From the NCBI GenBank assembly GCA_022843805.1, contig JALHMY010000036.1, forward strand, positions 1 through 64,000: a stretch of DNA of 64,000 bases, written 5' to 3'. The notes under the pieces are model-generated. The model had not been told where the DNA came from and did no database searches. It saw nothing but the letters and a program-made list of their open reading frames with translations. The first letter of the stretch is position 1. Each line of letters opens with the position of its first letter. Shown one piece after another: positions 1 to 64,000 of this stretch. Origin of the DNA: Fuerstiella sp. GTDB lineage: Bacteria; Planctomycetota; Planctomycetia; Planctomycetales; Planctomycetaceae. The position numbers were made by a program, and so were the translations under genes.

Positions 1-60
1 GGTTGGGTTTCAGGCTTCGTCATTCGTCATCGACGGGGTGTCCCGTCTCTTCCTCACTCC

Positions 61-519
61 TTGCCTGAAACGCAACCACAAACGTCGCGGCTCATGCAGG
101 TTTTGTTAGGGGTTCTTAGTAGCATATGGAAACTGACACCAGCGAATAAGGTTCATCCGATTCTCGACGCCTGCGTGGAGGTGTATCTGGATGAACTTGA
201 CGAAGACGGGCAGGTGAACTTCAAGGGCAAGGCCAGGGCGTTCAACGACCAGTTCGGCGGGTTGTTCAACGATCCGAAGGCGGTGGAAAAACGCATCATG
301 GATGTGATCCCGCCGAAGGTGTCCCCCGACCCGGCCTACCAGAACGCAAGGCATAACTCCGACCAAAAAAAAGCTCGCATCGAACACGACAAGGCTCTCA
401 AGCGAGTGATCACGGCGATGTTCAACAACAACGCTCAGATGTTTAAACAGTTCCAGGACAACGACGCGTTCCGCCGCTGGCTGACGGATACCGTGTTCGG
501 GATGACTTACGAAGAATAA
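61..519 (+). pseudogene. Remnant of type I restriction enzyme R subunit (HsdR), internally deleted
   Basis: The 152-residue frame joins two blocks that I recognise from the C-terminal third of HsdR-type helicase/endonuclease subunits. The first block (residues about 25-62) carries KVHPILDACVEVY followed by GQVNFKGKARAF. The second (about 63-152) carries DPAYQNARHNSDQKKARIEH and FRRWLTDTVFGMTYEE, the usual HsdR C-terminus. In intact proteins roughly a hundred residues separate these blocks; here they abut at an ARAF/NDQF junction, suggesting an in-frame deletion between short similar sequences. The helicase motifs and PD-(D/E)XK nuclease domain are absent and no hsdM or hsdS is present in the window. 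The start shown is a TTG without a clear ribosome-binding site. It cannot be a working restriction subunit. The family assignment is from memory of the conserved motifs. Confidence 0.75.
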
Positions 520-640
520 TCTCTCGGTCCGGATCAATGGCACCGAAGTGTTGTTTCATCTGAGTGAGTGCAGGAAGTCCTAGTCAGAAAAGGATCGCGA
601 GAGACTTAGACTCGCAGTTCGTCGATGGAAAGATTTTCTC

Positions 641-1510
641 TTGGGGCGAACGGAAGATCTGCGACCGTATTCTCAACACGCTTTTTGTGTCATGACCGAA
701 TCGAAAATTGCCTGGCATATGGCAGCTGGCGGACAAATTGGGATGAATGAAGACATTGTCAATTCACGAATTGGCCCGCTTTACATTTTCGGACTCATTG
801 ACCGGAGGAAGCTGGCAATTCAAGACGTGAGCATTCTGGCTGCCTCCGAAGTCCAACCGGTTGGCGTCGTATTCCTGCTGGTGCTAAATCAAGAACAATT
901 GGCATCGGCTGTGAAAGTCCAGTACGGCTGCAGCGAGGAATCGTCATGGAAGCACCTCCGAAAGTATGTTGACCTCACAATCTCGCTTCCGCACAAGGAA
1001 CTGCGGGCGCTCAATTCATCACGGGCGGCAAGATACTTGGATGGGGAGATTAATAACGTTTTCGTAGAGATTCTCTGCGAGAGACCTTTCCAGGAAGTTC
1101 TACAATTCCTTTGTTTCTCTGGCGGAACTGCAGCGCGAGATATCAAACAAATTGCCAGGCTGGCGCTCGTGATTCATTCAACTGAATCGCCATTTCTGAC
1201 CAGGGTAGAATCAAGCCAGGTCGTGGCGTGCCTCACATTCCTGTCGGTTGTGTCCCCCTTTCTATTTGCTCGACTTCCATTGACTTACGGGCAGAAAGAC
1301 ATCGGTGATCCGATAGTACGCGAAATGCTGAAGCGAATGGGCCTCATTGGCGGAAACCTCAGTGAGGGTGACGCACAACTCTGTGCTGGAATAAAGCGAG
1401 TCTTCACCAATTTCTGTGAGAGCATTAAGGCAGCCACTGTCTTCCGGCATGACGGCCTTGAGGACAACCCAATCGCAATACTAAGCGTTGTTCAGAACCT
1501 GAATCGCTGA
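641..1510 (+). pseudogene. 5'-truncated KAP-family P-loop NTPase remnant
   Basis: The 289-residue frame lacks Walker A and B motifs. From residue about 75 it reads GVVFLLVLNQEQLASAV, then a YG, then LRKYVDLTISLP, which matches the part of KAP NTPases just after the Walker B strand (V-x-D-R-E-x-L, then Y-L-x-K-x-x-D-L-x-x-x-L-P). The following helical part with RDIKQIARLALVI matches the N-x-R-x-I-K-R-x-x-N region of the family in a degenerate form. KAP NTPases are membrane-associated ATPases, several of which act in phage defence. The start is unclear: the first frame codon is a TTG at 641 and an ATG lies at 692. It lies 120 bp after the HsdR remnant on the same strand, so both may derive from one former defence island. 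An unrelated small ORFan is the alternative. Confidence 0.55.
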
Positions 1511-2119
1511 AGCTGTGTATTCGTTCACAGTGTGAGACAGGGGTTGCGTAAAAAGTGGAGCATCTGCGATACCTCGTGTATGACACGGATCTCGGAGATC
1601 CAGCCTGAAGGACATGACGCTGGTGGTGCGAGTGTTTGATGAATCGCTGTGCGCTCGAAGTGAGGAGCAGGATCGCGTGATCGCTTATTGCGACTCGGGG
1701 CAGAACATCCGATGGATGGGAATTCAACAGAATGTCGAACCCATTTTGAATCACTCCAATTGCCATGTCGGCTGTCGATGCGCTGGGTGTGATATTCGAC
1801 AAACATTGAACTGCACTGGCAGGATGTTGGCCTGGCGAACCACAAGAACCAAGCCCGTTGAATGTGTGCTTGCACCAGTCCGGCCACCAGCAACGCATCT
1901 CACGGCTATCCCCCAGATTGATTCCAGCAGGCAACGCCGAATGCGCTTCCAAATAGCCGCTGGCGATCTGCGATCCACCCGCCGCCCTGATCTCACCGAG
2001 CTTCCTGAACAAAGCCCTATACCTTCGGCTTGACGCGATCGCGAATACAACCGCGAATTACGGATGCCACTGCACAGATTCCGTCCCTCCTTTCACTACA
2101 CCAGCGCGAAGTCAAAGGC
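1511..2119. other. Intergenic, no gene supported
   Basis: About 600 bases with open frames on both strands (for example 1614-2033 plus, 1425-2012 minus), but none gives a protein-like composition or a motif I recognise. The translations are rich in Cys, Arg, His and Trp in the way antisense or eroded frames are. I see it as eroded sequence between the KAP remnant and the minus-strand gene ending at 2120. Confidence 0.5.
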
Positions 2120-2761
2120 TTATTGGTTAGTTGGCCTTTTTTGTAATCGGGCTATCTGCAATGCTTGATCTTCAGTGTATCCCCGTGGTTCAGTCGGCAC
2201 TAAGTCTGTGTCGTATTCGGCGTGAATTCGCTCAAGAAACTGCGGAGGAACTCCGGTCCAGTTGCCAGTTTCCAACACGCCTTCGAAACCGCGCACCAGT
2301 CGATTATTCGGTGGGAAGAATCGCAGTCCGTACACAGTGACATTTGGGCGTGAAGAGCCAGGCCTGCCACAGCAGACCCATAGATTTTTACATTCATCGA
2401 CGGAGACGAACCAGTTGACACCAGAGGAAATGACGCCACCGCACTCTCTCTGAGTATCATGGAGTATACGTAATGGAATGGGCGTGAACGGCACGAACTG
2501 AGTTGTCATTCGTGGGGATCGGATATCGGCGTGGATTTCTCCGTTTTGGTCCCGGTGAATCTGCAGGGTAAGTTCAGAGCCGAATAGTCGGTACACACCC
2601 ACGCTGCTCGTAGTTTTCCCCACTGGAAGGAGTGGCAACGCATCTTCAGGCGGTCGGCGGTTGCTGATGTTGATCAATGCAAGGCAAGCGACAGCGATGA
2701 ACCCCATGCCGAGGACTGCACGCCGTCGAGGTGGTCGAAGCGAAAGAAACATCGGAGGCAT
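2120..2761 (-). CDS. Membrane-anchored hypothetical protein
   Basis: A 213-residue protein with a basic N-terminus (RPPRRRAVLG) followed by one hydrophobic segment at about residues 15-32 (GMGFIAVACLALI), so probably an N-terminal signal anchor with the rest outside the cytoplasm. The soluble part has no domain I recognise; it contains four cysteines, two of them adjacent (CC), and a C-terminal segment with EPRGYTEDQALQIARL. The ATG at 2761 is the first in frame. It is the second gene of a probable pair with the membrane protein at 2829-3365, 67 bases upstream on the same strand. Composition is protein-like and unlike the surrounding eroded DNA, so I take it as real. Function unknown. Confidence 0.65.
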   Translation of the reverse strand: MPPMFLSLRPPRRRAVLGMGFIAVACLALINISNRRPPEDALPLLPVGKTTSSVGVYRLFGSELTLQIHRDQNGEIHADIRSPRMTTQFVPFTPIPLRILHDTQRECGGVISSGVNWFVSVDECKNLWVCCGRPGSSRPNVTVYGLRFFPPNNRLVRGFEGVLETGNWTGVPPQFLERIHAEYDTDLVPTEPRGYTEDQALQIARLQKRPTNQ

Positions 2762-2828
2762 TTGGCAGAGTCCTTTCCTTGCCAGCGAACGACGACGCTA
2801 ACCTGGTTGCCGCGAGCGAGCGTCCATT

Positions 2829-3365
2829 TCAAAAGGCCACAGTCGGCAACTCGGGTTCAGCGATTTGTTCTGCATTCGTTTTCGCGATTGCCTTACGCCA
2901 AAACAATTGATTCAACATCTCGAGAGCCAGCAGTTCTGTCACAATCGTCGAAATAACAGCGACTAAAAACGTAGCATGAGGATAAGGCGCAGGGGTGTTG
3001 AACTGCACGGTCATGAGGTTCATGTAGAACAGATGAAATGGGAATGTAGCGAAGCCAGCGATACAAAACGACCACCAGACTGGGCGCACCATGCGGCCGA
3101 TTGTCAACGCACGAATTACAGTGTATGCAGCAACGTAGGGAACGACAGACAACCAAACCCCCGGGTCAGTGAATGGGTGAAAAAAAATGGGCCACGCACT
3201 GAGTCCCTTAGCATAATGTCCCGTAGCATAAACGAAACCACACGCAGTTCCGATGAGGTAAAAAATGGAGAACAGGAGGACCTGCCGCAGCAGCTGTTGA
3301 TCACGAATGCGCACAGGCTCACGTGTAGAAGTCTTCGGCGGTACGAACGGATTTGAGTCATTCAT
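2829..3365 (-). CDS. Four-helix integral membrane protein, function unknown
   Basis: A 178-residue protein opening MNDSNPFVPP. Short N-terminal NP(F/Y)-x-P leaders of this type are frequent on planctomycete hypothetical membrane proteins, from general knowledge. Four hydrophobic stretches follow: about residues 28-48 (LLFSIFYLIGTACGFVYA), 68-88, 98-120 and 133-152, consistent with a four-span inner-membrane protein. The cytoplasmic tail is acidic. No catalytic motif is visible. The ATG at 3365 is the natural start. The inverted-repeat cluster at 3414-3517 lies directly upstream and is the obvious place for its promoter or operator. The gene at 2120-2761 probably belongs to the same transcript. 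Confidence 0.7.
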   Translation of the reverse strand: MNDSNPFVPPKTSTREPVRIRDQQLLRQVLLFSIFYLIGTACGFVYATGHYAKGLSAWPIFFHPFTDPGVWLSVVPYVAAYTVIRALTIGRMVRPVWWSFCIAGFATFPFHLFYMNLMTVQFNTPAPYPHATFLVAVISTIVTELLALEMLNQLFWRKAIAKTNAEQIAEPELPTVAF

Positions 3366-3413
3366 GCAAACTCATCCTTGAAGCAACGCAACTCACGCAG
3401 AACTCTGAATTAC

Positions 3414-3517
3414 ACGCGGCGTGTGATATTGGCCAAGAGGGGAAAAAACACGGGCGAAAAGATGGTTAGTTCCAATATCACACGGCGCGTTCAATATCAG
3501 ATATTGGACGCGCCGTG
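3414..3517. repeat. Cluster of related inverted repeats upstream of the 2.8-3.4 kb gene pair
   Basis: Two nested dyads share one core. Dyad A pairs CGCGGCGTGTGATATTGG (3415-3432) with CCAATATCACACGGCGCG (3472-3489), one mismatch in 18. Dyad B pairs CACGGCGCGTTCAATATC (3481-3498) with GATATTGGACGCGCCGTG (3500-3517) around a single A, again one mismatch in 18. The word GATATTG or its complement therefore occurs four times, each time next to a GC-rich half. The right arm of A overlaps the left arm of B, so the two hairpins would exclude each other. It sits 50 bases upstream of the minus-strand start at 3365, where an operator or an RNA switch would lie. Function is inferred only from position. 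Confidence 0.6.
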
Positions 3518-3736
3518 GATATGACGGTATCAACATGCCTGAGGGGTGTCAATTTGAATAAACTCGTAATAGGCTGCGAATCGACATCTCACGAGAATGC
3601 CTGATCTCACTTCTTCGGCAGATGGGTGATTCTCAAAGGTCGGCATCGGTTCGGTTGCAGCTTGTTCGAGCTGTGGAGTTCTATCAGAACTTTGTTCTGC
3701 AACGTTCGGTTCCAGACCTCAGTGATGTCCGCTTGA
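3518..3736. other. Intergenic; one doubtful 40-codon frame
   Basis: A plus-strand frame from the ATG at 3622 to a TGA at 3742-3744 would encode 40 residues ending VPDLSDVRLIA. It has no clear ribosome-binding site and no recognised family. It could be an eroded upstream piece of the recombinase fragment that follows, but I do not see a match to the N-terminal core-binding domain. Confidence 0.3.
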
Positions 3737-3946
3737 TTGCATGATGTAGATCTAACCGCTGGTTTCGGTTCGGTCTGGCTTCCCTATGCGTTCGCACGCA
3801 AGGCTCCCAGCGCCGCATATCAGTTCGAATGGCAATTCCTCTGTCCCGCCTCGAAAATGTCTGTTGATCCGCACGACAGAGCCAAACCCTGCCTTACGAC
3901 GCCTCACAAACCTCGCAAGAGATCCTCCAAAAATTTTCCCAACTGA
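3737..3946 (+). pseudogene. Fragment of an integron-type tyrosine recombinase (IntI-like)
   Basis: Residues about 3-50 read DLTAGFGSVWLPYAFARK, then P-S-A, a W-Q-F, then PASKMSVDP. This matches the segment that sets integron integrases apart from other XerC/D-like recombinases (typically D-L-x-x-G-x-G-x-V-x-L-P-x-A-L-x-x-K-Y-P-x-A, then W-Q-Y-V-F-P-S/A, then DPR). The catalytic R, HxxR and Y that should follow are missing: after residue about 50 the frame turns into unrelated Lys/Arg/Pro-rich sequence and stops. No upstream N-terminal domain is found. It is therefore a short internal relic. Its presence suggests the neighbouring small ORFs could once have been integron cassettes, although I find no convincing attC site. 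Confidence 0.6.
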
Positions 3947-4080
3947 AACAACTCAGCAAAAATCAATATAGCGGAATTCCGCTATCGTCACACACAACAA
4001 CCAACAGGAAACCGCACGGGCCCAGACCACCCTTTTTTGCCCCCATGGCGCCCAACTAAAAATAACTCAACGAAAATGAA

Positions 4081-4098
4081 ATGCGTCAATTGACGCAT
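4081..4098. repeat. Perfect 18-bp palindrome
   Basis: ATGCGTCAATTGACGCAT is its own reverse complement. It lies 19 bases before the ATG of the small ORF at 4118, where an operator for a dimeric regulator or a short hairpin would fit. No T-run follows it, so it is not a typical terminator. Confidence 0.5.
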
Positions 4099-4117
4099 CT
4101 GCACCGTCACACCACCC

Positions 4118-4294
4118 ATGGACGATTCAACTCTCAAACCGCTCATCTACCGAATTCCCGATGAACCCTTCGACGTCAAACACGCCACCTGGATGGCAAT
4201 GGCCGAAATACACCCAAACGACCCCGAATACCACCAGCTCATCCTCAACCGCGTTTGCGAACTCACCGAACGACAACCATCACCAGAACTCTAA
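4118..4294 (+). CDS. Small hypothetical protein, 58 residues
   Basis: Frame from ATG 4118 to TAA 4292-4294. It begins MDDSTLKPLIYRIPDEPFD and ends CELTERQPSPEL. The composition is balanced and acidic, with a plausible helical core (residues 22-50, including WMAMAEIHPNDPEYHQLIL), unlike the random frames around it. No family recognised and no strong ribosome-binding site. It lies between an integron-integrase relic and a second small ORF, so a former gene cassette is one reading. A chance frame remains possible. Confidence 0.4.
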   Translation: MDDSTLKPLIYRIPDEPFDVKHATWMAMAEIHPNDPEYHQLILNRVCELTERQPSPEL

Positions 4295-4475
4295 CGCGAA
4301 ATCGACACCCACGAACCGCGAAATCTCTTCTCAACAAATTTCGGACAGTGAAACAGCTCTCCGAAAAAGAGGATGGCGGAATTAAGCCATCCTCGCCGTA
4401 ACACCGACGCAACTGACAGCTGCGCCTGCCAGCGATTCGACCTTTCCAAAACCATTTCAGAGAGAACTGCGGGCC

Positions 4476-4670
4476 ATGAAACCTTACGGTACCGGAGAAA
4501 CGTGCAGAATTCGAAATAAGAAAACCGCACGTCAGGCCGGCAAGAAAGAATCGGCAGAACAAACCCGACCACTAAACGGCTGGGAAGACGTTTTCGTCTG
4601 CCGGCGATGTGGCGATGTCACCTGGGAACAGGATCGCAGCCCCGGAACATATGAATGCAACTGCTGTTGA
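4476..4670 (+). CDS. Small putative zinc-ribbon protein, 64 residues
   Basis: Frame from ATG 4476 to TGA 4668-4670. The first 35 residues are basic and look disordered. The C-terminal part carries VCRRCGDVTWEQ, a spacer, then YECNCC, that is C-x2-C then C-x-C-C, which could bind one zinc ion. No family recognised. The orderly C-terminal motif makes a real gene more likely than chance, but the upstream ribosome-binding site is weak. It is in the same orientation as the 58-residue ORF at 4118, with about 180 bases between them. Confidence 0.4.
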   Translation: MKPYGTGETCRIRNKKTARQAGKKESAEQTRPLNGWEDVFVCRRCGDVTWEQDRSPGTYECNCC

Positions 4671-5823
4671 ATCACCACCCACAACATCCAATCTGTAGTC
4701 CGAAAATTCTCTTTCTAAAAAATTTCACGGGACCATGTAGGGGCTACCTCCGCAGTCGAGCGGCCCGAGCAGGTGGGGGGGTCGGGCAAAAACCTGCGAT
4801 CGGCCTCCAAACCAAGGCTGACACGCTCATTCATGACCACCGAACAGAATCGCGCGGCCCTCAAAGCAGCCCCACCAAGCCGCAAAAGGGATCAATGATC
4901 CCCTCCATGGCGTCGACGAGCACCCCATGCGGACAGCAACCACCACAAAACGGCCCATAATCCACGTGTTGGGCCCATCCCGGGCAGCCTCGATGCCTTT
5001 GATGCAGCCCAGCTGGCGAGGGGTGGCAGGGGATTTCAGGTTTTTGAGGACGAACAGACCGGCGACCACTGCACGCTCACACGGATACTCGCAGTGTTTG
5101 AGAGAAATATTTGCGACACGCAATTTGTGTGTCACGCCCACAGAACATTGGGGGTTCGCTCCGTGCGGGATCACCGGCCGACCATCACGCAAGCACGAGA
5201 GGCCGAAACGCATGAAAGAACCAGAAGAGAAGACCTTTTAGTCCACTTTCCCATATCCATCCTGACCCGCATCCCGGCTTTGCTTTGGTTCAAGGTCCGT
5301 TCCGGCTGTGATCTGCCCTTCCCGTCTCTCTCCGTCCAGAGTATCGAGTCTTTGATGCGCTCTCAGGGTTAGGTGCCATGGAAACGGGTGGCGAGCATCC
5401 TCCCGATCTCATAATTCCCACGTAATCTTCGTGTAAACACCTGTTGCGTGATTGTGCCGGCGACTGGCATCTCTGAGCCTCTCTCAGTCCTTCTGGGAGC
5501 CACTTTGGCAACAACCACATCTCTCCTGTCACGCCCCTCGAATCGCTCCAGCATGATGTCTCCTTTTGATTCCGTTTCGCTTGTTTCCAACAAAGCAGCC
5601 AGCTGGCATTTCACCTGCGTCCCAAAGTGTTCGTCTAAGTTGGTGCAAAGTTCTTCAGGCAACTGCTGCTCAATCCGGTCAATGATGAAGGATTCACAGC
5701 GGATACTTCTCGAAATACGCCTTCACGACATTCGTCTATGATATCATTTGATGCCGAAGAACGGACTTCTCTTTCCTGGTTCTGTGGCCCTTTAATCTTT
5801 ATGGACGGCGATCTGTTTACAAT
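4671..5823. other. Long gene-poor intergenic stretch with one doubtful minus-strand frame
   Basis: More than 1.1 kb without a convincing gene. The best candidate is a minus-strand frame at 5369-5662 (97 residues), whose first half (EELCTNLDEHFGTQVKCQLAALLE) has a protein-like amphipathic pattern and continues open a further 18 codons upstream, but it has no good start codon and no recognised family. Frames at 4655-4960 and 4827-5213 look like noise. The GTTRRRY words at about 4968 and 5369 have no paired RYYYAAC partner at attC distance. Confidence 0.4.
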
Positions 5824-7206
5824 ATGCCTGATTCATCATCAAAACTTTACGAACTGCTGACCGCGTCCGTCCAGGAGTGCCAGCTGCGAAAGGCAGTGTT
5901 CAGTAAACCTCGATCCGGCTCCAATGCTCACCTGCGAGTTGACGTACGTCCTGTTCGACTCAGGTCAGAGGCAGTAATTCAGTTTACGACTCGCACTCGT
6001 ACTCAGGAATTTCACCAGAATCTGTCGCCAGAGCTGGCAGTCCAGGAATTATTGAGACTCGCCAGGGAAGAATATCGGGACATTCGAATTGAAGTCCCGT
6101 CGGCTGTCTGGGAGGCCCGCTTTTCAAAGAAGAACGATTGCTTCCTAACGAAACGTGAACTGAAAAATGCGAAGACGCAGCAGCCCGACCTTCATCAGCC
6201 CCACAGGAAATTGCCTTCCAATCCTGCTGTTTCCGCGAGTCCCACAGACACAGACCGTGACTCCGGATGGCAATTCCCGATCGCCGATCATGATCGACCT
6301 CGATCCTATCTGATACCGGACGGAGTACCCTGCCCCTTTCTCATTCACCTCGGAGTGATGACATCAGAAGGACAGGTGCGGGCAAAATACTACCATAAGT
6401 TTCGGCAGATCAATCGCTATGTGGAGTTCATACATGACGTTGTCAGAAAGCTGCCGGAAGACCAGACAATTCAGGTGGTCGACTTTGGATGCGGCAAGAG
6501 TTATCTGACATTCGCGACCCATTACCTGCTGACGAAAGTCTGCGGTCGGGACTGCTATGTTGTCGGTCTGGACCGCCGCAGCGATGTTGTGGAATCCTGC
6601 CGATCGGCCGCCGATGCGATCGGTCTGAAGAACATCGAGTTCCACATTGCTGAAATCTCCAGTTTTGAGCCTGTCGGCCCCGTTCATCTGGCGATCTCGC
6701 TGCATGCCTGCGATACCGCAACCGATGACGCGATCCTTCAGGCGATTCGATGGAACAGTGATGTGATCCTGGCCGTGCCATGTTGTCAGCACGAACTTGC
6801 AAATCTGCTGAAGAAAACCGCCATGCCCGTCATGCTGGAACATGGAATCCTTAAGGATCGATTCGCCGCGCTGGCAACCGATGGAATGCGTGCGGCCGCA
6901 CTCAGCTCACTCGGATACGAAACTCAGGTCGTCGAATTCATCGATATGGAACATACGGCAAAGAATCTGCTGATCAGGGCCTTCAGAACTCCGACAGCAG
7001 ACAAATTACTCCGTCGGCGAGAGAATACGCAGTCCGGCGCGAATTATGACGATCTCACCGAAAACGGCCCGTCTTTGGAATACGAGCGGCTGCTGGAATT
7101 CCGCAGACAACTGAATGTTGGTCCGCTCACTCTGGAACGCAATCTTTTGCAGCATGGGATGCTGAAACCGGGCCGGGTTGCTGAGGACAATCCTTCAACG
7201 CTCTAA
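5824..7206 (+). CDS. Class I SAM-dependent methyltransferase, Methyltransf_32-like
   Basis: A 460-residue protein. The central part holds a Rossmann-type methyltransferase: motif I is VVDFGCGKSYLTFA (residues about 218-231), followed by VVGLDRRSDVV (motif II with the acidic ribose-binding residue), HLAISLHACDTATD (about 297-310) and AVPCCQHE (about 317-324). The DFGCGKSYLTF and LHACDTATD pair with a CC-H-E motif is typical of the Methyltransf_32 group, which includes METTL25/RRNAD1-like enzymes thought to act on RNA. Residues 1-110 form a separate conserved N-terminal domain, and a Pro/Ser-rich linker covers about 120-155. Substrate unknown. ATG 5824 follows a poor ribosome-binding site. It is monocistronic and convergent with the cytochrome operon. 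Confidence 0.8.
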   Translation: MPDSSSKLYELLTASVQECQLRKAVFSKPRSGSNAHLRVDVRPVRLRSEAVIQFTTRTRTQEFHQNLSPELAVQELLRLAREEYRDIRIEVPSAVWEARFSKKNDCFLTKRELKNAKTQQPDLHQPHRKLPSNPAVSASPTDTDRDSGWQFPIADHDRPRSYLIPDGVPCPFLIHLGVMTSEGQVRAKYYHKFRQINRYVEFIHDVVRKLPEDQTIQVVDFGCGKSYLTFATHYLLTKVCGRDCYVVGLDRRSDVVESCRSAADAIGLKNIEFHIAEISSFEPVGPVHLAISLHACDTATDDAILQAIRWNSDVILAVPCCQHELANLLKKTAMPVMLEHGILKDRFAALATDGMRAAALSSLGYETQVVEFIDMEHTAKNLLIRAFRTPTADKLLRRRENTQSGANYDDLTENGPSLEYERLLEFRRQLNVGPLTLERNLLQHGMLKPGRVAEDNPSTL

Positions 7207-7433
7207 GGCGAGCGGCAGTTAAAAACATACCAATCATCGCAGCAGATGGAAGTTGAGCCGAGAAAAGCTCGGCAGGAGCCTAGTGCTCTGTCAAGCTTTG
7301 AATTTCGGGTAGTGGACCTTGCTAAAGGTCCTGTAGCGATGGGATCTTTGGCAAGATCCACTACATTCAACCCGAACTCTTTGTCTTGACGGAGCACTAG
7401 CCCTCCCGGTAAATACAATCTTGCCGCTCGCCT
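7206..7433. repeat. Nested palindromic repeat element in a convergent gap
   Basis: Three nested inverted repeats lie between two genes that end towards each other. Outer arms: AGGCGAGCGGCA (7206-7217) and TGCCGCTCGCCT (7422-7433). Middle arms: TAGTGCTCTGTCAAG (7281-7295) and CTTGACGGAGCACTA (7385-7399), one mismatch. Inner unit: GTAGTGGACCTTGCTAAAGG on plus (from 7309) and its near-copy on minus (7342-7364, GTAGTGGATCTTGCCAAAGA), each itself a short hairpin. A small GCCGAG/CTCGGC hairpin also lies at 7257-7273. A further copy of the inner unit with its flank recurs at 62629-62670. It looks like a miniature repeat family placed where it could end transcription from both sides. Confidence 0.75.
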
Positions 7434-7459
7434 AACATTCTTCGACAACCAGGAAATCA

Positions 7460-9442
7460 CTAAGGAGTGGCAGCAGCCGGTTCTGCAGCCGCCTTTTCCG
7501 GAGCCGCTGATTGAGTAATCAAACTGGGGTAGTCGGCCACCGCTGTTTTCGTGTAGTTACCTGTCAGCCAGCGCACCAGCAGATCAAGATCGGTATCTGT
7601 GAGCTGTTCCGGTGCATAGCTCGGCATTTGATTTTTGCTACCGTAGTGCCGCTTCGCATCCGGATGGCGGATAAAATCTTTCAGCCATGCTTCTGACGCA
7701 TACTTTGCAAGAGTTGGATATCCATCGGCAGCATCGTCGGCGATCGGGGTAAAGTCGGATCCAATCGAAGAATGGCAGCCAGCACAGGAGGTACCAGCAA
7801 TTGCACCTTCCCATGTTCCATCCACAGCCACACTTCGACCCTTTTCGGCTAATGCTGAATCGATCTCAACTCCGGAATGTCCGGCTTCGGCCGCAAGAAA
7901 TTCGACAATGGCCTTTACGTTCTCGGCATTCTCCGGAGATTTCAATGCAGCGGAATCTCCGGACCAGTCAGCCATCTCGGAACTTTCAGGATCAAGAAAC
8001 GTGACTTCTTCTCCGGCCGCCACTTTTGCCTTTGCAGCCTTATACCAGCCTGCGTTCTTTACCGCAGAAAAGTGTGCCGGATAATCCACAACCACGGCCT
8101 TCATCCATTCGCGTCTTCCGAACCCACCGAGATCCGTCGCAGTCGCCAGTGCCACCGAAGACTTTTTGTTTTCACCCTCGCCAGTCATTTCCGTCACAAC
8201 CGTGCCTCGACCATCATGGCCGTTATAGCGATGACAACTGGAGCAATGCTGAGCGAACAGGCGCGGCCCCTGAGTAAACGGATCATTTCTGAGCAGAGAG
8301 ACAGCTCCTTCGAGCGGAATTTTGGACGGGCCGGATGCAAGTTCGCGTGCTCGTTCAGCATCGCGATGTGCTTCCGCAAGAGCTGCCAGGTGGGAAGGGT
8401 TGTTGGCGTCTTCATAAAAGGCCATCACGGTCAGCACCGTAATCCCGATCGCCATCAGCCAGATAAACGCCTTATTTAATGTGTGCCCGAAAGACCCGAG
8501 GGCTTTTGCGGTCAACGGCATCAGAGTCAGAATTCCCATCAGGATGCCGGGAACAATAATGGCACCAAACGCTACGCCGAGTGCTTCGACCGAATGGAAC
8601 TTCAGGAAGCGAAACAGAAACAGAAAATACCATTCCGGCCGTGCCGCATCAAACTTGACCGCCGGATCTGCGGGGGCACTAAGTTCTGCTCCCTTAAAAA
8701 TTGCCAGCAGAAGCACAACCGCAAGAACCGCAAGGCAGACCACGGCATCACGCAGCACCTGATCCGGCCAGAACGTTGTGTCGGGCGCGTGCTTCGGATC
8801 ATGCACAGTCAGCCCCTGACGACGGAACGCAGCAATATGCAGCGCAAGAAATGCGATCAGCAGACCTGGCAACAACCCGGCATGCATCGCAAAGAATCGC
8901 GTCAGAGTCAGATGTCCATACTCAGGTCCTCCCTGAGCAAGCAGCTGAACCTGTTGCCCGACGCCCGGGGTGGCACTCATAATGTTTGTTGTAACCTGAG
9001 TTGCGTAATACCCCTTCTGATCCCATGGCAACAGATAACCGGTCAGGGACAGTCCCAGAACGATCATCATCAGCACAATGCCGAGCCAGAAATTGATTTC
9101 CCGGGGGGCTCGGTACGCACCGTCAATCACTACCTGAACAAGATGAATGGCCATCAGAACGACCATCGCCTGCGCGGCGAAATGATGAATCCCGCGAATA
9201 ACGTTGCCCAGATACATTTCGTGCTGAATGTAAAACACGCTTTCCCACGCAGTTCTGGTACTGGGGCTGTAAGCCGTCCACAGCATGAGTCCTGTGATCA
9301 TCTGCAGGACAAACGTGAAGACCAGCGTGCTTCCCCAGACGTAACGCCAGCGAGCCCCCCCCGGCACACGCTCATAAAGCGCTTCATGCATGAGAGCCTT
9401 ATAACCGGTTCGATTATCCAGCCAGTTGAGCAATGCGTTCAT
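7460..9442 (-). CDS. Cytochrome b fused to two c-type heme domains (bc complex subunit)
   Basis: A 660-residue protein. Residues about 1-360 are a full cytochrome b: at least eight membrane spans, paired heme-b histidines in GIHHFAAQAMVVLMAIH and HAGLLPGLLIAFLALH, and the quinol-site PEWY motif in ARPEWYFLF (about 268-276). A soluble C-terminal extension then carries two CxxCH sites, CSSCH (about 400) and CAGCH (about 555), so one chain should bind two b and two c hemes. It would carry quinol electrons to a periplasmic acceptor together with the Rieske protein encoded just upstream (54-base gap). Fused b-c subunits of this kind are known in planctomycetes. A TTG at 9451 is also in frame; I prefer the ATG at 9442, preceded by GGGATTG. 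Confidence 0.9.
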   Translation of the reverse strand: MNALLNWLDNRTGYKALMHEALYERVPGGARWRYVWGSTLVFTFVLQMITGLMLWTAYSPSTRTAWESVFYIQHEMYLGNVIRGIHHFAAQAMVVLMAIHLVQVVIDGAYRAPREINFWLGIVLMMIVLGLSLTGYLLPWDQKGYYATQVTTNIMSATPGVGQQVQLLAQGGPEYGHLTLTRFFAMHAGLLPGLLIAFLALHIAAFRRQGLTVHDPKHAPDTTFWPDQVLRDAVVCLAVLAVVLLLAIFKGAELSAPADPAVKFDAARPEWYFLFLFRFLKFHSVEALGVAFGAIIVPGILMGILTLMPLTAKALGSFGHTLNKAFIWLMAIGITVLTVMAFYEDANNPSHLAALAEAHRDAERARELASGPSKIPLEGAVSLLRNDPFTQGPRLFAQHCSSCHRYNGHDGRGTVVTEMTGEGENKKSSVALATATDLGGFGRREWMKAVVVDYPAHFSAVKNAGWYKAAKAKVAAGEEVTFLDPESSEMADWSGDSAALKSPENAENVKAIVEFLAAEAGHSGVEIDSALAEKGRSVAVDGTWEGAIAGTSCAGCHSSIGSDFTPIADDAADGYPTLAKYASEAWLKDFIRHPDAKRHYGSKNQMPSYAPEQLTDTDLDLLVRWLTGNYTKTAVADYPSLITQSAAPEKAAAEPAAATP

Positions 9443-9496
9443 CGAGTTCAATCCCAGAATTGCAATTCGCAGCCAGTCGCCATGACAGGGAGCATT

Positions 9497-10153
9497 TTAA
9501 AGGGGGATTTGTTCCGCAGTAGTCCGGCGAAAATTCTGAAACCTGACCCAGATCTCGGTGCCTGCAGGATCTTCTTTGCCATCAGTGCGGGTCACCACCG
9601 CCAAACCATCCATATTTCGGGGAGGAATATCGTTTGTCTTCTTTCCGTCCAGTGAAAACGCACTGGTGTGACACGGACAGAAAAAGTCATTTTCACTGCG
9701 TCGAAAGTTCACGGAGCATCCCAGATGCGGGCATACAGAATTGAACGCCACCAGACCACCATCCGGGTTCTTCCGCAGCCAGATACTTCCCACCGGCACA
9801 TCCACAAAACGATTCCAGGCGTCTTCAATATCGTCGCGAATCGTGACCGCGACCGGCGTCCCGTCGGCAGGTACTGAACTGGCTGACACGTCCAGGCGAA
9901 TAAAACCTTCCGAGTCTTTTTTTGCAGCCACCGCACCGCCGGCATTCCCAGGACTCGCTGCATTCTTTTTTCGCAGGATCGGATCCAGAAAGAATAGTCC
10001 GCCAAGAGTCGACGGCACCGCAACGAGCAGAAAACTGAGAGCGGCGGTCATGAACGAAACCACCGCGTTTCGCCGGGTCTCCGGAGCAGCCATCTGCGGC
10101 GAAGTTTCCTGGGTGCCTTCATCGGCAGCCAATGGACTATCAATCGTTGTCAT
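9497..10153 (-). CDS. Rieske iron-sulfur protein of a quinol:cytochrome c oxidoreductase
   Basis: A 218-residue protein with one N-terminal membrane span (about residues 30-52, AALSFLLVAVPSTLGGLFF) and a C-terminal Rieske domain. The cluster-binding boxes are CPHLGC (about 139-144) and CPCHTS (about 157-162), giving the two Cys and two His ligands plus the disulfide pair. It transfers electrons from quinol to the c hemes of the adjacent cytochrome b-c protein. The ATG at 10153 has a good AGGGAG ribosome-binding site. It is first in a two-gene operon; the 237 bases upstream up to the polysaccharide cluster contain no gene and should hold its promoter. Confidence 0.9.
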   Translation of the reverse strand: MTTIDSPLAADEGTQETSPQMAAPETRRNAVVSFMTAALSFLLVAVPSTLGGLFFLDPILRKKNAASPGNAGGAVAAKKDSEGFIRLDVSASSVPADGTPVAVTIRDDIEDAWNRFVDVPVGSIWLRKNPDGGLVAFNSVCPHLGCSVNFRRSENDFFCPCHTSAFSLDGKKTNDIPPRNMDGLAVVTRTDGKEDPAGTEIWVRFQNFRRTTAEQIPL

Positions 10154-10390
10154 GGATCAAACTCCCTGGAACAGGGATAAAGGTGGGAAATTCAGGCAGG
10201 ATTCAGCCAATGCAGCGAATTCGCTGTTCTCACGTTTCGACTCTATTTGAAAAGGTTGGCCGTCAGATGACAACTGAACCTCAAATTTGCGCATTTACGG
10301 GAAAATGGCATGCCGAAAGTCGAAAAATCACCCTGCACAACTCTGGAACCTCTCCACGCCTCGTTTAGGCTTCGGTATGTCCAGTGGCGT

Positions 10391-11560
10391 TCAGATGCCG
10401 GATGTAACATCGCTGGAGGCAATGTCGGTTGCACGAGTTTTCAAGAACCGTTTTACAGCCAGCTCGACAATCTGGTTGGCAGCATAGCCATCGCCATAGG
10501 GATTTGTATCAACCTGCATGGCGTTGTACGCCTCTCGATTCGTAAGCAGAGTCGCCACTTCCTGAACAATGCGATCGCAGTTGGTACCGACTAAACGATT
10601 TGCCCCTGCAGCAACGGCTTCCGGGCGTTCGGTGCTGTCACGCGTCACCAGAACCGGCTTGCGAAGAGAAGGTGCTTCTTCCTGTACCCCTCCGGAATCA
10701 CTCAGAATTAATGTCGCCTGGTCCATCAGCCAGACAAATTCGGGATAATCTGCGGGAGGAATCAGATGCACATTCGTAATGTTGTTTAGTATCTCGCGTA
10801 CAGGTCCGTCAATATTGGGATTCAAATGCACGGGATAAACGAACTGAACACCGGGGAAGCGAACGGCCAGTATTTTTATCGCGAGGCAGAGGTTTCGAAT
10901 TCCATCGCCATGGTTTTCCCTGCGGTGGGCGGTGATCAGCACCATTGGCTGTCCGGCCGCGTACGAATGTTTCAGTAGCCATTGGAGTGAGTTTGTCCGC
11001 TCCTGGCTGACGGCGATTCGCAGCGCATCCAGCACCGTGTTTCCGGTAACAACAATACGACTGGCTTCATATCCTTCCTTCAGAAGATTCTGTCTGGCAG
11101 TTTCGGTCGGCGCGCAGTGCAGGGAAGTCGTCAGTGAACAGACTCGTCGATTGAATTCTTCGGGAAAGGGCGAGTGAATACTGTCCGTACGCAGTCCGGC
11201 TTCCACGTGGATAAACGGGAGTCTCGAATAAAATGCGGCGATTCCGGCACAGAGGGCGGTCGTTGTATCACCCTGTCCGACGATACAGTCGGGCTGCTGG
11301 TCGGCGATCGTTCGAGTGATGGACGTCAGACACCGGGATGTGAGATCAGGAAGTGTTTGTCCGACGGTCATCAGATTCAGATCGACGTCAGGAATGATGC
11401 CGAAGTATCGATTTACCTGATCCAGCATTTCTCTGTGCTGACCGGTCGTGCAAACGAAAGGAGTAATTCTCGGGTGCTGTCGCGCCGCAAGTACCACGGG
11501 GGCCATCTTGATAGCTTCGGGACGAGTACCGAAGACAAACATCATTCTGAGTGAGTCCAT
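10391..11560 (-). CDS. wecB: UDP-N-acetylglucosamine 2-epimerase (WecB/WbpI type)
   Basis: A 389-residue protein with the landmarks of the non-hydrolysing 2-epimerase family: FGTRPEAIKMAP at the N-terminus, TTGQHREMLD, GDTTTALCAG, HVEAGLRT, ITAHRRENHG and SDSGGVQEEAPSL. It inverts C2 of a UDP-N-acetylglucosamine-type sugar to give the manno form. In this cluster the substrate could be plain UDP-GlcNAc or, by analogy with WbpI, a UDP-2,3-diacetamido-glucuronic acid; sequence alone does not decide. It is the last gene of the minus-strand cluster, its ATG one base after the stop of the GT39 gene, so the two are probably translationally coupled. The ribosome-binding site AAGGA lies within the end of that gene. 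Confidence 0.88.
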   Translation of the reverse strand: MDSLRMMFVFGTRPEAIKMAPVVLAARQHPRITPFVCTTGQHREMLDQVNRYFGIIPDVDLNLMTVGQTLPDLTSRCLTSITRTIADQQPDCIVGQGDTTTALCAGIAAFYSRLPFIHVEAGLRTDSIHSPFPEEFNRRVCSLTTSLHCAPTETARQNLLKEGYEASRIVVTGNTVLDALRIAVSQERTNSLQWLLKHSYAAGQPMVLITAHRRENHGDGIRNLCLAIKILAVRFPGVQFVYPVHLNPNIDGPVREILNNITNVHLIPPADYPEFVWLMDQATLILSDSGGVQEEAPSLRKPVLVTRDSTERPEAVAAGANRLVGTNCDRIVQEVATLLTNREAYNAMQVDTNPYGDGYAANQIVELAVKRFLKTRATDIASSDVTSGI

Positions 11561-11561
11561 C

Positions 11562-13217
11562 TCAGTTGTCCTTCTCAGTTGCTGCCAGAAAACGGTTTAC
11601 CGCTTCAGAATCAAACTCAAAGATCTCAAGTTCAAACTGCACGAAATGTTCGAGCGTTGAAGAAACCCGAACGGCATGAACGGGGATAAACAGTTCCGGA
11701 TGTTCATGAATCAAATCCCGCAGCTGCTGAGCAACGGCAATGGTCTGATAAAATTGTGGATTCTCCACGATGACGTAACGAGGTGCTGCCGTAAGCAGAG
11801 CCTGAAGAATGTCGCGACTGGATTCCACGTACTGCCTGAAGTCGGTCGCCGGAACGCAGACGAAATCATAAAGCAGTTTGTCTCCGCGAACGACGTGGCG
11901 AGACCGGGAAGGATCCAAATGCCGCATGTAGTATGTGAAGTTGCCGTCCCACCACCCGTCAAAGAACACTCGATCATTTGAAGAGGTGTGCTGTAAAACA
12001 TACTCCGCCGCATCCCTGTATCCTTCGACACGACAGGACGGCTGCTGAAGGCTGGCGATTGCCGTACAGCTGATCAGGACAGAGTGCAGAATTCCGGTAA
12101 TCAGAGCCGGTCGTCGATTCGACATCGCGTTCCTGATTCTCCGGGCAAGCCATTCCACCGCCGCTACGGCAAAGAATGCGACTGAAGGTAACCAGTAAAT
12201 GGCATGTCGACTTCGCAGTTCAGCCAGCGGGCTAAAGGTCAGATAGGTTGCCAGAAGCAGAGCAATAAATCCATTCGCCGTTTTGCGAGTTGGAGACAAC
12301 AGGGTTACAGCCAAACCAAATACGCATGCCATACAGGCGGCGACACCCGCCTGCTCTGCAAGAACAGATGGATAAAACAGGAAGTTCCTGAAGGAAAGAA
12401 ACGCATTCTTCGAACCGTCGATGGATCCGCCGACAGACTCGGCAGCCTGTCGCATATGCAGTGATCCTGTTTCGCGGAGAATTACGGCGTACACAGGTGC
12501 AATAATGCAGATTGCGATCAGGGAAGCGAGCACCACATGAACTGATCTGAGCTTCTTCCACTGTCCGTTGAACAGCAGCGACAAAAAGTAAAAGGGCAGC
12601 AGCATCACTGCATCAAAACGTGTCAATGCGGCTGCCGCTGCAGCAGTTGCTGAGATATAGAGCGATCGCCTGTGATCTTCGCGAATCCAGCGATCGAACT
12701 GCTCAGCTGACAGCAGTACGAGCGCCAGCGAAGGCATTTCCAGCATGACATCCCGGCTGTAGCGAAACACAAGTGGCAGAGTGGAAAAGACAATGGTCAC
12801 AAGCATCGCGGTCTGCTCACCAGCCGCACGTCGCGTCATGCGATAAACAGCAGCGGCCGCAACGGCGAGGAATGCAAAAATCAAACCGCGAGCGACTGCG
12901 GTGGATGTGCCGAAAGCCAGCATCGCGACACCGCAAATCCCATGAAATAAAGGGGGCCATATCAGCAACCCCAGAGCCGGATACTGCTCGTAGTATGCTT
13001 CAGCGTATGTCTTCGGGTCCAAATACCGTCCGTCGGCAATAAAGTCCCTGAAGAATACTGACGTCATCATGTGGCGATTCGAATCACCATCAAAAACAGG
13101 TTCTGCAGGGGCCACGGAAAGAATGTGTACAAGCAACGGAATGGCTGCCACGATCAGGCATCGCACAAGGAAGCTGCGATCAGAAGATTGTTGTTGCTGT
13201 TGTGATGCGATGGACAT
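11562..13217 (-). CDS. GT39-like membrane glycosyltransferase
   Basis: A 551-residue polytopic protein with roughly ten hydrophobic spans in residues 18-400 and a soluble C-terminal part of about 150 residues. The first extracytoplasmic loop contains VFDGDSNRHMM (about residue 42), the acidic pair expected for the catalytic Asp of GT-C enzymes of the ArnT/PMT family. Such enzymes move a sugar from a polyprenyl-phosphate donor to an acceptor on the outer side of the inner membrane. Acceptor unknown; given the neighbours, a surface polysaccharide is likely. It lies 16 bases after the deacetylase gene on the same strand and is coupled to the epimerase gene. Confidence 0.8.
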   Translation of the reverse strand: MSIASQQQQQSSDRSFLVRCLIVAAIPLLVHILSVAPAEPVFDGDSNRHMMTSVFFRDFIADGRYLDPKTYAEAYYEQYPALGLLIWPPLFHGICGVAMLAFGTSTAVARGLIFAFLAVAAAAVYRMTRRAAGEQTAMLVTIVFSTLPLVFRYSRDVMLEMPSLALVLLSAEQFDRWIREDHRRSLYISATAAAAAALTRFDAVMLLPFYFLSLLFNGQWKKLRSVHVVLASLIAICIIAPVYAVILRETGSLHMRQAAESVGGSIDGSKNAFLSFRNFLFYPSVLAEQAGVAACMACVFGLAVTLLSPTRKTANGFIALLLATYLTFSPLAELRSRHAIYWLPSVAFFAVAAVEWLARRIRNAMSNRRPALITGILHSVLISCTAIASLQQPSCRVEGYRDAAEYVLQHTSSNDRVFFDGWWDGNFTYYMRHLDPSRSRHVVRGDKLLYDFVCVPATDFRQYVESSRDILQALLTAAPRYVIVENPQFYQTIAVAQQLRDLIHEHPELFIPVHAVRVSSTLEHFVQFELEIFEFDSEAVNRFLAATEKDN

Positions 13218-13233
13218 AACCGACCCTGACGGC

Positions 13234-14313
13234 TTATTTATGCGAAAGTTCAGTCACTCGTTCAGAGAATCGATCACCTGAGTTGCTCGCGTTCCACTTC
13301 ATTGAAAGTGACTCTGCATGCTCTTTCATTGGAACGATTCGAAAATGTTTCGACATCTCCCGGATCATCCAGTGAGTCAGTTCAACCTTGCTTTCGTGCG
13401 GTTTATCCATTGCCGGGAAGAACGCGAGATCTTTGTCGTCATCGCAACCCATGAAGTCGAGCGGATGCAGAAGAAGTGACGGCGATGTTCTCGTCAGTCG
13501 GCAAAGTGCCAGCGAAGACTGCCAGTATGCCTTCGCAATTAAAGGAGAATACCGGGCAAGATAGAGCAGGTAGCTGGCGTGAATGGGAACCTTAAAGAAA
13601 GGCATCGTGGTTACAGGAATTTCCACCAGCTGCCCTTCTGAAAACTTCCAGAGGTATGGATGCAGCGATCGAAAGCCTTCGCTGAAGCGGCCAAACAGCT
13701 GCCGACGATCTTCCTGCTGTTCCCTGCTGAGCGTCGCATTCATGAAGTAGTACAGGCGAGCGAGCGGACCCAGAAAGGTTGGAAACGTGGAACCATCGTA
13801 CAGGTAACCGCGTCTGATCAGCACACGGAGCAGAAGTTCACAGAAGCTGAAACCTGGCCCGCGAAATCCTTTTGGAGTCTGACCGGTAACTCGTTCGATG
13901 TGCTCTTCCGTCTTCGCCAGTTCGGTCACCAGCTGAGACTCAGTGTAGAGATGCAGCCAGGGTTCATGATTGAACGAATGATTACCGATCTCATGACCAT
14001 GACTCGAAATGGATGCGATCGATTCGAAGTTCTCATCACGTGCGACATCCTGCCCCACGACAAAGACTGTCATTTTCAGATCGAGGTCGCTGAGCACTTT
14101 CAGAAAACGCGGCACGACCAGCGGCAAATATGTCGGATATGTGTCCCAGCCGGAATCTCCATGAGTTTTCATGTAGGACCATTTGTTGTCCAGGTCCAGC
14201 GAAAGACTGGCGATCGGTTTTGGTGCAGTGTTTTTCATGATTTGCTCGGGTTGGGCAGCAGAATCCGCATGAGAGACGAAAGGAGAGTCGGATGAGAATT
14301 CATGCACCGGCAT
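13234..14313 (-). CDS. Polysaccharide deacetylase (NodB homology domain)
   Basis: A 359-residue protein with a NodB fold. The metal and catalytic sites look intact: SLDLDNKW (Asp motif, about residues 38-45), GHEIGNHSFNHEPW (the H-x4-H metal motif, about 110-123) and RGPGFSF (motif 3). The family hydrolyses N-acetyl or O-acetyl groups from glycans. No signal peptide is evident, so it may act on a cytoplasmic or lipid-linked intermediate. The frame starts at ATG 14313, overlapping the end of the upstream FAD gene by 14 bases; an internal ATG at 14238 (MKNTAPKP) would remove an unstructured leader and is an alternative start. Confidence 0.82.
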   Translation of the reverse strand: MPVHEFSSDSPFVSHADSAAQPEQIMKNTAPKPIASLSLDLDNKWSYMKTHGDSGWDTYPTYLPLVVPRFLKVLSDLDLKMTVFVVGQDVARDENFESIASISSHGHEIGNHSFNHEPWLHLYTESQLVTELAKTEEHIERVTGQTPKGFRGPGFSFCELLLRVLIRRGYLYDGSTFPTFLGPLARLYYFMNATLSREQQEDRRQLFGRFSEGFRSLHPYLWKFSEGQLVEIPVTTMPFFKVPIHASYLLYLARYSPLIAKAYWQSSLALCRLTRTSPSLLLHPLDFMGCDDDKDLAFFPAMDKPHESKVELTHWMIREMSKHFRIVPMKEHAESLSMKWNASNSGDRFSERVTELSHK

Positions 14314-15730
14314 CAGCCGTGGTTAAGCTGACCATGCGGTCAGCATTTCTCGCAGCGGCAGAAGTACTCCGTTCCCTGTCAGCAAACTGCTCGACGAATT
14401 CGCTGGCCAGCCGGATGGATTCATTTACGTTCAGCGTTCCGTTGACAATGTGTGCGGAACTGACCGCATAGAAGTTGGGAACCGACGTCTGAACTGGCGG
14501 CAACTTTGTCGAATAACGAAGAGTGGGAAGAGCAAACACATGTCGTACTCGGGAAATGCGAAAGGCTTCCACATCCGAGAGTGAAAATTCCGGATGCATT
14601 TTTTGCAGCCCGTTCAGAAATTCCAGTTCGATCTCGGAATCCGTCTTCTCAAACATCTCGTCGTTTGGGGAGACATAGCGTGGCAGATAAACCAGAGCAT
14701 GTCCGCCCACTTCGGACTTGCGGATCAGGGAAGTCATTTCAATGACAGCCGTAAACGGACAGTCAGCATCAGTAATGTTCGTCACGTAGTATGGAGATAG
14801 CGACTTCTTCATCAAAACGGATGCACAAACGATGCCGTGATACTTGACTCCGTCAAAAAGCGTTTTTTCCTGACTCGTCAGTTCACCACAGAGTCTTGAA
14901 ACACTTGCCGTCGGGAGGGTTGAGACCACGCGATCAAACTGGGGTGATTCGTCGGCCAGATGAACGATCAGTCGCCCATTTTCACCGCTTCGAATACAAC
15001 GCACAGCGGAATTACAGCGAATCGTGACACCCGCTTCCCGGAGCTTGGCAGAGAAACGGTCCATGACCTGAGCGTAACCGCCGCGGACATACCCGAACAT
15101 CTCCTTCTTCAGTCCAGTTCGACGAGCAGCGTACATTCGTGCAATTGTCGCCCAGATGAATGCCGCGGAGGTTTCCCGCCAGCTTTCCCCAAGCTTGGCT
15201 CGCAGCAGAGGCAACCAGATCTTCTGAAAAGTTCGTTTGCCGGATAGTGATGTCAGCCAGTCTGCAACCGGGATCTTCTCCAGCCTTTTCCAGTCGGTGA
15301 TCCGGGAGGCGTAAAAGATTGTCCCGCCGAGTCGCAGTTTGTCCAGTAGTCGCAGCGGAGGAAAACGCAGAAACTCCACAGTGTTGGACATCGAATGAAG
15401 TGAGCCATCTGTGAAAAATCCGGTTTTTGTCTCCACCCACTCCATAGCGGATTCCAGGTCCAGCTCCCTCAGCAGTTCGCGAGTGTATAAGTCGGACATC
15501 AGTGTCACATGGTAATGGCGGTCCCATGTAACGTTGCCGAGTTGCCAGGCATCGGCCAGCCCTCCAGGATGAGGCCGTCCTTCCAGCAGAGTAACACGCA
15601 CGCCTCGCTGCGCAAGCCGAAGGGCGGTCGTCATTCCCAGAACACCCGCACCGATGACTGCCCAGTGTTCTCCGGCAGCCTTTGAATTCCCCTGGTTTTG
15701 GCCCTGCATGATCCTCATTCCGTTCCGCAT
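14300..15730 (-). CDS. FAD-dependent oxidoreductase, amine oxidase / protoporphyrinogen oxidase superfamily
   Basis: A 476-residue protein with the dinucleotide-binding signature AVIGAGVLGMTTALRLAQRG near residue 24 and a following PGGLADAW motif, as in the NAD(P)-binding Rossmann-like amine oxidase superfamily. A second FAD-contact motif should lie near the C-terminus, where NGTLNVNESIRLA is found. Relatives in polysaccharide clusters include UDP-galactopyranose mutase-like and desaturase-like proteins, and the substrate here is not predictable. Start is ATG 15730 (MRNGMRIM); ATGs at 15718 and 15709 are also possible. It overlaps the deacetylase gene, supporting one transcript. Confidence 0.78.
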   Translation of the reverse strand: MRNGMRIMQGQNQGNSKAAGEHWAVIGAGVLGMTTALRLAQRGVRVTLLEGRPHPGGLADAWQLGNVTWDRHYHVTLMSDLYTRELLRELDLESAMEWVETKTGFFTDGSLHSMSNTVEFLRFPPLRLLDKLRLGGTIFYASRITDWKRLEKIPVADWLTSLSGKRTFQKIWLPLLRAKLGESWRETSAAFIWATIARMYAARRTGLKKEMFGYVRGGYAQVMDRFSAKLREAGVTIRCNSAVRCIRSGENGRLIVHLADESPQFDRVVSTLPTASVSRLCGELTSQEKTLFDGVKYHGIVCASVLMKKSLSPYYVTNITDADCPFTAVIEMTSLIRKSEVGGHALVYLPRYVSPNDEMFEKTDSEIELEFLNGLQKMHPEFSLSDVEAFRISRVRHVFALPTLRYSTKLPPVQTSVPNFYAVSSAHIVNGTLNVNESIRLASEFVEQFADRERSTSAAARNADRMVSLTTADAGA

Positions 15731-15796
15731 CAGTTACGACTCCCGGAGCGAACAACCGTCCGGGATGTCACCTTGAACGACCCGCAAAATATCGAC

Positions 15797-16492
15797 TCAA
15801 TGGCTGCATGCAGCCGCGAGTTCACCAGCAACCGCATCGAGATGCTCGACAACATAATGGCCCCTGACTGAATACCGGCGACCACAATGACAAACGCATT
15901 CGCATACGGAGTCGCTTGCGCACGCTTCCGAGGTTGTCTCCGGAGCGTTTTCACGGACAGCGGACGGCGGGTAGCGATGAATCGGCTCTCCGCAGCGACA
16001 AACGACGCCAACAACTTTCGCGGGACTTCCGACTGCGAGGCAGAAGTCCGGAACGGATCTGGTAACCACTGATCCCATTCCGATCATCGAGAACCGGCCA
16101 AGTTCAAGGTTACATCCGATCAGGCAGCCCGCTCCAATTGTGGCTCCCTCCCGGACAACCGTCGGCAGAGTATGCTCGTCAGGATCTGACGAACGCAGCT
16201 GCTTGAGATCGGGAGTCGTCGCCCGGGGAAATCGGTCATTCGTAAAGATTGTCCCGGCACTGACCATCACACCGTCTTCAATCGTCACGCCGTTACAGAT
16301 ATAGACGGCGGAATTGATCTTGACCCGGTTACCAATCTTCACGTCGTATGCAATCAGCGTCTTGCCTCCGACAATGCACTGTTCGCCCAGAACTGTATCA
16401 TGCCGAATATGAACGTTGTCCCATACAGAGGTTTCGTCGCCAAGCTGTACGTTACGCTCCACAACCGCCGTTGGATGAACTCTTGCTGACAT
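15797..16492 (-). CDS. Hexapeptide-repeat N-acetyltransferase (WbpD-like) with C-terminal Cys motif
   Basis: A 231-residue protein. Residues 1-150 form a left-handed beta-helix of imperfect hexapeptides (HPTAVV, NVQLGD, GTIFTNDRFPRA, GAGCLIGCN), as in acetyltransferases that acylate the 3-amino group of UDP-sugar acids. The C-terminal 60 residues carry CRCGEP and later CECVCHCGRR, which could bind zinc. I start it at ATG 16492 because CAGGAG lies nine bases upstream; the frame stays open to 16540 but without that signal. Together with the Gfo/Idh, DegT and epimerase genes it suggests the last acylation in a diacetamido-sugar pathway. A terminator-like hairpin separates it from the upstream Gfo/Idh gene. 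Confidence 0.82.
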   Translation of the reverse strand: MSARVHPTAVVERNVQLGDETSVWDNVHIRHDTVLGEQCIVGGKTLIAYDVKIGNRVKINSAVYICNGVTIEDGVMVSAGTIFTNDRFPRATTPDLKQLRSSDPDEHTLPTVVREGATIGAGCLIGCNLELGRFSMIGMGSVVTRSVPDFCLAVGSPAKVVGVVCRCGEPIHRYPPSAVRENAPETTSEACASDSVCECVCHCGRRYSVRGHYVVEHLDAVAGELAAACSH

Positions 16493-16555
16493 GCCACCAT
16501 CTCCTGCCGGATCACATATCTGAATGACTGCAATGGCCACACCGGGAAGACTCGC

Positions 16556-16598
16556 AAAAAAACCGGAAGGCGCCCCGCCCCTCTTCAGGACGCCTTCC
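16556..16598 (-). terminator. Rho-independent terminator after the Gfo/Idh gene
   Basis: Read on the minus strand, GGAAGGCG (16591-16598) pairs with CGCCTTCC (16565-16572) around a GC-rich loop and is followed by GG and a run of seven T (16556-16562). It lies 20 bases beyond the stop at 16619. Its place inside a co-oriented cluster suggests partial termination or a separate promoter for the acetyltransferase gene. Confidence 0.7.
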
Positions 16599-16618
16599 GT
16601 CCATACATGATGACTTCA

Positions 16619-17683
16619 TCAGTTTTCAGAAATCTCGACTGTACAGGCATCCGTCGCTGACGTTCGTCGATGCTTCGGAGGACAATCCGCCAGATCAGCA
16701 ACGGGCTGCCATTTTTCCGAGTTCATTGCCGAATAGGCCGCCTCAATCACCTGAACGGATGCAACGGCATCCCGCGGTGTGATAATGAGTTCTTCAGAAC
16801 CACAGATTGCACCCGCAAAATTTCGAATCTGATTTGCGAACGATGCAACTTTGTCATAGCCCGAACCAAACACCGTCCAGTCCGTCATATCAGCAGTTCG
16901 ATATTTCGATTCTTTCCATCCCACGGTCAGTGTTCCCTGCGATCCATAAACACTGATAAAGTGAGGCTGCACCTTGTTCATACTCCACGAAAGGTCGATG
17001 CTTCCCATCGCACCGCCTGCCGTTCGTGCAAACAGATGAGCCGTGTCTTCTACGGGAAGATTCTGCACTCGACGTCCCTCCACCACTCTTAATTCGGTGA
17101 TGTTCCCGAGCAGGAATCGAAGGATATCCACAGAGTGTGTGCCGTTATCGATCAGAACTCCTCCACCGCTGACTGCAGGTTGCGAATTCCAGCGTTTGGA
17201 CATGTCAACCATGCCGGCAAATGTGTTTTCAAAGAGAATGATTTCTCCCAAAACACCCGACTCAATGATGCTTTTCGCCTTCTGGACGTCAGCAACGAAT
17301 CGAAATTTGGAGCCCATCGTGAACACCACACCATTGCGATCCGCTGCCTCGGCCATTCTCAGCGCTTCCGCCGAAGTGATTGCAAGAGGTTTCTCGCAGA
17401 GCACGTGCACACCCTGATCCATCAGTCGAACACATACTTCCGGATGCGTTGACGGAGGCGTACAGACAATGGCTGCGTCGGGACGTACTGTTTCGATCAT
17501 CCGCTCGACGTCGTCAAAGGAAGGCGAGTTCACGAGACCGGCAACTTCTTCAGCAGCCTGCCCGCGAATATCGGCAACACCCACGACTTTATAGGGCAGT
17601 CCCTGAGCAAATGCCTGAGCATAAGCGCGAGAAATCCCACCGGCACCAATTATCACAAACGTCGGCTGGACAGCTGCAATCAC
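16619..17683 (-). CDS. Gfo/Idh/MocA-family NAD(P)-dependent sugar dehydrogenase
   Basis: A 354-residue protein with an N-terminal Rossmann fold (VIIGAGGISRAYAQAF, about residues 11-26) and the family's catalytic CEKPLA motif (about 94-99), followed by the alpha/beta C-terminal domain. Relatives in glycan clusters (WbpB/WlbA) oxidise C3 of UDP-GlcNAc-uronic acid to the 3-keto form used by the neighbouring aminotransferase; others act on inositols or aminocyclitols. Translation starts at a GTG (17681-17683) with GGAGTA eight bases upstream. It is flanked by terminator-like hairpins on both sides. Family assignment is firm; the substrate is inferred from neighbours. Confidence 0.85.
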   Translation of the reverse strand: MIAAVQPTFVIIGAGGISRAYAQAFAQGLPYKVVGVADIRGQAAEEVAGLVNSPSFDDVERMIETVRPDAAIVCTPPSTHPEVCVRLMDQGVHVLCEKPLAITSAEALRMAEAADRNGVVFTMGSKFRFVADVQKAKSIIESGVLGEIILFENTFAGMVDMSKRWNSQPAVSGGGVLIDNGTHSVDILRFLLGNITELRVVEGRRVQNLPVEDTAHLFARTAGGAMGSIDLSWSMNKVQPHFISVYGSQGTLTVGWKESKYRTADMTDWTVFGSGYDKVASFANQIRNFAGAICGSEELIITPRDAVASVQVIEAAYSAMNSEKWQPVADLADCPPKHRRTSATDACTVEISEN

Positions 17684-17712
17684 TGTTTTCTACTCCCATA
17701 ATCTCAGTTCAT

Positions 17713-17741
17713 AAAAGCCCCGCCCCGAGCAGTTCGGGGCG
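17713..17741 (-). terminator. Rho-independent terminator after the DegT aminotransferase gene
   Basis: On the minus strand, CGCCCCGA (17734-17741) pairs with TCGGGGCG (17721-17728), followed by GGGC and TTTT (17713-17716). It lies just beyond the stop at 17757. Confidence 0.65.
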
Positions 17742-17756
17742 AGGCACCAGGTCTTC

Positions 17757-18992
17757 CTATCGGGCTGCGACCGCTTCAGAGCAACCAGTCAGCGCTGTTA
17801 CTGCCTCACGAATACTGTTCGCGAGGTAATCAATGTGCTCGTCCGTATACTTTTCGTTCCATGGCAGCACCAGGATATGCTCCAGCGCATTCCATGTTCC
17901 CTCAAACCGACTGCGGCTGTAATCAACCGCTTCCGGCCGGGCCAGCGTGAACGGCCAGCGACTGTTTCCGAAAGTGCACTGATCCCGAATGACCTGGCAG
18001 CAGAATGCAGGCTTCTGGATATACCGAGGCGCACACAGAATGCCGGAGTCTCTGAGTGCAGCGCCCAGCGCCACGGTCCCGCCAGGAATGACTGTTTCGT
18101 CGACGCGCAGACAATACTTCCACCAGGTATGGACAGCATCGGCGGCTGCGGTGGGCATGGCAATTCCAGGTGTTCCCTGAAGTCGTGCAGTGAGTGCGTT
18201 CGCAGTTCTCATGCGGGAGGCAACCACACCGTCCAGCTTTTTCAACTGAGCCAGAGCCACCGCTCCCTGGATTTCGCTCATTCGATAGTTTAATGCAATG
18301 AAGTAATGGTCGGGTTTGGCATCGCCATACCCCCATGCCTTATTGATGTACAGGTACATTCGCCGTGCAAGAGCTTCGTCGTTTGTGACGACGATACCGC
18401 CCTCTCCGGTGGTAATATGTTTGCCCTGCTGCAAACTGAAGCATCCGATGCTGCCAATCGTCCCCACATACTGATCGCCACAGGTGGCGAGGAAAGCCTG
18501 CGCACAGTCTTCGATCACCGGAATATTGCGTGATTTCGCCAGTTCCATAATGGCGTTCATCTCGCAGGGATTACCAAACAGGTGCGTTACCACAATCGCG
18601 CGAGTCCGTTCGCTGATGCATGCTGCAATTGTCTTTGCAGTGACATTAAATGTGCAGGGATCGACATCGGCGAAAACAGGGATGGCTCCCTGATAAATGA
18701 TGGGTGTCAGAGCGCCCATATCGGTGATCGACGTCGTAATGATTTCATCGCCTGGCTCCGGATTCAGTGCGGCAATTGCGCAGTGAACCGCGGCCGTTCC
18801 GCTTGAACATGCATACGCGAATCTGGCTCCAAGCTTCGCTGCAAATTCCGTCTCGAGCGTCCGAACGAATGCTCCCTTCGTACTGGTCAGCGTGCCGCTT
18901 TCGAGGCATTGTCGCAGGGCCTCCAGTTCTTCCTGACCAAATGTGCGTCCAGATGCATCCTGATCTGACGGTAAAGCTATTTTCCCCACCAT
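17757..18992 (-). CDS. DegT/DnrJ/EryC1/StrS-family PLP aminotransferase
   Basis: A 411-residue protein with the sugar aminotransferase landmarks: SSGTAAVHCAI (PLP phosphate loop, about residues 64-74), EDCAQAFLA (about 159-167, Asp contacting the PLP ring) and SLQQGKHITTGEGG (about 184-197, with the lysine that forms the Schiff base). It would transfer an amino group from glutamate or glutamine to a keto-sugar, probably the product of the Gfo/Idh enzyme encoded next. The QGKHITTGEGG form resembles StrS-type enzymes as well as WbpE-like ones, so an aminocyclitol substrate is not excluded. ATG 18992 is the first start. It is 73 bases upstream of the Gfo/Idh gene. Confidence 0.87.
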   Translation of the reverse strand: MVGKIALPSDQDASGRTFGQEELEALRQCLESGTLTSTKGAFVRTLETEFAAKLGARFAYACSSGTAAVHCAIAALNPEPGDEIITTSITDMGALTPIIYQGAIPVFADVDPCTFNVTAKTIAACISERTRAIVVTHLFGNPCEMNAIMELAKSRNIPVIEDCAQAFLATCGDQYVGTIGSIGCFSLQQGKHITTGEGGIVVTNDEALARRMYLYINKAWGYGDAKPDHYFIALNYRMSEIQGAVALAQLKKLDGVVASRMRTANALTARLQGTPGIAMPTAAADAVHTWWKYCLRVDETVIPGGTVALGAALRDSGILCAPRYIQKPAFCCQVIRDQCTFGNSRWPFTLARPEAVDYSRSRFEGTWNALEHILVLPWNEKYTDEHIDYLANSIREAVTALTGCSEAVAAR

Positions 18993-19100
18993 TGGCTGTT
19001 CGCTCGCTTTCCTCAGTTAAATACCAGATCGCCTGAACTTTGCTCTTTACTGAGCGGCCCAAAACCAGGTCTTCAGGCTGAGACACTGACCTTACTTCTT

Positions 19101-20960
19101 TCAACCGGCATACCTGCCTGACCCGGAATCCCTGACTCTGAAATGACGTGTGACCTTCTGAAACGCTATGCTGCTCAGCAATCTCATATGACTGGCAATC
19201 GTTTTGAGCGTCTTCATTTTGGATGCGCCAAACAGTCGAACCTCCAGCACAGCCGGATGCTCGGCAATGGGACGGCCATGCAAACAGAGCTGTGCGGCCA
19301 GTTCGGCGGTACCAAGAAATCCGTTCTCGTGCAAAGGCAGATCCAGAATCAATGACTTTCGATAAACCCGAAAACAGCTGGTCCATGTGGCGAGCGACTG
19401 TCGCAGCAGTACCCGGTACATCACAGAAAGACCATGCGACAGTGTCAGCCTCCAGCGGGGCACGTTGCGAACACCGCCTTTTCGATGATAGGGAGACGCT
19501 GTTACCATCGCGACACCAGGTTTGAGCATCGGCAGCATCTGCTCAAGTTCGTGCGGGTCGTAAGAACAATCGCAGTCGATGGAGCATACGATTTCTGTCT
19601 CTGCTGCTTTCATACCTGTAAGGATTGCAGCAGAGACTCCCAGATTCCGTTCATGGTGAATAATTCGAAATCGCGGCTCGCTCCCGAAAATCTGCTTCAG
19701 CAGTTCACGAGTGTTGTCACGACTGCAGTCATCCACGAAAATGATATTCAGTTCGTAGCTGCCGGAAAGCGAATCTGCAAGATGACTGAGCGTGCGGCTG
19801 AGATACGGTAAACTTCCCTCTTCGTTGAAACAGGGAATGATCAGGGTAACGCTCGTGGTCGTTCTCGGTCGCCGATAAAGGTCGCCGGAATCCTGCTGAC
19901 CGTTGTTCTGAGACCGACGCTGTAAGCTGGCAGACACGCCGGTCATCGGACTCGCGGTGTCTCGTTCGTCCTGAGAAATGATTCGCGGTATTTCTGAGTT
20001 CCGATGCATAATCGGACGAGATTCAGCCAACTGCAGCGGCCTGAGTGGACTACCCGGCAGCGCTGAGTGATCCATCACTGAAACGAACTTCCACATTCTC
20101 AGATATTCAGGCAGCAGCCAGCGATACTTTCCCAGATTGCGGTAATGCCGAATATGTGCCAGTCTGCTGATCGCACTCAGCTGGGGTTGCTCGGAATCCA
20201 TCTCCCAGCTTTGAAAGTACATCACGAATGGCGATCGCATTGTTTGCACCCAATGTGAAACGGCTGAGCGCATCAGTGCATTGGGTAACTGTCGCTGATA
20301 ATTGCCACCAGCAATCGGAAACCAGTTTCCGCAAACAGAAATTGTTGAGGGTGGAATCTCCAGAAGTTCTCCTGCTCGCAGATGATTCACATGAATTACC
20401 CGACGTTCAGGATTATTTCGGAAGTCACGATGTCTCGGCATCAGGCTTGAGTCATAGAGGTAGCCGGCCTCACGCACGTCCTCAAGAAAATTCAGCGTGC
20501 TGCTTCTGAGCCAGCCATCGGAAAGTCGAAAACCGCGGATGGCAGTTCCAGTAACATCCTCAAGCAGCAATCGTGAACGTTTCAGATCTTCGAAGCGCTC
20601 ATGACGTTCCAGCTGCAACAGAGGCTGATGCAGGTATCCCCGGCTGGCAACTTCATGGCCCGAATCACTGATCAGGCGTATGAGTTCCGGATACTTCTCA
20701 GCAATCCAGCCCAGAACAAAAAACGTGGCCGTCGTCCGGTTCTCGGACAACACCGCCAGAGTTTCTTCCACACTGCTCTGAAGCCGCGAATCGAATCGAT
20801 ACCAGTTTCTGGAATCAATAAAGCGATGAAAGACGCCTGCCTGAAAGTACTCTTCCACATTAATAGTCAGAATCTGCGTTGTGCAGGGGTCAGCCGGACC
20901 GTTGCTGTCGTTGCCAGCAGACGACTGATTTGATAGCAGGAGATTCTTCAGTATCGGCAT
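19101..20960 (-). CDS. Degenerate polysaccharide deacetylase fused to family 2 glycosyltransferase
   Basis: A 619-residue fusion. Residues about 28-300 are a NodB-type domain of the group linked to exopolysaccharide clusters (NVEEYFQ, TFFVLGWIAEKYPELI, LLLEDVTG). Key positions are changed: the catalytic Asp box reads NVEEYF instead of DVEDYF, the metal box GYxxH keeps its second His but has R in SRGYLH where SHG is expected, RGFRLSDGW replaces R-x-P-S-F, and SWEMDSEQP has Q before it where the family has H-P-W-E. Residues about 370-600 are a GT2 domain with LIIPCFNEEGSLP, FVDDCSRDN and SIDCDCSYDP (the D-x-D site). The GT half looks active, while the deacetylase half may be structural. It is probably the first gene of the cluster, preceded by 294 bases without a gene. 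Confidence 0.82.
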   Translation of the reverse strand: MPILKNLLLSNQSSAGNDSNGPADPCTTQILTINVEEYFQAGVFHRFIDSRNWYRFDSRLQSSVEETLAVLSENRTTATFFVLGWIAEKYPELIRLISDSGHEVASRGYLHQPLLQLERHERFEDLKRSRLLLEDVTGTAIRGFRLSDGWLRSSTLNFLEDVREAGYLYDSSLMPRHRDFRNNPERRVIHVNHLRAGELLEIPPSTISVCGNWFPIAGGNYQRQLPNALMRSAVSHWVQTMRSPFVMYFQSWEMDSEQPQLSAISRLAHIRHYRNLGKYRWLLPEYLRMWKFVSVMDHSALPGSPLRPLQLAESRPIMHRNSEIPRIISQDERDTASPMTGVSASLQRRSQNNGQQDSGDLYRRPRTTTSVTLIIPCFNEEGSLPYLSRTLSHLADSLSGSYELNIIFVDDCSRDNTRELLKQIFGSEPRFRIIHHERNLGVSAAILTGMKAAETEIVCSIDCDCSYDPHELEQMLPMLKPGVAMVTASPYHRKGGVRNVPRWRLTLSHGLSVMYRVLLRQSLATWTSCFRVYRKSLILDLPLHENGFLGTAELAAQLCLHGRPIAEHPAVLEVRLFGASKMKTLKTIASHMRLLSSIAFQKVTRHFRVRDSGSGRYAG

Positions 20961-21254
20961 GAGAGAGCAGCTGGCAGACGATTGAAGTGAGGCAAACAGG
21001 CAAGGACAAAGCCATGCCCGAGTGAACAGCGGTTTTTGTTGATGAAAAAGTCAGGCTGTATTGATGGGAAAACGATGCACGGTCGTTGTTTCCCGCAGTG
21101 AACTCTAGTTCTCGAAACACCACGTGTGCCGTTGATTTTCGGCCTCAGATGCCGTTTCCTGTGTTCCAGTCCGGCATCATTGCACGTGTTGTAGCGATCG
21201 AATCAGGTATCAGGCCGCATTGAAAAAAATCGATTACTGTCGATGAACTAACGC

Positions 21255-23501
21255 TCACTGACCCGCGAATTCGGTTCTCCGGTCAGGATTGAAGGCCTGC
21301 TCAATGCGTTCTCTGACCCATCTGCGTACAGAATGACAGAAGTATTGTCCGACTGACTCTGATGGAAGACCAAATGAGACAGCGCCTCGCTCTCCGCAGC
21401 GCAGCCCAACAGCGTCCGCCTCTGACAATGAGATTACCCCGTCGAAACGATGTTCGGTCAGCAACAGTCCATGCGTTGTCCCAGGTTTCGCGTTTTCCGA
21501 CGGTATGACTTCAAGAGGGCCGCCACTGGCCGCGGACATTGCCGGGTGAACAAGTTTTCGAGTCGCGGCCGGGCTGATTCGCATCAACTGTCCGCGAATC
21601 GGGGTCCTCGTACCAACCCGCACGTTCAGGAAATCATTGTGACATCGCAGGGCAGTATCAAGCTCCTTCGCGCCAATCGATAGTCGAAACTCTTTTTGCT
21701 TCTCCGAACCAATCGTAAGGATCTCCTCTCCGGCTTCAATATACCTCCCGAGGATAAAGTTCAGCTGTCTGCCGATCACTTGTCCGGACACCTGTGCATA
21801 GATCGAGAGTTTTCCCTGCTGTGCTTCCGAATCCATCAACCTGATGCGAAGTGAAGCGAGTTTCGATCGAGCGATACTGATGGTGCCTGAATCATTTTCT
21901 CGAACCGCTTTTTGCAGCCGAATTTCTTCTTCACGGCAGATCTCATACAGGTTCAGATACTCCGTGACAATGTCAGGATTCTTCAGTTCAGCCAGCAGAT
22001 CACCTGCTCTGACAGTCTGTCCATCGCTGACATGGATGGCTGCCACGAAACCGGGGACTGCTGCACGAACAACTTCCGCACTGGAGTAATCCACGATTCC
22101 GGGAGCGGTAATCATGACAGGCGCTGGCGCTGCGAAAACCAGCAGGCCCGCCGAAGTTATCACGGTCGAAATCAGCAAAAGACCACGCACAAACTGAAGC
22201 CGAGAGTATTTCCAGACCTCCACGCAGCTTTTGCCAGTTGCGTACAATGGTCTTCCAATCCAGATAATGATCCCAACGATGGTCAGGGCAATTCCGGCTC
22301 CGTGATAGAATGCGGAGGCCGCAATCAGAATTGAACTGCAAACCAAACCTCGCCAGATCACTGTCAGAATGCCGTAAGTGAAAAGAATGTGATGTTGCAC
22401 ACCCGTCGCAGAGAGGCGGACGCTATTGCCTCCGATTATCCAGCGGCGCAACGTGTCGTTCACCGCCGTCATGGAATCACCCGATAAATTCGGAATGTTC
22501 AGCAGGTCGGAAAGCATGTAATACCCGTCAAATCGCATCAGTGGATTCAGGTTAAACAACATGGTGGACAAACTGGCCATGACAATCACGTTGTGGAGAA
22601 GGTGGGCATAGTTTGCAGAGTCGCACTGACACCAAACCACAGCCGCCACCGCTGCCGCAAGCAGTTCAACGTAAATCCCGGCAGCAGCCGTATGCAGTCG
22701 CTGTCCTCGTGAACGAAACGACCAGCATGATGTCGCATCGACCCAGGGCAGCGGCGCAAAAAATGCCAGCACAATTCCCATTCTTCTGACGCTGCCGCCA
22801 TAACGCACACAGACGAGCCCATGTGCTGTTTCGTGAAGTGCCTTCAGCCCAATCCAGGCAATAAACAACCACAACCAGTTGTTGGGTGAAAAGACTGTTT
22901 CAGAAGCCTTCCAAAACCTCGTCCAGTCATTGCGAATCATTATTCCGGCAGAAAGCATGAGCATCAGCCCGGCAACCGTGGCGGAAAAAGAAAACATCCA
23001 GCCCGTGTATGGCAGCATCGCTCTCAAAAAACGGTCAGGACTTGCGACAGGAATCATGATCCACAGCGGATTGAACGAACGGCTGCTGTCTGCTGACTGA
23101 GTGGCAACTGATAAAGATTTACAGACGTCCGTCCCCTGTGCTCCGGCATCAGCGATATTTGCCAGCTTCTTATCCAGCAGCCACGAGTAAACAATCAGAG
23201 CCTTTTCCTGACTTAATGCATCAGAGCCACTCACCTGCGCAGCAATTGCCAGTGCCTCAGCAAATGAAGTGTCTCCATTGAGAAGTGAAATAAAGGTATA
23301 TTCGGCGTATCCCACTCGATAGAACGCCGACGTACCCGGCACTTCGATATGATAAAATGTCTCTCTTCCATACTGTTGCGGAATGAATCGCAGGTCGGAT
23401 CGCAGCTTCATTCGCGTACGAGTCAGCTCAATCGTTGAATTGTCGATCGGACACTGCATTTCAACACCAGGACTGGGATCGAAGATAACACCAGGTTGCA
23501 A
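21255..23501 (-). CDS. PqqD-like / M50 metalloprotease / HlyD adaptor fusion (first copy)
   Basis: A 748-residue inner-membrane protein. Residues about 30-130 resemble the PqqD-like leader domain (RSDLRFIPQQYG, then a winged-helix-like segment). Residues about 155-460 are a polytopic M50/site-2-protease module with the zinc motif HETAHG (about 222-227) and a second ligand motif NPLMRFDGYY (about 317-326). Residues about 470-690 are an HlyD-type adaptor: a lipoyl-like half (VPGFVAAIHVSDGQTVRAGD), a coiled hairpin and the second lipoyl half (YAQVSGQVIG). The architecture matches proteins annotated as peptide zinc metalloprotease / efflux adaptors. It is third in an operon with a GAF-HlyD and an HlyD protein and paralogous to 54639-56837. 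The frame opens at a TTG; the ATG at 23459 is an alternative start. Confidence 0.8.
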   Translation of the reverse strand: MQPGVIFDPSPGVEMQCPIDNSTIELTRTRMKLRSDLRFIPQQYGRETFYHIEVPGTSAFYRVGYAEYTFISLLNGDTSFAEALAIAAQVSGSDALSQEKALIVYSWLLDKKLANIADAGAQGTDVCKSLSVATQSADSSRSFNPLWIMIPVASPDRFLRAMLPYTGWMFSFSATVAGLMLMLSAGIMIRNDWTRFWKASETVFSPNNWLWLFIAWIGLKALHETAHGLVCVRYGGSVRRMGIVLAFFAPLPWVDATSCWSFRSRGQRLHTAAAGIYVELLAAAVAAVVWCQCDSANYAHLLHNVIVMASLSTMLFNLNPLMRFDGYYMLSDLLNIPNLSGDSMTAVNDTLRRWIIGGNSVRLSATGVQHHILFTYGILTVIWRGLVCSSILIAASAFYHGAGIALTIVGIIIWIGRPLYATGKSCVEVWKYSRLQFVRGLLLISTVITSAGLLVFAAPAPVMITAPGIVDYSSAEVVRAAVPGFVAAIHVSDGQTVRAGDLLAELKNPDIVTEYLNLYEICREEEIRLQKAVRENDSGTISIARSKLASLRIRLMDSEAQQGKLSIYAQVSGQVIGRQLNFILGRYIEAGEEILTIGSEKQKEFRLSIGAKELDTALRCHNDFLNVRVGTRTPIRGQLMRISPAATRKLVHPAMSAASGGPLEVIPSENAKPGTTHGLLLTEHRFDGVISLSEADAVGLRCGERGAVSFGLPSESVGQYFCHSVRRWVRERIEQAFNPDRRTEFAGQ

Positions 23502-23570
23502 TTCGGAACTTTTACCGTTCAGGCCGGGATGTCCTGTTTCGCTGGTTCAGAGCAAACCCGAAATTTCAGA

Positions 23571-25559
23571 TCACCATCCCATCCAGCCCATCAGATGTGC
23601 GATCGGCTTGTGAAACAGATTCCAGCCCACCGAATGGCGATCTGACTCAATTCTGATCTGTGCTCGCATGCCGGGTCTCAGCTGCTGGCTCGGATTCATT
23701 AACTCAGCTTCTGCTACAAATACGTTTTCGTTATCTCGCAGCTCTGCGCGAGGATGAATTCTGCGAATCGTTGAATACAGAATCTGCTCGGGAGCAGAAT
23801 CCGGCTGCATGCTGATCACCATGCCCGGTCGGATGTGGCGAACTTCCACTTCCGGAACAGCGATTTCGACGCTCATGCGATCCAGCAGCGCCACCTCAAA
23901 GAGTGTCTGACCGGTTTTTAGTGGAACCCCCTCAGACTCCTTCAGGTCACCACTAACGACTATCCCATTGACGGGGCTGCGAATCTCCAGACTGAGGTCA
24001 CGATGCTGAAGCAATTCCGTACGATTCTGCAGACGCTGAATTTCATGCGCGGAAATTGCAGCACTGCCGAATTCATGAGTGCTCAATTGTGTATTCCGCT
24101 CTTTCATTGCCTTATGTAAATCGGCCTGTATGCCAGCAAGCTCCCATTGCACTTCCCGACCATCCATGACGGCCAGCAGCTGATCACTCTGAACCAGATC
24201 ACCCGGCTCCACCAGACTCTTCTGAAGCGGTCCGGAGAACGGTGCGGCGATGTAGCGACGCTCAACCGGCTGTAGCTCTCCCGAACAGTGAATTCTGTAA
24301 GGCATGGGCACAAACAGACAAAGTGCTGTCGAAATCCCGGTCAGCAGTATGGCCTTCAGCTTCTGCCTGCTGAAGATGCGTCTTATCTGAAGAAGCCGAA
24401 CGAGCCACTGCCCCTGCTGCAAACGCACAGTCAGGTCAAGACTTGCACTGATTGCAGGAGCTGCAGCATTCAGAAATCTGAGTGCTCTGACACGATTTCC
24501 TTCAGACTTCGCAGTGGCAACTCCGGATGAGGAGTCATGATCGCCGTCGCTGTCAAACTCGGCGAGAATGGCACCACACCAAAGACCAGTTGAAGTCAGC
24601 ATGGGAACTGTTACAAGTGTTTTGGTTTGTAAATGTGTTGCCAGTTGCTGATGTGCGAGCAGAGAATGACGATTCTGAAGAGATTGACAGGGCCAGATGG
24701 CACCGGCAGATCTGACCAGCGACTCAGTTAAAGCGGCTTCGATCAGTCGACATTGTTCCGTGCGGCTGTCGAACTGATCCTGCCCGGAGATTGCCATCAC
24801 CCGCAGATTTGCCCCACTGGAATCACAGAGTCCCACACATACACGAGATGCAGTAAGAATTTCCAGCAGAGAATCTGCCAGGCCGCGGCAGGCATCCCGC
24901 GCATTTCCTGCATGGCTGACCCGTCCGGTCAGTTCGATCATTGCGGCAACGTCATTTGCATCGTTCGCGGCTGCTGCCGCAGAACGGCTGATCAACCAGC
25001 ACTCGACCTGTGAAGCCGTCAGTTTCAACAACAACGCTGGGTGAGAATCGCCGGCGAGTGGCTCGCCTGATTCAATGATGGCGACCAGACACGCATGCTG
25101 CGGAGTTCCCGGGTACCATCCGGTTCTGAAAGGTACTGTCAGAATTTGCAATCGATCGCTGCCAGTAACCCTGCTGATCTGGTGTGACTTTTTCTCCGAT
25201 GCCTCTGCGGCCGTATCGAGAATCTGCTTTCGGACGGCGACTGAAATTCCGTCAGCCGGAGAAAAGAGGCCCCGCAGTTCCGCCTCCTGTCCAATTCGAT
25301 CCCCTGCAGGTGAATACCATGCGGCAAACACACAATTCAGATGACGGTGAATGTCAGCGCCCAGCGCTAGCTGCATTTCCGCAATCGTGGTGCTTTTCCC
25401 GATGGCGGACCAGAGTTCTGCACCGTCCTGCGTTTCAGACACTCGTGGTGCTGAATCCGACTCTTTTAAGGGACAGGCTTTCTCGCGCGAACGGGGTTCG
25501 AGCCACGGTGGGTACGAACCATGAAGTGAATTTTCTTCCGAAATCGCTGCATCGCTCAT
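23571..25559 (-). CDS. GAF-like sensor domain fused to HlyD adaptor (first copy)
   Basis: A 662-residue protein with one membrane span. Residues about 55-190 are less conserved; about 215-385 form a GAF-like domain (RDACRGLADSLLEILTASR, LVTVPMLTSTGLWCGAILAEF). A single transmembrane helix at about 398-420 (AILLTGISTALCLFVPMPY) is followed by an HlyD-type periplasmic part: first lipoyl half with FSGPLQKSLVEPGDLVQSDQ, a short coiled segment, second half SPVNGIVVSGDL, then a beta-barrel. A cytosolic GAF-type sensor on an export adaptor is unusual. It starts at ATG 25559, 14 bases after the HlyD gene, and is followed after 69 bases by the M50-HlyD gene. Paralog: 58024-59910. Ligand and cargo are unknown. 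Confidence 0.78.
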   Translation of the reverse strand: MSDAAISEENSLHGSYPPWLEPRSREKACPLKESDSAPRVSETQDGAELWSAIGKSTTIAEMQLALGADIHRHLNCVFAAWYSPAGDRIGQEAELRGLFSPADGISVAVRKQILDTAAEASEKKSHQISRVTGSDRLQILTVPFRTGWYPGTPQHACLVAIIESGEPLAGDSHPALLLKLTASQVECWLISRSAAAAANDANDVAAMIELTGRVSHAGNARDACRGLADSLLEILTASRVCVGLCDSSGANLRVMAISGQDQFDSRTEQCRLIEAALTESLVRSAGAIWPCQSLQNRHSLLAHQQLATHLQTKTLVTVPMLTSTGLWCGAILAEFDSDGDHDSSSGVATAKSEGNRVRALRFLNAAAPAISASLDLTVRLQQGQWLVRLLQIRRIFSRQKLKAILLTGISTALCLFVPMPYRIHCSGELQPVERRYIAAPFSGPLQKSLVEPGDLVQSDQLLAVMDGREVQWELAGIQADLHKAMKERNTQLSTHEFGSAAISAHEIQRLQNRTELLQHRDLSLEIRSPVNGIVVSGDLKESEGVPLKTGQTLFEVALLDRMSVEIAVPEVEVRHIRPGMVISMQPDSAPEQILYSTIRRIHPRAELRDNENVFVAEAELMNPSQQLRPGMRAQIRIESDRHSVGWNLFHKPIAHLMGWMGW

Positions 25560-25573
25560 GGTGTGAAACTTCG

Positions 25574-26518
25574 TCAGTTACGCTGAGCAATCGGGGAATC
25601 TGTCGATACTGGATCAGCCGGGCCTCGCCCCGGCACCAGGACAACACGCTCGCCGGCGTGCAATAGTCCGGATGGATTGGGCAAACGAACTTTAACACGC
25701 ACCGAGGTATTCGACGGATCAGCAACAGGAGATACAAACTCCACGAACCCCTCTGTGTCGCTTTGCTCCGCACCTAACCGCAATTGCACTCTCTGACCGT
25801 TGCGGAATGCGGTTCGCTGGGCAAGCGGCACCGAAAAAACGGCCAGAAGCGGATTGAGCTGGACCACCTTCAGCACAACCGGGTCCGAGGGCGAAACGAA
25901 TTCTCCAGGTTCCTTAAATATCTCGGACACGACTCCATCAATTGGAGACCGCAGCTGACGCTGCTCCAGCTGCGCCTCGATACGAAGGAACTCCAGTTCG
26001 CGGATGGCAAGATCTTCCCGAACAGTCTGTACACGAGCTTCTGCCACTGCCGATTCCATCAGATTTCGTTCGACTTCCCGCTGTGATGCATGATCACGTT
26101 CTCTCAGCTCCAGAAGCTTCTTTCTCTCGTTTTCCTTCAGTTCGTAGTCTGCGAGAGCCGACTTCAGCGGCCCCGTAACCGATTTACTCGAACGGGAAAC
26201 TTCCAATGCCGCTTTTAGTACCTGATTATCCAGGCGGGCCAGCAGACTTCCGGCCGTCACATGATCCCCCTCTCGAACTTCAACAACTGACAGAGTCCCC
26301 ATTTCGGATGCTGCTATGGCGAGGTCCCGGTAAGGTTCGGTAAAAGCCTCGATCTCGGAAGCGGGCTCAGGAAAAAGAACACCCGAGCCCGACTGAGTCG
26401 CAGATCCTGGTCCCGAACGGCGACTGGTTTGGGCTTCCACAGACAACAGTCCGGAGGAATAAACCAGCACGACGATCACAAAAGAAAGCAGCAGGGATTG
26501 AAACGCTGATAACCGCAT
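25574..26518 (-). CDS. Periplasmic adaptor (HlyD/MFP family), first export operon
   Basis: A 314-residue protein with an N-terminal signal or anchor (AFQSLLLSFVIVVLVYSSGLL, residues 5-25). The two half-lipoyl motifs are ASEMGTLSVVEVREGDHVTA and RSPIDGVVSEIFKEPGEFVS, joined by an alpha-helical hairpin at about residues 95-175, then a beta-barrel domain. It would bridge inner-membrane partners to an outer-membrane channel. I choose ATG 26518, since the frame's earlier TTG at 26542 would place eight odd residues (MCCCWNRV) before a normal signal sequence. It is first in a three-gene operon, preceded by the dyads at 26577-26603. Closest relative in the window: 56845-57999. Confidence 0.82.
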   Translation of the reverse strand: MRLSAFQSLLLSFVIVVLVYSSGLLSVEAQTSRRSGPGSATQSGSGVLFPEPASEIEAFTEPYRDLAIAASEMGTLSVVEVREGDHVTAGSLLARLDNQVLKAALEVSRSSKSVTGPLKSALADYELKENERKKLLELRERDHASQREVERNLMESAVAEARVQTVREDLAIRELEFLRIEAQLEQRQLRSPIDGVVSEIFKEPGEFVSPSDPVVLKVVQLNPLLAVFSVPLAQRTAFRNGQRVQLRLGAEQSDTEGFVEFVSPVADPSNTSVRVKVRLPNPSGLLHAGERVVLVPGRGPADPVSTDSPIAQRN

Positions 26519-26576
26519 TACCCGATTCCAACAACAGCACAAGCCGGACTTCCGATTGAATGACGTTGTAGTCAGA

Positions 26577-26603
26577 CAACATCAGATGTTGCAGATTTGC
26601 AAC
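26577..26603. promoter_or_regulatory. Two overlapping dyads upstream of the first M50-HlyD operon
   Basis: CAACATCAGATGTTG (26577-26591) is a perfect dyad around one A; GTTGCAGATTTGCAAC (26588-26603) is a second with a four-base centre, sharing GTTG. They lie about 60-85 bases before the operon's first start, where an operator would be expected. No regulator gene is nearby. Confidence 0.4.
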
Positions 26604-26740
26604 ACAACGGCTGAACTGTAGGCCAGACTTCTGCCGGACGATGGTGCTTTTGCTGAGAGCACAGCGATACTGGTGGAGGTCTGCAGGGATTGGAGGAATT
26701 ATTCCGGCGGAGGGATGGGCAGCAATAACCGGGAAGAAGC

Positions 26741-26773
26741 AAAAAAAGCCCCGGCATGGTCACATGCCGGGGC
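26741..26773 (-). terminator. Rho-independent terminator of the ridA gene
   Basis: On the minus strand, GCCCCGGCATG (26763-26773) pairs perfectly with CATGCCGGGGC (26748-26758) around a TGAC loop and runs into seven T (26741-26747). It lies 46 bases beyond the RidA stop and insulates the export operon that follows on the same strand. Confidence 0.9.
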
Positions 26774-26818
26774 GAAATGTTTTACAGGATTCGCAGGTTT
26801 TTGCCCGCAAATTAAGCC

Positions 26819-27262
26819 TCAGAGACTCCGGATCTCAAAAATTGCTTCGACTTCGACGGCAGCTCCCGTTGGCAGCGCAGCAAAACCAAGAGCACTTCGA
26901 GCATGCCAGCCATCGCCATCGGTACCATAGATGGCATGCAGCATATCGGACGCCCCGTTGATCACGAGATGCTGATCGGTAAAGTCAGGAGCAGAATACA
27001 CACAACCAAGTAACTTGATCACTTTCAGACCGTTCAATGTGCCATGTGTGTGATACACCGATCTCAGGATCTTGCGACAGCATTCTTTTGCCGCTTCATA
27101 TCCCTGATCAACGGTCAGATTCTTCCCAAGAACTCCTTTCATGTCACTCACATGTCCGGATGTGATCAGCAGGTTGCCCGTGCGAACACACAGGTTCAGA
27201 TAGCCAGGTTTCAGTGGCTCCAAACAGACTTCCAGTTCCTGAGCTTTTCGATTCGCGTCCAT
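26819..27262 (-). CDS. RidA-family (YjgF/YER057c/UK114) protein
   Basis: A 147-residue protein of usual length for the YjgF-like subgroup with a slightly long N-terminus. Motifs: GNLLITSGHVSDMKG, GYEAAKECCRKILRSVY, VIKLLGCVYSAPDFTD, and the C-terminal ARSALGFAALPTGAAVEVEAI. RidA proteins deaminate reactive enamine/imine intermediates. The catalytic Arg of classical RidA lies in the R-S-A-L segment (HARSALG) here. ATG 27262 has AGGAAAGG upstream. It lies 93 bases after the thrS stop on the same strand and ends in a strong terminator, so it could be co-transcribed with thrS. Confidence 0.88.
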   Translation of the reverse strand: MDANRKAQELEVCLEPLKPGYLNLCVRTGNLLITSGHVSDMKGVLGKNLTVDQGYEAAKECCRKILRSVYHTHGTLNGLKVIKLLGCVYSAPDFTDQHLVINGASDMLHAIYGTDGDGWHARSALGFAALPTGAAVEVEAIFEIRSL

Positions 27263-27355
27263 CGATTCTGCCTTTCCTGATACGATATAAGGTTTGACTG
27301 ACTGTTTTGTTCATTTCGCGTGCCCGGGATGCGATCGCCGCCTGAATGCCGGGAA

Positions 27356-29554
27356 TTAATACTCGTTCTGTTCAGCACTCTGCCCTTCAAGTCCACTGAA
27401 GGAAAGTTTGGCCATCTGTCTGATGACTCGACGATCGCGTTCATCCGACAGCTTTCGGATCGCATCGTCAACGGCCATTACTCCCAGGTCACCATCAATT
27501 CGACAGCGAACAGCAACAGTATTTTGCTCCGCTTCCCTGGGTCCGCAAACGAGCATATACGGAATCAGATCCAGCTGTGCGTCTCGAATCTTCGCCTGAA
27601 CACGTGCGCTTTGCAGGTCGGTTGATACTCGAAATCCGGCATTTCTAAGTTTTTCTGCCACAGCTGTTGCGTAGTCATCGGTCTTTTCGCTGAGTGGCAG
27701 TACGCGGACCTGTTCCGGTGCCAGCCACAAAGGAAATGCGCCGGCAAAGTGTTCAATCAGCATCCCCACAAATCGTTCCATCGATCCAAACGGCGCTCGA
27801 TGGATCATCACCGGGCGATGAGGTTTATTGTCAGGACCTGTGTATTCCAGATGAAAACGTTCCGGCAGATTGTAGTCCAGCTGCACGGTACCAAGCTGCC
27901 ATTCGCGGCCCAGGCAGTCTTTGACCATAAAGTCGGCTTTTGGTCCATAAAAAGCGGCTTCACCTGGCATTTCGATAAACGACTGGCCCTGCTCCTGAAG
28001 AACTTTGCGCAAAGTGTTTTGTGCATTGTCCCAAAGTTCCTGCGTCCCCACATACTTGTCAGAAAGTGGGTCCCGAGTAGACAGCTGAACGCGGTAGTCC
28101 TCAAGCCCGACTGCCTGAAGAACGAATCGCACCAGTCCCAGAGTATCTTTAAACTCCTGCTCAACCTGTTCCGGAGTGCAGAAGAGATGCGCATCGTCCT
28201 GAGTCAGGCCGCGAACACGGAGCATCCCATTCAATTCCCCCGATTGTTCATGGCGATAGACGGTACCAAATTCGGCAAGCCGCACGGGCAAATCTCGATA
28301 ACTGCGAGGCATTGCCTTGTACATTTGCACGTGGTGGGGGCAGTTCATTGGCTTCAGCAGGAAACGCTCCTGCTGTTTTTCCCACTTTCGCAACACTTCC
28401 CGCTTTTGGTCCGAAGTGCCGCCGGTCGGGAATTGCTCAACCTGAAAGCCAAGCAAAACAGCCGCATCCAGCAGTTTCTTTTCGTCTTCAGGCGATGGCG
28501 GGTTTAACGACGTGTCCTTCGGGTCAAGGCACCGAATCCAGTGGTCTACCAGCTGCCCCGCCGCATGGCCAAAAATCGGCGAGAACTGCGAGTCCCGGTA
28601 ATACGGAAAGTGGCCGCTTGTTTCGTACATTTCAACTCGGCCAATATGCGGCGAGTACACCGGCTGATAGCCACGTCGCAGCAGTTCCCCCTTAATGAAT
28701 TCCTCCAGAGTGGCTCGAATGGTTGCTCCTTTGGGCAGCCATAAACAAAGCCCCTGACCGACATCATTATTGATTGAGAACAGCCCCAGCCTCTTGCCGA
28801 GCACACGATGGTCACGTTTTTTCGCTTCTTCAATCTGTTCCAGATAAGCCTTCAGGTCTTTTCGATCAAACCAGGCAGTGCCATATAGCCTCTGCAAATG
28901 CCGACCACTCGCGTTACCTTTCCAATAGGAACCTGCAACGCTGAGAATCTTAAATGCCCTGATCCGCCCGGCATGCGGGACATGTGGGCCGCGGCACAGA
29001 TCCACAAATTCTCCCTGACGGTAGAAGCTTAAAGATTCATGTTCCGCCAGACCGGTTCGAATATGCTCAACCTTCAGTTCCTGCTGCAGATCATCACAAA
29101 ACTTCAGCGATTCATCCCGCGACATCGAAAATCGCTCAAACGGTTCGGCCTGATCAACGATTTTCTGCATTTCCGCCTCAATCCGCGGAAAGTCGTCTTC
29201 ACTGATCGGTGTTGCCAGATCAAAGTCGTAGTAATAGCCGTTGCCCAGTGTCGGTCCAAAGGCCAGACCAACACCCGGGTACAGACGCATCACGGCTCGA
29301 GCCATGACATGAGCACAACTGTGCCTCATTACACCCAATGATTCCGCATCTCGCTCCGTCAGAAGTCGCAACGGAACTGGTCGCTGTTCTGTCAATTCCG
29401 CAAGCGGACGCATCGCGTCCGCAATTGTTCCATCAACACTGGCAGCCACCGTGGCCTTCGCAAGCCGTTCACCAATACTCGCAGCAACATCCAGCGCTGA
29501 TGCATTGTCAGCCTGGTCGAGAACAGTCCCGTCGGGAAGTTGTACCTGAATCAT
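27356..29554 (-). CDS. thrS: Threonyl-tRNA synthetase with an insertion before motif 2
   Basis: A 732-residue enzyme that charges tRNA-Thr. Domains in order: TGS-like N-terminus (residues 1-60), editing domain with the HSCAH zinc-type site (about 77-81) and CDD, catalytic core with [19 protein letters not shown] (zinc Cys in NCP), [11 protein letters not shown] (motif 2), [20 protein letters not shown] and [11 protein letters not shown] (motif 3), then the anticodon-binding domain. Between YYRDSQF and [11 protein letters not shown] there are about 65 extra residues compared with the E. coli enzyme, where the two parts almost touch. Most bacterial ThrRS are about 640 residues, so this insert explains much of the excess. 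ATG 29554 is the first start. Confidence 0.95.
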
Positions 29555-29989
29555 GAATCCATCTTGTACGATTGAACAACCAACACCTTTCGATCGCGGC
29601 TTTTACGAAGAGTCACGTGAAGGTGTCAGAAACTGATTTTAACCGGCCATTCGACGAGCTGCGTTATAGTGGCCAGACATCGCAGAAACAACAGAGGATC
29701 GGCGTTTGATAACGGCCACAGACAACAGCGCCACACTTTTCTCAGTTCTTTCAGGCCGCTTCAGGCAACTGGTTCACCCATTTCCCTCGTTTCCGTCGTC
29801 GCGTTTCCCTCTTCGAGCGATCGACGACAGCTCTCTCATCACTGCTGAAGACCGCTTTTCACTCGATGCGTTTCCGTTGACTCCCTTGCGAAGATCGTTT
29901 CCGACAGCATACCCTTACCGGTTTTGTGATCGCGGATTCCGTTTGCCGAATCCACGACAGCAGTCCTGTAAACGTCGGATGCACGAGAC
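29555..29989. other. Divergent intergenic region between thrS and the PVC heme protein gene
   Basis: 435 bases between two divergent starts; it should hold both promoters. A short plus-strand frame (29706-29993) gives a Phe/Arg/Ser-rich translation that overlaps the next gene's start and I do not accept it. I see no T-box-like leader or strong hairpin before thrS. Confidence 0.4.
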
Positions 29990-32900
29990 ATGACCATGAG
30001 ACCGCAAGCTGTTGTTATTGTCGTGTTGCTCGGCACGATCAGTACCTTTTTTGATCAGAATACTCAACTCTGGCCAGCTGCCGCTGCTCAGACGGAAACA
30101 GCAGAGTCTGAAAAGGTTCGAATCTGGAAGCAGGTGCCTGAACTTCAACCCGGGGTGACCCCCAGCGCTGTCCCGGTCCCGGAGATCAATACTCCTCCGG
30201 AAATCTCTGAAGCAGATTTTCAGAAAGGACCTGTTCCGAAATGGATCTGGGGCGAAGATAATGACAAAAACTACGTTTTGCAGGTGCGATTCCGGGTTGA
30301 GTCCGTGGAAACCGCCCTGCTGAGAGCCTCCTGTGATAATGTGGGCAGCGTTTTCGTTAATGGACGTCAGGTCGCCAGCAGCAGTGAATGGCAGGAACCC
30401 ATGTCGGCCATTGTGACAAAAACGCTGGTGCCCGGCGAAAATGTCATTGAAGCGGAAGTTTCCAACCAGGGAGGAGTCGCAGCGTTCGTTTTGAAACTCG
30501 CATGGCACGATGCCCAGGGCGGCGTACACCATATGGTGTCTGATTCGACATGGAAAGTTGTCACGAAACGAAATGATTCGCAGGGTGAGGCAGTCTCACT
30601 TCGCGGAAATCTGGGAGATGGCCCCTGGGGAAATGCTCTTACCGGCGACACATCCGGGCGCCGAGTGCCCGCTGGTGTGTTTGAGGTCCTTCCGGGATTT
30701 CAGGTGGAAAAATTATTCACCGTTCCCAAAGAGGAGCTCGGATCATGGGTGTGTATTACGTTTGATCAAAAAGGACGCCTGCTTGCAAGCGATCAGGGAG
30801 ATCTTGGAATCTGCCGCATCACGCTGCCAGCGGTGTCAGCCACAGGCGGAACTGATCCGTCAGGAAAAGCTGAGGTTACTGAAACCATTGTCGAGCGTCT
30901 CGATTTTTCAAAGTGTGCGGTAAAGCCAACGGCAGCTCATGGAATGCTTTGGGCGTTCGACGCTCTGTACCTTTCAATTAACGGAGGCCCGGGCAGCGGC
31001 TTGTATCGGGCAAGAGATCCGGACGGTGATGGTCAGTTTGACGAATGTGTGAAACTTTCAGAATTCCGAGGTGGCGGGGAACATGGTCCGCATGCACTAC
31101 GGCTTTCTCCCGATGGCCAGCGAATTTTTGTGATCTGCGGCAATCACACAAAACCTCCCTTTCAGCCTGGCGATGAACTCAGTCACCCTGAATTCACAAG
31201 CCGAATACCGACCAACTGGGGTGAAGACCATCTGCTGCCACGCATGTGGGACGCAAACGGACATGCTCGTGGTGTCCTGGCTCCAGGTGGATGGATCGCA
31301 AGCACTGATCCGGATGGTAAGACATGGGACATTTTCAGCATTGGCTATCGCAATCCATACGACATGGCATTCAATGCTGACGGCGAACTGTTTGCCTATG
31401 ACGCCGACATGGAATGGGACATGGGTATGCCATGGTATCGCCCCACACGCGTGGTCCACGCAACCAGTGGAAGCGAATTCGGCTGGCGTAGCGGCAGTGG
31501 AAAATGGCCCAGCCATTATCCTGACAACCTGCCGCCGCTGGTAAATATCGGACCCGGTTCTCCGGTGGGTGTTGAATTTGGTTATGGTCTGAAATTTCCC
31601 GAAAAGTACCAGAAGGCGCTGTATCTCTGTGACTGGACGTTCGGAACGATGTATGCCATTCACATGACACCGAATGGAAGTTCCTATACGGCGACAAAGG
31701 AAGAGTTTTTATCTCGCACTCCTTTGCCGCTGACGGATGTGGCTGCCGGCCCGGATGGTGCTCTGTATTTTTCTGTCGGCGGACGAGGAACGCAATCAGA
31801 GTTGTTTCGAGTCATTTATACAGGCAGCGAATCCGTGGCCGCTGCAACACTCACCAGTCAGGAATTCGCGGAACAGCGTAAACTGCGACATAAGGTGGAG
31901 CAGCTTCACGGCCGCCCTCTTCCCCTTCAGTCTTTTCTGGAAGCCATTTCCGAGGTGAAAATCCCGATCGGGCAATCTGATCGACATCTGGAATACGCTT
32001 TGCAGGTCGCAGCGATGCATGTCCCATTTGAGCAAATCAGCGTCATCGCGTCATTCTTTCCGGATATGGGCACTCAATTGGCCGAGGGACAGGAAATCTA
32101 CAGCCGTGCTGTTTCTGATCAGCTGACGATGGTTCGACTACTGGCCAAAAGATCGCCTGCGACACGCGGCCTGTCAGTCGATGCCGATCAGAAAAGGGAT
32201 GATATGTTAACCGCTGGCCGTGCCTTCGAAATGCTCGAAGAAATTCGTCCTGAGAAACTGACGGATGACGTCTTTCTTGAGTATTTGCGATCCGTATCTC
32301 TGGTAATGATCCGCCTTGCCGATCCGGACGAAGCAACTCGCCTTCAGCTGCTTGAGAAGCTCGATCCACTTTTCCCGTCGAAGAATTCAGTCGTCAATAG
32401 GGAACTTGTGCAGATGCTGACTTACCTTGAATCGGCTTCGGTGATCGAAAAAACGGTTGCACTGATGCAACAGCCTCCTCAGCCCACGATCGATCAGGGA
32501 CTTGAGGCTCTGATTGCTCGCAATCGTGGTTACGGCGGATCGATTTCCAGCATGCTGACGAACGCCCCCGATCAGGAACAGATCTGGTATGCGTTTGTTC
32601 TGAGGAACGCAAAAAAAGGCTGGACGATCGAACAGAGACGAGCCTGGTTTTCCTGGTTCGAGGGCGCTCAGCAGTGGTCTGGCGGCGCCAGCTACAAGGG
32701 CTTCCTGAAAAACATTGAGCGGGAAGCATTTGAAAATGCGACAGAGAACGAGCGTATTCTGATTGAAGCCGGCGGGGCTCGAAAGCCGTTTGCCATGCCC
32801 GAGCTGCCAAAGCCCGCCGGACCAGGCAGGAACTGGACGCTCGACGAAGTTCGGGCTATTGCGGAAACAGGGTTAAAGGATCGGGACTTTGAACGCGGCA

Positions 32901-33334
32901 AAACCATGTTCGCGGCAACACGCTGCATTCTGTGTCATCGATTTGCGGGAGACGGCGGTGCAACCGGCCCGGATCTGACGCAACTGGCCGGTCGATTCAA
33001 TCTCCGTGATCTGACCGAGGCGATTATGGATCCCAATAAGGTGATCAGTGACCAGTACAAGGGCAGCGTAATTGTCACCACCGGTGGAAAAACATTACAG
33101 GGCAGAATTGTCTCCGAATCAGAGACAGCCGTGACTGTGCTGACGGATCCGGAGGACAGCACGAAGATCGCAGAGATCCCGAAATCTGAAATTGACGAGA
33201 TTTCAGCGGCCAGTGTTTCCATGATGCCTCAGGATCTTTTGAAGACACTCAATCAGGATGAGGTTCTGGATCTTCTGGCCTATTTGTTGTCACGAGGCGA
33301 CGACCGGAATCCAATGTTCCGCAGGCCGCGGTGA
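29990..33334 (+). CDS. PVC-type membrane-bound dehydrogenase domain protein with C-terminal heme c
   Basis: A 1,114-residue exported protein with a signal peptide (VVIVVLLGTISTFF, residues 7-20). Residues about 80-180 look like a galactose-binding-type beta-sandwich (SVFVNGRQVAS). A beta-propeller of the Pirellula/Verrucomicrobium dehydrogenase type follows at about 225-600 (FEVLPGFQVEKLFTVPKEEL, GPHALRLSPDGQRIF, TDVAAGPDGALYFS). A helical middle part spans about 620-950. At the C-terminus CILCHRFAGDGGATGPDLT is the CxxCH site (about 978) of the matching heme-binding domain, with IVTTGGKTLQGRIVSE beyond it. These proteins are abundant in planctomycetes and are thought to oxidise sugars or sugar derivatives in the periplasm. 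ATG 29990 or 29996 could be the start. Confidence 0.88.
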   Translation: MTMRPQAVVIVVLLGTISTFFDQNTQLWPAAAAQTETAESEKVRIWKQVPELQPGVTPSAVPVPEINTPPEISEADFQKGPVPKWIWGEDNDKNYVLQVRFRVESVETALLRASCDNVGSVFVNGRQVASSSEWQEPMSAIVTKTLVPGENVIEAEVSNQGGVAAFVLKLAWHDAQGGVHHMVSDSTWKVVTKRNDSQGEAVSLRGNLGDGPWGNALTGDTSGRRVPAGVFEVLPGFQVEKLFTVPKEELGSWVCITFDQKGRLLASDQGDLGICRITLPAVSATGGTDPSGKAEVTETIVERLDFSKCAVKPTAAHGMLWAFDALYLSINGGPGSGLYRARDPDGDGQFDECVKLSEFRGGGEHGPHALRLSPDGQRIFVICGNHTKPPFQPGDELSHPEFTSRIPTNWGEDHLLPRMWDANGHARGVLAPGGWIASTDPDGKTWDIFSIGYRNPYDMAFNADGELFAYDADMEWDMGMPWYRPTRVVHATSGSEFGWRSGSGKWPSHYPDNLPPLVNIGPGSPVGVEFGYGLKFPEKYQKALYLCDWTFGTMYAIHMTPNGSSYTATKEEFLSRTPLPLTDVAAGPDGALYFSVGGRGTQSELFRVIYTGSESVAAATLTSQEFAEQRKLRHKVEQLHGRPLPLQSFLEAISEVKIPIGQSDRHLEYALQVAAMHVPFEQISVIASFFPDMGTQLAEGQEIYSRAVSDQLTMVRLLAKRSPATRGLSVDADQKRDDMLTAGRAFEMLEEIRPEKLTDDVFLEYLRSVSLVMIRLADPDEATRLQLLEKLDPLFPSKNSVVNRELVQMLTYLESASVIEKTVALMQQPPQPTIDQGLEALIARNRGYGGSISSMLTNAPDQEQIWYAFVLRNAKKGWTIEQRRAWFSWFEGAQQWSGGASYKGFLKNIEREAFENATENERILIEAGGARKPFAMPELPKPAGPGRNWTLDEVRAIAETGLKDRDFERGKTMFAATRCILCHRFAGDGGATGPDLTQLAGRFNLRDLTEAIMDPNKVISDQYKGSVIVTTGGKTLQGRIVSESETAVTVLTDPEDSTKIAEIPKSEIDEISAASVSMMPQDLLKTLNQDEVLDLLAYLLSRGDDRNPMFRRPR

Positions 33335-33371
33335 CACAGCCTCAAGGCAGCGGAACCAGTTGATCAGTACG

Positions 33372-34517
33372 ATGAAACAGCCAGCCATACCATTCCCCGA
33401 CGATGAGAGTATCATGCTGCATGCGCTGCAGCTGGCCAAATTCGGACGGGGAATGGTCGAACCAAACCCGATGGTCGGAGCTGTAATCGTTGATGATCAG
33501 CGGCATCTGATCGCCGAAGGATATCACCAGCGATTCGGAGAAGCGCATGCCGAAATCCATGCGATCGCGGCAGCAGGTGACCGCTGCCGGGGAGCCACTC
33601 TGTTTGTCACTCTTGAACCCTGCAGTCATTTTGGGAAGACGCCGCCATGTGCGGATGCCGTGATCCGGGCAGGATTCCGGAAAGTCGTCATCGCCTGTGA
33701 AGACCCCGCGCTTCATGTTGCCGGAAGAGGGGTTCTCAGGTTGCAGGAGGCTGGAATTGATGTTCAAGTCGGCCTTTGTCAGGAGCCCGCTATGCGTCTG
33801 ATCGCTCCGTTCAGAATGCTTCAGCGGGAAGGACGGCCATGGGTCCACGCCAAGTGGGCAATGACTCTGGATGGGCGAATTGCCAGCAGCACGGGCCATT
33901 CAAAATGGATCTCCTGCGCGGAATCCCGGGCAACCGTTCATCAGCTTCGAGGCCAGATGGACGCAATTATCACAGGGGCAGGCACGGTCCGTGCCGATGA
34001 CCCGATGCTGACGGCCAGGCCTCAGGGTCCCAGAACAGCGCTGCGAGTTGTCGTTGATCCCCGTCTGTCCGCCGTCACTCCCGAATGTCAGCTCGTCAGA
34101 TCGATCTCTGATGCGCCATTGCTGGTCTGTGTTTCAAGTCAGGCAACTCAGGACCGCGTAAAACAGCTCACAGACTGCGGGGTCGAGGTTCTGATTTTCG
34201 AACACCAGACGAGTGAACCTGCCAGTCGACTGCTGATTTCACCGTTGTCGCTGCTCCACGAGCTCGCACGCAGGAATTTTTGCAACGTAATGCTGGAAGG
34301 TGGTTCCGGACTTCTGGGATCTTTCTTCGATGCGGACGTCATCGATGAGCTTCACGTGTTTATTGCACCAAAGATAACCGGCGGCAGCATGTCGCTGTCG
34401 CCCGTGGGAGGCACGGGGCTTCCACTGATTCCACAACAGAATAATCTGTCCGCTCTGAAATACCGCCCCTCGGGCTGTGATCTCTGTATTCAGGCGGATG
34501 TCATACGAAACATCTGA
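33372..34517 (+). CDS. ribD: Bifunctional riboflavin biosynthesis deaminase/reductase RibD
   Basis: A 381-residue enzyme doing the second and third steps of riboflavin synthesis. The N-terminal deaminase has the zinc motifs HAEIHAI (about 59-65) and PCSHFGKTPPCADA (about 83-96). The C-terminal reductase starts near residue 155 (WVHAKWAMTLDGRIASSTGH) and has ITGAGTVRADDPMLT and VMLEGGSGLLGSFF. The open frame extends upstream to 33258 inside the heme-protein gene, but the conserved family begins near ATG 33372 (MKQPAIPFPDDES). It lies 37 bases after the heme-protein stop and may share its transcript. Confidence 0.93.
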   Translation: MKQPAIPFPDDESIMLHALQLAKFGRGMVEPNPMVGAVIVDDQRHLIAEGYHQRFGEAHAEIHAIAAAGDRCRGATLFVTLEPCSHFGKTPPCADAVIRAGFRKVVIACEDPALHVAGRGVLRLQEAGIDVQVGLCQEPAMRLIAPFRMLQREGRPWVHAKWAMTLDGRIASSTGHSKWISCAESRATVHQLRGQMDAIITGAGTVRADDPMLTARPQGPRTALRVVVDPRLSAVTPECQLVRSISDAPLLVCVSSQATQDRVKQLTDCGVEVLIFEHQTSEPASRLLISPLSLLHELARRNFCNVMLEGGSGLLGSFFDADVIDELHVFIAPKITGGSMSLSPVGGTGLPLIPQQNNLSALKYRPSGCDLCIQADVIRNI

Positions 34518-34544
34518 GCGTAAACCAGGGCAGGAAAAACGAAA

Positions 34545-34573
34545 GCGGCTCCGGTGCATTCCACCGGAGCCGC
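34545..34573. terminator. Perfect hairpin in a convergent gap, possibly bidirectional terminator
   Basis: GCGGCTCCGGTG (34545-34556) pairs perfectly with CACCGGAGCCGC (34562-34573) around CATTC. It lies between the ribD stop on plus and the YHS-like gene stop on minus. Short A/T-rich tracts flank it but no long T-run, so termination strength is uncertain. Confidence 0.6.
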
Positions 34574-34683
34574 CAGTAATTTCTCAGGATATTGAATTGG
34601 AGTGGTCCGAAAACAGGCCACATTCTTTTCGAGTATCCACCGTCATTCCAGTACAATTGACTTTGGAAGTCCTGCAGGTTCGC

Positions 34684-35994
34684 TTAGTTTCGTGAAGCAA
34701 CTGCAGCGGTACGACCGGCTGATTTCGAGTAGCGATCAGGATTCGCTTTGAACCGTTCGTGATTTTCCTTTGAAGTAAACATGTAGAATCGACCGGAGTG
34801 CTGAGCGAGGAAGCGACCTTCAACCGCCTCTCGTGTTTCCACGAAATGCACCGGGTCACAGCCACCGAATGCAACAGCGTATTGTTCAGGGCTGGCTTCG
34901 AACTTCTGACGAGCATTATCGCTGGCGAAGTAGTAAATCCTGCCACGATACGTTGCAGAAAACTGCTCGCTGGGGGCGACCTGTTTTCCGTCCTTCAGCG
35001 AAACGATGCACAGATGCGTCAGGCGGGAAATCGGGGCAATTGCCGTGAGTGACGGAGCAGACGGAATCTCGATTCCCTTCACACTGTCCGATGGTGCAGG
35101 AGCAGGAACGGATTCATCAGATGACGGAGGTACAACTTCACCGTTTGATCCGGAGCCGTCAGAGCTTTCATCCATTGGAGGAGGGCCTGGTTCACCGCCA
35201 TCGCCGTAGTACGGACCAAAGTTACATGGTACGCCACAGGCATTGATCGCTTCGACAGCCATTTCTCGTACGCGTCGCGACGGCTCGTAGCAGCAACCAT
35301 CTTCCTTAAGTTCGTAAGCAGTTTTGGCAAGCAGATTCAGAGTGTCGGCATCGCAGCAGCTGCGGCAATGACATGGAGGTTCCTGCGGTTCCGGTCGCTG
35401 ACCACGCATTTTGCGTGTTGCTTTGGATGCAGCCTGACTGCACTGCTGCCAAACTGACGGCGACTGCTGGCACGATTCACACGAAGAACCATTGTTGCAG
35501 GTCTTACACTGTGAGCTGTCGGCTGATCCCTTAGATCCACCTTTGCCTTTGTCTTTTCCGTTGCCCTTTCCATTGGCAGCGTTCGGATTGCATGAGTGGC
35601 GAGCAAGCATATCTCGCAGGCCGCGAGCTGCTTCGAATCGCACTTCTTCCCATTTTTCTTCATTGGGATCCAGCATCTTCAGCAGCATCGCTTTCGCTTC
35701 CGGGAACTGAGTGCAGTCCAGGTCAGCCAGATAGCGAATTGCTCGCTTGCGGTTTGGAATATCCAGTTCCCGCGCCCGGATTTTTGAGGCGAGTCCCTTC
35801 ACATTCTCCGCGGGATCCATATGGAAAGGCTTTTTCAACAGCGGATCCCTGTTGAATCGCCGCAGAAATTCGCCCCAGGGAGGCGCACCTGCATCCTGTG
35901 CGACAGAAGACTGACTGCTAACGAATGGAAAGACAGTCAGAAGAGTGACAACAGCAAGCGCACTTGCGGTCGAGTGATGGCCGAAAAAGGACAT
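34684..35994 (-). CDS. Secreted Cys-rich protein with C-terminal tandem YHS-like motifs
   Basis: A 436-residue protein with a signal peptide (STASALAVVTLLTVFPFVSS, cleaved near SSVAQ-DAG). The middle holds HEAT-like helices around RAIRYLADLDC and RFEAARGLRDML, then a low-complexity Gly/Lys linker, a Cys-rich block (CKTCNNGSSCESCQQ, CHCRSCCDADT) and a Pro/Ser/acid-rich spacer. Near the C-terminus two related units read ATYRGRIYYFASDNARQKFE and AQHSGRFYMFTSKENHERFK, both ending in a P-x-x-Y, like YHS/TRASH metal-binding folds but without their usual Cys pair. I start it at ATG 35994, where AGGGAGGT sits ten bases upstream, rather than the earlier in-frame codon at 36051. Function unknown. Confidence 0.75.
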   Translation of the reverse strand: MSFFGHHSTASALAVVTLLTVFPFVSSQSSVAQDAGAPPWGEFLRRFNRDPLLKKPFHMDPAENVKGLASKIRARELDIPNRKRAIRYLADLDCTQFPEAKAMLLKMLDPNEEKWEEVRFEAARGLRDMLARHSCNPNAANGKGNGKDKGKGGSKGSADSSQCKTCNNGSSCESCQQSPSVWQQCSQAASKATRKMRGQRPEPQEPPCHCRSCCDADTLNLLAKTAYELKEDGCCYEPSRRVREMAVEAINACGVPCNFGPYYGDGGEPGPPPMDESSDGSGSNGEVVPPSSDESVPAPAPSDSVKGIEIPSAPSLTAIAPISRLTHLCIVSLKDGKQVAPSEQFSATYRGRIYYFASDNARQKFEASPEQYAVAFGGCDPVHFVETREAVEGRFLAQHSGRFYMFTSKENHERFKANPDRYSKSAGRTAAVASRN

Positions 35995-36186
35995 CGAAGC
36001 AACCTCCCTGCAGATCGAAAAAGAAACTCCCGTTTCCTCTTTGGTCGACAATTACTCTTTCAGCATTGCAGGGTTTGCAGAATAACCCGCCGTCGATACG
36101 GCAAATCCACGTCTGTTTTTCAGGTTAAACCGATTTGGGAAACTTTGACGCCCGACAAACGGTCGGCAGTTTCCGCCGGAACACAG

Positions 36187-39100
36187 TTACCGAGCTGGCC
36201 AGATGATCATGAAACCATCTTCATCGGCAGAGACAATTCGTCCGTCTTCACTCACGTCAACCGCCATGACGGCGCTGGTGTGAGGCTCGCGATTCTCCAG
36301 AAGCATACTGGCGATTCGATCGAGAACGGGAGGATTCACTGCGTTGAGGCCTGCCACCTGCCAGCGAATCAGCTGATTGTCAGCACCACCGGTCACGATT
36401 TCGTTTTGTGACTCGTTGAATGCAATCGCCGTAATACCTGTACGCCCCAGACGAGAGGCAACGTCTACAGAGTGACCTTCTTCAATCATGCCCACCAGCT
36501 TAACTCCCTCGTCGCTGATTCTCCAGACAGCGCCAAAGCTTTTCATCTCTTCCCGATCGCTCTCCCAAACGACGCCGCCTGCGGCAAGAAGCCCCTCTCG
36601 TTTCGAGAATGCAATTCGGTTAAAGCGACATTCCCGGCCTTCCGGCAATGGAACGGCCACAGGCACCAGCTGGTTTCCGGTTCGCCAGACTCTCAGGTTC
36701 CCAAGCTGCAGTGATGCAAAGATCTCACCCTGCGGATGCCAGGCAACTGCATTTCCGGCTTGCACATCCTCGGCCCATGGAGAAATGGGCATCTCTTCAG
36801 GCACTGGCCTTGCAATTGCCGCCAGAGGAACCTCGGCTTCGGGCGACCATTTCCACAATTCCAGAATTCCCTGATTGTCAATTGTGACGAGATGGTTGTC
36901 ACCGGGACGGGGATTAAACGCCACGTCTGACAGCGGACTCCGGTGCACTTCGCCCACGGGAAGCCGAAATGCGGTCCGTCCATGATTAGCACTCGTTTCA
37001 TCGGCGTCAAACAATCGCAGTGATTCACTGGCTGTTGCCACCCAGCGGCGGTCGGCAGAATAACTCACCGCAATATTATACTGAGCATGTGAACGAAACT
37101 CGGCAAGATGCTCGCCACTCACCAGATCCCAGAGATGAGTGAAACGTCCGTCGAATGTCGCCACACGTGGTGACGAGTTTTCAATCTCGGGAGCGAAGGC
37201 ACCGCGAACAGATCTGACATCTTCAACATCCTGGCGATATTTTCGAATGATTTTCCAGTCAGCCGTTGAATAGATTGTAATCACGCCATCAGAAACCAGC
37301 ATCAGCTCACGACCGTCGGATGACCATGACACATCATGACGGAAGGCTTTCTCCCGGTCGGAATCGGGAATGTTAACCGGCGACTTCAGCAATGGTCGAG
37401 GTCCCTCCGGTGTCCATATGACGATATTCAATGAGCCAGTTCTGATTCGTCCCGGGGACATCGTCACAGAAACCTCAGACGTTGCAAACTGCCTGTGGTC
37501 CGGAGAAGGTCGCAGGCGAACAATAAACTGAGGCAGTGAGATTCCCTCGGGACGAGTAATCTCTGTGCTAACCAGAGAATCATCAGTGATGCTCCATCGA
37601 TAAATCCTGCCATCGTACCCCACACTGACCAGCTGATCTTCGGACTCAAAGAATATTCCGGACACCTGATCACGATTATGAGACTCCGGGACTGACGCGA
37701 CGACTTTCAGATCGTCGACGTTCCAGACGACAATTCGTCCGCGCCTCCCGGCCGTAACAACTCGTTTTCCGCTCGGAGCGATCGCCACGGCCGTAATTGC
37801 AAACTGCGGATGCTGTCCGCGAAGGACCCGATACGGCTCGGGTGCTGCCGAATTCAGGATATCAGCCGCTCTCCACAGCACTCCCATATGTTCCAGATCC
37901 GCGTCTCTCAGACTGGACATCTCGTCTGTTCTGGCCCCTCCAGCCAGGATGAGCGCTCCGTCGTCAGAAACAGCAAATTCACTGAACGAATACTCAGACA
38001 GCAGACGCGAACGCTCATATCCAATCCCATTCGCACCCGGTGAAGCGTCCCAGACGGAAATTGATCCGAAGTAGTCTGCCGTCAGAAGCATCTCGCCCCT
38101 GGGAGGAAGAAAACGAACCGAAGCAATTTCTGATATGTGTCCTTCAAGAAAATTGTTTCGATCCGGATCAAAAAACAAATCCTTTCGGCCACCCATTGGC
38201 GACAGGGTCACTCGCTTACCGGTCCGGCTGTCGAACACATGAGCGGCCAGGTCGTCAGTACCGGCCAGAATTCTCTGAGAGTCCGCACTGAATTGCACAG
38301 AAAACACTCCGCGTCCCTGGCGAAAGCGGATCGGCGTCGTCTGCGTCTTTGCCGCCGGGGCACGGACTGCTGTTTCAGTCTGCGCCAGTGCCGTCTGCTG
38401 CACCATACTCCTTACAGAGACAGGCCTCTTGCGCGTTAAAGGATTCGATGGGGCAGCGGGAAGCGATGCTTCATCAGTATCGTCGGAAGACATCCGGGCA
38501 GTCGGATCAGCGGACCCTGTACTGACGAAAACAGGAACGCTCCAGTCGTTCCAGTCAGGCCGCTTCTGCGATGTAACCGGCTGAGCAGCGGATGCCGCCT
38601 TGAATGCCTCCCCCAGCTGACCCATCATTGACGTATACTCGCCATACGACGAGATTTCCCAGGTTCGGACCGATTTATCCGCCGCCGAAGAAATCAGATG
38701 ATCATTTGAGTTGTCGATGAATCGAACACAATGAATCAAACTGTGGTGCCCTCGCAGGCTTGTGTTGTCATCTGCTTTGTGTCGATAAAGCCCTTCAGCT
38801 GCACAGGCGATCCAGCCATCGCCTGAACGATCCCATACCTGAATGTATCGCTTATTGTGCCCGGTCACGAGTCGACTGGAATCCGCTGAAAAACACAGAT
38901 CCGTAACATCGAAAGAACATGCCACAGGAACCAGTGAAGGAACACTGGAGGGGCTGAGAAACGGAAACTCACCCACTGTTGCCTTTGGGTTTCTTGGAAG
39001 TACCACGACCTTGCTGTTATAAGTCATCGCAAGATATTGTCCATCGTCCGACAGAAACAGCCGTCCCGGCTTATTGGATGCAAGACCCAGCTTTAAATGG

Positions 39101-42087
39101 TCGTCAGCCAAGTCAAGCTTTGGAGCGGCAGTGGACAAATGAACAAAGCCGAGCTTTCCGTCTTTCTTTGCAAGATAGAATGAATAGCATTCCTGCTTTT
39201 CGGTCTGGACGATCAGGCAGCCTGCATCCGGCAGAAGTACACCATCTCGCAGTTCAAAACCATAGTCTGCGGCCCCGGAAAGCGTTTGGCGCATCTGCAG
39301 CGTAGCTTTCCCGTCACCGATATTGTAAATCTCAACCGTGCCTTTTTCGTCAGCTCCCAGCAGCACCAGACTCTGCCCATCTCCGGAAAACAGAGCCTTT
39401 CGAAACGTCCTGTTACCCGCTGCAAACCGTGAGGCCGGAAAGTACTTTTCCAGAGGAAGCTGAACAAACTCGTCGTTTTTGAGCTGCCAAAGCTGTTTTT
39501 CCTCTTTACCGACCCCGCAGAATGCAGAACCATCACTGGACACAGCCAGATTACGAATCACTCCCTTTGGTGGTTCCAGAGCCGAAATCTTCCACACAGG
39601 TGCGGAATTAACGCCATCGCTCAGCCGGAAGGCCGATAAGCGATTGCCGGCGCCGCGTGAATAAGTTACTACCGTTCTGCCGTTTGCACTGATGGATGCC
39701 GAATCAGGCTTGTGATCAATTGGCAGTTCTGCGTTGCCACCCTTCTCGATCGCATCGCTGATCTTCTTTTCGAGTGTCTCTCGCTTTTCAGCGATTTTCG
39801 GATTCTTTTCGGCGTTCGCCAGAGCCTCACGCACCACGCTGATGAGCTCCGTAAAGTCGCCCAGTTCTTCTGAAGCATTAATACGAGACATAAAACCGGT
39901 GACTTCGACTTCATACATTTCGTTTCTTGCCAGCTGCAGTTGTTCGGTTGCGTCTGCCGCCTTTGTACTGGCGGCCTGGGCCTGGGCATTGGCTTCTGCC
40001 GCCTGTCTGTTGGCAGCAGCTGCCTTTTCATTGGCTTCCAGAGCCTGCGTCTGGCTTAAAGCGGCCGCCTCTTTTTGCTGTGCCGCCTCCTTTGTCGCTT
40101 CCATAGCCAGTCGCGACGCTTCCTCGGCTTCCTTCTGCTTCTGATCCGCCTGAACCTGCAGGTCAGCCATCTTAATACGAGCATCTTCCGCCGCCTGAGC
40201 CGCTGCCTGAGCTTCTTCGACGGCCGTCTTACTCGCCGCTTCCAGCTCCACTTTCTTCTTTTCCAGGACATCGACCTCGCCGTTTTTCGCGATCAACTCC
40301 TCTTTGGCAAGGTCTGCCTGGAACCAGAAGAACGTGCTGACAAAAAACAGGGTGATTGCTGTGACTGACATAACTCCCCACGTTCCGCGAACAATTCGTC
40401 TGGCAAGGCGTGATTTTCTTAGTCGGGATGCGACGGCCTGAAACTCCGCGTCTCTTTTCCCGGAAACAACCTGTAGTCCAAGGTCAATATCGCCCTTCTT
40501 ATGGGCGAGTTCAGCATAGGCAAGTCGCGCCCTGCGATCTCCGTCAATTGCTCGTCGGTTATCCGGCCATTTTCGCAGTGCTTCTGCGTAGAGCGCAACG
40601 GCTCCCTGGTAGTTTCCGTAGTCGTCAGCCACGCTGGAATCGACTGATTTCAGCAATTCCTCGGCGCGCCCCGTAATTCGATATTGCCGAATCGCTTCCT
40701 GCAATTCTTCAACGGATGCGTAACGATCTTCCGGCAGAGTCGACATTGCCTTTCGGGCAATGTTCATCAACTCACCCTTATTGACAACATCTTTCTCGAT
40801 TTCATTATGTACGACAGCCCAGATCACGCTGCTGAGCTGATCTTCAGGATCCTCAAGAGTCCAGAACTGTCGCAGAAGATGCGGCGGAAAGCCTTCGAGA
40901 ACTTCGAAAAGAATAGCGCCCAGCAGGTATACGTCGCTGTGAACCCCCACGACTGCAACGTCTTCGTCTATGAGCTCGGGCGGCATATAAACGGGAGTAC
41001 CCGCGCTGCCACGAAACTCAAAAACTACGCTGTTCTGCTTCTCGAATCGCTCGTTGGTAATTGCCAGACCCCAGTCCAGCACAATCACTTCCCCGTATTC
41101 TCCGACCACCACATTCTCGGGCTTCAGGTCGCGATTAATAACGCCCTTGGAATGCGCATAGGCCACGGCATCACACAGCTTCATGAAGATGTCGAGGTTA
41201 TCTTCAAGAGCACGATCGCGGACGATGTCGTTCCACGACACCCCCGTGACTTTCTTCATCGAATAGAAAAGCTTTCCGTCTGCCGTCCTTCCAAGGTCAT
41301 GAATTGGCACAATATTCGGATGAACCAGATTGGCCGTCACGACGGCTTCCGAAACAAACATGGCCTGATCATGATCCACCTGAGTGGAGTCCGGTTTCAG
41401 CGTCTTAATGGCCAGTTCACGATTGAGCGACATCTGCCGGGCTCGATAGACGATGCCCATATTTCCGGCGCCAAGTTCGCCAAGAATTTCATACTCGGCT
41501 GCCGTGTCGTCAATTGCCAGAGCTGACTGAAGTCCGGTTGTCCCTTTGGAATCTCTTGGGATCGGATTGATAATTCCCGAGATGTGGCCCGCCACATCTC
41601 GTTTGTGAATCCGCAGGTTCCAGGTACTTTTCCCAGCCGGTCGGTTTGCAGAAGGTTCTATCGCCCTTGCCGGACCGAGCGCCACGGTTCTCTGAGCATT
41701 ATCCTGAACGGTCGCCTTCTCCGATTCTCTGTTCTGATTCTGCTGAGCTCTCGCGAACTGCGTCAGCATACTAAGCTGACCACCATCCGCCCGCTGCGTC
41801 TTCGTGATGTTCTTAAGGCTCGACAGCGACGGCAGCGGACGACTTAACGCCTGTTCTGCTGCTGACACCGCCGTCGATTCCACAAGCTCACGGATTTCAG
41901 GCGCCATTCGAGTGCCGAACGACGCTCGTTGCGCAGGGACAGCAACGGCCTGCCGTTCGGCCGAAACGGGCTCCCGTGGCAATTCGCCCGCTGCCGGAGT
42001 ACCAAAACCGGCAACCTGCGTTCCATAAACCGGCGGGGTGCCCGGCGACTTTTTCTTTTGATTTCCGTTCTGACCTGACTGACTCAT
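36187..42087 (-). CDS. Giant Ser/Thr protein kinase with membrane span, coiled coil and WD40 repeats
   Basis: A 1,966-residue protein. After a disordered N-terminus (1-195), the kinase domain covers about 199-470: LGELGAGNMGIVY (Gly loop), AIKTLKP (catalytic Lys near 228), INRDLKPEN (about 317-325) and VLDWGLA, in which DWG replaces DFG and N replaces the first H of HRD. Both changes are frequent in planctomycete kinases. A helix at about 565-585 (GVMSVTAITLFFVSTFF) crosses the membrane. Residues about 585-715 are an Ala/Glu/Lys-rich coiled coil with repeated EAxxAAxxAxxA heptads. The rest, about 795-1960, is WD40 propeller with units such as SAADKSVRTWEIS. A cytosolic kinase with an extracytoplasmic propeller suggests a transmembrane receptor. 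ATG 42087 is preferred over the in-frame GTG at 42102. Confidence 0.9.
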   Translation of the reverse strand: MSQSGQNGNQKKKSPGTPPVYGTQVAGFGTPAAGELPREPVSAERQAVAVPAQRASFGTRMAPEIRELVESTAVSAAEQALSRPLPSLSSLKNITKTQRADGGQLSMLTQFARAQQNQNRESEKATVQDNAQRTVALGPARAIEPSANRPAGKSTWNLRIHKRDVAGHISGIINPIPRDSKGTTGLQSALAIDDTAAEYEILGELGAGNMGIVYRARQMSLNRELAIKTLKPDSTQVDHDQAMFVSEAVVTANLVHPNIVPIHDLGRTADGKLFYSMKKVTGVSWNDIVRDRALEDNLDIFMKLCDAVAYAHSKGVINRDLKPENVVVGEYGEVIVLDWGLAITNERFEKQNSVVFEFRGSAGTPVYMPPELIDEDVAVVGVHSDVYLLGAILFEVLEGFPPHLLRQFWTLEDPEDQLSSVIWAVVHNEIEKDVVNKGELMNIARKAMSTLPEDRYASVEELQEAIRQYRITGRAEELLKSVDSSVADDYGNYQGAVALYAEALRKWPDNRRAIDGDRRARLAYAELAHKKGDIDLGLQVVSGKRDAEFQAVASRLRKSRLARRIVRGTWGVMSVTAITLFFVSTFFWFQADLAKEELIAKNGEVDVLEKKKVELEAASKTAVEEAQAAAQAAEDARIKMADLQVQADQKQKEAEEASRLAMEATKEAAQQKEAAALSQTQALEANEKAAAANRQAAEANAQAQAASTKAADATEQLQLARNEMYEVEVTGFMSRINASEELGDFTELISVVREALANAEKNPKIAEKRETLEKKISDAIEKGGNAELPIDHKPDSASISANGRTVVTYSRGAGNRLSAFRLSDGVNSAPVWKISALEPPKGVIRNLAVSSDGSAFCGVGKEEKQLWQLKNDEFVQLPLEKYFPASRFAAGNRTFRKALFSGDGQSLVLLGADEKGTVEIYNIGDGKATLQMRQTLSGAADYGFELRDGVLLPDAGCLIVQTEKQECYSFYLAKKDGKLGFVHLSTAAPKLDLADDHLKLGLASNKPGRLFLSDDGQYLAMTYNSKVVVLPRNPKATVGEFPFLSPSSVPSLVPVACSFDVTDLCFSADSSRLVTGHNKRYIQVWDRSGDGWIACAAEGLYRHKADDNTSLRGHHSLIHCVRFIDNSNDHLISSAADKSVRTWEISSYGEYTSMMGQLGEAFKAASAAQPVTSQKRPDWNDWSVPVFVSTGSADPTARMSSDDTDEASLPAAPSNPLTRKRPVSVRSMVQQTALAQTETAVRAPAAKTQTTPIRFRQGRGVFSVQFSADSQRILAGTDDLAAHVFDSRTGKRVTLSPMGGRKDLFFDPDRNNFLEGHISEIASVRFLPPRGEMLLTADYFGSISVWDASPGANGIGYERSRLLSEYSFSEFAVSDDGALILAGGARTDEMSSLRDADLEHMGVLWRAADILNSAAPEPYRVLRGQHPQFAITAVAIAPSGKRVVTAGRRGRIVVWNVDDLKVVASVPESHNRDQVSGIFFESEDQLVSVGYDGRIYRWSITDDSLVSTEITRPEGISLPQFIVRLRPSPDHRQFATSEVSVTMSPGRIRTGSLNIVIWTPEGPRPLLKSPVNIPDSDREKAFRHDVSWSSDGRELMLVSDGVITIYSTADWKIIRKYRQDVEDVRSVRGAFAPEIENSSPRVATFDGRFTHLWDLVSGEHLAEFRSHAQYNIAVSYSADRRWVATASESLRLFDADETSANHGRTAFRLPVGEVHRSPLSDVAFNPRPGDNHLVTIDNQGILELWKWSPEAEVPLAAIARPVPEEMPISPWAEDVQAGNAVAWHPQGEIFASLQLGNLRVWRTGNQLVPVAVPLPEGRECRFNRIAFSKREGLLAAGGVVWESDREEMKSFGAVWRISDEGVKLVGMIEEGHSVDVASRLGRTGITAIAFNESQNEIVTGGADNQLIRWQVAGLNAVNPPVLDRIASMLLENREPHTSAVMAVDVSEDGRIVSADEDGFMIIWPAR

Positions 42088-42245
42088 ATCCGGACATCTC
42101 ACTGCAATCTGGTGGCTGCAACTTCCTCAGGCGTGTCTGTGATTCTCGCAGAGTCGGGCCGTTCTTTACCACCCCGATTCGGCCTTTTCGGGATTTCATT
42201 TCGTTCCATGCTCATTTATACACGAGCGGCAAAATCGTTTTTACC

Positions 42246-42387
42246 GGGAGGGTGAGGCTCCTGCCAGGCCGGGCCGTGACTTTTTCCCGGGAGGGCGAGG
42301 CTCCTGCCGAGCCGGGACTATTTCCCGGGAGGGCGAGGCTCCTGCCGAGCCGGACGTCTCTCGGCTCGGCAGGAGCTTCGCCCTCCC
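42246..42387. repeat. Three direct and one inverted copy of a 27-bp GC-rich repeat
   Basis: The unit GGGAGGGCGAGGCTCCTGCC followed by GAGCCGG occurs at 42246-42273 (divergent), 42289-42316 and 42327-42353. An inverted copy is at 42361-42387. The third copy and the inverted copy make a 26-bp stem separated by a seven-base loop, ending seven bases beyond the stop of the giant gene. It could act as its terminator or as a stable 3' RNA end, and separates that gene from the kinase gene. Confidence 0.75.
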
Positions 42388-42393
42388 TCCTGT

Positions 42394-45300
42394 TTAATGA
42401 CGACGGTTCAGAATACGGCCCAGCATGACAGTTCCGCCGACTGATTTCGACGGCGGCGTCCTGACACGTGTGACAAGCAGCGAAGCAGCCAGCCCTGCAA
42501 ACGCCACTCGCTCCTGAGAAGTCGCCGAAAATGAGCCATCTGAAATTGCATCGCCGTCTGACTCAGTGTCTGAAACCGAATCGTCGGTTTCCGGAAAATC
42601 AGGCCCCCTGGTGCTTCCGTCTTCTGCTGCGTCTGACTTCTCAGTTTCTCTGCTTTCATTTTCCGGATTCGAGGAAAAACCGGTTGTCATACTCTGAATG
42701 GCGCCCTCGCCAGTCGGCTCGGAAATCGACGACTGGTCGGGAAGCTCCTCACCCTCGCCCTCTTCCAGTGGCATCGGTTCGAGCCTCAGTTCCGGGAAGA
42801 TATCCGGAATGCCTTCCGCAGACGGGAATGGCTGTTCATTGGAAACATCAAACTTCAGCACCGGACGCTCGACTGTTACACGTCCACCCGTCTTGTTGAC
42901 TTTTTCCGTAATCAGCCACAACTCATAGCCCAAACCATCCTGGAAATGCTTTTCGGCTACCCATTGTTTCAACCTGCGTGGCTGCAGAAGAAGCTCACCA
43001 AAATCGTCGTCAATGTGTTCGTATCCCGCTTCAACTCGCCGAGTCACACCGTCAAATCTTCGCAGCTGAAAGTAGTCCTGAGACTGCGTTGAGTAGGAAC
43101 TGTTGGGAAATTCTGCCGGCTCAGCAGCGGCGACCAGAACGGGAAGAGGAACAGGTGGCTGGGCAACAGCAACGGGCACCGGCAACGGACTGGGTGTTTC
43201 CGGATTGGGTTCAATCGGTGGAAGGAACAGCGTTGGAATCAGAACCTCAACCCGCCCGCCTTCAAAATGAAAATCGGCGTTCGACAGAACATCGTCGACG
43301 ACAGTCGCGACGGTCCGGTCAACTCCGGGAGGACTTGGTGGAAATGGTCCTTCTGTCCCGGTCGAAGTATCGTCTGAAGATGTCACCAGCTGCTGGTCCG
43401 GCGGTATGGGAACATTGATTGCACCGCCCTGATCCACAATTCCGGCAAAGATCTGAATCGATTGATGATGTGATACGCTGAAATCCACCTGGAAGATCGG
43501 GTTTCCGGCAGCAACAAAAGCCTGCAGGTCAAAGAAGGAGTAAGTATGCGAGACCGATTGAACCCCACCGTTTCGAAAAATTGATTCGATTCGCTCGCCG
43601 TTCAGGTCGCCTGGCCCCAGATCCGGGTCTCGCCAGTCAATATCCAGACGAAGATTCTCTTCCCCCACCATCCCAATGGTGGTGGTAAAGGTGATTTCAA
43701 AGTGGATTCCAACAGGAATCACGACGGCCCCAATTATCAGAGCGGAAGGAGGAAGAAACGCACTTCCGAACACATTCTGCTCCGGACGGGGAGCAAATCT
43801 CTGTGCGACCCCGCCATCAGTTCGAATCGAAATAAGGTTGCCGAATGTGATACGGCCGTTACCGCCGTCCGCCGTGATCAGAACAGAGTCCCCGGCAGCA
43901 CCCGCATCGCTGACGCCCTGGGGAGTGTCATCTGTAGAGATAATGGATCCGCTTCCAATGAGAATATCGCCGCCAGCCACGAGAGAAATCGTTTCTCCGC
44001 TCAGTGCAGCCAGATCGGCGGTGCCGTCGGCGTCCGTTGCCCTCAGAGTGCCACCGTTTGTCACCGTACCGATCGAAATATCCTGAGTCGACGTGATTGA
44101 AATCAGATTTCCGGTGGTGATCAGATCTTCGACCGTGATATTTCCCCCGTTTATTCCTGTCGATGTCATTGTGATGGTGCCCGAACCGGCATTGATCACT
44201 GCGCCATCAAGCATCAGGATGATGTTGCCGTCGTTACCCACACCATCCAGACGATTGGCCGTCACAACAACGTTGCCCGCACCATTTGCTGTGATATCGC
44301 CGTTCGTCGCAAAGCCAATACTGTCATCCGCCGTGATCGTGATGCCGCCTTCTTCTGTAATGACGGGAGCAAATACTACAACATCACTGTCAGGACCGAT
44401 CGCATCCAGCAGTATCGTGGCATCGGCATTATTGCTGTCGTTTCTGACAGTTCCCGCAATACTGATATCACCGCTGAGCGACCGCAACAGGATATCAGCG
44501 TTTCCCGAAGTTGCAGTTGAATCGTCAATGGCGACCCCCAGCCCGATGACGGAAATATCGCCGCCAGCCACGAGGGAAATGCTGTCATCCTGCCCCTGAA
44601 GCAATTGCTGTACCTGAATTCCGTCAGTTTCAATAATCTCAAGTGTGCCGGAAGTCGAATTCGCCGCGTCAATTGTGGTAACGGTGGTTTCAAGCGCGTT
44701 TCCGCTGCCGATACCGGTTACAGCCTGCAGAGTTGTCAGTCCGGCGACCAGATCGACATTCACATCTCCACCGTCAGTGATCGCCCCCCCTGCTGACAGC
44801 GACACGTCGCGGGTGCCATTGTTGATCGTGTCCAGCGCCACACTGTCCGTTTCAGCGATTCGAACCGCCTGAGTTGCAGTATTGACGACATTCAAAGTCG
44901 TTACCGTCGTCTCAATGGCGTCCGTTTCCCCAATGCCGTTCACAGCCTGGAGGGTCAGCAGCCCTGCAACCACATCGACAAGAACGTCGCCGCCGTCAGT
45001 GACCGCACTACCTGCAGACAAAAATACGTCACGGGTATCGTTGTTAACGGTATCCAGAGCAACGCTGTCTGTTTCCACGATCCGAATCGTTCCGGACGAC
45101 GAATTGACGGCATTCAGAGCGGTGACTGTCGTTTCGATCGCGTTACCGTCGCCAATACCAGTCACTGCCGCAAGAGTTGCCAGTCGGGCAACAACGTCGA
45201 CATTGACGTCACCGCCGTCCGTAATGGCTGCATTCGCCGAAAGGAACACATCGCGGCTGCCATTGTTAATCGTATCAAGCGCCACGCTGTCAGTCTCGCT

Positions 45301-48300
45301 GAGCCGAATCACGTTTGTCGCGGTGTTAACCACATTCAGAGTGGTCACTGTGATTTCCAGGGCATCCGCATCACCAATGCCGCTGGCCGCCTGCAATGTC
45401 GCCAAACCGGCGATGATATCAGTATTGACGTCTCCACCATCTGTGATGGCATCGCCAGCAGTCAGAAAGACATCCCGGGTGGCGTTATTGATCGTGTCCA
45501 GAGCGACACTGTCTGTTTCCACAATGCGAATGGTATTGGCTGTTGTGTTCACCGCATTCAGAGTTGTAACCGTCGTTTCAATGGCATTCGCATCACCAAT
45601 ACCATTCACAGACAGCAGAGTCGCCAGTCCGGCAACAACGTCGACGCGTACATCGCCGCCATCGGTGATGGCATCGCCAACTGCCAGGAACACATCCCGG
45701 GTGCCGTTATTGACGGTGTCCAGCGCCACGCTGTCCGTTTCCACAATCTGAATGCCGTTTGATGTCAGATTGAATACCACCAGAGTGGTCACGGTCGTTT
45801 CAATGGCATTCGCATCACCAATACCATTAAACGCAATCAGTGTCGCTGTTCCAGCCACCACATCAACATTGACATCACCGCCATCAGTGATCGCATCACC
45901 TGCAAACAGCAGCACATCGCGGGAAGCATTGTCGATCGTATCCAGAGCGACACTGTCAGTCTCATTAATCCTGATGGTGTTAGCGATGGTGTTGACCGCA
46001 GTCAGGGTCGTCACCGTGGTTTCAATGGAATCTGAATCGCCAATACCGTTTCGTGCCGCAAGTGTTGCCAGTCCGGCAACGACGTCAACATTCGCATCAC
46101 CGCCATCGGTGATCGCATCGCCCGCTGACAGGAATACTTCGCGAGTCCCGTTGTCAATCGTATCAAGAGCAACGACGTCGGTTTCGTTAATCCGAATCGC
46201 GCCCGTTGTGTTGTTAACAGCGTTCAGAGTAGTAACAGCGGTTTCGATCGCGTTGGTGTCACCGATTCCCGTGGCTGCCACCAGTGTGGCCAGGCCGGCA
46301 ACCACATCAACATTACCATCCCCACCGTCGGTTATCGCTCCGCTCGCGGTAAGAAAGATATCCCGGGTCCCGTTGTTGATAGTGTCTAGCGCTACGCTGT
46401 CGGTTTCATTAATGCGAACAGCATTGAAAGCGGTATTCGTGACGCTCAGCAGAGTAACAGTCGTTTCAATGGCATCTGCGGCACCAATACCAAACGCAGC
46501 CTGCAGAGTTGCCAGACCGGCAACGACGTCAATATTCGCGTCGCCGCCGTCAAGAATCGCAAATGTCGCTGTCAGGGCGATCTCGCGAGTCCCATTGTTG
46601 ATTGTGTCGAGTGCCACACTGTCCGACTCAACAATTCGGATAGTACCGGACGCTGTATTGACGACATTCAGCGATGCCACTGTGGTTTCAATGGCATTAG
46701 CGTCGCCAATGCCGTTTGCCGCCTGAAGAGTTGCCAGGCCGGCAACCACGTCGACATTTCCATCTCCACCGTCAGTGATCGCATCCGTCGCCGTCAGGAA
46801 TACATTACGTCCGGAGTTGTTGATCGTGTCCAGCGCCACGCTGTCCGTCTCGGCAATCCGAACAATACCGGATGTTGTATTGACCACATTCAAAGTCGTG
46901 ACAGTGGTTTCGATCGCGTCCGCATCACCAATACCGCTGGCCGCCTGCAGCGCAGCCAGACCGGCAACTACGTCGATATTCGTGTCTCCTCCATCAGTGA
47001 TTGCACCGCCGGCTGTCAGGAATACATCACGAATGCCATTGTTGACGGTATCCAGGCCCACGTCGTCGGTTTCAGCAATTCGAATGGTATTTGCGGTGGT
47101 GTTGACCACATTCAGAGTCGTAACCGTGGTTTCAATCGCATTGACATCACCAATTCCGTTTGCCGCCTGCAGTGTGGCGAGCCCCGCAACCACATCGATA
47201 CGGGCATCGCCACCATCGGTAATTGAATCCGTCGCGGTCAGGAAAACATCTCGAGTGGCATTGTTAAGCGTGTCCAGCGCGACACTGTTTAGTTCTGAAA
47301 TGCGTATCGTGCCCGACACTGTGTTGATCGCATTCAGAGTGGCAATGTTAACTTCAATCTGATTCAGATCGCCGATTCCTGTGTCTGCCCGGAGCGTGGT
47401 CAGGGCACCCGCGAAATCAGCAACAATATCCACATCGGTGTCACCGCCATCCACAATGGCTCCGCTGACACTGGTTATGCGTACTGCCAGTGCTCCTGCA
47501 TTTGTTGTCTGAACCGAACTCAAAGTCAGGTCTTCATCGGACGACAGGGTCACTTCGGCTTCACTCAGCAGAAAGGCGGTTGCTCCCAGCGAAATGACGG
47601 ACGGCGAGGCAACTCCGTTGGTGCCCGGCACATAGCTCACCAGGTCATTTCTTCCCGCAACAATTCGGCTGCCGTCAGCCATTGTCAGTAAACCACCGGA
47701 TCCGTTTGCATCACCGTTGAAGTCAGCAATCACAAGGATGTCGCCACTGACCGTTGTAATCACGGCAAGATTGTCAGCATCCGGAGTCAGGTCACCATCA
47801 ATATCCACCGGATCGAGATTACCGTCGTTGTCGATATCATCCAGGTCGCCCGCAACGACTTCGATCCGAATATCGTTGTTTGCCACAATTAAAATCAAGT
47901 CATTATCCGCGAGGACCGTATCCTGGATGATCACATCCCCTGACACGCCGAGAGCTGCCAGTACCACATTACCAGTGCTGGTTTCAAGACCATCGTTGCC
48001 AGCGATCACATCATCTCGGACTGTAAGTGTCCCACCGCCCAGAATGAGACTGATGTCGCCCGCACTGCTGGTGGTCTGCAGAGCCACGTTGTCACAGTTG
48101 ACATCGACAAGATCAACGCTTCTGTCGCTGTTGACCGTCAGATCTCCAAATGCCGTGGCGTCCAGTGTCAGAGTCGGTACTGTCACCGGGTCAGAAGTTG
48201 TCACATTGATGTCCGCATCTGCCCCGGACACAAAAAGAATTCGTCGGGCGCTCAGATCGATCGTTGCGTCAGATGCAACGATACTGGCTCCCTGAAGCCG

Positions 48301-51300
48301 CAGGTCGCCGACTACAGCCAGTGACGGCCCCAGAGTCAGTACGCCGGTTCCATTGTTGTCGGCATCGGCGATCAGCCCCAGGTTGGTGAAGCTGAAGACC
48401 TGTCCTGAAACATCAAGATCTCCATTCGACTGCAGAAATCCGGTTGTCGCATTCAGCGTGGTCGTTCCGCCGATGGTGCCTTCAAAGGCCACCGCATCCG
48501 TCGCATTGGCTGTCAGGTCGTTTGTCAGCAGGACTTCAATCGGATCAAAATCACCCTTGAACACATCCGCGCTGGTGCTGCCAATGCTGCCGCCGACGGC
48601 ATCCAGAGTGGCATTGTTTGCCGAAATATTAACGGCGCCCGCATTGCCGTCAGTCATTGAGCCATCTTCTGTCGAGATAAAGACATCTCGCAAAAGGTTA
48701 CTCACCGCGCCCAGAATCAGATCCCCGCCTGCCACAACTTCGGTGATTTCAATATTGCCCGCAAGAGTATTGGTGGCCTCGATCCGGCCGATGTTTGTTT
48801 CAAGGGCATTTCCGGATCCAATGCCGTTCGTGGCGAAGAGCACAACAGTGCCGGCAGTCAGGTTCACCGCTGCCGCGTTGCCGTCAGTGATCGCACCGCT
48901 TTCGGCTACTATCGTCACATCTCGATTGCCGTTACTGACGGAGCCCAGGGCAATGTTGCCGCCCACCGTGAGTTCAGTGACATTAATGATCCCACTGGTT
49001 GTATTGCTCGCAATCAGCGTCCCTATCGCCGTGTCGATGTCGCCGGCACCCGCTGCACCCACCCCCTGAGCTGCGTTCAGAGTGGCGGAGCCGGACGTGA
49101 CGAGCAGCGCGTCTTCCAGCGCTGTGTTATCCAAAACTGATCCGGTTCCATTGCTGTCACTGTCGGCGACAACAATCAGATTTCCAGACGTGCTTGTCAG
49201 CAGGCTGAGAGCCACACTTACTGCCGCAGAATAGGTGATAATTCCGGAGCCGGTTGCAGCCGACGTCCCGTCAGACATCGTAATGCTGCCGTCGTCCGCC
49301 GCAACGCTGATCGTTCCGGTTCCGGCCGTACTGATATTGACATTCTGCAGCACGACATCGCCTTGCAGGACGAGATCACCCAGAGAGGAGCTGACACCTG
49401 CCGCCAGGCTGAGGGTTCCGGCACCTGCAATCAGAGTTACGTCGCCTGAACCATTCGCTGTCACAATACTGTTGACCGTCAGGTTACCGGCAGTCGCCAG
49501 GACGCTGATATTGCCGGATCCAGCAATAGTCTGAATGCCGACGCCACCAATGATCAGACCATTGGTCTCCTGAATAAAAAAATCACCGGTTGTGGAATTC
49601 TGTGCGTCTATGGTGACAATCGTCGTGTCTATGTCAGCAGCACCAGACCCGCCAATGCCAGTCGCTGCACGAAGTGAAACCAGTGCACCGCCGGTCACAA
49701 TGTTCGACGCCTCTCCGACCGTGTTATCAGAAATCGCGCCGGATCCGTTCACGTCGCTGTCCGCCGTGACAACGACATTGCCGCTGGTGCTGGACAGAAC
49801 ACTGAGCGCCACATCGGTCCGAGCAGTATAGGTGATGAGTCCGGTATTTGTCGTGGTCGCTGACCCGTCACCCATCGTAATGCTGCCGGTATCAGCCGTT
49901 ACCGTTACCGTTCCAGCGCCTCCCGACGATATGTCGCCATCCTGATCGACAGCATCGGCTGTAATCAGTATGTCTCCAGTGCCTGAACTCACCGTGTCCT
50001 GTGTTGTTATGTTGCCAGCATCCGCATTCAAAGTGACAAGGCCTGAGCCGTCAGCTGTAACGACGGAATTCACTGTCAATGATCCGGCGTTCACATCAAT
50101 GTTAATCGAGCCATTGCCTCCCAGCGTACGGACACCTGTTCCATCGATCACAAGGCCGCTGGTTTCCTCAATGAAGATGCCGCCGGAAGTTGAGTTTGTT
50201 GCGACGAGGTTTCCGATTGTCGTATCAATGTCGGCAGCCGCAGCCGCACCGATACCCTCGGCAGCACTCAATGTCACCTGACCGGTCGTCACAAGGTTGG
50301 CATTTTCGAGGACGGTTAGGTCCAGTATCGCACCAGTGCCGTCGGTATTGCTGTCGGCCGTTACTGACATGTTTCCATTCGTGCTTCTCAGGAGACTGAG
50401 AGCGATGTTAACCGTTGCCGCATACGCGATAAGGCCAGCTGCTGCTGTCGTGACTGTTCCGTCAACCATCGCGATACTTCCGCTGCTGGCGGTCACACTG
50501 ATCGTTCCCGCGCCAGCAGTGGTGATGTTCGCACTCTGAGCAACATCCGTACCTTCAATTTCAATATTACCAGTCACGGAACTCACCAGGTCATCGATCG
50601 TGGTGGTGCCAGCATCGGCAATCAGTGTGACGCTGCCTGAACCGTCAGCAGCGACAGCCGCGTCAATCGCCAGCGTTCCGGCGGCCGCAATAATGCTGAT
50701 TTCGCCGTTTCCACCCAGTGTCTGCACACCGGTCAGATCAATAGTCAGGCCGTTCGATTCCAGGACAAAAATATTTCCCGTCGTCGAGTTGACAGCTTCC
50801 AGGCGGCCAATGGTCGTGTTGATATCAGCAGGACCCGTGTCGCCGATCCCGGCCCCGGCAGACAATGAAGCCCGCCCCGTTGTTACGATATTGGCGGTTT
50901 CTGCTACAGTCTCGTCCGAGATTGCTCCTGTCCCGTTCGTATCACTGTCGGCTGTCACGAAAATATTACCACTTGTACTGGTCAGCAGAATCAGGGCTGC
51001 ATCCAGCGTCGCCGAGTACGTGATACTGCCCGTGTTTGTCGTCGTGGTTGCCGTACCCGTCATCGTGATACTGCCATTGTCAGCCACCACCGAGACCGCG
51101 CCGGCTCCCGCCGTTGTGATATTCGCATTCTGGGTTACGGAATCTCCGGTGATACTGATATCACCTGTCCCTGACAGGACATTGTCTCCCAGAGTGACCG
51201 CTCCGGCAGCCGCATCCAGTAGGACATTTCCTGAACCATTTGCAGACACAAGGCCGGTTGTTTCCAGATCGCCGGCAAGCACAGAAATATCAACGATCCC

Positions 51301-52497
51301 GTTGCCGGCAAGCGTTCGAGCGCCGGACAATGTGAGACCGCTGGATTCTATAATATTGATATCTCCGGATACGTCATTTCGAGCATCCAGAAGCGTGAGA
51401 CTTGTTTCCAGTGCGTCCGCACTGCCAATGCCGGTGCGGGCAATCAGGATCGCGTTGTTTGCGGAAATATTGGTAACGCCCGCGTTCCCGTCTGTGATCG
51501 CTCCCTGAGCCGTCATCAGCACGTTGCCGGTTGTTGAAATCGTGCGATTGATATTGATCGTCAGCGCTTCAATATCCAGAGCACCGGAGTCAAGATCCGT
51601 ATCCGCTGTTTCAAATGTAACGACGTTATCCGGAGTCGCGTCATCTTCAGCAAGAATCAGGTCTGCATCAAAATCGGCATCAAGTCCCTGCACAGAAATC
51701 GACTTGACTCCGGTTCCGTCGTTGATGGTAAGGGTTGACGTCGGATTTACGAAAGTGGTTGTTTCGAACGCTCCGGAGATCTGCGATACATTGGCCACCG
51801 CACCGGTATCGTCACTCAGCACAACAGTTGGGTCAGCACCAGCCGGAAGATTAATGATCAGATCGTCAGCAGTACCGTCCAGCGCCAGTGGTTCGATCTC
51901 ATCAAATTCAACAGTTCCGAGCCCGGCAAATTCAATCTGGCCGTTTTCCGCCCCCTCGTGTGTCAGTTCCAACGTTGTCACGTCGTACCCGGTGATCGCC
52001 AGCGAATCATTGTCGCCGGCTCCCTCGCCACCCACAAATCGAATGCCACCCGTCGGAATAAAATCGACGCCGGACAAGTCGAGAATCACCTGCTGAGTGG
52101 CCGCATCATCTCCATTGATTTCAAGAACATCTCCAGCTGAAAGCGGATCACCGCCATCATTCAGCAAACTGGCAGCAATCGTCAGAACAGTGTTTCCAGC
52201 ACTCAATTCAAACTCATCTGCATTGAACGCGCCGGGAGGTGTACCCCATGTCCCGGAGCTCAGAGTCAAACTCACCGACTGTACATTTGCACCGCCGCCG
52301 AGATCCTGGAGCCCGCCGTCGGAAATTGTGAGAGTTTCACTGCCAGTCAGGGCAATTCCCTGAAGTCCAATCGTTCCGTTCAAAACGCGACGATCTTCGA
52401 GATGAACAAGCCTCAAAAGTCGTTTACGCTTTACCGCTGCCGACTTCCGCACTGAGAAAAGGCGACGAATCTCCTGCATGAATCGCGATGTCGACAT
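42394..52497 (-). CDS. Giant secreted repeat protein (filamentous adhesin-like) with LEDRRVL N-terminal signature
   Basis: A 3,367-residue protein. Residues 11-40 hold a basic stretch and HLEDRRVLN (32-40), the conserved signature at the start of many large planctomycete surface proteins. The next 2,700 residues are beta-rich, Gly/Asp/Thr-rich repeats of the kind seen in filamentous haemagglutinin-like beta-helices: four units of 198 residues and twelve of 74 residues (see separate entries). The C-terminal 550 residues differ: a domain with IHFEITFTTTIGMVG, a Pro-rich linker (PVPVAVAQPPVPLPV), a further domain (YEHIDDDFGELL), an acidic linker, and a final hydrophobic segment VAFAGLAASLLVTRV followed by a short basic tail (RILNRRH), like a sorting or anchoring signal. 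ATG 52497 is preferred; the frame also has a TTG at 52590. A TTGACA box lies on this strand at 52655-52660. Confidence 0.88.
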   Translation of the reverse strand: MSTSRFMQEIRRLFSVRKSAAVKRKRLLRLVHLEDRRVLNGTIGLQGIALTGSETLTISDGGLQDLGGGANVQSVSLTLSSGTWGTPPGAFNADEFELSAGNTVLTIAASLLNDGGDPLSAGDVLEINGDDAATQQVILDLSGVDFIPTGGIRFVGGEGAGDNDSLAITGYDVTTLELTHEGAENGQIEFAGLGTVEFDEIEPLALDGTADDLIINLPAGADPTVVLSDDTGAVANVSQISGAFETTTFVNPTSTLTINDGTGVKSISVQGLDADFDADLILAEDDATPDNVVTFETADTDLDSGALDIEALTININRTISTTGNVLMTAQGAITDGNAGVTNISANNAILIARTGIGSADALETSLTLLDARNDVSGDINIIESSGLTLSGARTLAGNGIVDISVLAGDLETTGLVSANGSGNVLLDAAAGAVTLGDNVLSGTGDISITGDSVTQNANITTAGAGAVSVVADNGSITMTGTATTTTNTGSITYSATLDAALILLTSTSGNIFVTADSDTNGTGAISDETVAETANIVTTGRASLSAGAGIGDTGPADINTTIGRLEAVNSTTGNIFVLESNGLTIDLTGVQTLGGNGEISIIAAAGTLAIDAAVAADGSGSVTLIADAGTTTIDDLVSSVTGNIEIEGTDVAQSANITTAGAGTISVTASSGSIAMVDGTVTTAAAGLIAYAATVNIALSLLRSTNGNMSVTADSNTDGTGAILDLTVLENANLVTTGQVTLSAAEGIGAAAAADIDTTIGNLVATNSTSGGIFIEETSGLVIDGTGVRTLGGNGSINIDVNAGSLTVNSVVTADGSGLVTLNADAGNITTQDTVSSGTGDILITADAVDQDGDISSGGAGTVTVTADTGSITMGDGSATTTNTGLITYTARTDVALSVLSSTSGNVVVTADSDVNGSGAISDNTVGEASNIVTGGALVSLRAATGIGGSGAADIDTTIVTIDAQNSTTGDFFIQETNGLIIGGVGIQTIAGSGNISVLATAGNLTVNSIVTANGSGDVTLIAGAGTLSLAAGVSSSLGDLVLQGDVVLQNVNISTAGTGTISVAADDGSITMSDGTSAATGSGIITYSAAVSVALSLLTSTSGNLIVVADSDSNGTGSVLDNTALEDALLVTSGSATLNAAQGVGAAGAGDIDTAIGTLIASNTTSGIINVTELTVGGNIALGSVSNGNRDVTIVAESGAITDGNAAAVNLTAGTVVLFATNGIGSGNALETNIGRIEATNTLAGNIEITEVVAGGDLILGAVSNLLRDVFISTEDGSMTDGNAGAVNISANNATLDAVGGSIGSTSADVFKGDFDPIEVLLTNDLTANATDAVAFEGTIGGTTTLNATTGFLQSNGDLDVSGQVFSFTNLGLIADADNNGTGVLTLGPSLAVVGDLRLQGASIVASDATIDLSARRILFVSGADADINVTTSDPVTVPTLTLDATAFGDLTVNSDRSVDLVDVNCDNVALQTTSSAGDISLILGGGTLTVRDDVIAGNDGLETSTGNVVLAALGVSGDVIIQDTVLADNDLILIVANNDIRIEVVAGDLDDIDNDGNLDPVDIDGDLTPDADNLAVITTVSGDILVIADFNGDANGSGGLLTMADGSRIVAGRNDLVSYVPGTNGVASPSVISLGATAFLLSEAEVTLSSDEDLTLSSVQTTNAGALAVRITSVSGAIVDGGDTDVDIVADFAGALTTLRADTGIGDLNQIEVNIATLNAINTVSGTIRISELNSVALDTLNNATRDVFLTATDSITDGGDARIDVVAGLATLQAANGIGDVNAIETTVTTLNVVNTTANTIRIAETDDVGLDTVNNGIRDVFLTAGGAITDGGDTNIDVVAGLAALQAASGIGDADAIETTVTTLNVVNTTSGIVRIAETDSVALDTINNSGRNVFLTATDAITDGGDGNVDVVAGLATLQAANGIGDANAIETTVASLNVVNTASGTIRIVESDSVALDTINNGTREIALTATFAILDGGDANIDVVAGLATLQAAFGIGAADAIETTVTLLSVTNTAFNAVRINETDSVALDTINNGTRDIFLTASGAITDGGDGNVDVVAGLATLVAATGIGDTNAIETAVTTLNAVNNTTGAIRINETDVVALDTIDNGTREVFLSAGDAITDGGDANVDVVAGLATLAARNGIGDSDSIETTVTTLTAVNTIANTIRINETDSVALDTIDNASRDVLLFAGDAITDGGDVNVDVVAGTATLIAFNGIGDANAIETTVTTLVVFNLTSNGIQIVETDSVALDTVNNGTRDVFLAVGDAITDGGDVRVDVVAGLATLLSVNGIGDANAIETTVTTLNAVNTTANTIRIVETDSVALDTINNATRDVFLTAGDAITDGGDVNTDIIAGLATLQAASGIGDADALEITVTTLNVVNTATNVIRLSETDSVALDTINNGSRDVFLSANAAITDGGDVNVDVVARLATLAAVTGIGDGNAIETTVTALNAVNSSSGTIRIVETDSVALDTVNNDTRDVFLSAGSAVTDGGDVLVDVVAGLLTLQAVNGIGETDAIETTVTTLNVVNTATQAVRIAETDSVALDTINNGTRDVSLSAGGAITDGGDVNVDLVAGLTTLQAVTGIGSGNALETTVTTIDAANSTSGTLEIIETDGIQVQQLLQGQDDSISLVAGGDISVIGLGVAIDDSTATSGNADILLRSLSGDISIAGTVRNDSNNADATILLDAIGPDSDVVVFAPVITEEGGITITADDSIGFATNGDITANGAGNVVVTANRLDGVGNDGNIILMLDGAVINAGSGTITMTSTGINGGNITVEDLITTGNLISITSTQDISIGTVTNGGTLRATDADGTADLAALSGETISLVAGGDILIGSGSIISTDDTPQGVSDAGAAGDSVLITADGGNGRITFGNLISIRTDGGVAQRFAPRPEQNVFGSAFLPPSALIIGAVVIPVGIHFEITFTTTIGMVGEENLRLDIDWRDPDLGPGDLNGERIESIFRNGGVQSVSHTYSFFDLQAFVAAGNPIFQVDFSVSHHQSIQIFAGIVDQGGAINVPIPPDQQLVTSSDDTSTGTEGPFPPSPPGVDRTVATVVDDVLSNADFHFEGGRVEVLIPTLFLPPIEPNPETPSPLPVPVAVAQPPVPLPVLVAAAEPAEFPNSSYSTQSQDYFQLRRFDGVTRRVEAGYEHIDDDFGELLLQPRRLKQWVAEKHFQDGLGYELWLITEKVNKTGGRVTVERPVLKFDVSNEQPFPSAEGIPDIFPELRLEPMPLEEGEGEELPDQSSISEPTGEGAIQSMTTGFSSNPENESRETEKSDAAEDGSTRGPDFPETDDSVSDTESDGDAISDGSFSATSQERVAFAGLAASLLVTRVRTPPSKSVGGTVMLGRILNRRH
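44533..47196 (-). repeat. Twelve tandem 222-bp units inside the giant gene (74-residue repeat)
   Basis: Unit starts are spaced exactly 222 bases (47196, 46974, 46752 and so on to 44754). The protein unit begins DVVAGLATLQA, continues GIGDANAIETTVTTLN, then ETDSVALDTINNGTRDVFL and ends AITDGGD. The last unit keeps only its first half. Divergence between units is modest and in frame throughout, so the array arose by duplication and has stayed under coding selection. Extra, more divergent half-units flank it on the N-terminal side. Confidence 0.9.
48970..51237 (-). repeat. Four tandem ~594-bp units inside the giant gene (198-residue repeat)
   Basis: Anchor GSG codons are at 51237, 50643, 50049 and 49452, spacing 594, 594 and 597 bases. 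The unit contains GDISITGDSVTQNANITTAG, SLLTSTSGN, VTADSDTNGTGAI and ADINTTIG, then SNGLTID and GGNG. The third carries one extra residue, and the fourth degrades near its end. The repeat is unrelated in length to the 74-residue array but shares the GIG and N-x-T-S-G motifs with it, suggesting a common ancestor. Confidence 0.85.
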
Positions 52498-52851
52498 CCC
52501 CTGGGACTCCACAAGCTGAAAATCCAAATGGCTCCGTCCATCCAAATGCGCAAAATTAGCGCCCAGATGACAATTGTAAATTCGGAGCAAATGGGTCGGA
52601 TAGATAAATCAGACAGCATTTAACGCTGGCAACTCTTAAAATCACTTTCGAAATTGTCAAGATATGCGGATTCTTCCACCTGGGTGAATTGGCATTAGCT
52701 TTGACGCATCCTAACCAGGACTTCCCGCGGGTTAGCGTGCAAATATCGGTTTCGCTGAAAATCCTGCCACGTTTACGACGAAACCTCGATAAGCATCTTT
52801 CTCTCATTGCAGAGACGCGACACGGATTGGTTTCATTGCGGGGTATCCCAC

Positions 52852-54510
52852 ATGACTGCAGGGAAGTTCAGAATTGTCTCCATGTTGCTGTGCACTTTGC
52901 AGGTGATGCAAATCGATTCTGCAAAAGCCCAGTCGAAGACAACACACAAGGACAACAGTACGCGTTTCGATGAGACGACGCTGGTAGTGCTGTCCAACAT
53001 TGCAATTCCTGAGATCTCTCAGGACTCCGCGCTGAAACCTACCAGTGCACCACCGGCCGACAGCACCGCCGTCTCACTGAAATGCAGCCTTGACCAGCTG
53101 GTGGCTGACCAGAATGGTTCACGAAAACCAGTGCTGGCTGGAAAAAGCGCCGGTGTAAACACTGCACCCGCATATTTGCATTCCAACCGAGTGACACCAG
53201 TCGCCACAGTGGCACAGACCCGGTTTATGGCGAGGCCAGAGCGGGATCAGAAGCCTGCCAGCAGTCCGAAGTCACAGGTTCGTTCTGAATCCGGTCCGGC
53301 GAAGTCGGCTCCGTCTGACGTGGGTTCGAATCTTGAAATCGTGAGTGTTTCATGGGCCGCTGCCGTCGGCACTCAGACGAAGTCTGCTACCGCCTGCTCC
53401 GGCCCTGCGTTTCGAGCAGACAGTTGCCCCAGTGTGGCATGGACACCATGTCTTGCCAGTCGGCACATGCACGCACTGAATTCTGTTCCCGTCCACAACG
53501 CTGCCGACGACGATATTGCGATCGGAAGCATGTCAGAGATTTCACAAAGTCCGTCTTCTCAGGCACAGCTGACATCGCTTCGCCGCAATGCTGGCGGAAC
53601 AGTACATCCGGCCGATCTGGCGGATATGAACAACCTTTCTCCTTTACCTCAGAAGCAGACACCTGCCCCCGGATACTCAGGCGGGATGTCCGGCTCTTAT
53701 CTTGCTGAGCTTCATGATTTGCTTCAGGGAGATTCTTCATGGGTATTTGGCAATGAGACTCTGCTTGATCTTGCTCCTGAGGAATCCAGCGAGGCACAGC
53801 CAGGGTATCTGCAGGAACTTAACTCACTGCTGCCAAATACTCCTGCGGCAGCAGCCCCGGCCCGAAAAGTCTCATCACCCCGTTATCGGCCCGTAATGCG
53901 TCAGGAACAGCAGTCGTCCGACGTACCATATAATCTGCTGCCGGACCCGAGAGTGCCAGGGCCCACATATGGTCTGATGCCGGATATGCCCTGTGAAGCA
54001 CTTGGCACCGAGGGAATCGAACGTTTCTTTAAGCCGATGAATCGAATTCAGCTGTCAGGCGTCAGCACAGCACCTCCGGAGAAGGATCGATCACCGGAAG
54101 CCGCATCAGAAGACAATCTGCAGCGACCGGATAATGTTGCATGCCAGTTTATGGAAACTGCATCACCCGCGTGCTACTTCACTCCAACTCAGTATGGAGT
54201 TCGGCGTCCGTTTCGAAACAACCATCAGCTCTGGCATAATCCCCTGTACTTCGAAGATCCGAATCTGGAACGCTGCGGGCAGTCTCACGGTTGCCTCACA
54301 ACCGCAGGCTCGATCGTACACTTTGCCAGCGCCATTGCTCTGACTCCTTATATGACTGCGGTAACCCACCCCAACGCATGTGTGAAGGCATTGCCCGACT
54401 GCCCCACATGTCACAGTTTCGGACCAGAAGCATACCTTCCCCCATGGTCATGGAAGGGTGCTGCAGTGCAGGCAATGGCAATCACCGGTATCTTTTATAT
54501 TGTCCCATAA
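52852..54510 (+). CDS. Secreted protein of unknown function, divergent from the giant adhesin-like gene
   Basis: A 552-residue protein with a signal peptide (FRIVSMLLCTLQVMQIDSAKA, cleavage likely before QSK). Residues about 25-240 are Ser/Pro/Thr-rich and look disordered. Two short related motifs follow: SYLAELHDLLQGD and GYLQELNSLLPNT. The C-terminal 110 residues are the most protein-like: NNHQLWHNPLYFEDPNLERC, CLTTAGSIVHFASAIALTPY and DCPTCHSFGPEAYLPPW, which includes a CxxCH that may or may not bind heme. I place the start at ATG 52852 because GGGG lies ten bases upstream and the signal peptide follows; the frame is open to 52807. It shares a 350-bp intergenic region with the giant gene and may be co-regulated with it. 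Confidence 0.75.
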   Translation: MTAGKFRIVSMLLCTLQVMQIDSAKAQSKTTHKDNSTRFDETTLVVLSNIAIPEISQDSALKPTSAPPADSTAVSLKCSLDQLVADQNGSRKPVLAGKSAGVNTAPAYLHSNRVTPVATVAQTRFMARPERDQKPASSPKSQVRSESGPAKSAPSDVGSNLEIVSVSWAAAVGTQTKSATACSGPAFRADSCPSVAWTPCLASRHMHALNSVPVHNAADDDIAIGSMSEISQSPSSQAQLTSLRRNAGGTVHPADLADMNNLSPLPQKQTPAPGYSGGMSGSYLAELHDLLQGDSSWVFGNETLLDLAPEESSEAQPGYLQELNSLLPNTPAAAAPARKVSSPRYRPVMRQEQQSSDVPYNLLPDPRVPGPTYGLMPDMPCEALGTEGIERFFKPMNRIQLSGVSTAPPEKDRSPEAASEDNLQRPDNVACQFMETASPACYFTPTQYGVRRPFRNNHQLWHNPLYFEDPNLERCGQSHGCLTTAGSIVHFASAIALTPYMTAVTHPNACVKALPDCPTCHSFGPEAYLPPWSWKGAAVQAMAITGIFYIVP

Positions 54511-54570
54511 AGTGTCGCCAGACGAATGGCATTGGTCTCACATGGCCCATGCCTCCGGAGAATTCTCTTT

Positions 54571-54609
54571 CAGCCCGACTGTGCAATACAGCCGGGCTGA
54601 TTCTTTTTG
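54571..54609 (+). terminator. Rho-independent terminator in a convergent gap
   Basis: CAGCCCGACTG (54571-54581) pairs with CAGCCGGGCTG (54589-54599), one mismatch, and runs into ATTCTTTTTG. It ends the secreted-protein gene (stop at 54510) and faces the M50-HlyD stop at 54639. Confidence 0.8.
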
Positions 54610-54638
54610 TGTTTCCAGACTCTGATGTCCTCAACAAA

Positions 54639-56837
54639 TCACAGCCCGGATGAGAACGTGCGACGAATGGTACGCCATGCACGTCGAGCCAGTGACATCG
54701 GTGCACATTCCACTCTTGCGTAGCCGGTGGTGTACAAAGGCAGATTCTGGTGAGACGAACCGGAAAGCGGCTGCACATAGACCCCGAAGAAGGGGGTGAC
54801 GGGAGCCAGTGTTTCGGCATTCTTCACGGCAATCATCTGATTGACGACGAATTCCCGCTCGACTGCAAGTTTTGGAACAACATCAATTCGATCCACCCGA
54901 CCATCAACAGGCTCTCCTGGCCAGGAGTTGAGTGTCAGCTTCACGGGTGTGCCCGGTTTAACGAATTCAATATCGTATTCAGAGACGAGGCACACAGCAC
55001 GATGATCCTGTTCAGCGCCCACCCAGCATAACAGAGTCTGCTCGGCGATCCATGCGGACTGATTGCGGGCATCAAGAGCATATCCGAACCACGACGTCTC
55101 AAGTCGCTTTGATCCTTTGGGCGACGCAACATTCCGATCGGGAAAAACTGTCCCTGCCGATGGGCTCAAAACCGTCAGGCCTTCATTCTGAGACCGCAGT
55201 GTTTCGAGGCGTTTCCGGTGCATTTCCACGGTTTTGGCTGCGGTCGGCAGAAGACTGGCTGACTGCTGGCCTCCGTACTGCAAACTGGCCAGAGCGGCCA
55301 GACGTTTCTCCGCGGTGCGAAGTTCTCCCTCCACGGTCGCGATGGACAATGCGATCTCGGGATTCGTCAGAGCTGCAATGACTGTGCCAGCCTCCACGTT
55401 CGAGCCGGGTTGCACATGCGGAACGATGAAGCCTGAAGCACCTGCAAACACAGGTCGGCATACGCCGGGAGTCACAACAAACGGCGCGTTCACATGATGA
55501 GGAAACGGAGTCATCAGCAGGATACCAGCGACCATAGTGGTTACAAGAATTCCTGCGAGTGCACGACGCTGCGCCGATGCGTCTCCCTCCAGACTGTTCC
55601 ATCGCGACCGGAGAGTTCGAACGGATGCCATCAGAAATGCTCCACCCGTGCTTACAGCCATCAGCACGGCAATTGATTCAAAGCCCCAGGGCCTGAGCAC
55701 GCCATGAATAAACCACAACAGCGCTCCAGCCATCAGTATGCGATAAAAAAAGGAAAGAAAACCGAACAGCGTCATTGCGATCTGACCAGAAACGGACCAG
55801 GGACGCCCGACTGCGGATGGCAGTCCGAGTATGACGCGATCCAGGAGAGCTCCCGCTGCCATTCGGGCCTCGGCGAAGAGGTTCGGAATATTCAGCCAGT
55901 CGGACAGGACATAATATCCGTCATAGCGAAGCAGCGGATTCCCATTGACAATCAGCGTATTGAACGAGCAGACCAGCATCACATTCAAAAAGAACGTGTG
56001 CAGCGTGCCGGGGTGACTCGTCATCCACAGCACGCCGGCGATCGACGCGACGATCAGTTCCACAATAATTCCGGCCGCAGAGACCAGCATTCGTTTTCGG
56101 CGATCCTGCTGAAGCCATGAATCAGAGACATCACAATACAGAAGAGGAAGAAAACCAACAACCAGCAGACCCAGTTCATGACATTCGCCGCCAAAATGAT
56201 GACAGGTCAGTGCATGTCCAAATTCATGCAGGATCTTGACAGACACGATGGCAACGAACAGCACGGGCACGTTGTCCACCGTAAACAGACTGGCCAGTCC
56301 TGGCAGTTCCTGAAAAAGTACCGGGTGCCGGGAAAGGACCAGAAATGCTACCACCACCACAAAACAACTGGCCAGGATCATCCAGAACCTGGTGTAGATC
56401 CATCCGACAGCCCGATCCAGAAGTCCAAGTATTCCAGCGGGATCAATCCCCCGAATTCGAAACGAGAGTCGCGAAAAGAGATGTAAAGGATTCCATCCGG
56501 CCTGACGGTGCCACGCCTGAGCCAGCAGACTGCCATGGCCAGGCACACAGGATTGCAGCAGCCCACCTCTGATGGAAGACAGAAGGAACTGATGCAGGTT
56601 AAACACAGAAAATTCGGAACCTGGAAAGCTCTCCTGAAGCTGCCACAGCGCTCGATTCATCGACAGTCGGCCGTCCAGCGAAGAGAGAAACGCCATCTCC
56701 TCGGCATTGACATGAAAATACGTCAGACGAAGCGGGTCTTTGATGGTCCAGCCGGAATCCGCGTGCAGGTCCGCCCGATGGATCTCCAGATCGCGGCGCA
56801 GTCTCCACCTGATTGAAGGATCATCCTGAGCGTCCAT
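54639..56837 (-). CDS. PqqD-like / M50 metalloprotease / HlyD adaptor fusion (second copy)
   Basis: A 732-residue paralog of 21255-23501. The leader has RRDLEIHRADLHADSG; a polytopic M50 module carries HEFGHA (about 203-208) and NPLLRYDGYYVLSD (about 297-310). The C-terminal part has the adaptor signature VPHVQPGSNVEAGTVIAALT with a coiled hairpin (RTAEKRLAALASLQ) and ends in a beta-barrel. The zinc-binding motif is the canonical HExxH, so peptidase activity is possible. It is the third gene of the operon, seven bases after the HlyD adaptor gene, and its stop faces the secreted-protein gene. ATG 56837 fits. Confidence 0.82.
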   Translation of the reverse strand: MDAQDDPSIRWRLRRDLEIHRADLHADSGWTIKDPLRLTYFHVNAEEMAFLSSLDGRLSMNRALWQLQESFPGSEFSVFNLHQFLLSSIRGGLLQSCVPGHGSLLAQAWHRQAGWNPLHLFSRLSFRIRGIDPAGILGLLDRAVGWIYTRFWMILASCFVVVVAFLVLSRHPVLFQELPGLASLFTVDNVPVLFVAIVSVKILHEFGHALTCHHFGGECHELGLLVVGFLPLLYCDVSDSWLQQDRRKRMLVSAAGIIVELIVASIAGVLWMTSHPGTLHTFFLNVMLVCSFNTLIVNGNPLLRYDGYYVLSDWLNIPNLFAEARMAAGALLDRVILGLPSAVGRPWSVSGQIAMTLFGFLSFFYRILMAGALLWFIHGVLRPWGFESIAVLMAVSTGGAFLMASVRTLRSRWNSLEGDASAQRRALAGILVTTMVAGILLMTPFPHHVNAPFVVTPGVCRPVFAGASGFIVPHVQPGSNVEAGTVIAALTNPEIALSIATVEGELRTAEKRLAALASLQYGGQQSASLLPTAAKTVEMHRKRLETLRSQNEGLTVLSPSAGTVFPDRNVASPKGSKRLETSWFGYALDARNQSAWIAEQTLLCWVGAEQDHRAVCLVSEYDIEFVKPGTPVKLTLNSWPGEPVDGRVDRIDVVPKLAVEREFVVNQMIAVKNAETLAPVTPFFGVYVQPLSGSSHQNLPLYTTGYARVECAPMSLARRAWRTIRRTFSSGL

Positions 56838-56844
56838 CGCAGAG

Positions 56845-57999
56845 TTATTCCTTCGCAGGCGCCGGCAGCCACATTCGCGCCGGCTGGCCCGGCAGAAAAT
56901 GAAAATCTGGGTTCTCTATTTCAGCCCTGATCAGCACCGACTGATTGATGGCATCAATCTGAGGATTGATGAATACAATTTTTCCTTCAATACTGACAGG
57001 CCGGCCATTTCGCAAAGCCTCGACCCTGACACTCTTTCCTCGCTCTGAAATACTCACAATACCTGTTTCAACGTATCCTTCCACATAAAGACGGTCCAGC
57101 CGCAGCACCTTCAGGACCGGCTCACCCGCATTCACCCATTCTCCACGATTTCGAATCTTTTCCACCACCATCCCTGAGAACGGAGCTCGCAGTGCTCGAC
57201 GGGAAAGCCTCTCCTCAGCGATCGCGACCGTCTTTCGCAGGCTTTCCACAGTCAGCAGTGAGACAGCCGCCTCTGTCTGAGCTTCTGCAATCGCGCTCTT
57301 CAGGCGACCAACTGCCGCCTGCTGCTGTTCCACAATCGATTCCTTACTCCTGCTTCTGATGACATCAAGGGACTGGTCCAGTTTTGCCTTTTCAAGCAGC
57401 AGCTGATTCTTGTCGCGAGTCAGAGTAAGCTTGCCAAGAGTTTGATCCGACACGCTCGAACTAAATTCCTTTCGGGCAGCGACAGCCCGATCAAGTTCCG
57501 TCTGAGAGAGTTCCGCCTCCTTCGCCGCATTTCGAATGCTGATATCGGAACTGGCAACAGACTGAGCCACCTCAAGCTCAAGTCGCGCCTGCTGAAGAAG
57601 TCGTACGGCCTCTTCATAGGTGGCTTCCGCTACAGAGACTGCAACGGATTCCTTTTGCCGTTTTTCCGCGATCGCCAGATCAAGTTTTGCAAGATCAAGG
57701 TTCAGCGAAGTTTCTGCATCATCAAGGGACGCAAGAAGCTGAGATTCCTGCACGATATCGCCAGCTTCCGCATTTAACTCGCGCAACACCCCCCGCTCGA
57801 GAGCCGGGACATCCGCAATATCCCTGAGCCTGAAAAACACAGCGCGTGCTTCAATCGCTTCGGCAGGTTTCGAATCGGCCGCACTGGCAACATGCGACCA
57901 GACTGAAACAAACCCCGCGATGACCATCGTCGCAGACAGTATCCTTCGGAGACAGGAAGTTTTGAACCACAGAATTAAGAACGACATGTTTGCTGCCAT
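56845..57999 (-). CDS. Periplasmic adaptor (HlyD/MFP family), second export operon
   Basis: A 384-residue protein with an N-terminal signal (LSATMVIAGFVSVWSHVASA, cleaved near ASA-ADS). Lipoyl halves: ALERGVLRELNAEAGDIVQE and RALRAPFSGMVVEKIRNRGE. Between them lies a long alpha-helical hairpin at about residues 105-260, longer than in the paralog at 25574-26518, suggesting a deeper periplasmic reach. The beta-barrel follows. It lies 24 bases after the GAF-HlyD gene and seven before the M50-HlyD gene. ATG 57999 follows GGGACAG; an internal ATG at 57987 is a second option. Confidence 0.85.
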   Translation of the reverse strand: MAANMSFLILWFKTSCLRRILSATMVIAGFVSVWSHVASAADSKPAEAIEARAVFFRLRDIADVPALERGVLRELNAEAGDIVQESQLLASLDDAETSLNLDLAKLDLAIAEKRQKESVAVSVAEATYEEAVRLLQQARLELEVAQSVASSDISIRNAAKEAELSQTELDRAVAARKEFSSSVSDQTLGKLTLTRDKNQLLLEKAKLDQSLDVIRSRSKESIVEQQQAAVGRLKSAIAEAQTEAAVSLLTVESLRKTVAIAEERLSRRALRAPFSGMVVEKIRNRGEWVNAGEPVLKVLRLDRLYVEGYVETGIVSISERGKSVRVEALRNGRPVSIEGKIVFINPQIDAINQSVLIRAEIENPDFHFLPGQPARMWLPAPAKE

Positions 58000-58023
58000 T
58001 ATCGATCTGTCCCTGAAACAGCG

Positions 58024-59910
58024 CTACCTGAACCACCAGCGCCGCTGTATCGTTTCAAATATTCGACGGAAGAAGACATAACCAGCCGAACGTTCTCCGC
58101 AGTGGATATAGGCGATTACGCCAGCACCCGGTCGCATGCTGGCCTGATCTCCGCCGGGAACATCAGCTATCGCCATTGTCGATAATTTTCCGGTGTCATC
58201 CAGTTCCGCAAACGCTGAAAGATGCGTCAGCACCGTTTGAAGCGAATTCTCAGGCGACGTTGCCAGCGAGTAGGTAAGATTCAGAGACTGCGTCGAGTCG
58301 TTTGCTGCTGCTGCGAGAACGTAACGTATGTCATCTTCCGGTATTCGAAGTTCAAGTTGCCAGGTGTCTTTCGGATCAGCGACTTCAAACAAAAACTGTC
58401 CGCGCTGGACGGGACGGCCGAGCAGTGTTTCCCGAAGCCGGTCCCCGTAGACTCGCCCTGTCAGCGGCGCGACCGTCGTTAGTCTGCTGATTCGCTGCCG
58501 AACAATCACGGCCTGTTCCTGCAGTGACTGAACCTTTTGCTGAAGTTCCGCATGCTCGACGGACAACAATGGATTTGCCATCGCACTGCGATCACCTCGC
58601 ATGGAGTCAATCGCCGCAAGTCGAGCCTGCGACGCAGCGAGATCTCCTTCGATTCCTTCAAGTAAAATATCAAGATCCTCGTTTCGCAGCTGAAAAATCG
58701 CAGAATCCTGAGTTACCTCCGATCCATCTTCGATTCGAAGATCAATGATAACTCCATCCTCAGGGGCGAAAATATTGGCCCGGCTGGAAGGCACAAGCTT
58801 GCCGGCCACTTCGATCCTCAGTTCCGTTTTCCAAAAAGTCAGCACGCAAAAAATTCCGGCGATTACTGCCAGAATTCCAAGGGTGCGAATCTTTCCCATG
58901 CGGAGGGGCAAACCGAAAATGGCACGTCCGAGTGTTGCGCGGGAACGTCGGTGACAGTTGGCAAACGACAGAGCAGCGTGCCTGCAGATCAGTTCGACTT
59001 CATGGAGTACCGGTGCCTGGTCCTTTCGACTTTCAAACTCGAATGTTGCCGCCCAGCCTGAATCGAACCATCTTCCGTCCACGCTGACGGGGCGGACAAT
59101 GACGTTGTCAGCAGTTCCTTCGGGAACTTCCACCGCCGGCCGACCAGGCTCTCCAGCTTCGCCAGGCTCTGCAGGCCCGCTGTCTTTAGAATCCGCGGTT
59201 GCGGCAGCCTGCATCTCCTGTCGTTCGATAAGCCCGCACAACCAGCGGGTTGTGTCTGACCGGGAGTCCGGATTATTGACACCCGTGGCGGCTATCAGCT
59301 GCCATCGATTTTTTCCGGTACGTCGAGCAACAGAGATTCGGCGGCACCCGAGCAGTTCAACGGGATCGCTTGCAAGTGAATTTGCCACGCGAACTTCGTC
59401 GAGGTCCGCATGCAGCAGGGCAGTTACCTGCTGAAGCATCTTCTGACGAATGGACTGCCGGACAAGCGAATTGACAAGTCGTCGTCGGATAAGGTCGGCA
59501 AAAACGTCCGCCAGGTCAGAGGTCAGGCCATCATCTGCCGCTGGCTGTCCGACCTGAAGCTCGAGAATGCTGCGAATCCCATCGCTGACGTCTGAGGAGA
59601 TTACAACGACCTCACGGGATTCACCGGAACCACTTCGGATGCTGCGTCTTCGAATCAATCCAGTGTCGGCAGAAATAATCAGATCGAGTTCAACGGGCAG
59701 TCGCATTCCCGCACTGCTGATCATCCTCGGCGCGGCCCCCGCCTGAAGTTCCCACAGAACAACGCTGAGCGCGAAACCGCTTTCGACGATTTCGGCGAGC
59801 AGGCATCCGGCAAAATCTGCCTCTTCGCCTGCCTTTCGGCGACGATGCTCAGCAGCCTCCAGCAGAGACGCGAGTGACGGGACGCGGATGGGCTGTGATG
59901 AGGTATTCAC
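58024..59910 (-). CDS. GAF-like sensor domain fused to HlyD adaptor (second copy)
   Basis: A 628-residue paralog of 23571-25559. Residues about 10-150 form a first sensor-like part (GFALSVVLWELQAGAAPRMI), and about 155-320 a second GAF-like part (VNSLVRQSIRQKMLQQVTAL, RRISVARRTGKNRWQLIAAT). A transmembrane helix at about 346-366 (LGILAVIAGIFCVLTFW) is followed by HlyD halves FAPEDGVIIDLRIEDGSEVT and VAPLTGRVYGDRL and a barrel. It is the first gene of the operon, divergent from the TolC gene across 368 bases. A cytosolic sensor joined to the adaptor could gate export; this is inference. Confidence 0.8.
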   Translation of the reverse strand: MNTSSQPIRVPSLASLLEAAEHRRRKAGEEADFAGCLLAEIVESGFALSVVLWELQAGAAPRMISSAGMRLPVELDLIISADTGLIRRRSIRSGSGESREVVVISSDVSDGIRSILELQVGQPAADDGLTSDLADVFADLIRRRLVNSLVRQSIRQKMLQQVTALLHADLDEVRVANSLASDPVELLGCRRISVARRTGKNRWQLIAATGVNNPDSRSDTTRWLCGLIERQEMQAAATADSKDSGPAEPGEAGEPGRPAVEVPEGTADNVIVRPVSVDGRWFDSGWAATFEFESRKDQAPVLHEVELICRHAALSFANCHRRSRATLGRAIFGLPLRMGKIRTLGILAVIAGIFCVLTFWKTELRIEVAGKLVPSSRANIFAPEDGVIIDLRIEDGSEVTQDSAIFQLRNEDLDILLEGIEGDLAASQARLAAIDSMRGDRSAMANPLLSVEHAELQQKVQSLQEQAVIVRQRISRLTTVAPLTGRVYGDRLRETLLGRPVQRGQFLFEVADPKDTWQLELRIPEDDIRYVLAAAANDSTQSLNLTYSLATSPENSLQTVLTHLSAFAELDDTGKLSTMAIADVPGGDQASMRPGAGVIAYIHCGERSAGYVFFRRIFETIQRRWWFR

Positions 59911-60278
59911 GGACCGTTGTTCTGAAGCACGAATTCGGTGGAGGCGGTTTGAATCAGGCAGTCTATCGCAACGCCGTCAGGGATGCGACACAGGTTCACC
60001 GATTCACAACCAGTCCTCGTGCTGCTCATCATTCAAATCAACTGCACTCCGGCAGTTCGTGCCGCTGCGTGCCCTCAGACCCGAAAGCTTTTCTCTGTGT
60101 AACGGACAGGCAGTTTGCAAAACGACTTCGGGTGGTACATTTGCTGAAATCCGGAACGACGGGTGCCGATCTAGGAAGAGGGGGGGACACGGGCTGCGCA
60201 AAAGATATGGTGTCCACATCCCGTGAACACATGATGTACTCACGAACGTTCCCGCCCGGTGAAGCTGGATGGACCGAC
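59911..60278. other. Divergent promoter region between GAF-HlyD and TolC genes
   Basis: 368 bases. The TolC frame is open backwards through all of it and even into the GAF-HlyD gene, but the translation there is Arg/His/Cys-rich and unlike a protein. I take it as non-coding and the place of two divergent promoters. No strong consensus is visible. Confidence 0.5.
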
Positions 60279-62516
60279 ATGCCAATTAGTGCATACAAAT
60301 CTCTGTTGCGGGCTTATCAGCGTCTGACCGCACACGCAAAGATTCACCCAGGCCGTTGTTGCGTCGTGGTTTCGGCAGCCTCACTGGCTGGAATCTGCGG
60401 CTGCGCTTCCGCGTCCAGTTCCTGGCACAAAACGGTGGGAAATGACACGTGTGAAGTCGACCGAATCTCTTCGGCGATAGACAACCCATCGCCACCCGTG
60501 TTCCATGAGGTCAGCAGTACTGCTTCGCCGATCACCGCACGGGAAGTTTCAGCCTCGGAACTCATCTATATTGATCGCACTCTGGACGACGTACTTCGTG
60601 AAGCCATGCAGCATTCGACCGTGCTGCGTGACATCGGTGGCGTCGTTTTGCGAGCACCCCAGGCAGTGAATACGGCTTTGTCAACCAGAATGCAGGAAGC
60701 CGATCCCCGATTTGGTATGGAAGCGGCACTGAGCGCTTTTGATGCGCAGCTGGCAGCATCAGCAACGTTCAATAACAACGACCGAATTTACAACAACAAC
60801 TTCTTTTCCGGTGGTGCAACCGCGTTTGGCCAGGACCTGCATGACTATCAGGTTGAATTGTCGAAACGCACGGCAGCCGGCTCACTGCTGACCCTCCGCG
60901 GTGTCAACAACTACGATGGAAACAACGCACCGGCGAACACGTTTGTCACCGCATGGAATTCATGGATTGAGGGTGAAGTACGACAGCCCCTTCTTCAGGG
61001 TGGCGGTCTGGAGTTTAACCGCATCGCCGGACCCGGCGCAACACCCGGCGTGTACAACGGGGTTCTTATCGCCAAAGCTAACGCCGACATCAACCAGCAT
61101 GACTTCACCATTGCCCTGACCGACTTTGTCAGCAATGTGGAGAACGCTTACTGGGACCTGTATCTCGCTTATCGCGAACTGGATGCTCGTAAAAAGGCCA
61201 TGGAACAGTCTCTGGTTGTCTGGAACTCAGTCCGCGCTCAGTCCAAAGGCGGAAGCGTGATCCAGGCAGAGGAAGCGCTGGCCCGTCAGCAGTATTATCA
61301 GCTCAAATCCGAAGTCGACGACGCTCTGTCGGGTCGACTTCTCCCGGGAACTCAGGTTCGAAACGGTGCACAGGGTGGAACGGTGCAGGCAGGTGGTGGT
61401 GTTCTGTCTGCCGAGCGCAGGCTGAGACTGCTGATCGGTCTTCCGTCTTCCGATGGCTCCCTGATCCGACCTTCCGAAGAGCCCACGATGGCGAATGTCG
61501 TTTTCGACTGGGACGCAAGTCTTCATGAGGCACTGACGCAGCGGGCAGAACTGCAGAAACAGAATGTCGCCGTACGGAAGCGGGAACTTGAATTGCTGGC
61601 TTCACGCAACTTCGTCAATCCCCGACTCGATGCCGTCGGTCGTTACCGGTTCCGTGGATTTGGTGACGAACTGATCGGAAGCGGAAATCAGCGAGGAGCA
61701 ACATCAGCTTCCTCGATTGGAAATCTGGCAACCGGCGATCAGCAGGAATGGATGATGGGAGTTGAACTGACGGTTCCCATCGGTTACCGAAAAGGTCACG
61801 CCGCTGTCGACCATGCCGAACTTTCTCTCGCACGTGAGCGAATCATTCAGAAAGAACAGCAGCGGGAAGTCATCAGCAATCTGAGCGGAGCAACCGCCGA
61901 CGCCGTTCGAGCATATCAGGCCGTACAAAACGGATTGAACCAGTACGTCGCTGCCCAAAGCTACTTTGATGCTCTCACATCTCAGAAGGCCACCGGACTG
62001 GACGTGCCATCAGATCGCCTTCTGGATGCTCAGCGACGCCTCGTCCAGTCAGAAATCCAGTTCTTCAGAGCCCGGGCAGAATATGCCCTGTCTCTCAAGA
62101 ACGTTCACTATGAAAAAGGCTCTCTGCTGGCATATAAGGACCTTCGAGTCGCCGGCGGTGGTTCAGCAACCATGCTGCCATCGTCATCAAACAGCATTAT
62201 TGAACCTGTGCCGGATATGCCAGCGGTCCCTGACATGCCATCAGGCTCTGAGGAACTGCCGCCAGCCGAAGCGGAAAATCAGGTCAGGTTGTCTCCCGCC
62301 AAAGAATCGGTTAGCAGTTCGGCCTCCTCTAAGAGAGTATCACCGGTGCCGGGCAATCTAAAGCCGGAGATGCTGCCGCAGATCAGTGATGAGTCTACAG
62401 TCGATGTTCCGGAAGGAGCCATCACGCCATTCCCGGCGTCACGATCAGCAAGCTCATCTGACTCAACCGTCGAAGAAGGAAAAATCTCCCTCGGAGCCGT
62501 CACCCCGCTTCGCTGA
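60279..62516 (+). CDS. TolC-family outer-membrane channel protein
   Basis: A 745-residue protein with a signal region (CCVVVSAASLAGICGC, residues about 26-41) that could be a lipoprotein signal with Cys 39 or 41. The outer-membrane efflux repeats are in two halves: LDDVLREAMQHSTVLRDIGG, DFVSNVENAYWDLYLAYREL and then LHEALTQRAELQKQNVAVRK, MGVELTVPIGYRKGHA, LSLARERIIQKEQQREVI and LDAQRRLVQSEIQFFRARAE. A Pro/Ser-rich tail of about 110 residues ends the protein and is unusual for the family. It would form the outer-membrane exit for the adjacent HlyD operon. I start it at ATG 60279 (MPISAYKSL) because the long upstream frame overlaps the divergent gene. Confidence 0.88.
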   Translation: MPISAYKSLLRAYQRLTAHAKIHPGRCCVVVSAASLAGICGCASASSSWHKTVGNDTCEVDRISSAIDNPSPPVFHEVSSTASPITAREVSASELIYIDRTLDDVLREAMQHSTVLRDIGGVVLRAPQAVNTALSTRMQEADPRFGMEAALSAFDAQLAASATFNNNDRIYNNNFFSGGATAFGQDLHDYQVELSKRTAAGSLLTLRGVNNYDGNNAPANTFVTAWNSWIEGEVRQPLLQGGGLEFNRIAGPGATPGVYNGVLIAKANADINQHDFTIALTDFVSNVENAYWDLYLAYRELDARKKAMEQSLVVWNSVRAQSKGGSVIQAEEALARQQYYQLKSEVDDALSGRLLPGTQVRNGAQGGTVQAGGGVLSAERRLRLLIGLPSSDGSLIRPSEEPTMANVVFDWDASLHEALTQRAELQKQNVAVRKRELELLASRNFVNPRLDAVGRYRFRGFGDELIGSGNQRGATSASSIGNLATGDQQEWMMGVELTVPIGYRKGHAAVDHAELSLARERIIQKEQQREVISNLSGATADAVRAYQAVQNGLNQYVAAQSYFDALTSQKATGLDVPSDRLLDAQRRLVQSEIQFFRARAEYALSLKNVHYEKGSLLAYKDLRVAGGGSATMLPSSSNSIIEPVPDMPAVPDMPSGSEELPPAEAENQVRLSPAKESVSSSASSKRVSPVPGNLKPEMLPQISDESTVDVPEGAITPFPASRSASSSDSTVEEGKISLGAVTPLR

Positions 62517-62628
62517 ATTCGTCCATCAGTCGAGGATCGCTCCGCGATCCGGCACGGGACCGCAGGATGGGTCGTCGAGGTGCTTTTTCACCATAGATGG
62601 CCACAGAAAAAAAGTGCTTCGTCAGCAT

Positions 62629-62670
62629 AAAGAATTCGGGTTGGAGGTAGTGGATCCTGCTAAAGATCCC
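62629..62670. repeat. Second copy of the 7.3-kb repeat unit, again in a convergent gap
   Basis: AAAGAATTCGGGTTG (62629-62643) and GTAGTGGATCCTGCTAAAGA (from 62647) match the reverse complement of 7342-7382 closely. The core is a hairpin (GGATC/GATCC). It lies between the TolC stop and the lipoprotein stop at 62677. Only one half of the 7.3-kb palindrome is present. A GGATCGC/GCGATCC hairpin lies just before it at 62534-62550. Confidence 0.75.
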
Positions 62671-62676
62671 GCGGCT

Positions 62677-64000
62677 TCAGTCCGGATAAACCGCTCTTCC
62701 AGTGACAGCAGAATTGCTGGTTTCAGGAGCTGTGACGGGAATTGGAATGACTCGGCGATCTGAGGGCGATTCCGCCTGAAACGCGGCGGCCGGCTGAACA
62801 CCCGGTCTGTTGACAGAAGGCGACGGTTGTTGCACCACATGACCGCGAGTCTCAGGAAACGCTCGAATGGTCGTTGTAATCTGCTTGTCCTGTGGCACCT
62901 GTTTGCCGTCGGGAAGCACGACCATCATTGAAATGAATCGCGTAAGGTTCAGTTCGAGCGGCAGGCCGGTAGCCCTGTCAACCGTACATTTACCGATACT
63001 GTGCCCTCCGGTTATCTTCAGATTGCCGTCCTGTCCGGATGACACTGTTTCTCCGGACGCGACACGCCCTGTAATGTCGATGTCGGCGGTTCTGGGATTC
63101 AATGCGGCCAGGCGATAAGTCGATGTCAGATAGACCGGCGCCGGCTGCATCAGTCGAGTTTCACGGGTCCACACATCGCCGGGTGCTACTCGCGTTGCCG
63201 AGTCTTTGTCGACGCTGCTGTTGTAAGGAAGAAGCCCAATACTGTCATCGATGAAATTGGCCACACCATCATCGCCGAAGCGGTTGGAGATTTCCGCCAG
63301 AAGAGATTGTCGCCGATCCAGAGGTACGTTCTCGACGCACCGCTGAAGGAACTCCTGATATCCAACCAGGTCGCGAATCCGGTTGTCGCGGCCGACCCAG
63401 AACGCGAACCCATTGTTTACCATTCCAGCATAGGGCTGAACATCCCACGGAATGTCGTTCTGGTGTGTCGCGGAGTCAAAATCGAGGCGCTGACCGTTGA
63501 GGTCGTGAGAGTACGTAATTCGTGAATAGCGCACACTCAAAAGAATGGCATCGGGCTGTTCCTGCTCCACCTGGATCGCCATTGTCAGTTCCAGTCGCGT
63601 CTGAGCAATCGCAGGGAACTCTGTCGACTTCTGAACCAGCATCTGCTCCACGGTCTTGATCAATGGAAATCGGTCACCAGGCTGCAATCGAAGTTCGAGC
63701 CTGTCGCCCTGAGCAGTGGCGGTGACCGGGACCGTCGAGATGTTGCGAGTGCCCTCGGTGAGTGCGTCCTGCTGAGTTAAACCGCTTCGAGCCTGACGTC
63801 GCCCGGAACGGGTCCCGACACCAGGATCCGCTTCAGATTCTTCAGAAGCTGCAGACTGCTCAGCCGCCCCTGGCTCCTGCTCCAGTTCGCTCAGCAGCTC
63901 TGACATCATCGCGTCGTCGCCGGAATCAGCCGTCGGGCTCGATTGAGATCCGCAACCACACGCCGACAGCAACACCCCAAAGGTCACAGACGAAAACAGC
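62677..64000 (-). CDS. Putative lipoprotein, DUF6263-like, 5' end outside the window
   Basis: At least 441 residues; the frame is open to the right edge, so the start lies beyond 64000. The visible N-terminal part, LFSSVTFGVLLSACGCGS, is a lipoprotein signal with lipobox LSAC. An acidic, disordered spacer is followed by QPGDRFPLIKTVEQMLVQ, MAIQVEQEQPDAILLSVRYSR (length 21 in the protein, listed here in part) and a long beta-rich domain with CTVDRATGLPLELNLT. This pattern resembles the DUF6263 group as I remember it. A GTG at 63987 would be an internal start but cuts the signal peptide. The gene is convergent with tolC. Confidence 0.65.
   Translation of the reverse strand, partial: LFSSVTFGVLLSACGCGSQSSPTADSGDDAMMSELLSELEQEPGAAEQSAASEESEADPGVGTRSGRRQARSGLTQQDALTEGTRNISTVPVTATAQGDRLELRLQPGDRFPLIKTVEQMLVQKSTEFPAIAQTRLELTMAIQVEQEQPDAILLSVRYSRITYSHDLNGQRLDFDSATHQNDIPWDVQPYAGMVNNGFAFWVGRDNRIRDLVGYQEFLQRCVENVPLDRRQSLLAEISNRFGDDGVANFIDDSIGLLPYNSSVDKDSATRVAPGDVWTRETRLMQPAPVYLTSTYRLAALNPRTADIDITGRVASGETVSSGQDGNLKITGGHSIGKCTVDRATGLPLELNLTRFISMMVVLPDGKQVPQDKQITTTIRAFPETRGHVVQQPSPSVNRPGVQPAAAFQAESPSDRRVIPIPVTAPETSNSAVTGRAVYPD

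Follow-up and report, generated by a model that had tools for sequence, protein, structure and literature searches.

Accessory Sec systems of the SecA2 type use a second SecA-type ATPase for special, often large, surface proteins, and the secondary SecAs considered here are likewise second SecA-type ATPases, though without the SW domain; an accessory SecY did not catch the eye in an unsystematic look at the loci. The closest described relative of our locus is the secondary SecA_DEAD and type I secretion-related locus of Kamneva, Poudel and Ward (2015, PMC4452313), the biological role of which was given as "completely unknown" and to which no substrate was assigned; SecA was unlinked to the locus in some cases, and neither PqqD nor giant proteins are mentioned in that study. 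The locus comprises M50-HlyD, GAF-HlyD and HlyD proteins, often an OEP protein, and a SecA without the wing-scaffold domain, and occurs in the same phyla as the loci analysed here; it is reported from Methylobacterium extorquens AM1 (META1p2399-2402; PMC4452313), among others. Like the type I secretion system (HlyB-HlyD-TolC), these loci have HlyD-type adaptors, a TolC conduit and a proposed cargo without a cleavable Sec signal, but they differ from it in having no ABC transporter, a SecA-like ATPase and a protease fused to an adaptor, and the putative signal is an N-terminal motif as opposed to the C-terminal signal of type I substrates. For this secretion system no substrate has been named since 2015, and for the LEPR motif, which looks like a sorting tag, no sorting machinery; each of the two orphans can now be tested as the partner of the other. 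We propose, with a probability of roughly 0.6, that one such locus, operon B, supplies the envelope components of a secretion system dedicated to giant proteins, driven by SecA and with exit through a dedicated TolC.

In the window, i.e. the whole stretch of 64,000 nucleotides that was analysed, the gene set is present twice (Table 1). Operon B consists of three co-directional ORFs with gaps of 14 and 69 bp, in the order HlyD, GAF-HlyD, M50-HlyD, while in operon A the order is GAF-HlyD, HlyD, M50-HlyD with gaps of 24 and 7 bp. Operon B is a member of the described but uncharacterised locus type (PMC4452313): it carries an M50 core fused to HlyD, a GAF part fused to HlyD and an HlyD/biotin-lipoyl adaptor. 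An earlier note on this DNA had placed the set at 21255-26518 and its recurrence at 54.6-59.9 kb, with the same difference in gene order, and both operons were seen as ORFs at 26542-21255 and 59910-54639. The HlyD gene of operon B is read from a TTG start, the coordinate of the earlier note being an internal ATG at 26518, and its product has a hydrophobic stretch at the N-terminus. As had been claimed, the hairpin of this adaptor is the shorter one (322 aa against 384 aa in operon A, with the extra sequence in the hairpin region). The HlyD domains of all six proteins are backed by Pfam. The polysaccharide cluster reported beside operon B was confirmed by Pfam at 10391-20960, 294 bp away; it is headed by a DUF3473 polysaccharide deacetylase fused to a family 2 glycosyltransferase (19101-20960, minus strand). 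No RNA family or tRNA was found in the window.

Table 1. Genes of the two operons, the neighbouring TolC gene and the proposed cargo gene, with positions in the window.
Feature	Position	Strand	Details
Operon B HlyD adaptor	25574..26542	-	First gene; HlyD_3 2.9e-18, HlyD_D23 1.5e-16; TIGR01730 above cut-off
Operon B GAF-HlyD (tandem GAF, transmembrane helix, HlyD)	23571..25559	-	HlyD_D23 4.5e-17; AF2 model
Operon B M50-HlyD (PqqD-like domain, M50 core, HlyD)	21255..23501	-	HETAH at residue 223, NPLMRFDG at 319
Operon A GAF-HlyD	58024..59910	-	First gene; HlyD_3 7.8e-8; aligned with operon B protein
Operon A HlyD adaptor, longer hairpin	56845..57999	-	HlyD_3 1e-16; alignment
Operon A PqqD-M50-HlyD	54639..56837	-	HEFGH, NPLLRYDG; M50 4.1e-4; tree
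TolC-family outer membrane protein, divergent from operon A	60273..62516	+	OEP 1.2e-18; one of nine OEP proteins of the genome
3398-aa protein with N-terminal LEDRRVL (LEPR-like), proposed cargo	42394..52590	-	Custom LEPR profile E 8.9e-5

Identity between the partners of operons A and B amounts to 27% for M50, 24% for GAF and 29% for HlyD. The M50 proteins have three parts, namely a PqqD-like domain at the N-terminus (about 95 residues), a membrane core that carries HExxH and NPxxRxDG, and an HlyD adaptor domain; HExxH and NPLxRxDG are found in the M50 proteins of both operons. Pfam PqqD was matched in 11 of 38 M50 homologues (best 5.8e-8), and in a PDB search with the N-terminal profile PqqD entries ranked first and second of eight matches (E 0.0098 for 3g2b, and 0.099). 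In the AF2 model of the operon B protein (pLDDT 86.9) the N-terminal domain is built of strands followed by helices at a pLDDT of about 85-94; a fold search with this model returned adaptor domains and was uninformative on the PqqD and protease parts. PqqD is the founding member of the leader-peptide-binding RRE fold (RRE-Finder, PMC7470986), and the recognition of a PqqD-like receptor domain in the M50 protein is new in this analysis. The ligands of the M50 site (both histidines, the glutamate and the aspartate; HExxH...D) are invariant in 123 of 123 homologues, which makes it very likely that proteolysis by these proteins is under selection. The GAF label given earlier to the second protein is correct, even though Pfam GAF has no match in the operon B sequence itself: 22 of 41 homologues match Pfam GAF, and the AF2 model (pLDDT 88.7) has two tandem GAF folds, a helix at 398-415 and an adaptor domain. 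This model resembles the GAF pair of PDE5A (VIA Z 18.3, rmsd 10.4 over 304 residues) and MacA (VIA Z 19).

The earlier note took the set for a unit that duplicates and reshuffles, and proposed trees of each protein as a check. Trees of 123 M50, 100 GAF and 104 HlyD proteins (quick method, LG+G4) agree in placing operon B nearest to L023, L025 and L026, which are loci of planctomycete MAGs with the order HlyD-GAF-M50, in a supported group, and operon A nearest to L173 and L176 of the window genome's own family, with the order GAF-HlyD-M50. Patristic distances also correlate between the partners (rho 0.81 for M50-GAF, 0.65 for M50-HlyD). Since the three trees agree on neighbours and the distances correlate, the three genes travel as a unit, and the partners do share one history. 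Operons A and B belong to deeply separated clades, and the relatives of each in other genomes share its gene order, so the difference in order is old and a property of the lineages; a recent local duplication was rejected on the same trees. Inheritance as a set is thus borne out, and duplication or reshuffling at this place is not. By their phylogeny, operons A and B are old, separately inherited copies of one presumptive secretion gene set. Among complete loci HlyD-GAF-M50 is the commonest order, alone or with SecA on either side, and GAF-HlyD-M50 is rarer.

No OEP/TolC gene adjoins operon B in the window, as had been noted; the further suggestion that the operon shares the TolC at 60.3 kb does not hold. 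That TolC is not the only one in the genome (G000; 9.2 Mb, 172 contigs), in which nine OEP proteins were found, and the OEP protein of contig 27 is the orthologue of the TolC of B-type operons (E 1.8e-180, against only 1.2e-10 for the window TolC). Sharing of a TolC between the operons was rejected on these grounds; operon B seems, judging from orthology, to have its own TolC, unlinked on contig 27. Complete B-type operons of other genomes (L028, L032) run TolC-SecA-HlyD-GAF-M50. A secondary SecA is likewise absent from the window, and two SecAs lacking SecA_SW are encoded elsewhere in the genome. In the SecA tree the one on contig 56 groups with the B-type SecAs, mirroring the operon tree, and the one on contig 4 with the SecAs of other operons of the window's class. 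Both have SecA_DEAD, the domain for preprotein cross-linking and a portion of the P-loop domain; SecA_SW is missing, unlike in the main SecA. Given the TolC on contig 27 and the SecA on contig 56, the parts of operon B therefore seem to be dispersed, and it is probably not short of an ATPase. The dispersed TolC and SecA are new in this analysis; compared with the locus of Kamneva et al., SecA and TolC are unlinked in this genome and the M50 gene is present in three copies. Fewer than two SecA matches were obtained in 12 of 57 M50-positive genomes, including the single-contig G024, the per-genome counts being noisy because split SecA genes were counted twice. One locus (L043, 4752-14566) has two secondary SecA genes flanking HlyD-GAF-M50.

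Long proteins flanking the loci have a basic stretch at the start and then LExRxLL, the LEPR-8K/LEPR-XLL motif (NF012209). According to genome tables transcribed manually, 30 of 246 Planctomycetota have both the M50 protein and LEPR-8K, 3 LEPR only, 27 M50 only and 186 neither (p 1.6e-19), i.e. the M50 protein occurs in 30 of 33 LEPR-8K-positive genomes compared with 27 of 213 others. The co-occurrence holds when the class of the window's genome is left out (p 1.5e-16) and when families are the units counted (p 1.5e-8). In other phyla (Pseudomonadota, Verrucomicrobiota, Thermodesulfobacteriota, Lentisphaerota and Bacteroidota), LEPR proteins above the cut-off, many of 2000-9800 aa, were found in 22 of 29 M50-positive genomes. 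The genes also lie close together: 11 of 93 LEPR genes are within 5 kb of an M50 gene (0.62 expected) in a set obtained with a profile partly trained on M50-gene neighbours, and with the independent NF012209 model 9 of 111 are within 15 kb (1.24 expected, p 6e-6). The distribution of LEPR giants is patchy, with a focus on some families, as is that of the M50 set, and the two could be joint marks of certain large-genome or particle-associated lineages without a functional tie. We consider this improbable, if the best placed of the alternatives, as the signal persists when only mixed-state families are considered (12 of 13, p 1e-4), and the genes are physical neighbours in phyla that are separate from each other. 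The LEPR proteins are thus quite probably the cargo of the system, as their co-occurrence and adjacency suggest, and the assignment of a cargo to the M50/GAF/HlyD/SecA locus is new in this analysis; no literature linking LEPR-XLL, PqqD with M50 and HlyD, or DUF4347 to the locus was found in a search that did not cover bioRxiv.

The motif lies within the first 100 aa in 49 of 403 long ORFs, some of them chosen for having it, versus 2-6 of 403 in later bins. A hydrophobic stretch before the motif is missing in 53 of 56 LEPR N-termini, hence an ordinary Sec signal is missing, and such a stretch is present in 97 of 128 HlyD proteins. Ig, cadherin, DUF4347 or CshA repeats, as in surface adhesins, occur in some of the LEPR proteins. 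No LEPR-8K match above the cut-off was found in 27 of 57 M50-positive Planctomycetota genomes and in 7 of 29 in the other phyla; the sensitivity of a short motif, which gives weak E-values for single proteins, and incomplete MAGs may account for some of these. G165 and G225 are contrary cases, with LEPR-like matches, yet only HlyD-domain matches to the M50 profile; full searches of these two, G164, G044 and four more genomes for the M50 protein gave almost only HlyD-domain matches. Among 14 control genomes, Deinobacterium chartae was the sole one with LEPR-8K above the cut-off.

No LEPR gene stands beside operon B itself, the nearest being the giant beside operon A (2279 bp from the M50 gene of that operon); B-type operons with an LEPR gene upstream are L029 and L032. 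The window giant differs from LEPR-8K in its LEDRRVL: it does not reach the curated cut-off of 17 for NF012209, with no match in its first 333 residues, and was seen only with the wider profile built here, so it was rejected as a strict member of that family. No Pfam domain was found in its 3398 aa. Two proteins of the genome do exceed the NF012209 cut-off (ORFs of 10229 and 5276 aa). On contigs 3 and 18 (L202, L203), ORFs of 12364 aa, found with our LEPR profile, and of 10229 aa have LEPR-type N-termini with no M50 gene on the contig, and are candidate cargo. The window giant is separated from operon A by a 567-aa protein without a Pfam match (52807-54510, plus strand) and adjoined on its other side by a protein kinase of 1971 aa with many WD40 repeats (36187-42102, minus strand).

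In the proposed mechanism, the giant protein would be made with a basic N-terminus followed by an LEPR-XLL-type motif in place of a Sec signal peptide. On the cytoplasmic side, this LEPR segment would be bound as a leader by the PqqD-like domain of the M50 protein, and the secondary SecA-like ATPase of contig 56, which keeps the preprotein-binding domain and has no wing-scaffold domain, would push the unfolded chain. The three HlyD-bearing proteins would form a periplasmic conduit to the dedicated TolC of contig 27, the leader would be cut by the M50 site, and the tandem GAF domains would sense a cytoplasmic ligand or gate assembly. Least secure among these steps are the passage through the membrane, for which canonical SecYEG or the M50 bundle could serve, and the role of GAF. 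Export and cleavage by the set are predictions from comparative evidence; a drive by SecA is somewhat favoured, and reading and cutting of the LEPR segment by the PqqD/M50 part is a more tentative idea. Equally tentative is the wider proposition of a distinct pathway that occurs from Planctomycetota to Rhizobiales and does without ABC transporters: LEPR-marked giant surface proteins would be recognised, cut and exported via TolC by a SecA-like motor together with a PqqD-M50-HlyD receptor protease. If the locus and the LEPR motif do belong together, many of the largest bacterial proteins would gain an export route without a Sec signal peptide or an ABC transporter, and a PqqD-type leader-binding domain would be used beyond peptide natural products.

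The earlier note, pointing to the neighbours of operon B, suggested a different cargo, and the set could indeed act as a tripartite exporter for the glycan cluster, with polysaccharide or small molecules as its cargo. Genes of this cluster (epimerase, deacetylases, DegT, GT2) begin 294 bp downstream of operon B on the same strand, a DegT aminotransferase is also found near the B-type relative L026, and the adaptor domains resemble MacA/EmrA/MexA. However, proximity alone speaks for such a cargo at operon B, the comparative evidence pointing to giant LEPR proteins; ABC-ATPase-like ORFs were found within 6 kb in only 2 of 121 loci (motif scan), no RND or MFS transporter was noticed in an unsystematic look, and the ATPase that travels with the set is SecA, a polypeptide motor. 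We therefore regard a polysaccharide exporter as unlikely. It is just as unlikely that the set is of the RiPP type, maturing and exporting a small precursor peptide that the PqqD-M50 protein processes, as happens with daptides or YydH/LiaK, although the PqqD-like N-terminus would fit and, in NCBIfam, the protease part is closest to daptide_HExxH (E 5.7e-48) and LiaK. Unlike those proteases, the M50 proteins are fused to HlyD and stand in another gene context, their scores for the daptide HExxH model (NF041824), 163.9 and 141.5 bits, are far under the curated cut-off of 300, and three HlyD adaptors with SecA and TolC suit a large polypeptide better. A signalling module, in which GAF sensing and site-2 proteolysis control the envelope and the HlyD parts are structural, would explain the tandem GAF and the conserved M50 site, and a regulatory role of the GAF protein was also proposed by Kamneva et al. 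(PMC4452313), but three adaptors, TolC and SecA in one locus point to transport and leave this reading with very little probability.

The third M50-HlyD copy of the window's genome, on contig 19 (L010, 8246-11863), has an HlyD gene beside it and no same-strand GAF gene; a transposase-like ORF lies at 6216-8045 of the same locus. This two-gene form of M50-HlyD and HlyD is common in relatives of the window genome's family. On contig 23 of G071, a 739-aa ORF (67996-68445) aligns with the M50 profile over the N-terminal, PqqD-like part alone and is possibly a decayed or variant M50 copy.
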